A stretch of DNA of 33,523 bases from a virus. The notes under the pieces were generated by a model. That model searched no databases, had not been told where the DNA came from, and saw only the letters and a program-made list of their open reading frames with translations. Positions 1 through 33,523 of the stretch are shown here, in pieces (the stretch's first letter is position 1; each line of letters starts with the position of its first letter). The DNA lies in IMG/VR virus record IMGVR_UViG_3300042554_001522, positions 1 through 33,523 of that record; one strand, written 5' to 3'. The translations under genes were made by a program, and so were the position numbers.

Positions 1-53
1 TCCATAATATACTTTGAGTCTTTGAGAACGTTATATGTTTTGTTATTTTTCAT
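1..53 (-). CDS. N-terminal fragment of an unidentified protein, cut by the left edge
   Basis: An ATG at position 53 opens a reading frame with no stop for 17 codons (MKNNKTYNVLKDSKYIM) and runs off the left edge. It starts 11 nt after the Nudix stop codon, the same tight spacing seen elsewhere in this operon. No convincing Shine-Dalgarno sequence precedes it. The fragment is too short to identify, and it could be a chance open frame. Confidence 0.4.
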   Translation of the reverse strand, partial: MKNNKTYNVLKDSKYIM

Positions 54-64
54 AATAATAAATA

Positions 65-496
65 TCAGATTCTTTGTATTGCATCATAAATTTGTGAAGA
101 TATTGGTTTAGGAAGATTATCTTTTGTGAACCAATTGAAATCTTCATGCTCCCAATCTATTTTAACAAAAAATCGTTTTTTAACTTTATAGATAAAAAGA
201 AAATACATTCTATTATCTGTAAAGTATCTATTTATGCAAATAAGTTTTTCATTCGGAGGTATTTGATAAGTAGTTTCTTCAAAAAATTCTCTACGAGCAC
301 ATTGCTCCATTGACTCGAAGTTATTAACATCAGCTTCACCAGAAGGAACTGACCAATGGCCACCTAGATAGTGTGCCTTAGATGTTCTTTTTGTTAAGAG
401 AAATTCACCGGAAGTGGTCATAACAAGTACGCCAGCCGCTCCCGGTTTTATTACTCTTGATAATTCTTCTGGTGATATGTGATTTATGTTAGCCAT
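65..496 (-). CDS. Nudix hydrolase
   Basis: A 143-residue Nudix-fold protein. The Nudix box is visible at about residues 53-76: Gly53, Glu61, then REFFEE at 69-74, the metal-binding REUxEE core. The spacing between the box glycine and the first glutamate is two residues longer than the canonical GX5E. The HWSVPSGE stretch just before the box is typical of the family. Such enzymes cleave nucleoside diphosphates linked to another moiety, for example oxidised dNTPs, dinucleotides or NDP-sugars. The substrate here cannot be read from sequence. A role as a house-cleaning or sugar-nucleotide hydrolase for the nearby glycan genes is only inference. The ATG overlaps the preceding gene by 8 nt, suggesting coupled translation. 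Confidence 0.85.
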   Translation of the reverse strand: MANINHISPEELSRVIKPGAAGVLVMTTSGEFLLTKRTSKAHYLGGHWSVPSGEADVNNFESMEQCARREFFEETTYQIPPNEKLICINRYFTDNRMYFLFIYKVKKRFFVKIDWEHEDFNWFTKDNLPKPISSQIYDAIQRI

Positions 497-683
497 TTGA
501 TACGAACTCTAATGGATATTTCCCATTTTTTAATCTATTGTATACCATAATCAGTTCGACTTCGTTCATATCATCAAGGTGTTCTTTGCCAACAACCGAC
601 TGACACCATGACATGAATTTCTTGTCACCATCCCAAGATATTCCCAACCTATCTGCAATTTTATGTATATTTTTTGGAATCAT
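489..683 (-). CDS. Small hypothetical protein
   Basis: A 64-residue protein I do not recognise. It is mixed charged and hydrophobic with helix-favouring stretches (IHKIADRLGI; NEVELIMVYNRLKNG). It has no signal peptide, membrane span or obvious metal site. The ATG overlaps the stop of the preceding gene as ATGA, and its 3' end overlaps the Nudix start by 8 nt. It therefore very probably belongs to the same translationally coupled operon. No function is proposed. Confidence 0.65.
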   Translation of the reverse strand: MIPKNIHKIADRLGISWDGDKKFMSWCQSVVGKEHLDDMNEVELIMVYNRLKNGKYPLEFVSNG

Positions 684-859
684 TTTTTGTATGGGAACAT
701 ATCGTTTAGTTTCTGGCGTCTTTTATTGCAACCACAATCATCTTTACCGACTACATTTGCAACTGCCTCTGCTACCTTATCCAATCCAAATGTGTTTGTA
801 ATTTTAGCAACAGTATCACCTAAACCTGTTGATTTTTGATTTTTGTTCTCTTTACTCAT
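680..859 (-). CDS. Small protein with C-terminal DCGC motif
   Basis: A 59-residue protein when started at ATG 859. This start has AAGGTGG five bases upstream, better than the in-frame GTG at 868. The N-terminal half is polar and the middle is a predicted amphipathic helix (KVAEAVANVVG). The tail carries DCGC followed by a basic stretch and LNDMFPYKK. From memory, short phage proteins ending in a similar CGC...R..LN..FP pattern are common, but I cannot name the family. The two cysteines could bind a metal or form part of a capsid or tail peptide. It lies between the Dps-like gene and a small unknown gene. Confidence 0.6.
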   Translation of the reverse strand: MSKENKNQKSTGLGDTVAKITNTFGLDKVAEAVANVVGKDDCGCNKRRQKLNDMFPYKK

Positions 860-881
860 AATAACCACCTTTCAATTAGTT

Positions 882-1238
882 TTACTTTAATGTAATTAAA
901 TAACGAAGTTTATTAAATTCTGCCACCATTTCATCACGAATGTTAAGCAAGTCTGTATCTGTTTGTTGATTCAAAACGTTGTCCAAATTTAGTAAATATG
1001 ATATGGTTTCATCTATAAAGGATATAATATCTTTTTCATTTCGGTTGAAAAGTTTGAATGGAAGTGCCGGGACTCTACCGTATTTACCCATAAGAACTTC
1101 AACAAATCCATCGATCAATTTATTCATGGCACTATATGTTCTACCATATGCCTGGTGACGAGCGTATGATTTTGTTTGCCAATGAAAAAACCTCAATTGT
1201 GTTTGTATTGCAACTAGTGTGCTTGCGATTTCATGCAT
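882..1238 (-). CDS. Small helical Dps/ferritin-like protein
   Basis: A 118-residue, probably all-alpha protein. The first half resembles the Dps ferroxidase region: HW at residues 19-20, a second His at 28, then Asp43 and Glu47. The spacings are 9, 15 and 4 residues, against about 12, 15 and 4 in bacterial Dps. It is shorter than Dps (about 150-170 residues) and so lacks part of the four-helix bundle. I believe it belongs to a viral family of unknown function (DUF5856-like); this is recollection, not a search. The start is ATG 1238 with GGAG eight bases upstream. A promoter-like box lies 38 nt upstream, so it heads the left-most transcription unit. Confidence 0.6.
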   Translation of the reverse strand: MHEIASTLVAIQTQLRFFHWQTKSYARHQAYGRTYSAMNKLIDGFVEVLMGKYGRVPALPFKLFNRNEKDIISFIDETISYLLNLDNVLNQQTDTDLLNIRDEMVAEFNKLRYLITLK

Positions 1239-1275
1239 CCGTATACTCCAAAAATTAAAATCTGTATTCCAAATA

Positions 1276-1283
1276 TAAATATG
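1276..1283 (-). promoter_or_regulatory. Putative promoter -7 box (CATATTTA) of the left-most operon
   Basis: On the minus strand CATATTTATAT lies in the 47-nt gap between the GT2 gene and the Dps-like gene, 38 nt before ATG 1238. The overlapping TATATTTG also fits the Bacteroidetes TAnnTTTG box, and TTTG repeats occur upstream at plausible -33 positions. Six other intergenic gaps carry the same class of box at similar distances. Confidence 0.45.
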
Positions 1284-1285
1284 TT

Positions 1286-2599
1286 TTATTCAAACAAACA
1301 AGGTGGATTTTTTAATAAATTATCCAAATCCACATTTAATGATTTAAGAGATTCTATTTTATTATTTTTTTCGTTTATTTCAATTCTAAATGGTGCTGAT
1401 TCATAGACGCCAATATCAGTATTTGATATTACTTGATGGATATTTCTCAATAGATTGATAGATTCATTCAAATTATTTTCTAGATCAGAATATTTACAAT
1501 ACAAAATTATATCGTTTGAGAAGGTTGCATCGGTAGTATATCGTATTCTATTATCAAAATCTACTCTGTTGAATTTTTCCATAACACTATTCCAATGAGA
1601 TTTGGTATACTTCAATCTTAAATTGCTAAAATAATCGTGATTAAATTCAATTGATTTTTTTAAGTAGTCTGATACCATTTCGTCATTTAAGTATAAGTTT
1701 GAAACAAATGGTTCTATATTCATAAGAACATTAACATCAGCATACTTGTCTAAATCAATCAAAATACCAATATCATAAAAATAACTAACATCATGCCCAA
1801 ACTTTCCCCATTTACGAATGAATCTAAGTAACTCTTGATAATCAGCTCTACTTTGTAATTCATTTTTTATTTTAACCGAAGTGTCATTTTCCTTAAACCA
1901 ATCCTTGCCCCTAGATGAAATACAAGTAAAATGATAAACTGCGGTTTTCCAAGACTGTTGTAAGTTTATATCATTTAATTTACATCTAATGATAAAATCT
2001 GAATCCTCTCTTGAACATCTAAATTGTGTATCAAACCCTTTCATCTTTTCAAACCAAAGCTTTTTGTTCAAAGCAAAAGGTGCAAAATGTGCACCATCAA
2101 CTAATGGTCTATCTTCTTTTTGTAATTTTTCAACAAAGTTATCAAAAGATTTCATATTAAACAGTAAAGCATCTATGCCAAAATCCATCACTATTTTTTC
2201 AGGAGAAGGAGGATGTAATGGTGGTTCAATTCTAGTGAAAGACAATATAGTATTATCATCCTCCAAATCGTTTAATATCCATTTGTCTAAATCTTTACCA
2301 ACTACCATATCAGATTGAAGATAACATACAATATCATTTTTAGCAGCATCAAACATTATAGAAACATTTCTTTGACTACCAAATGGAAAACCTGTTTCGT
2401 TTCGATATATCTTCATGTTTGGAAATGCTTTTTTCTTTTCTATTAAACTTTCATATGTATTTTGATTATCAGAATCTATGAAAATTAATATCTCATGGTT
2501 TTCAATCTGAGTATTTCTTCTCAATGATTCTAATAATAATAAAGTGTAATCCTTTTCATTATTTGCAGTTGGTATGCAAAAAGTTATTGGTTTAATCAT
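1286..2599 (-). CDS. Family 2 glycosyltransferase with long C-terminal extension
   Basis: A 437-residue GT-A fold protein. The N-terminus (PITFCIPTANNEKDY) is the usual GT2 first strand. FIDSDNQ is at about 40-46, the metal/nucleotide-binding DXD equivalent is SDM at 96-98, and the acidic REDSD motif at 197-201 is where the catalytic base normally lies. About 200 further residues follow with no recognisable domain. It should transfer a sugar from a nucleotide donor; donor and acceptor are unknown. The ATG overlaps the upstream SDR gene by 8 nt, and it is the last gene of the glycan operon, followed by a new promoter-like box. The gene looks clearly AT-rich. Confidence 0.8.
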   Translation of the reverse strand: MIKPITFCIPTANNEKDYTLLLLESLRRNTQIENHEILIFIDSDNQNTYESLIEKKKAFPNMKIYRNETGFPFGSQRNVSIMFDAAKNDIVCYLQSDMVVGKDLDKWILNDLEDDNTILSFTRIEPPLHPPSPEKIVMDFGIDALLFNMKSFDNFVEKLQKEDRPLVDGAHFAPFALNKKLWFEKMKGFDTQFRCSREDSDFIIRCKLNDINLQQSWKTAVYHFTCISSRGKDWFKENDTSVKIKNELQSRADYQELLRFIRKWGKFGHDVSYFYDIGILIDLDKYADVNVLMNIEPFVSNLYLNDEMVSDYLKKSIEFNHDYFSNLRLKYTKSHWNSVMEKFNRVDFDNRIRYTTDATFSNDIILYCKYSDLENNLNESINLLRNIHQVISNTDIGVYESAPFRIEINEKNNKIESLKSLNVDLDNLLKNPPCLFE

Positions 2600-3437
2600 A
2601 TTGATTCCTTATACTATTGTATATTATTTTTATTGATTTCTGCAATCCTATAAAGTTTATTCCAATGTCAAAATAAGTTCCGATATAATCACTGTCTTTT
2701 GAATTTATTGTATTAACCGGGATATCATTCATTGATACTATTTCAACTTTATTATCGTCTAATTCATTTATCATGTTGAGTATATCTTTTAATCTAAAAG
2801 ATTTTTCATAGACACAATCTATTGTTTTTGGAAAACGTGTGTAATCTATTAAAAATTGATTTATCATTTTTGCTAAATCATCTATGTAAAAGAAATCCAT
2901 CAATTTATTTGAAAATAATGTCATTGGTAATCCATTTAATTTTCTCTCTATATTACCACGAATCAATCTATCTGGACTTTCATCAATCCCAAAACAATTA
3001 AATATTCTGAAATTATACATCTTATCTTCTATTAAACATAACTTGTTTATTACACTTTTTGACATACCATAGTAATCTATTGGGTATCTATCTTTTGAAT
3101 CACCGTTTATATCAAACCTTCTATCTAATTCTGCACCAGAACCAAATGTTATTATTTTATCAAAACAATGTTTATTTGATAAAAGATTATATGTCATCAA
3201 AATGTTTTTGTAAAACATTTCTTCCGTATCTGGTTTAGTTCTTCTCCCACCCTCAACGGCAGTATGTATTACTAAATCATATTGCTTATCTGAAAAGAAT
3301 TTTTTTGTAGATTCGTAATCTGTTAAATCTAAATCTTGTCTAGAAACAGTTTCTACTTTATATTGGTTCGATAAAATTTTTGATAGATTTCTTGCAATAA
3401 ATCCATTGCCGCCTGTTATTAAAATTTTAATACTCAT
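2592..3437 (-). CDS. Extended SDR, NAD-dependent epimerase/dehydratase family
   Basis: A 281-residue Rossmann protein. The dinucleotide-binding TGGNGFIA is at about 8-15, a catalytic-type Ser in FGSGAE at about 100, and YGMSK supplies the Tyr123/Lys127 pair. Overall it resembles NDP-sugar epimerases/reductases such as the GDP-fucose synthase or RmlD group. It is on the short side, which is more common for reductases than for 4,6-dehydratases. It overlaps the kinase-like gene as ATGA and the GT2 gene downstream. It probably performs a redox or epimerisation step on the sugar built by the cassette; the exact reaction is inference. Confidence 0.8.
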   Translation of the reverse strand: MSIKILITGGNGFIARNLSKILSNQYKVETVSRQDLDLTDYESTKKFFSDKQYDLVIHTAVEGGRRTKPDTEEMFYKNILMTYNLLSNKHCFDKIITFGSGAELDRRFDINGDSKDRYPIDYYGMSKSVINKLCLIEDKMYNFRIFNCFGIDESPDRLIRGNIERKLNGLPMTLFSNKLMDFFYIDDLAKMINQFLIDYTRFPKTIDCVYEKSFRLKDILNMINELDDNKVEIVSMNDIPVNTINSKDSDYIGTYFDIGINFIGLQKSIKIIYNSIRNQYD

Positions 3438-4384
3438 AAAAACTCATTAATATATTTAACCATTCCGATGTGTGTATTCTCAACAATATTTTTATCAACT
3501 TCTATTATTTTGTTAGGATATATTTCTAAAAAATATTCCGAAACAATCGGAATTTTTTTTGGTATTCCACCTGTTAATATAATTCTTCTTACTTTATTTT
3601 CGTCTATGAAATCAATATATTGATTTACATATGATTTGAAAACAGAAGACAATAAATTTTTAAATGTAAAATTACTTTCAGTTATTCCAGATATACTACC
3701 ACCCGATTTATACAAGTGTGCCTCTGGAAAATTATTCAAATTTATGTCCATAGAAGAATCGATAATATCACTTATGGTTAAAGATTTTGCAAAATCAAAA
3801 AAATCAATTCCTAAATCCTTAAAGAAATTTGAAAAAACATTTAATGATCTACCACTTGGTATAAAAGAATTTATAGACCGTTTTGTAATAACTTGAGATC
3901 CAGTTCCCATGTTTATTAAAACATCGTTGTCATCTAATTCAACAGACTTTATTACACATTGAGTATCACCTAAAGGACTATAAACCGGTATATCGTTTAG
4001 ATTTCCAATTACCCTAATATCGCTGATATATTCATTTGTATTAATATATTTTGCATGATGTTCGTGTACATGGAATGTATCTTCTTGAATAAACAAACCA
4101 CCAATCATACAAGATGATGATATTCCTTTTTTATTTGATTTCCAAGTATGATAAATATTTTCATCATAAAATCCACCAAGAATAGAACAAATAATTATAG
4201 CATCTATACCGATGTGGATATTTAATATTTCAAAAAGTATTTTTTTTAACTCATTTTTTGATATAGAGTTTACTTCTGAAAACGGAGATATTAAATTATT
4301 TGGATTGGTATATTCTTTTGTAATTCTGTTATATTCAACCGTTTTTATGAATGATGCACCAAAATCAATTAACAAATATCGCAT
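3434..4384 (-). CDS. Compact FGGY/sedoheptulokinase-like carbohydrate kinase
   Basis: A 316-residue protein of the ASKHA (actin-like ATPase/sugar kinase) fold. The phosphate-1 loop DFGASFIK is at 7-14. LGDTQ with the presumed catalytic Asp is at about 140, NMGTGSQV (phosphate 2) at 158-165, and the adenosine-site TGG at 271-273. The GDxQ and xGTGSQV stretches look most like the sedoheptulokinase side of the FGGY family. FGGY kinases are usually 450-550 residues with the Asp near 240-260, so the first domain is shortened by about 100 residues. Next to a sugar-phosphate cyclase it could phosphorylate a ketose or cyclitol. ROK-type or other ASKHA kinases are the alternative. It overlaps the cyclase gene by 20 nt. 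Confidence 0.65.
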   Translation of the reverse strand: MRYLLIDFGASFIKTVEYNRITKEYTNPNNLISPFSEVNSISKNELKKILFEILNIHIGIDAIIICSILGGFYDENIYHTWKSNKKGISSSCMIGGLFIQEDTFHVHEHHAKYINTNEYISDIRVIGNLNDIPVYSPLGDTQCVIKSVELDDNDVLINMGTGSQVITKRSINSFIPSGRSLNVFSNFFKDLGIDFFDFAKSLTISDIIDSSMDINLNNFPEAHLYKSGGSISGITESNFTFKNLLSSVFKSYVNQYIDFIDENKVRRIILTGGIPKKIPIVSEYFLEIYPNKIIEVDKNIVENTHIGMVKYINEFL

Positions 4385-5387
4385 TTACTCTTTCCATTAA
4401 ATTGTCATCTATTTCTGTTTCGGTGAATATTGTTTTTCCCGGTTCAACAACACGAATTAATGTTATAGAATTATTTGTAGATTTTTTATCAGTTCTTAAT
4501 CTATTAACAATCTCATTGATGTTCAAACTCTTTATTTTATCAATAGAAGTAAACCTCGATATTAATTTTGATATATCATCGTTATTATCGAATAATTTAT
4601 TCATTATCTCTATACCGATTAAAACTGCCTCACCGTGTGGAATTTCATAATCTGTCATTGGTTCTATCACATGACCGAATGAATGTCCGTAATTTAAAGA
4701 CTTTCTTTCTGACTTTTCAAATTCATCCATTTCTATTATTGATTTTTTTATAGAAAGCGAGTGATAAATTAATTCTTCCTCATTTATACTATCAATCATA
4801 TTGACATAGTATTCTCCACCTATTAAAAATAATTTTATTATTTCACCATATCCAGAAACAATATCTTTTTGTGATAGAGTTTTTAAAAAATTAATATCGA
4901 TAATAACCTCTTTCGGTGCAGAAAAAAGTGCAAGTTGATTCTTCTGTGAATTGAAATTTAATGCAGTTTTACCGCCTATACAACTATCACATTGTGAAAG
5001 CAATGTAGTTGGATAGAATACCCAATCTATCCCTCTTTTAAAAATTTTAGAAACAAATGCACCTATGTCTTGTAATATACCACCACCAATTACCACCAAT
5101 CTATTGCCTTTGTTAAAATTTATTGATAATAATTCTTGACAAATATTTAGAACAGTATCTATCGATTTGTTTTCTTCTAATGCATCGATTGATATTAACT
5201 TATCATGGTATATTCCATATAATTTACAAACGTTTGAATCTACCAACACCACGTCTAATGCATCGAATTTATTTTCAAAAGACTTAAATGAAACTAAATA
5301 ATCTTCTGGATGAGAATTTACATTAAAAGATTTTTTAAAATTTTCATCTACATTAAATTCTGTTTCGTTTATACTGAATGTTTTCAT
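4365..5387 (-). CDS. 3-dehydroquinate-synthase-type sugar phosphate cyclase
   Basis: A 340-residue member of the DHQ synthase superfamily. Visible in order: GGG at 101-103 (NAD binding), RGI at 118, PTTLLSQCDS at 126-135, GGKT at 138-141, GYGEIIK at 179-185, and NYGHSFGHVIE at 232-242. IPHGEAV follows at 249-255 and DKKS near the end. The metal ligands Glu182, His235 and His251, and the DHQS-like Arg228, Asn232 and His239, are all present. An NAD-dependent carbocycle-forming reaction is therefore likely. Being beside a kinase, a NeuB-type synthase and a TPP enzyme rather than shikimate genes, it probably acts on a special sugar phosphate. A DHQS, valiolone-type or amino-DHQS activity cannot be separated by eye. 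GGAA lies eight bases before ATG 5387. Confidence 0.8.
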   Translation of the reverse strand: MKTFSINETEFNVDENFKKSFNVNSHPEDYLVSFKSFENKFDALDVVLVDSNVCKLYGIYHDKLISIDALEENKSIDTVLNICQELLSINFNKGNRLVVIGGGILQDIGAFVSKIFKRGIDWVFYPTTLLSQCDSCIGGKTALNFNSQKNQLALFSAPKEVIIDINFLKTLSQKDIVSGYGEIIKLFLIGGEYYVNMIDSINEEELIYHSLSIKKSIIEMDEFEKSERKSLNYGHSFGHVIEPMTDYEIPHGEAVLIGIEIMNKLFDNNDDISKLISRFTSIDKIKSLNINEIVNRLRTDKKSTNNSITLIRVVEPGKTIFTETEIDDNLMERVNAIFVN

Positions 5388-5389
5388 AT

Positions 5390-6019
5390 TTAAATTCCAA
5401 TTAAACTATAACCACCATCTACTATAATATTTTGTCCTGTTATTGATTTATTTTCCAACAAAAGATATGAACAAATTTTTGCTATTTCTTTTGCATCAGT
5501 TAAACCAAGTGGAATATTTCTTTCCAATTCATTTATTCTTTCAAATGAATTGTTCTTTCTTGTCAATTTTGTATCTACAAATCCAGGTGATACCATGTTT
5601 ACTGCACATTTTTTTTCAGACATTTCTATTGCAAGAGTTTTTACTGCACCATATAATCCATGTTTAGAAATTGTGTAAGCAAGTCTTCCGGTTTTTGTCT
5701 CAGATGCATATAATGATCCGATTGCAATTATATTACTATTTGAATTGAAATTTATTTTTTTACACAATCTAATAAAACTAATCGTATTTACATTAATTAT
5801 ATTTATTAAATCATTATCAGAAGTATCTGTATAAGAATTTATTTTATTTATACCGGCACAATGTACCAAACCGCTTACATCATTAACATCCAATTCAAAA
5901 TCTTCTGAAAAATCTATTATATCAGAATTTAATTCTATTAATTCTATTGATTTGGATTTTAGATATTTAGATATTTCAGATCCTATTCCACCAGAACTTC
6001 CTGTTACTACTATCTTCAT
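5390..6019 (-). CDS. Classical short-chain dehydrogenase/reductase
   Basis: A 209-residue classical SDR. The cofactor loop TGSSGGIG is at 6-13, CAG at 54-56 stands for the usual NAG, and the catalytic Ser102, Tyr115 and Lys119 lie in GS and YTISK. PGFVDT follows, and the C-terminal VDGGY is typical. It should reduce a ketone or oxidise an alcohol on a sugar or cyclitol intermediate. I chose ATG 6019 because GGAG lies eight bases upstream and the start overlaps the TPP gene stop as TGATG; a TTG one codon earlier is possible. Between the TPP enzyme and the cyclase, it may reduce the product of either. Confidence 0.85.
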   Translation of the reverse strand: MKIVVTGSSGGIGSEISKYLKSKSIELIELNSDIIDFSEDFELDVNDVSGLVHCAGINKINSYTDTSDNDLINIINVNTISFIRLCKKINFNSNSNIIAIGSLYASETKTGRLAYTISKHGLYGAVKTLAIEMSEKKCAVNMVSPGFVDTKLTRKNNSFERINELERNIPLGLTDAKEIAKICSYLLLENKSITGQNIIVDGGYSLIGI

Positions 6020-7755
6020 CAAAATGTCTCCGATATAAACATATCCATGAGTGTTCCTGGAATAATTTTTCCATTTTCATCTAAGCCCTTATGTGTAACC
6101 TTTGGCTCATGTCTTTCTTTTGGATGAGTAAATACTTCAAGAATACATGAGTTTTCTTGTTTAATAAACCAGTCTAACATATCATCTATTTCCGCATTTG
6201 TTTTTATAGAATTGTATGGTATACCAAATGCATGTGAAATTGATTTGAAGTTTGGAATTGTTACACCATTATCTTTACCACTTGCAAATTCTTTACCATC
6301 AAAGAAAGATTCTTGTGTTAATTTTATAGAAAGATAACCGTCATTATTTACTATTATGGTTTTAACCGGTAGTTTATACCCAACTATTGTTTGTAGTTCT
6401 TGAATATTCATCATAATACTACCATCGCCTTCTATACATATCACCTGTTTTTTGTTGTTAGCAATACAAGCACCAATTGCAGCCGGTAATCCATATCCCA
6501 TACTGGCACATCCAACATTTGTAAATAATTTTTGATCCTTATTTATTTTGTAGTTTTGTAGTGTAACAACATGAGCGGTTCCATTACTTGTAACTATTGG
6601 CGTTTTATCAAATACATCAGAACATTTACTTATGAAATAATAAAAACTGGCATAATCTTTTAACTCCATATGTTTTTTATGATAATATTTCTGATCAATT
6701 CTTAATTTTTTCACATAATCTTGCCACTCATATATGCAATCTTTATACTGAATATTTTTTATGTCTTCAAAAAAAGTATTTAAATCTATGTTAAGTTTTA
6801 AATCTATTTTAAACTTATGTTTTGATATTTCATTATTATCTATATCAACCATTATTTTTTTTGAATTTGGTGAAAATTCATTTATATTATATCCAGTCAT
6901 TTTAACGGGCAATCTTGTACCTAGACAAATCAAAAGGTCAGAATTTTGAACTATTGTGTTTGATGATAACTGACCAAGTATTCCTATACGACCGGCGTAA
7001 TAATCATACGTATTGTCTACTGCATCAATACCTGAATGTGGACCGGTAACAACTGGTATACCGGTTTTATTTAAAAAATCATTAAGTTGTTCGTTAGTTC
7101 TAGATAAATTTATACCATTTCCAACAATTACCAATGGTCTTTTTGACTCATTAATCATTTCTGTGAATTTTTTTATATCTTCTTTGTTAATAGAAACATC
7201 GATTTTTTCATCCTTATATCTTTCACATCCATCCAAATTAATATCTGCACCTTGTATGTCTAATGGTATATCTATCCAAACAGGACCAGGTCTTCCGCTA
7301 TTTGAAATTTTATAGGCCTTTTCCAATTCATAATATATTTTATTAGGATCGGTTATCATTACAGAATATTTTGTCATATTCTTAACCGTTGATATAATAT
7401 CAAATTCTTGATCTCCAATCTGTCTACAACCAGTTCCATATGATATTTGGTTAATTGGGACTTGTCCGGAAATAATAATTGAAGGTATACTGTCTAACCA
7501 GAGCCCTAATAGTCCAGTCAATGCATTTGTTCCACCAGGTCCGGTTGTTACAATACTAGCACACATTTTACCATTCATGCGGGTATACCCCTCAGCTGCC
7601 ATAAGTGCACTCTGTTCATGGTGTGGGCAAAATACATCCATATCTGATTTACGTAGAGAATCTATAAGATGTATACACCCGCCACCGGAAATTGTAAATG
7701 TTGTGTCTATTCCATTATCCAATAAAAATTTTATTACAAAATCGGAAACTTTCAT
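6019..7755 (-). CDS. Thiamine-diphosphate enzyme of the acetolactate-synthase family
   Basis: A 578-residue protein with full three-domain ThDP architecture. The cofactor-activating Glu47 is in HHEQSALMAAEGY, TTGPGGTN at 70-77, and the GRPGPVWIDIP stretch closes the first domain. The Mg/ThDP motif GDGSIMMNIQEL starts at 443 and ends in VNNDGY. It lacks a companion regulatory subunit. Family members include acetolactate synthase, IolD and YerE, which attaches a two-carbon unit from pyruvate to a keto-sugar. In this context a carboligase making a branched or chain-extended sugar is the most attractive reading, but the acyl donor and acceptor are inferred. The start overlaps the NeuB-like stop as TAATG. 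Confidence 0.85.
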   Translation of the reverse strand: MKVSDFVIKFLLDNGIDTTFTISGGGCIHLIDSLRKSDMDVFCPHHEQSALMAAEGYTRMNGKMCASIVTTGPGGTNALTGLLGLWLDSIPSIIISGQVPINQISYGTGCRQIGDQEFDIISTVKNMTKYSVMITDPNKIYYELEKAYKISNSGRPGPVWIDIPLDIQGADINLDGCERYKDEKIDVSINKEDIKKFTEMINESKRPLVIVGNGINLSRTNEQLNDFLNKTGIPVVTGPHSGIDAVDNTYDYYAGRIGILGQLSSNTIVQNSDLLICLGTRLPVKMTGYNINEFSPNSKKIMVDIDNNEISKHKFKIDLKLNIDLNTFFEDIKNIQYKDCIYEWQDYVKKLRIDQKYYHKKHMELKDYASFYYFISKCSDVFDKTPIVTSNGTAHVVTLQNYKINKDQKLFTNVGCASMGYGLPAAIGACIANNKKQVICIEGDGSIMMNIQELQTIVGYKLPVKTIIVNNDGYLSIKLTQESFFDGKEFASGKDNGVTIPNFKSISHAFGIPYNSIKTNAEIDDMLDWFIKQENSCILEVFTHPKERHEPKVTHKGLDENGKIIPGTLMDMFISETF

Positions 7756-8831
7756 TATTTTATATTATCCCTCAATAGTGGTTGATCTTTTTTAATATCA
7801 CAAATTAATATGGAATCATTTTCAATAAAATCTCTAGATGAAATATGTCCGATTTCTTTTTGATATGGGATTGCACTATACAAATCTTCAATTTTAACAA
7901 CTTCACCGGATTTCATATCTCTTTTCAAATACAATCCTCTGTAAAGTGATTCCAAGTAAATAGATTCTTTTTCGTCAATAACTCTACGAATATCTGATGA
8001 TGTTCCACACATAACCAAAGCTTTGTTATATGCCTTAAACCATTCATCTATTTGATGTGGCAATGAGCAATACTTTGAAACCTCTGTTTGTTCATGATCT
8101 TTTGGATATGGGATGTCAATATGTCTTTCCCATGTTCTGGCTCCTTTAGCATAAGATATTAACATTGAGGAATGCCAATCGTGATATTCGTGTGTTGATA
8201 ATCCTATAACCAAGTTAGGATATTTTTTTTTCAAATAATCAATCTGATTGAGCTCCAATTCATCATCTTCGCTTGGATATTTTGAAACACAATGATTTAT
8301 TGATATTGGTATGTTTCTATGAACAAAGAAAGAAACCACATCGTCTATTTGTTTGTCATTGGCACCACCAGTAGAAATTATTACCGGTTTTTTTGTTGAT
8401 GCTATTTTATTAAGAAGAACCCAATCGTTTATATCAGAACTTGCAATTTTTATTATAGGTAAATCTAACTCAACACAAAAGTCTACTGACTTTTCATCAA
8501 AAGGTGTTGCCATTGGAATACAATCGTGTTTCTTTATGTATTCTATTAACTCTCTAAATTCATCATAAGTTAATTTAGTCTTTGATGTTTTCTGTATGTA
8601 TCTACTTCTTTTTTTCAAATTCGTTAGATTTTCACCACAACCTTCATCTTTAAAATTTTTATGTATAAAATTATCAACGTCTCTGAATTGTAATTTTATA
8701 GAAGCCTTGACTTTATTTTCCTTTACAACCTTTGCAAATTCTCGTATAATCTTTTTACCTCTTTCGATAGAACCCCAGTGGTTATTTGCCAATTCTAAAA
8801 CGAATAGATTTTCAAAAATGTTTTTATCCAT
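7755..8831 (-). CDS. NeuB/SpsE-type sialic-acid-synthase-like enzyme with SAF domain
   Basis: A 358-residue protein. The N-terminal TIM barrel begins LELANNHWG (about 12-20), the variant of the NeuB AEIGxNHNG start that keeps the key Asn-His. Barrel features follow: IKLQFRD, ATPFDEKSVDF, IKIASSD, ISTGG and GLSTHEYHD. The last about 70 residues fit the antifreeze-like SAF domain (LYRGLYLKRDMKSGEVV...). NeuB enzymes condense phosphoenolpyruvate with an aldose to give a 3-deoxy-2-ulosonic acid. The variant N-terminus suggests a sub-clade with a different aldose. I prefer ATG 8831, with GGAG nine bases upstream, over the in-frame TTG at 8858 that overlaps the previous stop. It heads the NeuB-TPP-SDR-cyclase-kinase-SDR cassette. 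Confidence 0.85.
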   Translation of the reverse strand: MDKNIFENLFVLELANNHWGSIERGKKIIREFAKVVKENKVKASIKLQFRDVDNFIHKNFKDEGCGENLTNLKKRSRYIQKTSKTKLTYDEFRELIEYIKKHDCIPMATPFDEKSVDFCVELDLPIIKIASSDINDWVLLNKIASTKKPVIISTGGANDKQIDDVVSFFVHRNIPISINHCVSKYPSEDDELELNQIDYLKKKYPNLVIGLSTHEYHDWHSSMLISYAKGARTWERHIDIPYPKDHEQTEVSKYCSLPHQIDEWFKAYNKALVMCGTSSDIRRVIDEKESIYLESLYRGLYLKRDMKSGEVVKIEDLYSAIPYQKEIGHISSRDFIENDSILICDIKKDQPLLRDNIK

Positions 8832-8854
8832 AGTAAATGTCTCCAATAATTTTA

Positions 8855-9382
8855 TCAAATCTTCTCTGCAAATAAAGCCTTCATTGGTCTAGCATGAATC
8901 AAATCTATGCTTGCAATTATATCATATCCTAAATTTGTAAATTTTTCCACAAACTTTTTGTATAAATCATCGGAATGAGTTTCTAATGCGTAGTGCCGTA
9001 TTGAAGAAAATTCTTCATCTGTAAGTTCTAGTAGTACATATTCAAACCCTTCTATATCACATTTAATCATTTCCGGTTTATATTCATTAATGATATTTCT
9101 AATATCATTCACACTAGAAACATTTAGTGTGAATGCAGAAATATTAGAGTCTTTACAAATATTTTCATTATACCAATTTATTTCATTTTCATCCAAATCA
9201 AATGCATAGACTTTTTTAGCACCATTTTGGATTAACCACTCTGGAGTGGTTGGCCAATTAGGATCACGATATTCCACACTTTCCCATCTACCACAACCCA
9301 AATCTAAACACACTCTATCTTTACATTTAACAAATTCCCAATGTAAATTAGGATTTTCAGAATCAGTTTCTTTTAATATCAT
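8855..9382 (-). CDS. FkbM-like SAM-dependent methyltransferase
   Basis: A 175-residue class I methyltransferase. The SAM-binding LDLGCGR is at 26-32, the acidic ribose-binding strand FDLDE at 61-65, and KCDIEGFEYVLL at 108-118 is the hallmark of the FkbM group. FkbM proteins usually O-methylate sugars or related hydroxyls, which fits this neighbourhood. I chose ATG 9382 because GGAG lies six bases upstream; an upstream TTG at 9394 is in frame. The 3' end abuts the NeuB-like gene (a 4-nt overlap if that gene used its TTG). The target hydroxyl is unknown. Confidence 0.75.
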   Translation of the reverse strand: MILKETDSENPNLHWEFVKCKDRVCLDLGCGRWESVEYRDPNWPTTPEWLIQNGAKKVYAFDLDENEINWYNENICKDSNISAFTLNVSSVNDIRNIINEYKPEMIKCDIEGFEYVLLELTDEEFSSIRHYALETHSDDLYKKFVEKFTNLGYDIIASIDLIHARPMKALFAEKI

Positions 9383-9403
9383 TTTTTTCTCCAATTAAAA
9401 ATA

Positions 9404-10357
9404 TTACCATATAAATTTGTTTCTATAAAAATTAACAATTTCAACTATTTCTGTTTCAAAATCTTTTGACGTTTTCCAACCTAAAGATTTTAATTTTGAA
9501 TCATCTAAAGCATATCTTACGTCTTGTCCAGGTCTTCCTATTGAAAAATCTATATGTTCGTAAATATCTTCATAATTTTCATCATACAATTTAATAATTT
9601 TTCCAACAACTTCCAAATTATTTTTTTCAATACCACCACATATATTGTATATTTCGTTTTTTACATCAGATTCTATTATAGTAATTATTGCAGTTGCAGT
9701 ATCATATGCGTGTAACCAATTTCTAATCGGAGTTCCATTATTGTGCAAAGGTATTTTTCTACCAACTTTCAAATATTTACATGATTTAGGTATGAGTTTT
9801 TCCACATATTGTCCAATACCATAATTGTTGGTTGGTCTTACTATTACATAAGAAATTCCATATGTTCTTGACCATGCCTGTATTAACATATCAGCGGCTG
9901 CCTTTGTTGCAGAGTATGGATTTGATGGTTTCAATAAATCTGTTTCAGTATGGACACCATTTGATATATCACCATAAACTTCATCTGTACTAAAATGTAA
10001 TAATACAGGAGTCTTATTGTTTTCCTGTCTGTAATTTCTAAGTAATTCTAATATACGATGTACACCGTTTATATTGGAGTGAACAAAGTCATCACTTCTG
10101 ACAATGGAATTTCCAACATGAGTTTCAGCTGCGGTATTTATTATGTAATCACAATCGTATAAAAATTCTAAATCATTTATGTCACAATGTGTAAATACAA
10201 AATTATCATATTGTTCAAATTCTTTTAACAAATCTTTGTTAGCAGCATAGGTTATCTTATCAATACCACGAACATACCAACCTTTTTTTAGACATTCACG
10301 AGTAACATAAGAACCAATAAATCCAAGGCATCCGGTCACATATACTATTTTTTTCAT
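9404..10357 (-). CDS. NDP-glucose 4,6-dehydratase-type extended SDR (RmlB-like)
   Basis: A 317-residue extended SDR. The NAD loop TGCLGFIG is at 8-15, STDEVYGD at 123-130 supplies the Thr-Asp-Glu dehydratase triad, and YSATK at 148-152 supplies Tyr and Lys. RPTNNYGIGQ and the C-terminal GRPGQDVRYALD are RmlB hallmarks. The reaction is expected to be NDP-hexose to NDP-4-keto-6-deoxyhexose. It is slightly shorter than bacterial RmlB (about 340-360). The nucleotide (dTDP, CDP, GDP or UDP) cannot be assigned. It would supply the 4-keto sugar needed by the RfbH-like protein and perhaps by the TPP enzyme of the same operon. Confidence 0.85.
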   Translation of the reverse strand: MKKIVYVTGCLGFIGSYVTRECLKKGWYVRGIDKITYAANKDLLKEFEQYDNFVFTHCDINDLEFLYDCDYIINTAAETHVGNSIVRSDDFVHSNINGVHRILELLRNYRQENNKTPVLLHFSTDEVYGDISNGVHTETDLLKPSNPYSATKAAADMLIQAWSRTYGISYVIVRPTNNYGIGQYVEKLIPKSCKYLKVGRKIPLHNNGTPIRNWLHAYDTATAIITIIESDVKNEIYNICGGIEKNNLEVVGKIIKLYDENYEDIYEHIDFSIGRPGQDVRYALDDSKLKSLGWKTSKDFETEIVEIVNFYRNKFIW

Positions 10358-10371
10358 AAATTAATCTCTTT

Positions 10372-11307
10372 TTATTTAAAGTAATTGTTACATTTTTCCA
10401 CAAATAAATGTATATCCGATATACATTTTCGTTCTATTTCTTTTATATGGTCATCAAGTTCATTACGAATAGATTTTGCCCTATTGATTTCATCCAACCC
10501 ATATGCAACGTACTTATGAAGTTCAAACCCATTGTAGTATTCTTCCTTTGACAATTTTTTATGAGGAACAACAATAGAATCTGCTCCACACATAGCAGCT
10601 TGAACACTAATAAACGTTGATCTATCATATGAATAAAATCGTTTTGTTTTATTAAAAAGCATTGCCAATCTTTTATATTGTCCAGGAAAATTAAAATCAT
10701 CCAATGATGTATCTATATCGCCAAAAAACAAATCGGATGAATCGTGAATATAATCGGAAGGTTCGGTATCAAATCCTCCTTTTCTTAATGTCCAACAATT
10801 CAATATACGGTCTTCACTTCTATTTAAAAAAATATCTGTATAAAACTCTATTAGTGTTAAATCATTATCTAAATTTTTTATGATTTTTTTATCCGACTGT
10901 GTTTTGTATAAATCGGAATACCAGAACCATAATTCATCATCTTTCCAAGCATTGTATCTAAATTGACCATAATTGCCTGCATTCATAAAATTTGAATTTG
11001 CCAACCCCATCATCCATCTAACAACATTTGGAGCATTCAAATAATTACCATACCAAGATTCCGGATAAACAACAATTGCATCGTGTAAATTATTGTAAAC
11101 ATCATCATTAATGAATTTGACTTTATTATATCTCGCGGGTGTATAAAATTGTATATCACTATACGACCATCCTAATCCAGATGGTTTAGATGGTGCCAAA
11201 TATGCATCATATCCAATATCATTTAATGTATGAACAAATTTATGCAATATAGTAATACCGCCACTTGACGGGAACCAACTTGGTGCACTAACTACTATTT
11301 TTTTCAT
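10372..11307 (-). CDS. Putative GT-B glycosyltransferase
   Basis: A 311-residue protein. Its N-terminus (VSAPSWFPSSGGITILHKF) resembles the first strand and Gly-rich loop of GT-B transferases. Around 230-255 the segment FYSYDRSTFISVQAAMCGADSIVVP resembles the donor-binding half, where a small-residue-rich helix precedes a strand. It is short for a two-domain GT4, and I see no clear EX7E. Its position between an RmlB-like dehydratase and another glycosyltransferase-like gene supports sugar transfer. The start overlaps the preceding stop as ATGA. Identity is moderately sure only at fold level. Confidence 0.55.
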   Translation of the reverse strand: MKKIVVSAPSWFPSSGGITILHKFVHTLNDIGYDAYLAPSKPSGLGWSYSDIQFYTPARYNKVKFINDDVYNNLHDAIVVYPESWYGNYLNAPNVVRWMMGLANSNFMNAGNYGQFRYNAWKDDELWFWYSDLYKTQSDKKIIKNLDNDLTLIEFYTDIFLNRSEDRILNCWTLRKGGFDTEPSDYIHDSSDLFFGDIDTSLDDFNFPGQYKRLAMLFNKTKRFYSYDRSTFISVQAAMCGADSIVVPHKKLSKEEYYNGFELHKYVAYGLDEINRAKSIRNELDDHIKEIERKCISDIHLFVEKCNNYFK

Positions 11308-12212
11308 AAATTACCCGAATTTATTTCTAAAATTCTTTTTTTAATAGTTTCTAATATTTTATTTTCAATATCTAATCGTTGATTCAAGTTTTCAATTTCT
11401 AACAAGTCTTTGTAGTATTTCTTAAAACCATCAGGATATGGTTTACTTTCAATTGGATATATTATTTTTCCAGACAAAACATATTGATGTATCTTTTCTT
11501 TTAAGTTTAATGCATTAAACTGATATGATAGTATCATTGAATACAAATCCCAAGGTCCATATCCGTTCCAATCATCAGGAATTTTTGCAAATTCATTGAT
11601 AAAATCTTTACTGTAATAATCAAACCATCCTGCAAATTTTATTTCACTTATTTTTTTAACAGAAACATCATTGTAAAAATTTTCATATTCCAATTTATAC
11701 GGACACTCTTGCCCACAATCATCATATGAAACATCTTTATATTTATCACTTGATATTGGATTCCAAGATGAATCCCAACCTTTGTATATTTCCGATGTTA
11801 ATATAAAGTATTTATCGTTTATCGTCTTTGCTGCATTACACATATATGCAATTAGAGTTTCATCAAAATTCTGATCAGGACACATATAAATGTAACCATC
11901 AACATCATCGGATATACATTCCTTTTGTAAATTCAGATGTCCGTATAGTTTATCACCATCTATGACTTCATATCTATTTATATTAAAACAAGAAACTAAA
12001 TTTTTCAATGAATAAAACTTATCTATGAAATGTTTCTTTTCGATTCTGGATTTTTTCCAATCAATAATAGAATCTGATAAATTCAAAACGCAATCAAAAA
12101 TTATTTCAATATCTTTTGATAAATATTCATAACTCTTTTTTAATTTTACAAATGTCAGTAATGCATAGTCTAATTCCCACGGCATCAAATGACATATCAT
12201 TTTTACTTTCAT
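11304..12212 (-). CDS. Uncharacterised protein, possibly a glycosyltransferase
   Basis: A 302-residue protein I cannot place firmly. The first strand (MKVKMICHLMPWELDYALLTFVKL) and the following charged helix recall GT-A transferases. YIYMCPDQNFDETLIAYM near residue 110 could stand where a DXD loop normally lies. The middle has WDSSWNP and a Cys pair (DCGQECPYK). The C-terminal 70 residues are Lys/Glu-rich and probably helical. It sits four bases after the RfbH-like gene and overlaps the next gene by ATGA, deep inside the glycan operon. The function is inferred from context only. The gene is noticeably AT-rich. Confidence 0.45.
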   Translation of the reverse strand: MKVKMICHLMPWELDYALLTFVKLKKSYEYLSKDIEIIFDCVLNLSDSIIDWKKSRIEKKHFIDKFYSLKNLVSCFNINRYEVIDGDKLYGHLNLQKECISDDVDGYIYMCPDQNFDETLIAYMCNAAKTINDKYFILTSEIYKGWDSSWNPISSDKYKDVSYDDCGQECPYKLEYENFYNDVSVKKISEIKFAGWFDYYSKDFINEFAKIPDDWNGYGPWDLYSMILSYQFNALNLKEKIHQYVLSGKIIYPIESKPYPDGFKKYYKDLLEIENLNQRLDIENKILETIKKRILEINSGNL

Positions 12213-12216
12213 ATTA

Positions 12217-13374
12217 TTATGACCTGGTAGATAAATACTCTTTTATTTTATCACAAACATAATCCACATCATCAACTGTCATTCCGTGGTGTGCACCTAA
12301 AAGAAATCCGTCTTTCATTATGGTATCTGCATTTTCAAACGTTTCCAAGTATTCTCTATAAACAGGATGTCTTGTAATGTTTCCGGCAAATGTAACACGA
12401 GTTTGAATATCGCTATCTTCTAAATAAGTTAGTAGACCCAATCTATCCGAATATTGAAGTGGGATTGCGAGCCAATTGGGTTTGATACTATCATCTGGAA
12501 GAGTTATCTCTGAAACATCTTTTAGATTTTCAATGTACCTTTCGATATTTTTTCTTCTTATATCAACAAACCTATCCAACTTTTCCATTTGAACCAAACC
12601 AAATGCCGCATTCATTTCAGATGATTTGAAGTTGTAACCAAGAACACCATATAAAAATTTGAAATCGTATGGTATTCCATCAACTTGATGATTGAATCTT
12701 TGATCGACTTCTTCCGCATTATTTCCAATTCTACCCCAATCTCTAAATTGCAAACAAACATCACGTAAAGATTCATTGTTGAACATTACCATCCCACCAG
12801 AGCCACCAGCGGTAATTACATGGGAAGCATAAAACGATGTAGTTGAAATGTCAGTTTCTTCGGTGTATGTCATTGTATCTGCAGAATCTTCAATCAATAC
12901 AATATCATTTCGATCAATAGAAATTAAATGTTCACGTATTGATTTCCAATCTGGTTTATTTCCTATCAAATTTGGAATCATAATAACTTTTGTTTCACTT
13001 GTTATCTTTTCTGCAATCTGTTCAAGCGATGGAACATACGTTGTTAAACCAACATCACAGAAAATTGGTTTCAGTCCCAACTGAACCATTGGTGCAACCG
13101 TTGTAGAAAATGTACAAGCGGGTGTAATTACTTCACTTCCTTTTGGAAGTTTAAGTGATGAAAGTGCAAGTAAGCAAGCGGATGAACCAGAGTTTACAAA
13201 TACGCCAAACTTTTTTCCAAAATACTTAGCAACAATATTTTCAAATTCTACTGAGCGAGGACCGAATCCGGCAATCCAACCGTCACGAAGACATTGTTCA
13301 ACTGCTTTGATTTCTTCTTCGCCATATGATTCAAATTTGTTGGGGGCATACCAAACTTTTTTTCTACTTTCCAT
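12217..13374 (-). CDS. RfbH/ColD-type PLP sugar 3-dehydratase homolog lacking Fe-S cysteines
   Basis: A 385-residue fold-type I PLP protein of the DegT/DnrJ/EryC1 superfamily. NSGSSACLLAL (61-71) and IEDSADT (161-167, PLP-ring Asp163) are standard. At the Schiff-base site, SFYASHVITAGGSGG has His185 where aminotransferases have Lys. That substitution defines the 3-dehydratases RfbH/E1 and ColD. Further matches to RfbH are RDWGR (211-215), the YGVLGYNFKSSEMNAA region and FAGNITRHP. The four cysteines after RDWGR that hold the [2Fe-2S] cluster in E1 are missing (IGNNAEEVDQRF instead). It may therefore dehydrate by a ColD-like PMP mechanism. A product with a 3-deoxy keto-sugar skeleton is expected but unproven. 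Confidence 0.8.
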   Translation of the reverse strand: MESRKKVWYAPNKFESYGEEEIKAVEQCLRDGWIAGFGPRSVEFENIVAKYFGKKFGVFVNSGSSACLLALSSLKLPKGSEVITPACTFSTTVAPMVQLGLKPIFCDVGLTTYVPSLEQIAEKITSETKVIMIPNLIGNKPDWKSIREHLISIDRNDIVLIEDSADTMTYTEETDISTTSFYASHVITAGGSGGMVMFNNESLRDVCLQFRDWGRIGNNAEEVDQRFNHQVDGIPYDFKFLYGVLGYNFKSSEMNAAFGLVQMEKLDRFVDIRRKNIERYIENLKDVSEITLPDDSIKPNWLAIPLQYSDRLGLLTYLEDSDIQTRVTFAGNITRHPVYREYLETFENADTIMKDGFLLGAHHGMTVDDVDYVCDKIKEYLSTRS

Positions 13375-13385
13375 GTTACTACCTA

Positions 13386-14009
13386 TTATATTTTTTCATA
13401 AAATTTATTTTGTTTTTCTTGTTTAAGTATATCTTTGTGATGATAGATGCAAAATGATTCATCAGGTGGAAGATTTGAATATTTATCATATCCGGTTAAT
13501 CTTTCATGTACCTTATTTTTCCAAACTATTAAATCATTATTTTTGTATATCCTTGTCTGATAATCTGGCCAATTTACTCTATTGTTTTCATCATACACCC
13601 AATCCCATTTTTTTATATGTTCATCGGTGATTCCATCTACCGTATTCCATCTTGGAACCAATATCATTTCTAGATTATCATTTGAATTTAATATATCATG
13701 TATATTGTCCATTAGTATTTTTGATGGCAATTCATCTGCATCTATATTGAATATCCATTTATTTTTACAATATTTTTTTAAATTATTCTTGAAACTTGAA
13801 AAATCTTTTTTCAATGGAAATTCTATAACATTAAAGTTTTTTATAGTATCTCGGTGTGAGTCTATAACACTTCTAACGGCAGGTGTAACGGCCATCGTGT
13901 CCATTTGAACTACTATTTCATCTTCATCCTTTATATTTTTAGTTAAAAATGACAATAAGCTATCCAACTCTTTATCTTCATTACAAACTGTTATGGTATA
14001 GGAAATCAT
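13386..14009 (-). CDS. Family 2 glycosyltransferase
   Basis: A 207-residue GT-A protein. The N-terminal strand ISYTITVCNED is followed by a typical acidic loop, and FNIDADE at 88-93 contains the DXD that binds metal and nucleotide-sugar. After this come PRWNTVDGI, NWPDYQTRIY and KVHERLTGYD. These resemble short GT2 enzymes of the SunS/WaaE-like type that are frequent in phages. It is single-domain without membrane segments, so it should act in the cytoplasm. It lies 11 bases before the RfbH-like gene and 4 after a GT4 gene. Donor and acceptor are unknown. Confidence 0.8.
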   Translation of the reverse strand: MISYTITVCNEDKELDSLLSFLTKNIKDEDEIVVQMDTMAVTPAVRSVIDSHRDTIKNFNVIEFPLKKDFSSFKNNLKKYCKNKWIFNIDADELPSKILMDNIHDILNSNDNLEMILVPRWNTVDGITDEHIKKWDWVYDENNRVNWPDYQTRIYKNNDLIVWKNKVHERLTGYDKYSNLPPDESFCIYHHKDILKQEKQNKFYEKI

Positions 14010-14013
14010 AAAA

Positions 14014-15303
14014 TTATACCTCTATTTTTTTAAGTGTTGGTAAATTCAAAGAAACCTTCTCAGAAAATTTTGGCAATCTTTCTTCTAACAATTTTTTAAA
14101 ATTATCAACCATTGTGGAATATGACCACTTTTTATGAAAATATTTTAGTGATGCAGTTGAGCTTCTTAAATGTTGATTATAGTTTTGTTTTATAGAATCC
14201 ATTTTTTTAGCAGCGTTCTGATAGTCTACCGTAAACCAATTTGTTCCGGAGTTTATTATCCCCTCCCAAACTGCACTCGGATGAACTTCTTTGACATCAC
14301 CTTTCAAAAGTATATGAAATTTTTCATCAACAAAATCGGTTTGACCACTCCAACCGGAAACAACAACTGGCTTTCCTGTTGTAATAAATTCTGCAATTGG
14401 TCTGCCATAACCTTCACCTTTTGTAAAAGAAACAAATGCCTTTACTTTAGGATGATTGTATAATGTATTCATCTGTTCATCTGTCAAATCACCGTGTAGC
14501 AAATAAACAGGAGGCAGAACTTTTTTCTTTGACATACTCTTTATTAAATTTATTTTTTCAATTATTCTAGACCTGTCTGATATTGAAAATGTTCCACCAG
14601 AAGATTTTAATATCAATGCAGGTTGATTTGGTGCATCACCAAATGTTTCAAAAAATGTGTACAATAATCCAGATACATCTTTTCTATCTTGTCCAAAATC
14701 TCCTTTCATCCAATGACCAACGAATAAAAATGCAAAATCGTTTTTCATTTCATTCAACAAACTAACAACATCGGGATCCAGTTCGGCATCTTTGTTAAAT
14801 ATTTCTTCTCTGAATCCCTCGTGTAGAATTTCAACAGGAACTTGTAGCTCCACAACACCGATAACTTGGTGTGTATTTTTATCTCTCTTTTCAAATCTAC
14901 TATTTTCAAAAACTTTTTTAGAATGTTTGGATGGAACTATAACCAAATTCATTCGATTACATCCTTCTATCCAACCTGCATCACAAATATCAGTTTCAAT
15001 GCCTGCAGTGATTCCAATGTTATATTTTCCAACGTTTTGAAATTCATTAGGGATAGTGCACTGCATCCAAATATCCGGTTGTTCTGTGAGTTGTCCCACT
15101 AAAATTCTATCTAATATTTTCTTGTCCAGCTCATTATATGGATTTAAGGCATTCATAGGCGTTTCACCCCAATTTATTGACATTATTTTAATATCAAACA
15201 TATCCATATCTATTAGTGAATGAACTAAATCACGTGCATGAGATCCATATCCACTCATTGTTGCAACTGGTCCACAAAAAACTAATTTCGGTCTATAACT
15301 CAT
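14014..15303 (-). CDS. Family 4-type (GT-B) glycosyltransferase
   Basis: A 429-residue two-domain GT-B protein. The N-terminal half begins KLVFCGPVATMSGYGSHAR, the Gly-rich acceptor-domain loop. The C-terminal half carries FLFVGHW, then the donor-site motif KGEGYGRPIAEF at 295-306 with the EX7E pair Glu297/Glu305. Conserved GKPVVVSGWSGQTDFV follows. It is the expected length for GT4. It has no membrane segment or signal peptide. It lies nine bases after another GT4 gene and directly before a GT2 gene, in the promoter-proximal part of the glycan operon. Confidence 0.85.
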   Translation of the reverse strand: MSYRPKLVFCGPVATMSGYGSHARDLVHSLIDMDMFDIKIMSINWGETPMNALNPYNELDKKILDRILVGQLTEQPDIWMQCTIPNEFQNVGKYNIGITAGIETDICDAGWIEGCNRMNLVIVPSKHSKKVFENSRFEKRDKNTHQVIGVVELQVPVEILHEGFREEIFNKDAELDPDVVSLLNEMKNDFAFLFVGHWMKGDFGQDRKDVSGLLYTFFETFGDAPNQPALILKSSGGTFSISDRSRIIEKINLIKSMSKKKVLPPVYLLHGDLTDEQMNTLYNHPKVKAFVSFTKGEGYGRPIAEFITTGKPVVVSGWSGQTDFVDEKFHILLKGDVKEVHPSAVWEGIINSGTNWFTVDYQNAAKKMDSIKQNYNQHLRSSTASLKYFHKKWSYSTMVDNFKKLLEERLPKFSEKVSLNLPTLKKIEV

Positions 15304-15312
15304 ATGAAATCC

Positions 15313-16749
15313 TTATACTAAATGTAAACTAAATTTTGTTCTTGGGGTAAAATTCTCTAATGTATCTTTTATACTTTTTGATACTCTATCTGCCATTAAA
15401 GTTCTTGTCATTCCAACTTCTGAATTTGATATGAACTCTCTACCTTTTAATCCAGAAGACTTTCTTTCTTCTTTTGGAGTATTATACCATTCATACAATG
15501 CATTCCCAATATCTCTGAAATCAGCACGGTCATCAAAAATATATGGAGTTGGTACTGATCCTTGAACTGATATGTTAGATGGCCATACGGGTTTAACCCA
15601 TTCACCGTGTTTCAAATCACCCCAAACATCTTTTCTGTGCAGTGTATGGATTTTTATGTAATCGTCCTCTGTGAAATATTTGTTTGTTTCTGGATTAATA
15701 AAACCACATTGGTCTTGTAAACCACCAGTAACATTTACTACAATTGGTGTTCCCGCAGAGATTGCCTCAGCTGTTCCTAAACCAAATCCCTCATTCGATG
15801 CCATATTAATAACAACATCTGCACAGTTATACAAAACATTCAGTTTACTAGAAGGAACAATTTTATCGTCAAATAAAACATTATATTCGTTACATAATTC
15901 ACCAACTAGTGAAACCAGGTCTGTTCCGTTATGGTCAATTGGTTGAGTGTGCATAAGTAGAATACAATCTTGAGATGCATTTCCTCCATTTTCATCAATA
16001 AGCTGACACATATGTTTATATGCAAGCACTACATCTCCCGGATGTTTACGGTGTATATTTCTATTGTTCCACATAACAACAAATTTATTTTCATTTTCAC
16101 CGCGTATTCTTTTGCTTTCTTCTTGTAATTCATTCCAATCGTCTTCTCGTTCAGACTTTACAGGTTCTATTGGAAAAAACATATTTGTATCAATTCCATG
16201 TGGAACATAAGTTATTCGATGATTTGGAATTTCTTCACCGAATCTTTTTAGTATTCTGTGATTTATACCATATGTTTGTTTTGATATTGCCATCAGCAAA
16301 TCACAACTTGCATATGCCTCTTTATTCCACATGGGATCAGTTGCAGTTTCACCAACCAATCCTGCACCATCCCATATATTCAAATATAACAAAGGAATCT
16401 TTGTTCGTATTTCATGTTCCATATTATAGAGCCATCCCCAAAATCTTGGATCCGTGAAGTGTAAAATTGCATCGGGCTTTTCTTGTTCCATGAGTCTGCG
16501 AATCATCATGGAATCCCCATAACTATTGTAACAATATATTTTAACAGATGCGTCTTCAACTCCAGTCATGTTTTTTGCATCTTCCGATAAATCAAATATC
16601 TTTCCATTATCTGGATGATTTATTGCAGCACCTAATTGAATCCAATCGAAATCCTTTACAGATCCTATAACCATATCGCGAGATACAGTTGCAATTCCAG
16701 ATGTTAGTCTCAAATCATCAGACAGTAATAATATCTTTTTCTTTGCCAT
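15313..16749 (-). CDS. Family 4-type (GT-B) glycosyltransferase
   Basis: A 478-residue GT-B protein, a distant relative of its neighbour. The start KKILLLSDDLRLTSGIATVSRD is the acceptor-domain loop. VMWNNRNIHRKHPGDVV opens the donor domain, and NEGFGLGTAEAISAGTPIV near residue 320 has the EX7E pair and phosphate-binding region. The C-terminal 130 residues extend beyond the core. AAAGG lies six bases before ATG 16749. It should use a retaining mechanism with a nucleotide-sugar donor. Two adjacent GT4 enzymes suggest consecutive sugar additions. Confidence 0.85.
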   Translation of the reverse strand: MAKKKILLLSDDLRLTSGIATVSRDMVIGSVKDFDWIQLGAAINHPDNGKIFDLSEDAKNMTGVEDASVKIYCYNSYGDSMMIRRLMEQEKPDAILHFTDPRFWGWLYNMEHEIRTKIPLLYLNIWDGAGLVGETATDPMWNKEAYASCDLLMAISKQTYGINHRILKRFGEEIPNHRITYVPHGIDTNMFFPIEPVKSEREDDWNELQEESKRIRGENENKFVVMWNNRNIHRKHPGDVVLAYKHMCQLIDENGGNASQDCILLMHTQPIDHNGTDLVSLVGELCNEYNVLFDDKIVPSSKLNVLYNCADVVINMASNEGFGLGTAEAISAGTPIVVNVTGGLQDQCGFINPETNKYFTEDDYIKIHTLHRKDVWGDLKHGEWVKPVWPSNISVQGSVPTPYIFDDRADFRDIGNALYEWYNTPKEERKSSGLKGREFISNSEVGMTRTLMADRVSKSIKDTLENFTPRTKFSLHLV

Positions 16750-16758
16750 GTGAAACCT

Positions 16759-18144
16759 TTATATGTTAAAAAACTTTTGTGTTGTAGTTGTTGAAACACC
16801 GTTCATGTTAATAATCATTTTACGGTATGGTTTGAATCTGTAACCCATCTGTTCTAATGAATAATTAAACCAATCTTCTGAGTAATCATCTTTATTCCTT
16901 TTGCCTCTTGAAATTATTGTTTGCATATCAAGAACAAAGTTATCAAGTTTATTCATATCTCTTGTTAATCGTATCAATCTTAATCTTCGTCTGTTATATT
17001 CTTCTTCATCTTGTTCTAATCTTTGAATATCTAATATAAGACTTTTTAATGAATTTTCCAAATCATTTATATCATAAGATAAAACTAATTCAGAAAATTC
17101 TGTTCCCTCGAACAAATCAATATATGTTTTATCGTAAATTGGAATTGTCATCAAGTTCTTTTCTATTTGTGCATATTCAAATCTTGGTGTAATAAACATT
17201 CCAAAGAAAGGCACTTTTGTATTGGTTGTTGATATACTGAATCTGCAACCGGTTAAAAAGTCCATCATACTTTCCATCGTATATGTTCCAGCAAGTATCA
17301 TCGGTTTATCGTTATCGAAAACTTTGAATACAGTTGGATCCAAATCATAGTCTGGTAGGAATGTATCACTAAAAGTTTTACGAGAAACATTTGCGTGTTC
17401 TGCCAATATCTTTACATGATTGAAATAATTTTCAGGTGAGTATGTGTTTCCAATGTGAACCAATTTCTTACCAGACATATCTTTCAATCCCATCTTATCC
17501 ATTGTTTCTACGATTGGTTTGAAGTTACCATGACCTTTGAATTTTGCATAGTAAGCACATTCTGAAATGTATGGTAATTCTTTTTTATCTAACCATGATT
17601 TTTCAATCCACTTGTCATAGATACTCATGTCAATATAACCACCGACTTGAAAAGTATAGTTGGAAGTTCCTCTCATTCCGATATATTCTTTCAATGCATC
17701 TACAAAGAATGGAGTGTATGTCAAGTAGTAATCACTATACTTTATGAATGCCGGAACACAAATAGTATTGAAGTGCATGCCTTCATACGGATATATCTCA
17801 TGGTCAAAGAATGCAGTTATAGTATTCAACTGACAATACATCTTTGCCAATTCAATCAGTCTTTCTCTATGTTCTGGTTTTCTTTTTTGAATACCATCAA
17901 CATCGTAGATAAATTTGTTGAGGTTCAAAACAACAATATCATAACCTTCCAACTTATCTTTCAATTCAATTATTTCCATTTCGGAAATATCCACACAGTT
18001 CTGATATTCAGATTTGAAATTGTTTGTTTCACTTGGGTTAAAATAAAAAGTATCAACACTATCAAGTGATGATATATTTTTAGTGAATGTATGTATGCCC
18101 CTATAAACTGATAGGTCAATGATTGCTAATTGAGCTATTTTCAC
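16759..18144 (-). CDS. Putative GT-B-like protein, first enzyme gene of the glycan operon
   Basis: A 461-residue soluble protein. I do not recognise a family signature, but the alternating strands (IVVLNLN, ITAFFDHE, KLVHIGNTYSPENY) suggest a two-Rossmann GT-B arrangement. The middle part with MILAGTYTMESMMDFLTGC resembles the donor half of a glycosyltransferase. A strongly charged, probably coiled-coil stretch (DEEEYNRRRLRLIRL) lies at about 370-400. It starts at GTG 18144, which overlaps the stop of the ribbon-helix-helix gene as GTGA. The leader GGTGTTTCGTG is shared with the methyltransferase gene at 29497. Distant relation to phage DNA glucosyltransferases is possible but not shown. Confidence 0.5.
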   Translation of the reverse strand: MKIAQLAIIDLSVYRGIHTFTKNISSLDSVDTFYFNPSETNNFKSEYQNCVDISEMEIIELKDKLEGYDIVVLNLNKFIYDVDGIQKRKPEHRERLIELAKMYCQLNTITAFFDHEIYPYEGMHFNTICVPAFIKYSDYYLTYTPFFVDALKEYIGMRGTSNYTFQVGGYIDMSIYDKWIEKSWLDKKELPYISECAYYAKFKGHGNFKPIVETMDKMGLKDMSGKKLVHIGNTYSPENYFNHVKILAEHANVSRKTFSDTFLPDYDLDPTVFKVFDNDKPMILAGTYTMESMMDFLTGCRFSISTTNTKVPFFGMFITPRFEYAQIEKNLMTIPIYDKTYIDLFEGTEFSELVLSYDINDLENSLKSLILDIQRLEQDEEEYNRRRLRLIRLTRDMNKLDNFVLDMQTIISRGKRNKDDYSEDWFNYSLEQMGYRFKPYRKMIINMNGVSTTTTQKFFNI

Positions 18145-18293
18145 GAAACACCTAAACTTCCGGTTAAATGATTAAGAATTAGTTTTTCAACCAAACCACT
18201 TAATTTATATCCATTTTCATGGCAGTAATTCATCAATTCTTCTTTTAGTTGATTACGGATTTGAATACTGGAGTATTTTGATTTTGCATCCAC
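18141..18293 (-). CDS. Ribbon-helix-helix (CopG/Arc-type) DNA-binding protein
   Basis: A 50-residue protein, short enough to be missed by ordinary ORF thresholds. Starting at GTG 18293 (AGAG six bases upstream), a short strand SSIQIR (8-13) is followed by helix A at 14-27. A Gly-Tyr turn at 28-29 leads into helix B, LSGLVEKLILNHL (31-43), the classic ribbon-helix-helix plan. The family binds DNA as dimers through the strand, often at palindromes or short direct repeats near its own promoter. The stop overlaps the GTG of the next gene as GTGA. It therefore heads the operon and is probably its autoregulator. Other readings, such as an antitoxin, are possible; no toxin gene is adjacent. Confidence 0.7.
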   Translation of the reverse strand: MDAKSKYSSIQIRNQLKEELMNYCHENGYKLSGLVEKLILNHLTGSLGVS

Positions 18294-18317
18294 AACATTC
18301 TCTAATGATTAAACATA

Positions 18318-18333
18318 TACATATAAATATGTA
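18318..18333 (-). promoter_or_regulatory. Promoter-like box inside a 7-bp-arm palindrome, glycan operon
   Basis: TACATAT-AA-ATATGTA is an inverted repeat with 7-bp arms. On the minus strand it contains CATATTTATAT (-7 type box at 18324-18331), 31 nt before GTG 18293. A palindrome over the promoter of a gene encoding a ribbon-helix-helix protein is a natural operator candidate. No clear TTTG lies at -33. Confidence 0.45.
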
Positions 18334-18340
18334 CTAATTT

Positions 18341-18363
18341 TAGAAAACATTAGAAAACAGTAG
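18341..18363. repeat. 10-bp-spaced direct repeats upstream of the glycan operon promoter
   Basis: TAGAAAACAT and TAGAAAACAG stand head to tail at 18341-18360, with a third TAG at 18361. The 10-bp phase places both copies on the same DNA face, 8-30 nt upstream of the promoter palindrome. Ribbon-helix-helix proteins often bind such tandem sites. A function as operator or -33 substitute is inference. Confidence 0.4.
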
Positions 18364-18371
18364 ATTTATTT

Positions 18372-19283
18372 TTAGAACGGTAAAGTATTTCTTTCTTCTT
18401 TCGGACAGAGTTCTTCGTTTTTATTAAACTCACAGTATTTACAATTTGAATAATCACGTCCTGCATTTGGCGTTTGTATAACATCCAAACGATACTCACC
18501 TTCTTCCGTAAAGTTTGTTGTGATAAACTCTGCAATTTCTTTCTTGATATTGTTCTGTGAAACTTTGCCGTTGGATGGTTCAAATCTTTGAACTCTTTGT
18601 TTCATCGCCTCATACTCAGCGTTTTCCATTATCTTACGGCGAAGAATTAAATACTCAATGTGTATTTGTTCTGGACTAACACCATATTGTTTTGCATAAT
18701 ATGTTTTGTAAAGTATCAACTGTGAGGTTTTAACTTTATCAGTCTTTGCATATTTGTTCCAACCATTCGTGCTAGTTTTGAAATCATATATGTATATGTC
18801 TCCTGTTTTGGTATTCTTAATTACCAAATCAAGAAACCCAACTAACTTTACCGTTGGGTGAGTTTCAAGTGGAACTATATTTATTGGAACTTCTATACCG
18901 ACTAATTCATAATCTTTCTTTTGGAAAAAGTCTGCACGATGTGCCTTAAACCATTGTAGAATTTGAACACCATCAGAATAGTATTCTTTCAACTCTTTAT
19001 CATTTGAAAAGTGAATACCCTTTGATTCTTCGAGAAGTTTTTTATATTCACTACGAATGCCCGTATGTAACATTTCATCGAGGTCAAGTTTATTTGCCTC
19101 AACGATTGATTTCTCATAAATGTTTTTTACATATTCTTGTAATACTTCATGCATCACCGTTCCGAAAAGAGCAGCGGTTGATGGTTGATAAGTATAGTGT
19201 TTATCTATGTAATTTAGTTTCCATCTATGAGGACAGACTTTCCACATTTGATATTGTGAGAAAGATACTTTTCTGTTGGCCAT
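18372..19283 (-). CDS. PD-(D/E)XK nuclease, RecB/Cas4-like, with predicted Fe-S site
   Basis: A 303-residue nuclease of the PDDEXK_1/RecB-like type. The N-terminal SFSQYQMWKVCPHRW holds Cys17, GTVMHEVLQEY has His45, and GFLDLVI gives Asp152. YDFKTS gives Asp167 and Lys169, and SQLILY gives the Gln188/Tyr192 pair typical of RecB nucleases. The C-terminus has Cys281, Cys284 and Cys293, which with Cys17 match the 4Fe-4S arrangement of AddB/Cas4-type nucleases. It should cleave DNA ends as an exonuclease in replication or recombination. It overlaps the DUF1599-like gene as TAATG and closes the clamp-loader operon. Confidence 0.8.
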   Translation of the reverse strand: MANRKVSFSQYQMWKVCPHRWKLNYIDKHYTYQPSTAALFGTVMHEVLQEYVKNIYEKSIVEANKLDLDEMLHTGIRSEYKKLLEESKGIHFSNDKELKEYYSDGVQILQWFKAHRADFFQKKDYELVGIEVPINIVPLETHPTVKLVGFLDLVIKNTKTGDIYIYDFKTSTNGWNKYAKTDKVKTSQLILYKTYYAKQYGVSPEQIHIEYLILRRKIMENAEYEAMKQRVQRFEPSNGKVSQNNIKKEIAEFITTNFTEEGEYRLDVIQTPNAGRDYSNCKYCEFNKNEELCPKEERNTLPF

Positions 19284-19654
19284 TATTTACCCCACTTGCC
19301 AGACTGAACAAGTTGTGTGATAATACCATATACTGAAATATCTTTGAATGTATCATCAAGACTTTCACCAACTGCATCTTTTGAACCAAACATAATCATT
19401 TGTTTGTAACGATTTATTTTATCATTCAATCTGAAGAACAAACCTTGTAGCGAAAGTTTGCGGTCTTCCTCTCGTTCAAGAGAACTACCCATTGATATAT
19501 TATCCGGTCCATAGTTGCTTTGTTTTGCACAAAACAATTCATATTGTGCCTGTTGAATACGCTTAAATTCAGCAGTCATAATAGGAAATTTCTTTTCCAT
19601 TTCACCAACAACTTCTGATTGTTTTAGACTCAAATCTCTTTCGGTAATTGCCAT
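19283..19654 (-). CDS. DUF1599/Nmad1-like protein
   Basis: A 123-residue helical protein. The pattern CAKQSNYG, then LQGLFFRLNDKINRYKQ, then VGESLDDTFKDISVYGIITQL matches my knowledge of DUF1599. That domain was later named nucleotide modification associated domain 1 (Nmad1) from its co-occurrence with DNA base-modification genes. Its biochemical activity is not known to me. I prefer ATG 19654, with GAGG nine bases upstream; ATG 19669, overlapping the clamp-loader stop as ATGA, is the alternative and adds five residues. It lies between the small clamp-loader subunit and the nuclease. Confidence 0.65.
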   Translation of the reverse strand: MAITERDLSLKQSEVVGEMEKKFPIMTAEFKRIQQAQYELFCAKQSNYGPDNISMGSSLEREEDRKLSLQGLFFRLNDKINRYKQMIMFGSKDAVGESLDDTFKDISVYGIITQLVQSGKWGK

Positions 19655-19665
19655 TTTAGTATTCC

Positions 19666-20121
19666 TCATTTTACAGTCTTTAATTGTTTTTCAAATTTTT
19701 TAATATCTGATTCTGGTGTTCCATACTGTTTAAGTATATCAATCAGTTCATCTGGATTTTCTTTCGCCAGATATTTGATATACCCATAAACTTCGTTCCT
19801 TCCCAATTCATAATGGTTACAAAATACCGATACCATTTCTGGTTCAATATCTATTTTGTTTTTACCTTTTATGTATTTGAGAAAGAACGATTTTTTTGGG
19901 AGGACATCATGCAAAAGTTTATAGTAATCCTTTGAAGATAGTATTCCATTTGAATATGTTTGAAACTCATTTATGGCTTCAACAAATTCAGGTTCCATTG
20001 AAAAGAAACGAGCAATCATATAGTTGCTCCATGATTTAGTATCTTCTTCTGAAAGGTCTTCCCATTTCGTTTTACGAATAGTTACACCTTTTATGTGATC
20101 AAATAAACTTTTTGCTGCCAT
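19666..20121 (-). CDS. 62: Clamp-loader small subunit (T4 gp62-like)
   Basis: A 151-residue helical protein. It begins SLFDHIKGVTIRKTKW and contains SWSNYMIARFFSM and the acidic/basic mix seen in gp62-type subunits of T4-related phages. T4 gp62 is 187 residues, so this one is shorter. With gp44 it forms the ATPase that opens and loads the sliding clamp. The gene follows the gp44-like gene with one zinc-ribbon gene between them. Its leader has AATGATTAAGG six bases before ATG 20121, a variant of the leader of the clamp and gp44-like genes. Assignment rests on context plus weak similarity. Confidence 0.7.
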   Translation of the reverse strand: MAAKSLFDHIKGVTIRKTKWEDLSEEDTKSWSNYMIARFFSMEPEFVEAINEFQTYSNGILSSKDYYKLLHDVLPKKSFFLKYIKGKNKIDIEPEMVSVFCNHYELGRNEVYGYIKYLAKENPDELIDILKQYGTPESDIKKFEKQLKTVK

Positions 20122-20127
20122 GATAAT

Positions 20128-20138
20128 CCTTAATCATT
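20128..20138 (-). promoter_or_regulatory. Shared leader element AATGATTAAGG before the gp62-like gene
   Basis: Minus-strand AATGATTAAGG ends six bases before ATG 20121, with AAGG as Shine-Dalgarno. It differs by one base from the element before the clamp and gp44-like genes, and it overlaps the last codons of the zinc-ribbon gene. It is possibly a common translational control site. Confidence 0.35.
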
Positions 20139-20396
20139 AAGTTGTTGTCTTTTACTTGGTAAAAATTCATCGTTAATGTTTCCACATTCCAAACATGCAT
20201 AAGTTGGGATTGGTAAAATACCTTCTTGTCCGGTTGGCGAAAGAAGTGCAGAAATCTTTTTGAAAAATGTTACTTCATGGAAAAATTTATTACCACAGTT
20301 TGAACATTCAATATCAGTTGCCTGATTCAAGTCTACATTTACTTGTTGCTGTTGTTGTGGGATTTCACCACCACCGTTAATATCAAATACACTCAT
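20130..20396 (-). CDS. Small zinc-ribbon protein
   Basis: An 88-residue protein. The N-terminus is flexible, with GGG and a run of five Gln. Then come CSNCG (Cys31/Cys34) and CLECG (Cys68/Cys71), a classical zinc ribbon with a 33-residue spacer. The ribosome site AGGAG is embedded in the final Gln-Arg-Arg-Lys codons of the gp44-like gene. Of two consecutive ATGs, the second (20396) has the better six-base spacing. Location between the two clamp-loader genes suggests a replication- or transcription-linked role, but the function is unknown. The fold call is firm; the partner is not. Confidence 0.7.
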   Translation of the reverse strand: MSVFDINGGGEIPQQQQQVNVDLNQATDIECSNCGNKFFHEVTFFKKISALLSPTGQEGILPIPTYACLECGNINDEFLPSKRQQLND

Positions 20397-21337
20397 CATT
20401 TTCTCCTTTGTTCAATTTCCATAATAATTTGAATAAACATAGCCATGGCATTTATTTCATGGTCTACAACAAAACTGTCTTTGTATTGTGCCTCTGCAAT
20501 TATCAATATGATAGTTGAAACAAAACCATTGGCGAATGTATCAACATTGTCATAAAGATAACGAAACATCTGATTAAAGTCTCTAACATGATTGTCAGCA
20601 AGTAACTGACGAATACCATCGAACTTTTCTTTTTTACTCTTACTCGATTTCAGAACATCAAGAATTGATGAAAGATAATTGTGTTCTACCAAAGTTGTTT
20701 CATCCAATTTCAAAACACCACCAATAACACATCTTTGAGTTGTGTTGATTACACGGCGAATATCTGGATAACTTTGATTGATAATTGTTACAAGGCTATC
20801 TTTCTCATACTTTACATTTTCACCATCAAGAATTTTTACAAGATGTGATGCAACTTCTTTCTTTGACGGTGGAACTATATTGAATATCTGACAACGAGAC
20901 TGAATAGGATCAATAATCTTATCTACATAGTTACACGTCAAAATGAAACGAGTTGTCTTACTGAATGTTTCGATAACATTACGAAGTGCCGCCTGAGCAT
21001 TCGGTGTCATGTAATCACATTCATCAAGGATAATCAATTTCAATCCACCAAAACCAATCGAAGAAGCAAACTGTTTGATTTTATCACGAACAGTATCTAC
21101 GGAGTTTTCATCAGATGCGTTGATATAAATGTAGTTATCTTTTGCAATAGTATTTGCAACAATCTTAGCAAGTGTGGTTTTACCACTACCAGCGTCACCA
21201 TAAAGTAATAAGTGAGGAACATCGTTTGTGTCAATATATTGTTGAAAGGTTGCCTTTACAGTATCGTTGCCAACATAAGTGTCAAGTGTCTGTGGACGAT
21301 ACTTTTCATTCCAAATTGTGTGTGAGGGGTTAAACAT
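20396..21337 (-). CDS. 44: Clamp-loader large subunit, AAA+ ATPase (T4 gp44/RFC-like)
   Basis: A 313-residue AAA+ protein close to T4 gp44 length (319). WNEKYRPQTL is at 9-18, Walker A GDAGSGKT at 47-54, Walker B LIILDECD at 101-108, sensor 1 ILTCNY at 132-137 and the arginine-finger SRC at 147-149. The C-terminal helical part forms the collar. It uses ATP to load the sliding clamp at primer ends together with the gp62-like subunit. It follows its own promoter-like box and a terminator, and it carries the AATCATTAAGG leader. It is the first gene of the unit that includes the zinc ribbon, gp62-like, DUF1599-like and nuclease genes. Confidence 0.95.
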   Translation of the reverse strand: MFNPSHTIWNEKYRPQTLDTYVGNDTVKATFQQYIDTNDVPHLLLYGDAGSGKTTLAKIVANTIAKDNYIYINASDENSVDTVRDKIKQFASSIGFGGLKLIILDECDYMTPNAQAALRNVIETFSKTTRFILTCNYVDKIIDPIQSRCQIFNIVPPSKKEVASHLVKILDGENVKYEKDSLVTIINQSYPDIRRVINTTQRCVIGGVLKLDETTLVEHNYLSSILDVLKSSKSKKEKFDGIRQLLADNHVRDFNQMFRYLYDNVDTFANGFVSTIILIIAEAQYKDSFVVDHEINAMAMFIQIIMEIEQRRK

Positions 21338-21343
21338 AACATA

Positions 21344-21354
21344 CCTTAATGATT
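21344..21354 (-). promoter_or_regulatory. Shared leader element AATCATTAAGG before the gp44-like gene
   Basis: Minus-strand AATCATTAAGG ends six bases before ATG 21337; the AAGG acts as Shine-Dalgarno. The same 11-mer precedes the sliding clamp gene, and both leaders end in TGTT just before ATG. In T4 the clamp and clamp-loader mRNAs are co-repressed by RegA at their starts, so a shared translational operator is plausible. Confidence 0.4.
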
Positions 21355-21368
21355 GATAATTTCATATA

Positions 21369-21400
21369 CTAATATACAAAATTTCTAGATAAGATCCAAA
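21369..21400 (-). promoter_or_regulatory. Putative promoter of the clamp-loader operon
   Basis: Minus-strand TTTG (21397-21400), a 20-bp spacer, then TATATTAG (21369-21376), one mismatch from TAnnTTTG. The box lies 32 nt before ATG 21337 and directly downstream of a terminator, exactly where a new unit should start. Confidence 0.5.
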
Positions 21401-21404
21401 ACAT

Positions 21405-21449
21405 TTCTAAAAATAAAGGTTGGCATTAAATATAAAATAATGCCAACCT
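21405..21449 (-). terminator. Rho-independent terminator after the repeat protein gene
   Basis: Perfect 12-bp stem: AGGTTGGCATTA at 21417-21428 pairs with TAATGCCAACCT at 21438-21449, with a 9-nt A/T loop. Read on the minus strand the stem is followed by a T-rich tract (TTTATTTTT). It lies 31 nt after the stop codon of the repeat protein gene and before the clamp-loader promoter. Confidence 0.85.
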
Positions 21450-21480
21450 AATAATTTAATTGAATTGTATTTTGTATAAT

Positions 21481-22236
21481 TTAACCATTATATTTTTGAT
21501 ACTTGAGACCAAAATTAAAGTTGTCTGCTTGTATATTTTTTAGTGCCCATTCTATTTCAGACTTTCCAATTTTATTGTTATTACCAGACACAAAAGTCTC
21601 CTTGACAATTTTTGGGCCACCTTTGAATGAAGTAAGGAGGTTGAAAGAACAATCAAAAACACCATTAACGGTAGCTGGTGATCCTTCGAGTGAGACCAGA
21701 TTATTGTAATTACACATGAATGTATTGCAAGATGATGGAGCACCTTTCAAAGATTTCAAAGAATTACCTGAAACATTATATCGCCCACCAACTTTTTTTG
21801 GACAACCTTCTAATGATATTAGTTTTGTATTATCGCTAATTTCAACATCACCATCAACAACTTCCGGTGCACCTTTCAATGATTTTATTTGAGTTCCCTG
21901 ACACATAAAATCACCATGAACTATTTTCGGAGAACCCTCTAATGACAAAAGAGTGGAATTTTTACAAATAAAGTCTCCCTTTACTTCGCCAAATTTAACA
22001 AGAAGTTGTTTCATTCCTGTTTTTTCAAGATGCAATCCAACATTCACATCTACTGTTAAATCTTGATTTATTTTACAATTTTTAAGAGGAATTAACATTT
22101 CTTTAAGAGCAACCTTGACTTCTTGTACTGTTGTTGGAAAACTTACCTCTTTTAATACTACATTCTCCGCAAACCCGGTTCTGAATTTGTCTTGAATGTT
22201 TCTACCCTCTTGTACCAGATCTTTCATCTTTATCAT
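21481..22236 (-). CDS. Leucine-rich-like repeat protein
   Basis: A 251-residue protein. After an N-terminal region of about 75 residues come about six copies of a 20-21-residue unit with core L.SL(E/K)G.P..V.G.F.C..N, at roughly residues 97, 118, 139, 160, 180 and 200. This points to a parallel beta-solenoid or LRR-like fold, generally a binding surface. I chose ATG 22236 because GGAG lies six bases upstream; an in-frame TTG at 22260 is weaker. It has its own promoter-like box and a strong terminator, so it is a one-gene unit. A virion or host-interaction role is possible but unsupported. Confidence 0.7.
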   Translation of the reverse strand: MIKMKDLVQEGRNIQDKFRTGFAENVVLKEVSFPTTVQEVKVALKEMLIPLKNCKINQDLTVDVNVGLHLEKTGMKQLLVKFGEVKGDFICKNSTLLSLEGSPKIVHGDFMCQGTQIKSLKGAPEVVDGDVEISDNTKLISLEGCPKKVGGRYNVSGNSLKSLKGAPSSCNTFMCNYNNLVSLEGSPATVNGVFDCSFNLLTSFKGGPKIVKETFVSGNNNKIGKSEIEWALKNIQADNFNFGLKYQKYNG

Positions 22237-22273
22237 ACTATACTCCAAAAAAAAATACAATTTGTATATGATA

Positions 22274-22281
22274 TAAATATG
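22274..22281 (-). promoter_or_regulatory. Putative promoter -7 box (CATATTTA) of the repeat protein gene
   Basis: Minus-strand CATATTTATAT lies 38 nt before ATG 22236, the same distance as the box upstream of the Dps-like gene. A TTTG lies 16 bp further upstream, inside the end of the preceding methyltransferase gene. Confidence 0.4.
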
Positions 22282-22283
22282 AA

Positions 22284-23348
22284 CTATTTTTGAAAAACAA
22301 AGATTGGCTCTCTTTTATATCCTGCACCCATGACGGCGGATAGTATCAGTTGTAGGGTATCGGTGTGAGTAAACCCAATCAAAGTTGCATACTTTATAGT
22401 CATTTCTTCGAGGTCTTTATATTTTGGTGTGTTGGCTATATTGATTAACATATACCCACCCTTTTTTAATCCGTGATAACAATTCCGAAATGTTCCTTGT
22501 AAGAAACCAGAACCCCAATCTTCTCTTGTTGGAAACTTGTTGTATGACTGTGTTTCTTCGTCTGCATATTTCTCTGTATCAAAATATGGTGGTGAAGTAA
22601 AACATAAGTCTAATGTTTCTGCGTCTGGAAGATAGTCCTCTGAACCCATCATGTTTAATTGAATGTCCTTACCAAGATAAGCAAAGTCATCACGGAGTTT
22701 ACAAAGTCCTTCAAATGTTTTTGTAGATGGTTCTGTTCCGATATAAGTTTTGATGTATGGTGAAGCAAGAGCACCAACTAATCTTCCACCCCAACCACAA
22801 GACATATCCCACATCACACCATCACCACCAAAGTTTTTATAGATAACACCAGCAGCAGTTGGTCTAAAATTGGAAACACCTTGAACACCAGAATATATTT
22901 TTAATGATTGACGCAAACGGTTTTCTTGAAAAGAACCACCCCAATGCTTTGACAACCATTTCAAACATTTACGAATAGTCATTTTGAATGTTTGGTCATT
23001 CAAAAAATTATCCATAGGTGACATTTTAGAATTGCCACACTTTACTTCCATTGCATGTGGAAAGTATGACCACGCCAATCGAAGTCCGTTCATGGTTTGA
23101 ATTATATCACCGTCTTTGAAAATAGAATCATAATCAAACTGTTGAAGTTTTCTCATGTGTTCATGTTTTTCTTGTTCGGTGATTTTCATATACGGATAAC
23201 CATGTTTGCGGTAATACTGAAAGATACAATCAATCGTATCATCCAATTCTCTTTTACCCTCAAAGTATTCACCCGTTTCTTTCCACAAACGAACTTCTAG
23301 CGGATCAACATCAAAAAATTTACCTAAACTTTCACTATCTACTTTCAT
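22284..23348 (-). CDS. SPPY-type methyltransferase-like protein, paralog 1
   Basis: A 354-residue class I methyltransferase-like protein. The SAM-binding motif is DMSCGWGGR at 181-189, and the catalytic TSPPYFDTEKYADEETQSY runs 251-269. It ends in EPIFVFQK. SPPY is the motif IV of amino-methyltransferases, often N4-cytosine enzymes. Motif I precedes IV, and an N-terminal region of about 170 residues could be the recognition part. ATG 23348 lies one base after the upstream stop (TAATATG); a GTG at 23396 would create a 47-nt overlap and is less likely. It shares the GWGGR and YxxxETQS signatures with two other genes here. Target base unknown. Confidence 0.75.
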   Translation of the reverse strand: MKVDSESLGKFFDVDPLEVRLWKETGEYFEGKRELDDTIDCIFQYYRKHGYPYMKITEQEKHEHMRKLQQFDYDSIFKDGDIIQTMNGLRLAWSYFPHAMEVKCGNSKMSPMDNFLNDQTFKMTIRKCLKWLSKHWGGSFQENRLRQSLKIYSGVQGVSNFRPTAAGVIYKNFGGDGVMWDMSCGWGGRLVGALASPYIKTYIGTEPSTKTFEGLCKLRDDFAYLGKDIQLNMMGSEDYLPDAETLDLCFTSPPYFDTEKYADEETQSYNKFPTREDWGSGFLQGTFRNCYHGLKKGGYMLINIANTPKYKDLEEMTIKYATLIGFTHTDTLQLILSAVMGAGYKREPIFVFQK

Positions 23349-23349
23349 A

Positions 23350-24972
23350 TTATGGTTTTCTGAAAACAAATATCGGTTCGTGTTTGAACCACTCACCGTT
23401 GAATAAAACTTTATTTGTTAGCCGTTCTGGATCAGAATTACCAATCATCTTTGTCATCAGCATACCAATCTTTCCTTTGTATTCCATACCAAGTGATTTC
23501 AATATATCAATCGAATCTTCTTCAAGATGAATTGTTTTATTTGCAGATACTTTGATATTTGCAATGTTCCAACAAAGGTATCTATCATTTTTCAAATATC
23601 TAAAAGCAGTTTCAAGTGTTGGGCGAAGAAAGTTATCTCGCCAATCTGCATATTCGCCATGTGATTTGTATGACTGTGTTTCATCATCAGAATACATTTC
23701 ACGATTGAAATATGGCGGTGATGTGAAAACAAAATCCAACTTACCTTCATACTTTTGGAATTTAGGATTGTGTTGTATCAACTCAGAACCGTCTTGGAAA
23801 ACTTCGTATGTATGATTTTCTTTCACATCAAAAAATCTTGACGATAGAGAACTGCCTTTCTCACCAATGGATTTCAAATAAAAATCTGCAAGATATTCAT
23901 AACGAGTAATTCCCAAATCAGGAATAGAATTATCTGTATTTGGATCCGTTCCAACATAATGTATAGGACGACTTACAGACATCGCACCAAGTATTCTACC
24001 ACCCCAACCTGCACTTGGATCATATACCGTAACAGTTTCACTTGCAGGAATGTGTTTTGTAAAATGTTCATACAAAAACTTTGCAGTCATTGGTGGAAAG
24101 TTTACTGCCGGTTGTGAGAATGAAATACGGAATATCTGAAATGCCTGTGGAAACAGTTTTACATTCTTATCAAACACACGAACAAGAAATACATTCACTC
24201 TCGGTTCTTCACCATCTTTTTTAATCATAAATGTATCAGTCAGTTCATCAATATCTCCAAGATAGAATGTCATACTTTCATCAAGTATTCCATCCTTAAC
24301 GAACTCACGAATTTGATCGGCTTTGATAGTTAAATACTTTGTATATTTCTTATTGTATGTTTCAAGTGTACAAGATATTTTTGAAATACGCAAACCTTGT
24401 GCATCAAATCTACCATCACCATTCTTGAATGCTAAAAAGAAATCTCGAAGTGTTTCTCCCTCACGGAAGTATGGGTTTTTAATTTGATTTGATGAAATTG
24501 ATTTGCTATACAAATACATTGAATCATTGTAAAGAGTTCTTTTCATAACGTGTTGAAAAGTTTCTTTCATTTCGTCTGTGAAGAAATCATATATTGATCT
24601 TGAAGTATCTTCGGATGTTCCACTGGCAATTTTTGTTTTCAACATAGTTGGAAAGAATTGATTAGCAGCAGAACCGTTTTTAGAAAAGTTGGCAATGACG
24701 CCGATGATGTCAGCGTCATTACCTTTTTCTGGACTATGAAAAATCTTTGATGTATTGAATTGACGAAGTTTTGAAAATGATTGCACGATTTCTTCTTCAC
24801 TCCTGCCAACGAGTGGCGGCTTTCCGTTTTCATCCCAATCTTTCAAAAACCTTTGACGCAATTCTTCAACCCATTCAGTAAACTTATCCATATCATATGA
24901 TACAAGTTCACCGTATGTTATGTTTGATGACCAAGATAGGACATCACTTTTTTCATAGAAATACTTTTTCAT
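23350..24972 (-). CDS. SPPY-type methyltransferase-like protein, paralog 2
   Basis: A 540-residue protein, the largest of the three paralogs. An N-terminal region of about 310 residues has no recognised domain. Then come the SAM motif DPSAGWGGR at 318-326, VGTDP shortly after, and the catalytic TSPPYFNREMYSDDETQSY beginning at 417. It ends in EPIFVFRKP, like paralog 1. It is expected to transfer a methyl or related group from SAM to an exocyclic amine in DNA, RNA or a nucleotide. Its start overlaps the sliding clamp stop as TAATG, so translation is coupled to the clamp. The long N-terminus may hold target recognition. Confidence 0.75.
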   Translation of the reverse strand: MKKYFYEKSDVLSWSSNITYGELVSYDMDKFTEWVEELRQRFLKDWDENGKPPLVGRSEEEIVQSFSKLRQFNTSKIFHSPEKGNDADIIGVIANFSKNGSAANQFFPTMLKTKIASGTSEDTSRSIYDFFTDEMKETFQHVMKRTLYNDSMYLYSKSISSNQIKNPYFREGETLRDFFLAFKNGDGRFDAQGLRISKISCTLETYNKKYTKYLTIKADQIREFVKDGILDESMTFYLGDIDELTDTFMIKKDGEEPRVNVFLVRVFDKNVKLFPQAFQIFRISFSQPAVNFPPMTAKFLYEHFTKHIPASETVTVYDPSAGWGGRILGAMSVSRPIHYVGTDPNTDNSIPDLGITRYEYLADFYLKSIGEKGSSLSSRFFDVKENHTYEVFQDGSELIQHNPKFQKYEGKLDFVFTSPPYFNREMYSDDETQSYKSHGEYADWRDNFLRPTLETAFRYLKNDRYLCWNIANIKVSANKTIHLEEDSIDILKSLGMEYKGKIGMLMTKMIGNSDPERLTNKVLFNGEWFKHEPIFVFRKP

Positions 24973-25691
24973 TAGTTGTTATCCAATTTTACCAAATAAT
25001 ACTTTGCTTCAAAGTCATCAATATCAAATTCAACTTTCGCCAAACCTTGTGAAGAAACTTTAAGTGTTCCGCCATTAAGGTCTTTGTTAGCGGCAAGAAT
25101 ACCATTGAAGTATTTTGCAGAGAAACTAATAGGATCGATATCCCCACTTGCATTGCAGTCAATATCAATAGAGATACGATTTGAATTTGTATTTGAATAA
25201 CCAAGAACAATTTGATACTTGTTCAATTTTTCATTCTTCAATACAGTGAACTTCTCAATATCAGACAAAGCAGATTTGGCTTTGATGAATTTATCAATAA
25301 ATTCTTTTGTAATTGTAATATCCAATTCAAATGCTGGCAATTCTTTGAGGTCTGGTGCAGGTGGAATAACTGCAAGGTCAGCCAACATATAGTTTACAGT
25401 AGTTGATTTGTCATCAATAGTCAATGAGAATGCCTTATCACCGGCACCATTGACTTGAAAGTTTACTGTGTTACCAAGAACACCCAAAAGACTTACAAGT
25501 AAGTCTGTATTGTAAACACCAAACTTCCAATCGTCACCTTGAAAACTTTTTAACTTAACTTCACCAACAACACATTTATCATCGGAAATAAAACGAGTAG
25601 ATAGACCACCGTTTACATTCCAAGCAACAGATTGAATCAACTTACCCAAGTGATACTTGCTGATAAAGTTGAGCAATTTTGATTTTTCCAT
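24972..25691 (-). CDS. 45: Sliding clamp, DNA polymerase processivity factor (T4 gp45-like)
   Basis: A 239-residue protein close to T4 gp45 (228), two-domain clamp type. It opens with a helix KLLNFISKYHLGKLIQSV and contains the strand-rich pattern of the family (AWNVNGG, VGEVKL, VYNTDLLVSLLGVLG). It ends in the typical acidic/aromatic strand DFEAKYYLVKLDN. The trimer encircles DNA and tethers the polymerase; in T4-like phages it also activates late transcription. It has its own strong promoter-like box and the AATCATTAAGG leader nine bases before ATG 25691. Two SPPY methyltransferase genes follow it in the same unit. Confidence 0.85.
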   Translation of the reverse strand: MEKSKLLNFISKYHLGKLIQSVAWNVNGGLSTRFISDDKCVVGEVKLKSFQGDDWKFGVYNTDLLVSLLGVLGNTVNFQVNGAGDKAFSLTIDDKSTTVNYMLADLAVIPPAPDLKELPAFELDITITKEFIDKFIKAKSALSDIEKFTVLKNEKLNKYQIVLGYSNTNSNRISIDIDCNASGDIDPISFSAKYFNGILAANKDLNGGTLKVSSQGLAKVEFDIDDFEAKYYLVKLDNN

Positions 25692-25700
25692 AACAAAAAT

Positions 25701-25711
25701 CCTTAATGATT
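25701..25711 (-). promoter_or_regulatory. Shared leader element AATCATTAAGG before the sliding clamp gene
   Basis: Minus-strand AATCATTAAGG is identical to the element before the gp44-like gene and one base different from that of the gp62-like gene. AAGG lies nine bases before ATG 25691. Possibly a common translational operator. Confidence 0.4.
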
Positions 25712-25726
25712 AGTAAATAATGTATA

Positions 25727-25757
25727 CAAATATACGAAAAAAATTTGAATTATCAAA
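25727..25757 (-). promoter_or_regulatory. Putative promoter of the sliding clamp operon
   Basis: Minus-strand TTTG (25754-25757), a 19-bp spacer, then TATATTTG (25727-25734). This is the best match in the window to the Bacteroidetes TTTG/TAnnTTTG promoter. The box is 36 nt before ATG 25691. The -33 element overlaps the polymerase stop codon. Confidence 0.6.
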
Positions 25758-28269
25758 ACGAAAAAAACTTTTGTGCAACTTTTTTATTCTCTGTTGGGAA
25801 ATCCCACTTCATTGCCTCATAAAAGTTTCTTAACTTGCCATCCAATTCAGACACAAATAATTCATTGGCATCAAAATGTTCTTTGATAAATTCAATGATT
25901 TGTTCTGGATCCGAATCACCACGAAACGCCAACTCTTCCAATCCGTATTTGTTGTTTTTCAAATAAGCAATCTTAACCTTATCACCATTTTTGATTGGCG
26001 GAAACTTTGGAGGACAACCAAATACTTTTAACAGATTATTGTAGTTCATGGCCGCCTTGATATGTGATGGCGTTCCTTTACCAAACTTACCAAGAACATC
26101 ATCACTTACCATACTTGCATATTTCTTAATGTCTTTTATCGAAGATGTTTTGGCAACCTCTGAATATAAAACTGTATTCAAGTTTCGTTTGAAAGTCAAT
26201 ATGTTTTCATCTATTTCTTCCTTGTCCTTGTCTTTCAGAATATCAACCATAACATCTTTCATAAGTTTCTGAAATGATTTGGGGAATGATGAACGAACAA
26301 TATCCAAACCTTTCACTTCCAATTTATCCATCGGAACACCATTGTCAGATATAATCCAAAGAGCATATCTCTTTTTCTTTTGCCAGAAGCCAGTCCTACC
26401 AATCATTTCTTGTTTGATTTCCAATCTATGTTTTTCCGTATTGAATATCTTTTTAGCAAATACATCATAGAATTGATTGACATAATTTTGAACTTCCGTT
26501 GCAATCTCATAAATTTTTGGTGTCATCAATTCAATATCATCTGTATCAATATCTGGAAATCTATTCTTAACGAGTGGCAAACATGAAACAAACACGGAAT
26601 CAGTATCAACATATTGAACATAATCCATATCATCCGTCTTCAATTCCTTGTTGTATTTCATATTGATTGCAGCTTCTGTTTTCTTAATAACAGTTTGACC
26701 GGAAAGAGTAACCGCCTCCGCATTATCAATATCATAAAAACGAAATGCAGGTAGACCTAAAATTCCATACATAGAATTAAGAAGAATTTTTTGAACCAAC
26801 TGTCTTTTCTTATAGAACTCATATTTTGCCGTGTCACCAGCTTTACCCCATTTCTTCATTTCATCTTTGTATTCAACACGTTTATCAAACCAATCAGAAA
26901 GAATTGCAGGAATTAGTCCTGTTCTATCTGAACTATACATAACACCATTTGATGCAACCGTGTATTTGTATTTATCCAAAAATGCCTTTAACTTTTCTTT
27001 CGATACCGTTTCACCACCAACAATATATTCGTCTACACTACCACGAAGAAATTGTTCTGCATCCCAATTATCAATCTTTGCAATCTTAGTTTCTGGTGAA
27101 ATGTTTAGTGTCATAATGATTGATGGATAAAGTGATGTTAAATCTAAGTCATACATCCACTCGTATCTACCAGGAACAGGATCCTTAACGAATGCTCCAA
27201 TAAATCCTTTCTCTCCACTATCTTTTAATTCTTGCATCTTCTCTTGTCTATCTGCTGGTTTGTTTGGTGCAACAACCCCACCAATGTGTTTCAAATATGT
27301 GAGCATCGCACCTTCAAGATACTTTGATGAATAAACAAAGTCTTCATAAGGAACATGACCGACATGGGCGATACCTCTAACCAAATCAATGTATTGTAAT
27401 TTCTTATCTAATTCAATTACCAACTCAACGTCTGTAATGTTGTATTCAATGAATGTATCAATATCATTTTCCATCAAGTCATCAAGATTTCCCTCATACT
27501 CAACCTTACCACGACCAAGTTCGGTATTACAAACATAGTTTAGGGCATACGATGGCAATTCTTTGTAGGAAAACTTTTTGTAAACAGTCATATAATCGAG
27601 CACCGATGTTCCACCGATTGTGTAACGATTTCTATATGGTGAATAAAACATTTCACCAATAACAGAAAGATTTTGTGCTTGTTTTTTTCCAAGAACTCTT
27701 TTGATACGATTATACAAATATGGAATATCGAATGCATCGCAATTCCAACCAGTCATAACATGGGGTTGAATCTCTTGAATTGCATCTATGAATTTCAATA
27801 ACAAAGTTTTTTCATCGTAACATGGGATTACTGTTTTGTTATCGGTAGTCTTTGAATCCAATCTTCTTTTCTTATCCAATACAAGAATTGTGTAATGGTC
27901 TGATGCTGAATCATGGTATGCAATAGATGTGACTTCATTATTACCTTGTGTTGGATCTGGAAGACCGGTAATCATTTCAACCTCAATATCGAATGTCATT
28001 GTGACAATTCCTTTTGACGGCATATCTGAATCACCATACATATCAACAAGAATACGAGTAGTCTCGGCAATATCAGACTCGAACAAGTCTGGATCATTCT
28101 TAACAAAGTTTGTAACCTTTGAAAGTTTATCACCATACAAAGAAACATATTTACCATTAGGATCTTTCTTGTAAGCATACGGAGTATATTCAAAGTGCAT
28201 TAAACCTTTGACATCATCCCAAACCCATGCTTCTTTTGTATTTGTTTTTACGAAAATGTTTTGATACAT
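25753..28269 (-). CDS. 43: Family B DNA polymerase with 3'-5' exonuclease (T4 gp43-like)
   Basis: An 838-residue replicative polymerase (T4 gp43 is 898). Exonuclease motifs: FDIEVE (Asp94/Glu96), GWNCDAFD at 174-181, and YNITD at 276-280. Polymerase motifs: DLTSLYPSI at 376-384, KILLNSMYG at 494-502, and YVDTDS at 553-558. All catalytic aspartates are present. The C-terminus ends in FFSF, a hydrophobic tail that probably contacts the sliding clamp. ATG 28269 lies one base after the upstream stop (TAATATG) and gives the expected N-terminus MYQNIFV; an earlier in-frame start would overlap the methyltransferase gene by 62 nt. A GAGAG Shine-Dalgarno lies six bases upstream. Confidence 0.97.
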   Translation of the reverse strand: MYQNIFVKTNTKEAWVWDDVKGLMHFEYTPYAYKKDPNGKYVSLYGDKLSKVTNFVKNDPDLFESDIAETTRILVDMYGDSDMPSKGIVTMTFDIEVEMITGLPDPTQGNNEVTSIAYHDSASDHYTILVLDKKRRLDSKTTDNKTVIPCYDEKTLLLKFIDAIQEIQPHVMTGWNCDAFDIPYLYNRIKRVLGKKQAQNLSVIGEMFYSPYRNRYTIGGTSVLDYMTVYKKFSYKELPSYALNYVCNTELGRGKVEYEGNLDDLMENDIDTFIEYNITDVELVIELDKKLQYIDLVRGIAHVGHVPYEDFVYSSKYLEGAMLTYLKHIGGVVAPNKPADRQEKMQELKDSGEKGFIGAFVKDPVPGRYEWMYDLDLTSLYPSIIMTLNISPETKIAKIDNWDAEQFLRGSVDEYIVGGETVSKEKLKAFLDKYKYTVASNGVMYSSDRTGLIPAILSDWFDKRVEYKDEMKKWGKAGDTAKYEFYKKRQLVQKILLNSMYGILGLPAFRFYDIDNAEAVTLSGQTVIKKTEAAINMKYNKELKTDDMDYVQYVDTDSVFVSCLPLVKNRFPDIDTDDIELMTPKIYEIATEVQNYVNQFYDVFAKKIFNTEKHRLEIKQEMIGRTGFWQKKKRYALWIISDNGVPMDKLEVKGLDIVRSSFPKSFQKLMKDVMVDILKDKDKEEIDENILTFKRNLNTVLYSEVAKTSSIKDIKKYASMVSDDVLGKFGKGTPSHIKAAMNYNNLLKVFGCPPKFPPIKNGDKVKIAYLKNNKYGLEELAFRGDSDPEQIIEFIKEHFDANELFVSELDGKLRNFYEAMKWDFPTENKKVAQKFFSF

Positions 28270-28270
28270 A

Positions 28271-29497
28271 TTAAACTCTCTTAAACATCCAAATTGGTTC
28301 ACAAAACTTTTTATCTCTATTCTTCTCAGCAAATTCTACACTATCATCAAGAAAGTGTCCGTCTCTTGTTGCAGTTCCTGCACCGGCAGAGTTTGGTCTC
28401 TTTGACATTTCCATTCCGATACAACCGATATATTCCATTCCATTCTCTATGAGGAAATCACTCATTGGATTTGTTATCTCTAACCATTGACGGCCGGTAG
28501 ACCATGCAGAGTTTGTGTAAACATCTGCAATGTTTATCGCCATAATTCCACCAACTCTTAATGATGGGATGATATTACCCAATGTTTTATGTAGAAAGTT
28601 TTTATTCCATTCATCAATACCTTTATATCGAACCCAACTCTGTGTGTCTGATTGTGAATACTTCTCAACATTAAAATAAGGTGGTGATGTAAACACCAAG
28701 TCAAAGTGTTCCGGATATTGTGTGAAATCAAAATCTTCTGCTGGTGATGTATAGAAATTTGTTTTCTTTTTACTTTCAAAGAAACCTAAATTCTTTTCAT
28801 AGAACTCTTTTTGTTCTTCATATATCGGATGATTTTCTACTCTTGGATCCAATCCAACATAATGTTCGGTGCAAGCTGATGCATAAAAACCAGCAAGTCT
28901 GTCACCCCACCCCATAGAGAAATCCAATACATTCTTTGCACCCAACATTTCATATAGAACTTTAGCAACATTTGGTTTGAACTGTGAACAAATGTATTTA
29001 CGAAGACCTAACATCGTTCTCAATTCTGATTTACCAAGTGTTTCCATTTTAAGTGAATACATGGAACCCATTAGTGATTTCATAAACTTATGGTTAGACC
29101 ATGTTCTAGCAGGACCTGGTGAAACTGATGCATCAACTTCCCAACGATTCTTTTGTTGGAAGTAATTTGATGCATCATTGCCTGTATTCAAACGACTGAA
29201 ATATAACTGTTTTCCTTCATATGTCAAAGCATATTTTGGTTCAGATGCCTTTCTTGGAAACCACTCACCTTCGGTAAGCAATTCATTCCAACGAATACCT
29301 TTGAGTTTTAGGAACTCTTTTTGTGCATCGTCAATAGTAATTTCAGCATACGGTAAAGGATATGTCATTGCTATTTCAGCAAGACGATCCTTTACGTATT
29401 CTTTATCGAAGTTTTCTTTTATGTATGTTATTTGTTCAGCAGTTATTGTAAGATACGGTTCCATACCGTAAAATTGTTGGAAGTAATCTTGATCCAC
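28271..29497 (-). CDS. SPPY-type methyltransferase-like protein, paralog 3
   Basis: A 408-residue protein. An N-terminal region of about 190 residues is followed by the SAM motif DFSMGWGDR and VGLDP, then TSPPYFNVEKYSQSDTQSW from residue 270. It ends in EPIWMFKRV, parallel to the other two paralogs. In motif I, GWGD replaces GWGG. It is expected to be an amino-methyltransferase, but the target is unknown. The likely start is GTG 29497, preceded by GGTGTTTC, the same leader as the GTG-started gene at 18144; ATG 29464 is the alternative. It lies immediately before the polymerase gene, one base apart. Confidence 0.75.
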   Translation of the reverse strand: MDQDYFQQFYGMEPYLTITAEQITYIKENFDKEYVKDRLAEIAMTYPLPYAEITIDDAQKEFLKLKGIRWNELLTEGEWFPRKASEPKYALTYEGKQLYFSRLNTGNDASNYFQQKNRWEVDASVSPGPARTWSNHKFMKSLMGSMYSLKMETLGKSELRTMLGLRKYICSQFKPNVAKVLYEMLGAKNVLDFSMGWGDRLAGFYASACTEHYVGLDPRVENHPIYEEQKEFYEKNLGFFESKKKTNFYTSPAEDFDFTQYPEHFDLVFTSPPYFNVEKYSQSDTQSWVRYKGIDEWNKNFLHKTLGNIIPSLRVGGIMAINIADVYTNSAWSTGRQWLEITNPMSDFLIENGMEYIGCIGMEMSKRPNSAGAGTATRDGHFLDDSVEFAEKNRDKKFCEPIWMFKRV

Positions 29498-29508
29498 GAA
29501 ACACCATT

Positions 29509-29814
29509 TTAATCTGTTGTATAAAAATTCCCCACACGGTCTCTAAGATTGTATACTATTTGATATTTCTTAATAAATTCATCTTGTGTATATGGAGTTG
29601 GTTCCTGATTTTCAAGAACAATATATCCATTAGGAAAACATTGTTTACTAGATGAAAATGTTATTACATATTTGTTATCAAAATTCTCACTTCTTCCGAT
29701 GATACAATCCCATTTATCAAGCGCTTCGTTTGCAGATTTTTCACTACCATCAAAATGAAATGCACTTAATTTGTTTCTAACAGGTTCAACCATAATAAAA
29801 TCCATAACAATCAT
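29509..29814 (-). CDS. Small hypothetical protein
   Basis: A 101-residue protein that I do not recognise. It is mixed alpha/beta in appearance, with ALDKWDCIIGRSENF, a strand YVITFSS and a C-terminal YNLRDRVGNFYTTD. It has no signal peptide, membrane span or metal motif. ATG 29814 overlaps the previous stop as ATGA. Internal ATGs at 29805 and 29793 are possible, because the GAGG is very close to the first ATG. It lies 12 bases before the methyltransferase paralog 3 gene in the polymerase operon. Confidence 0.6.
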   Translation of the reverse strand: MIVMDFIMVEPVRNKLSAFHFDGSEKSANEALDKWDCIIGRSENFDNKYVITFSSSKQCFPNGYIVLENQEPTPYTQDEFIKKYQIVYNLRDRVGNFYTTD

Positions 29815-30095
29815 TTCCTCATAAGTTTTTTCTTAAAATCTTTTAACCAATCTGAATCATTTTCATTCTCATTTATATCCCAATACGTTTTACCATCCTT
29901 TGAAGATGTCCAATTATCAGATACTTCATCTTCTATTGGCATTAGAATTTCTTGCAATGAATCTAAATCACCATGAGTTGCTGCAATATGATCCTTTATT
30001 TGTTTCCTACTCTTTCTGTGAGCATGAACTTTATCGTATTTTTCAGATGAACCTGTATTGCCTATTATTGAATTTTTTCTATATGACCGGCTCAT
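29811..30095 (-). CDS. Small basic conserved phage protein
   Basis: A 94-residue protein. The N-terminal half is strongly basic (SRSYRKNSIIGNTGSSEKYDK, then HRKSRKQIKDH), and the C-terminal half is acidic. From memory, short phage proteins beginning MSRSY(R/K)K...IxGNT..SSEK are widespread but uncharacterised. The basic part could contact nucleic acid. AAAGG lies six bases before ATG 30095. It is followed by an ATGA overlap with the next small gene, in the polymerase operon. Confidence 0.65.
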   Translation of the reverse strand: MSRSYRKNSIIGNTGSSEKYDKVHAHRKSRKQIKDHIAATHGDLDSLQEILMPIEDEVSDNWTSSKDGKTYWDINENENDSDWLKDFKKKLMRK

Positions 30096-30116
30096 AGTAA
30101 ACCTTTTAGTTAAACA

Positions 30117-30764
30117 TTAAATATCAATATCTTTCCAATCGCCCTTTGCAATAGTCTTGGTTGCCCACTTACCCATTATATTTGCATGTTGAAAGTAGTT
30201 ATCATCTATAACTGTTTCTAGCAAATTACTTTCAAACATGAAAGGCCTGCCTGAAATCTTTGTCATAAATTCCCCACCTTGACCCATCTTTCTATCTCTG
30301 AATTTCATTTCTTTACCAAAACCAGGATAAGAATTTTTACAATTATTTGTTCCGATTAAAATTGATCCTTCGCCACCTTTCGGTATAAACAATACCGAAT
30401 CTTGTTGGTATTTATTCCCAAGATTTTCAAGATCGGTACGCAAAGATCCTTTATCACGAATATCAACAACGAAATATACATTTTCTCTAACTTCTTTTGC
30501 ATCCGGTGTTCCATAATTTTCAATATAAGCACCATGAACTGCAGTTACACCGTAGCCCATCATTTGAAGATTTGCGTATAATTGCCTATTTCTTTTTTGA
30601 TTATCCACCTTTGTGTATGGTTTATCTTCTGGACCAGCACAACCTTCTTTTGAACGGAATGCAGTTATAGTACCACAATCGTGTTCTTCCATATGTTTTG
30701 ATAAACGAGCAAGACCACTTTCGTTTAATTGTTTATCTGGTAATAAATGTTTTAACTTTGCCAT
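30117..30764 (-). CDS. Conserved protein of unknown function
   Basis: A 215-residue soluble protein. It has striking islands: HDCGTITAFR (about 28-37), a run GYGVTAVHGAYIENYGT, then QDSVLFIPKGGEGSILIGTNN and ISGRPFMFE. These blocks recall a family I have seen in many phages and some bacteria, always unannotated; I cannot name it. The density of invariant-looking Gly, Asn and Lys residues suggests an enzyme or nucleotide binder. It is the first gene of the polymerase operon, with GAGAG before ATG 30764 and a promoter-like box 33 nt upstream. Confidence 0.65.
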   Translation of the reverse strand: MAKLKHLLPDKQLNESGLARLSKHMEEHDCGTITAFRSKEGCAGPEDKPYTKVDNQKRNRQLYANLQMMGYGVTAVHGAYIENYGTPDAKEVRENVYFVVDIRDKGSLRTDLENLGNKYQQDSVLFIPKGGEGSILIGTNNCKNSYPGFGKEMKFRDRKMGQGGEFMTKISGRPFMFESNLLETVIDDNYFQHANIMGKWATKTIAKGDWKDIDI

Positions 30765-30796
30765 ATTTTCTCTCTGTTATGAAAATCATTTTAGTA

Positions 30797-30804
30797 TAAA
30801 TATA
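30797..30804 (-). promoter_or_regulatory. Putative promoter -7 box (TATATTTA) of the polymerase operon
   Basis: Minus-strand TATATTTATAC, 33 nt before ATG 30764, is one base from TAnnTTTG. The nearest upstream TTTG is 24 bp away, longer than normal, so the -33 element is doubtful. Confidence 0.35.
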
Positions 30805-30808
30805 CAAA

Positions 30809-31309
30809 TCATTTTTTATCCGTTGAACCAAATCCACCATCGCCTCTATTAGTATCAGACAACTCTTGAACTTCTTCAAAATAAACCTTTGGGTATGGTA
30901 GAATTATCAACTGAGCAACTTTATCACCAACAACTGGAATGTGATTCTCAACATAAGTTTCATGTGTTGGTTTTTCAAATCTAACGAGTATCTCACCACG
31001 ATAATTTGAATCAATAACGCCAACTGAATTTTTTAGGGAAACACCAGATGGTGCCTTTGTGATTGAACTTCTTGGGAAAAGAAGACCAACATGACCAGTT
31101 GGAATTTCCACTGCAATACCTGTCCCGTATTCCATGAATGTATCAGTAAATCTAAATGATGTTGCAGTTAAATCCAAACCTGCATCACCGTTTTGAGCAT
31201 ACTCCGGTGTTACTGCTTTTGGTACTAATTTACGAAATTTAACGGTTAAATCCAAATTATTTTTGTAATTTAATTTGTAATTTGGGAACCACTTGCCAAC
31301 TAAACTCAT
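30809..31309 (-). CDS. dut: dUTPase (deoxyuridine 5'-triphosphate nucleotidohydrolase)
   Basis: A 166-residue trimeric-type dUTPase with all five motifs: GDAGLDL (41-47), PRSS (79-82), GVIDSNYRGEI (97-107), GDKVAQLI (128-135) and RGDGGFGST (155-163). Motif 3 keeps the catalytic Asp100 and the Tyr103. It hydrolyses dUTP to dUMP and PPi, limiting uracil in DNA and feeding dTMP synthesis. A 20-residue N-terminal extension precedes the core. A perfect AGGAGG, embedded in the last Val-Gly-Gly codons of the PLP gene, lies five bases before ATG 31309. An intact dUTPase suggests the phage does not simply use uracil in its DNA. Confidence 0.95.
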   Translation of the reverse strand: MSLVGKWFPNYKLNYKNNLDLTVKFRKLVPKAVTPEYAQNGDAGLDLTATSFRFTDTFMEYGTGIAVEIPTGHVGLLFPRSSITKAPSGVSLKNSVGVIDSNYRGEILVRFEKPTHETYVENHIPVVGDKVAQLIILPYPKVYFEEVQELSDTNRGDGGFGSTDKK

Positions 31310-31310
31310 A

Positions 31311-32060
31311 TTATCCTCCTACATTCCAAAATAAAGCATCATCAGATGCCCGTTCCTTAATAAATGACCAAACTTTTGAATCGTAATAATCCGAAGATGC
31401 AAACGGTGGTTTCTCTGCGGGTTTACATTTTTGTGCGAATTTATATTTCGATATGAAAATTTCTGCCCTACCTTTTTCTCTATCGGTAGTATTGTGTCCA
31501 ACTCTAACACCATATACTTTTGCATCTGGCCATGCCTTCTGCAAACCTCTTGAAAGAACACCTGAACTTATACATGACCAAACTTCTTTTGGTTGTATAG
31601 GAAGTGAACTTGCAATTCTAGCAACTTCATCTATAACAACAGGATGGTCAAGCCCAAACGGTAGTAATTGTGTACCAGGCGTTTCTACTGCATACTTTTT
31701 AGCAACGTGTTGAATGTGTGTGAGAAATCCCATAGGAACTTCTATAATGTTTGCACCAATAGAAATTGCTTCTTCGGTTAAAGGTAGATGTTTTCCTTTC
31801 GGAATGATAACTGTTGCCTTCAATCCCAAGTCTCTACAAACATAAGCAAGTGCAACTTGAGCATAGCCAACTCTCGGTGAAGCATAAACCCATTCCCTTA
31901 CATGAGATTGCGATTGTAGATAACGATATAAAAATCTTCTTTTTGTTCCACCAGGAAGTAAGTCATCACGTACTACCCAAATGTTTTCATGTCTTTCAAT
32001 GACAACATCAGGTAAAGTTATTGTGACATCTTTCGTATTATATTGAAAGAAGTCTGACAT
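31311..32060 (-). CDS. Compact fold-type II PLP-dependent enzyme
   Basis: A 249-residue protein of the tryptophan-synthase-beta/ACC-deaminase superfamily. DDLLPGGTKRRFLYRYL places the probable PLP lysine at Lys40. VIIPKG near 84-89 and the SSGVLSRG loop at 165-172 stand where the phosphate-binding Gly loop normally lies. It is clearly shorter than usual members (about 300-400). Superfamily enzymes do deamination, beta-replacement or elimination on amino acids. Phage enzymes of this kind are known in thymidine hypermodification, but no such substrate can be claimed here. AAGGTG lies before ATG 32060; it lies between the thioredoxin and dUTPase genes in one operon. Confidence 0.7.
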   Translation of the reverse strand: MSDFFQYNTKDVTITLPDVVIERHENIWVVRDDLLPGGTKRRFLYRYLQSQSHVREWVYASPRVGYAQVALAYVCRDLGLKATVIIPKGKHLPLTEEAISIGANIIEVPMGFLTHIQHVAKKYAVETPGTQLLPFGLDHPVVIDEVARIASSLPIQPKEVWSCISSGVLSRGLQKAWPDAKVYGVRVGHNTTDREKGRAEIFISKYKFAQKCKPAEKPPFASSDYYDSKVWSFIKERASDDALFWNVGG

Positions 32061-32068
32061 AAATCACC

Positions 32069-32326
32069 TTACATACTATTAATAAGACTTTGATAGTAAG
32101 ATTTTTGTTGAACTCCAATAACAGTCTCAACTACTGAACCGTTTTTTTCAAATACTATTGTTGGAACCGCACGAACACCATATTCTTGTGCTATGTCAAT
32201 GTTATCATCAATATCAATTATTTGATAGCCGACTGTTGGGTTTTGGGAACTCAACTCTCTCATAATAGGAGACAGTTGCTTACATGGTTGGCACCATGTT
32301 GCAGTGAAATGTTTAATTGTAGTCAT
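32069..32326 (-). CDS. Thioredoxin-like protein
   Basis: An 85-residue thioredoxin fold. The active site is WCQPC at 11-15, the cis-proline region is RAVPT, and the later strand ends IVFEKNG. It is shorter than bacterial thioredoxin (about 108), lacking part of the N-terminal strand and helix. It should exchange disulfides in the cytoplasm, perhaps as a reductant for ribonucleotide reductase; no reductase gene is in the window. It is the first gene of the thioredoxin-PLP-dUTPase unit, 35 nt after a promoter-like box. Confidence 0.9.
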   Translation of the reverse strand: MTTIKHFTATWCQPCKQLSPIMRELSSQNPTVGYQIIDIDDNIDIAQEYGVRAVPTIVFEKNGSVVETVIGVQQKSYYQSLINSM

Positions 32327-32360
32327 AAATTATATTAATTGTTTGTTCAAAAACTTGTTT

Positions 32361-32368
32361 CAAATATA
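32361..32368 (-). promoter_or_regulatory. Putative promoter -7 box (TATATTTG) of the thioredoxin-PLP-dUTPase unit
   Basis: Minus-strand TATATTTG is a full TAnnTTTG match 35 nt before ATG 32326. A TTG in CTTG lies 20 bp upstream. Confidence 0.5.
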
Positions 32369-32399
32369 CATATTTTTTCAATAATAGACAAGCAAAAAA

Positions 32400-33523
32400 T
32401 TACTTACCTAGTTTTATTTTTATGAAAATATCATCATCATAAGATTTTTTAACAGGACTACTCAATTTAGCAACAGCAAGTAAATTCTTTGAATCATCGT
32501 AAAGACCAATTGAGGTTAGATATGTAACTGGCTGATTGGCAAAACAATTATACTTTAACTGATAATCTTCATAAATTTTCAAAGCAGTTGGATTGTTTGA
32601 ATAATTTGCTTCCGTGTATGGCAATCTAACATAATAATAATTGGTTCCATAATGTTTTATTCTACGACTTTTCATGGATTGACCAGCTGCCGCTGCACCA
32701 CTTATAGAAGTAAACAACTTAAATGCATTATCACCTGCAATATTACTTCCTGTTACAGTATTAAAAGATAAATATTCATTTAATTGTGTTGAGTTCAAAA
32801 CAACCAATCCTTGAGCAGGATAAACTTTTCCATATGTTGTCAAGTTTGTATTTGTTATTATACTACCAGTTCCACTATTATGTATTCCATTGTCTAAACT
32901 TCCACTAACTAAATCGTATGATGCATAAGGATCCTCAACACAATATGTATCATTCACATATATTGAATTATCAACCAATGAAAGTATACGTGGGTTTGAT
33001 CCAGAAACTTTAACATTACTTCCTGTATGTACATCATTATTAAAATAACTTCCTGATAATTGTGCCAAATTTAATTCAAAATTACCAATATCTAATCTAT
33101 CACCGAAATGATGTCTATTGAATTTAATAACATATACATCGTTTGGAATATCAATTATACCAGTATTAAATGATACAAATCCGGGAGAAGATTCATCTAA
33201 TGCCATTAATCTATATTGAGTATAAATACCTTTAGTTAATGACTTATTATTATTTTCTGAATCAAATAAAGATCCTGAACCGTTGTTGTCACCATACCAT
33301 ACGGAGAAATACGGTTTAGATTTATCACAATCATTGCAACCGACTATCTCATAATAGTAATTTTTTAATGAAGCAGTTTGAAACGAACTTGTTGAATAAC
33401 AATCAACATATTCTTGTGAATTGAATAAACCTTTTGTTTCAGTTTCAATGTGACCCTTTATCATATCATTTTCTGCAAATGAATGGTATATGTAAGTATC
33501 TCTATCTTCAAAATCAACACTCT
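32400..33523 (-). CDS. Ser/Gly/Asn-rich probable virion protein, 5' end outside the window
   Basis: The frame is open to the right edge without a stop. The ATG at 33464 is therefore probably internal, and about 373 residues are visible. Composition is rich in Ser, Gly, Asn, Thr and Tyr, with repeated SGS/TGS pieces (LSGSYFNN, VSGSNPR, VSGSLDNG, VTGSNIAG) and a beta-strand look. CNDCDK near the start of the visible part may form a disulfide or bind a metal. Such proteins in T4-related phages are commonly structural (neck, tail or fibre associated). That is inference from composition only. It ends 31 nt before the thioredoxin promoter box. Confidence 0.65.
   Translation of the reverse strand, partial: SVDFEDRDTYIYHSFAENDMIKGHIETETKGLFNSQEYVDCYSTSSFQTASLKNYYYEIVGCNDCDKSKPYFSVWYGDNNGSGSLFDSENNNKSLTKGIYTQYRLMALDESSPGFVSFNTGIIDIPNDVYVIKFNRHHFGDRLDIGNFELNLAQLSGSYFNNDVHTGSNVKVSGSNPRILSLVDNSIYVNDTYCVEDPYASYDLVSGSLDNGIHNSGTGSIITNTNLTTYGKVYPAQGLVVLNSTQLNEYLSFNTVTGSNIAGDNAFKLFTSISGAAAAGQSMKSRRIKHYGTNYYYVRLPYTEANYSNNPTALKIYEDYQLKYNCFANQPVTYLTSIGLYDDSKNLLAVAKLSSPVKKSYDDDIFIKIKLGK

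Follow-up and report, generated by a model that had tools for sequence, protein, structure and literature searches.

Genes of the cassette and its surroundings

The window, by which we mean the whole stretch of 33,523 nucleotides of viral DNA that was analysed, carries six intact and colinear open reading frames on the minus strand at 2592–8831, according to the ORF listing of the window (Table 1). Pfam matches bear out the families that an earlier sequence-only reading had given to five of them (NeuB, TPP, the two SDRs and a DHQS-type cyclase), and its sixth, a compact FGGY-like kinase, is confirmed by motifs and by an AlphaFold model that matches FGGY kinases. The genes overlap by 1 (NeuB/TPP), 4 (TPP/SDRc), 20 (Cyc/Kin) and 4 bases (Kin/SDRe), with a 2-base gap between SDRc and Cyc. 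The translational coupling that had been claimed for the six is real, but is not confined to them, extending into the genes at 1286–2599 and 8855–9394; further genes of related function, the dehydratase and the RfbH-like gene, lie at 9404–10357 and 12217–13374. An alternative NeuB start is possible at a TTG at 8858.

Table 1. Features of the cassette region in the window; roles are predictions
Feature	Position	Strand	Basis	Proposed role or remark
GT2 glycosyltransferase	1286–2599	-	PF00535 1.9e-9	Overlaps SDRe
SDRe, extended SDR	2592–3437	-	Epimerase 3.1e-24	Reductase of branch C1′ ketone
Kin, compact FGGY-fold kinase	3434–4384	-	AlphaFold/Foldseek, motifs	Source of phosphate leaving group
Cyc, DHQ-synthase homologue (TIGR04425-like)	4365–5387	-	DHQ_synthase 9.2e-33 and DHQS_C	Redox phosphate lyase
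SDRc, compact classical SDR	5390–6022	-	adh_short_C2 1.3e-32; TTG start	Reductase of lyase-derived ketone
TPP, YerE-like ThDP-dependent carboligase	6019–7755	-	TPP_enzyme_N/M/C; best PDB relative JanthE 8RPH; tree	
NeuB/SpsE-family synthase	7755–8831	-	PF03102 7.7e-42; ATG start	Donor-chain C-C bond formation, PEP + aldose
Small methyltransferase-like protein	8855–9394	-	Weak FtsJ match, below cut-off	Possible tailoring; adjoins NeuB in several phages
RmlB-like NDP-glucose 4,6-dehydratase	9404–10357	-	TIGR01181 305 bits, below cut-off 365	4-keto acceptor maker; kept beside cassette in phages
RfbH/ColD-like sugar 3-dehydrase	12217–13374	-	DegT family 1.7e-75; RfbH 267 bits, below cut-off	Catalytic Lys replaced by His; lacks Fe-S cysteines
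Presumed glycosyltransferase genes GT2b, GT4a, GT4b and a 461-aa protein	13386–18144	-	ORFs; homologues in relatives	

In relatives, homologues of the genes at 13386–18144 lie around the donor module that can be exchanged (see below); others are found in Microcystis phage Mel-JY01, some of them with a glycosyltransferase annotation. The presumed glycosyltransferases here are the likely users of the cassette sugar. No NDP-sugar pyrophosphorylase was recognised within the 33.5-kb fragment.

Enzyme families and catalytic residues

By sequence comparison the cassette TPP enzyme is YerE-like. Its family profile scores 614 bits against JanthE (8RPH) and 417 against the next PDB entry, an acetolactate synthase, while the single protein scores 354 and 264 for the next; in the tree JanthE falls inside the ingroup, with one AHAS as outgroup. 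Residues E47, D444, G445, N470 and N471, which constitute the catalytic Glu and the GDG...NN ThDP motif, are invariant. YerE transfers an acyl group that stems from a 2-keto acid onto CDP-3,6-dideoxy-4-ketoglucose; some YerE-like enzymes take pyruvate, and ErwE and MMAR_2332 favour longer, hydroxylated 2-keto acids (PMC12247030). In bacteria the NeuB/TPP pair is accompanied by RfbF, RfbG and RfbH (locus L041; equivalog cut-offs passed), so that the TPP enzyme should attach a 2-keto-acid-derived chain at C4 of an NDP-3,6-dideoxy-4-ketohexose. The sequence-only reading had missed this YerE-like character, with its need for a free 2-keto acid donor, and had also passed over the flanking dehydratase and RfbH-like genes as makers of the acceptor.

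NeuB of the window scores below the equivalog cut-offs of the sialic or pseudaminic acid synthase models (134 bits against a cut-off of 340, and 125 against 400); the catalytic-site histidines H223 and H246 are invariant, and in phages as in bacteria homologues adjoin the gene for TPP. Kin of the window has no Pfam match of its own, FGGY_N included; two longer homologues (L025 and L096) match FGGY_N above cut-off. The AlphaFold model of Kin (pLDDT 92.9) is matched by Foldseek to FGGY kinases such as glycerol kinase and xylulokinase, with TMq mostly 0.57–0.73, and the motifs DFGA, GD and GTGSQ are conserved. Y116, K120, S103 and N79 of SDRc are invariant. The RfbH-like protein has His at the PLP-lysine position, as do 56 of 57 viral and all 45 bacterial homologues, which fits a 3-dehydrase; in lacking the Fe-S cysteines it is ColD-like.

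TIGR04425 is the best model for Cyc (296 bits, vs 231 for aroB), yet both scores are below cut-off (400 and 305, respectively), as are the TIGR04425 scores of bacterial homologues (312 and 292). The claim that the cyclase has all key residues is confirmed by the active-site table: every DHQS residue checked is kept, namely the metal ligands, the catalytic residues and the equivalents of K250, R264, N268 and K356. The single DOIS reference sequence in the residue-by-residue alignment differs from DHQS at R264, N268 and K356, the residues of the carboxylate pocket. Retention of these three residues suggests a carboxylated, DAHP-like substrate for Cyc.

Distribution and exchange of donor modules

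Counting the window, we found NeuB, TPP, SDRc, Cyc and Kin together at 19 non-redundant loci of viruses, and SDRe is present as well at 18 of these; such gene sets also occur in bacterial O-antigen-type loci. This recurrence, with the 20-base Cyc/Kin overlap preserved in nearly all loci measured, excludes chance. The neighbourhood, which the sequence-only reading had proposed to seek in other genomes, is therefore present in many, viral and bacterial, and its idea of a phage-borne set for a higher-carbon sugar is supported. A single-protein Cyc scan of viral contigs gave no match, loci being found by the TPP and profile queries. The Cyc profile at E 1e-65 found none in an Actinomycetota sample, a misleading result, since mycobacterial Cyc came to light only by searching the genus Mycobacterium. 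Our literature search returned nothing relevant on phage YerE-like or NeuB/acetolactate-synthase cassettes.

In sister phages the slot held here by NeuB, Cyc and Kin is filled by DmpF with DmpG (cut-offs passed), by an HpcH/HpaI aldolase or by PanB, all of them makers of 2-keto acids that replace NeuB next to the same TPP family. The TPP phylogeny tracks the donor module (23 changes vs 70 shuffled, 0/200). SDRc was detected in 50 of the 51 TPP loci that contain Cyc. Among phages, SDRe turns up at TPP loci with most kinds of donor, and a reductase is thus on hand for every ketone that is predicted. Of the 30 Cyc loci that have NeuB, 27 carry Kin, against none of the 21 that lack NeuB (Fisher p 1.8e-11, not corrected for relatedness); a rule restricting the kinase to NeuB loci is weakened by three loci with NeuB and Cyc and no detected kinase (L204–L206), and by several mycobacteria in which a kinase accompanies aldolase and Cyc. 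At L184, L186 and L187, SDRc and Cyc are paired with no TPP gene nearby, and the pair is thus not tied to branched sugars.

One mycobacterial genome (G1325) has the gene order Kin-Cyc-SDRc-aldolase-TPP-GT-RfbF-RfbH-RfbG. Judged by ORF lengths and order it looks like M. marinum, whose LOS locus it matches in the 909- and 1638-nt ORFs, the DegT gene and the large PKS; another genome, G1323, was dropped as M. marinum, its locus not having the expected wecE neighbourhood. The M. marinum locus (LOS-II) is experimentally tied to caryophyllose through MMAR_2331–2333, mutants of which halt before this sugar, and caryophyllose has no carbocycle and a branch ending in CH3 (PMC5706390). The matching genome shares a YerE-like TPP enzyme, a DHQS homologue, a classical SDR, an FGGY-type kinase and RfbF/G/H. 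It differs in using an HpcH/HpaI-type aldolase where the phage has NeuB, and in a full-length rather than compact kinase; the phage dehydratase is RmlB-like, the phage dehydrase is without Fe-S cysteines, and the phage has SDRe, of which no homologue was found beside the module genes in G1325. The resemblance of the cassette to the caryophyllose pathway is one of gene set. The sequence-only reading had missed this occurrence of the SDR-cyclase-kinase module, and the carbocyclic end product that it considered is not supported, the matching locus having a known product of another kind.

Several other pathways share parts of this logic. That of yersiniose A (YerE, YerF, RfbF/G/H, E3) has the TPP family and acceptor logic in common with the cassette, but a pyruvate donor, a C2 branch, and no NeuB, cyclase or kinase. 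In that of erwiniose (Pectobacterium atrosepticum) the YerE-like ErwE acts on 4-hydroxy-2-oxo acids, such as DmpF/DmpG of the sister phages would make; its donor module differs from that of the cassette, and we know of no cyclase or kinase in it. Gastriose (Mycobacterium gastri), whose branch ends in CH2OH, likewise involves a YerE-like enzyme, MygE, and five mycobacteria with NeuB, TPP and a HAD phosphatase but no Cyc would fit it. In vitro, MygE takes C3–C8 2-keto acids (PMC12247030). The first two shikimate steps (DAHP synthase, AroB) are, like the cassette, a PEP-aldose condensation followed by a DHQS-type enzyme, and this parallel, already drawn in the sequence-only reading, gains support from the kept DHQS residues, carboxylate binders included; the cassette differs in its NeuB-type synthase and kinase, in a Cyc lineage outside AroB, and probably in the absence of ring closure.

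A proposed route to a long-branched sugar

What we observed comprises the gene set and its homologies, catalytic residues that are all in place, the conservation of the operon, the exchange of donor modules and the presence of SDRc-Cyc-Kin in the caryophyllose-matching locus. On these grounds we judge, with some reserve, that the cassette probably produces, by way of a non-cyclising Cyc, an activated higher-carbon sugar that is 4-C-branched and akin to caryophyllose, destined for a surface or virion glycan made under the direction of the phage. The product class, a long-branched, caryophyllose-like sugar, is well supported; we infer the non-cyclising Cyc step, as we do each reaction, the C7 substrate, the step order and the place of the glycan. 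The RmlB-like and RfbH/ColD-like enzymes would supply an NDP-3,6-dideoxy-4-ketohexose acceptor. NeuB would condense PEP and an aldose, for which a tetrose is the likeliest candidate, into a 3-deoxy-hept-2-ulosonic acid, and Kin would phosphorylate the terminal hydroxyl of this acid. Cyc would then oxidise C5, eliminate the C7 phosphate and re-reduce C5, and the enol would ketonise without ring closure to a 3,7-dideoxy-2,6-diulosonate that has lost the side-chain oxygen. SDRc would reduce the C6 ketone to give 3,7-dideoxyheptulosonate, which the TPP enzyme would decarboxylate, joining the acyl anion to the acceptor at C4. The resulting C1′ ketone of the branch would be reduced by SDRe. The enol intermediate of DHQ synthase is known to form dehydroquinate in the absence of any enzyme, and a homologue that does not cyclise would need some active means of blocking ring closure. 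The full set of DHQS residues in Cyc is equally expected of a true cyclase, which counts against the non-cyclising reading.

The same branched-sugar pathway could instead have Cyc act as a true cyclase, whether on the coupled product, which would yield a carbocycle-bearing higher sugar like caryose or bradyrhizose, or on an acid attached afterwards. All DHQS catalytic residues are kept, the nearest curated name is 'phospholyase (cyclizing)', and bicyclic bacterial sugars exist, the genes for bradyrhizose being unknown in 2016 (PMC4743980). We nevertheless consider it unlikely: DHQ-type closure would use up the 2-keto group required by the TPP enzyme, the carboxylate-binding residues imply that Cyc acts before decarboxylation, closure after coupling would remove the ketone of SDRe, which is yet kept, and the mycobacterial home of the module matches a locus with a non-carbocyclic product. 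It is more doubtful still that two products are made, a quinate-like acid by NeuB, Kin, Cyc and SDRc and simple yersiniose from pyruvate by TPP and SDRe, their co-location being a convenience. SDRc-Cyc pairs do occur without TPP genes, and some YerE-like enzymes do use pyruvate (PMC12247030), but in 51 non-redundant loci of bacteria NeuB adjoins TPP although Cyc is missing, NeuB is swapped for other 2-keto-acid-forming enzymes beside the same TPP family, and the TPP phylogeny follows the module.

An FGGY kinase adjoining a DHQS-fold cyclase also recalls EEVS-like cyclitol chemistry on sedoheptulose 7-phosphate, with the kinase acting on the heptulose or cyclitol, as the sequence-only reading had suggested, and in L184, L186 and L187 the neighbour of a related SDRc-Cyc pair is a SIS-domain (GmhA-like) protein. 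This option appears very improbable, because the Cyc profile scores 211 bits against DHQS but 124 against DOIS and 123 against the EEVS-type 4P53, R264, N268 and K356 are kept, unlike in the DOIS reference, and NeuB and TPP are left unexplained. We give hardly any credence to Cyc as plain AroB supplied by the phage, which its fold family and residues would suit. Placement of the cyclase, another check that had been proposed, puts it outside AroB: cassette cyclases cluster apart from the AroB rows (support 95/92), and 7 of the 9 cassette-bearing bacterial genomes searched have a second, lower-scoring AroB-like gene. Furthermore, Cyc is always within a sugar operon.

Returning to the non-cyclising route, we put at about even the chance that a DHQS homologue which takes the DHQS reaction no further than its first half forms, with the kinase and SDR, a transplantable C7-deoxygenation module for 2-keto-acid donors, one that phages share with mycobacteria and with bacteria of the sea and the gut. 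The chemistry of caryophyllose and other long-branched sugars is known, and in the literature searched we found the coupling enzyme named but no account of branch-donor synthesis; our reading of the cassette offers a gene-by-gene proposal for the branch donor. On this proposal the DHQ-synthase fold would be put to an unusual use, a prediction open to testing with purified enzymes, and the cassette enzymes are possible biocatalysts for tertiary-alcohol synthesis. Phages would, on this reading, carry such branched-sugar pathways with exchangeable donor modules.

Gene content and viral source of the cassette

The sequence-only reading had described six coupled genes, and these are indeed present on the minus strand of the window, overlapping or almost abutting; their families are those it had named, namely a NeuB-type synthase, a ThDP-dependent enzyme (TPP), a classical SDR (SDRc), a DHQ-synthase (DHQS) homologue (Cyc), an FGGY-like kinase (Kin) and an extended SDR (SDRe). 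The window is a viral fragment, coming from an IMG/VR record and encoding a family B polymerase that matches phage PHROGs. Among the deposited phages searched, the closest polymerase (62% identical) is that of Microcystis phage Mel-JY01, which has related glycosyltransferase genes 3′ of its replication genes, and none of the cassette genes within the 42.5-kb stretch examined. With the TPP protein as query we found 35 viral loci, about 20 of which keep the same six genes in order. A wider scan, with near-identical TPP sequences removed, yielded 153 loci, of which 86 are viral and 67 bacterial; the full set of NeuB, SDRc, Cyc, Kin and TPP is present in 19 of the viral loci, window included, and 6 of the bacterial.

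Positions of features in the window
Feature	Position	Strand
Six-gene cassette	2592-8831	minus
Kin	3434-4384	minus
Cyc	4365-5387	minus
RmlB-like dehydratase	9404-10357	
RfbH-like protein	12217-13374	
Methylase-like protein 1	22284-23396	
Methylase-like protein 2	23350-24972	
Methylase-like protein 3	28271-29497	
PALP-family protein	31311-32060	

The three methylase-like proteins have a common TSPPYF...(D/E)ETQS-like motif and appear to be paralogs of DNA-methylase type; the third has a sub-threshold N6_N4_Mtase match. The phage PALP-family (PLP-dependent) protein scores just over the Pfam cut-off.

Coupling enzyme, acceptor and donor

Against solved proteins, the TPP profile scored 614 bits with JanthE (8RPH), a YerE-like enzyme (PMC12188165), and 417 with the next, an acetolactate synthase. 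YerE-like enzymes transfer an acyl unit from a 2-keto acid to a 4-ketosugar, with longer, hydroxylated acids preferred by ErwE and M. marinum MMAR_2332 (PMC12247030). A bacterial relative (L041) carries cassette genes with glucose-1-phosphate cytidylyltransferase, CDP-glucose 4,6-dehydratase and RfbH, families seen repeatedly among bacterial loci; in the window the acceptor roles would be filled by the RmlB-like dehydratase and the RfbH-like protein, with CDP or dTDP as candidate nucleotide. The latter has His at the aminotransferase Lys position, as in 3-dehydrases, and is without the Fe-S cysteines, which are missing in about 17 of 57 viral 3-dehydrase homologues and retained in nearly all bacterial ones.

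Beside TPP and SDRe, sister phages have acetaldehyde dehydrogenase and 4-hydroxy-2-oxovalerate aldolase in place of NeuB, Cyc and Kin; others have an HpcH/HpaI-type aldolase, in some cases accompanied by SDRc-Cyc, and further occupants of this slot are NeuB alone, an HMGL-like protein and ketopantoate hydroxymethyltransferase. Known members of all these families make 2-keto acids. The TPP tree tracks the donor module, with 23 changes against a shuffled mean of 70 (0 of 200 shuffles as low), as coevolution of donor and carboligase would predict; exchange and tracking thus place NeuB, Kin, Cyc and SDRc in donor making. In three phage loci (L255, L263, L267) a ketopantoate hydroxymethyltransferase-like gene immediately follows the YerE-like gene, which suggests a pantoyl-type branch; the one protein tested, from L263, matches PF02548 at 323 bits.

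Kinase and cyclase: ring or open chain

Kin has an FGGY fold (AlphaFold model, Foldseek). Among Cyc loci, the kinase accompanies 27 of 30 with NeuB versus 0 of 21 without (Fisher p 1.8e-11, relatedness ignored); exceptions to the pairing are L204-L206 and mycobacteria with both aldolase and kinase. Since products of bacterial NeuB family enzymes are usually unphosphorylated, the kinase would provide a leaving group. Most viral kinases are 305-335 aa long, those of bacteria and a few phages 397-445 aa; by length, Kin and most viral relatives are apparently trimmed FGGY kinases.

Cyc is distinct from AroB: cassette proteins separate from AroB rows in the tree, and in nine cassette-bearing bacterial genomes the cassette copy scored 285-372 bits, with a second AroB-like gene (178-218 bits) in seven and none found in G006 and G008, whose sizes suggest incomplete assemblies that may have missed one. 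DHQS residue roles are established, and Cyc retains all catalytic and ligand residues compared, including the K250, R264, N268 and K356 equivalents; the DOIS reference departs at R264, N268 and K356. Cyc therefore probably acts on a carboxylated, DAHP-like phosphate, and probably does so before TPP decarboxylates the acid. Ring closure on that acid would lose the 2-keto group. SDRe occurs across phage loci with most kinds of donor, and SDRc is nearly confined to loci with Cyc; this distribution matches two ketones and no ring. At L184, L186 and L187 the SDRc-Cyc pair adjoins an SIS-domain protein and an oxidoreductase without TPP, with cytidylyltransferase-like genes at two of these loci, apparently a second use of the pair.

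A probable caryophyllose locus in mycobacteria

Cyc occurs in eight genomes of the genus Mycobacterium, with 82-100% identity to the copy in one of them (G1323). In another mycobacterium, G1325, four genes agree in order and size with mmar_2318, 2319, 2320 and 2323 (PMC4703794): an ORF of 909 nt, one that can be read as 1638 nt, a DegT gene, and a gene for a large transmembrane-like protein. Farther along, a large PKS lies at the expected place of pks5, mmar_2340 (PMC12395582). Counting back from it makes the YerE-like gene 2332, agreeing with publication, the glycosyltransferase 2333, the aldolase 2331, SDRc 2330, Cyc 2329 and the kinase 2328; we infer that this is the M. marinum locus. Mycobacterial loci L278-L282 have NeuB, a cupin-like stretch, a YerE-like TPP and an HAD phosphatase, without Cyc, and are possible gastriose-type clusters.

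Mutants of 2331, 2332 and 2333 halted before caryophyllose, which is 3,6-dideoxy-4-C-(D-altro-1,3,4,5-tetrahydroxyhexyl)-D-xylo-hexose (PMC5706390). This structure has no carbocycle; it has a terminal CH3, and a CH2 adjoining C1′, as left by a 3-deoxy-2-keto acid. A 3,7-dideoxyheptulosonate donor would explain its carbon count and deoxy positions, and such a donor pathway may already have been proposed (Steitz 2019 and 2022, Krug 2024, as cited in PMC12247030). For the window, a non-cyclising lyase with C7 deoxygenation stands at even chances or slightly better; very probably, the virus encodes a pathway to a long-branched sugar of YerE type in which NeuB serves to make the donor.
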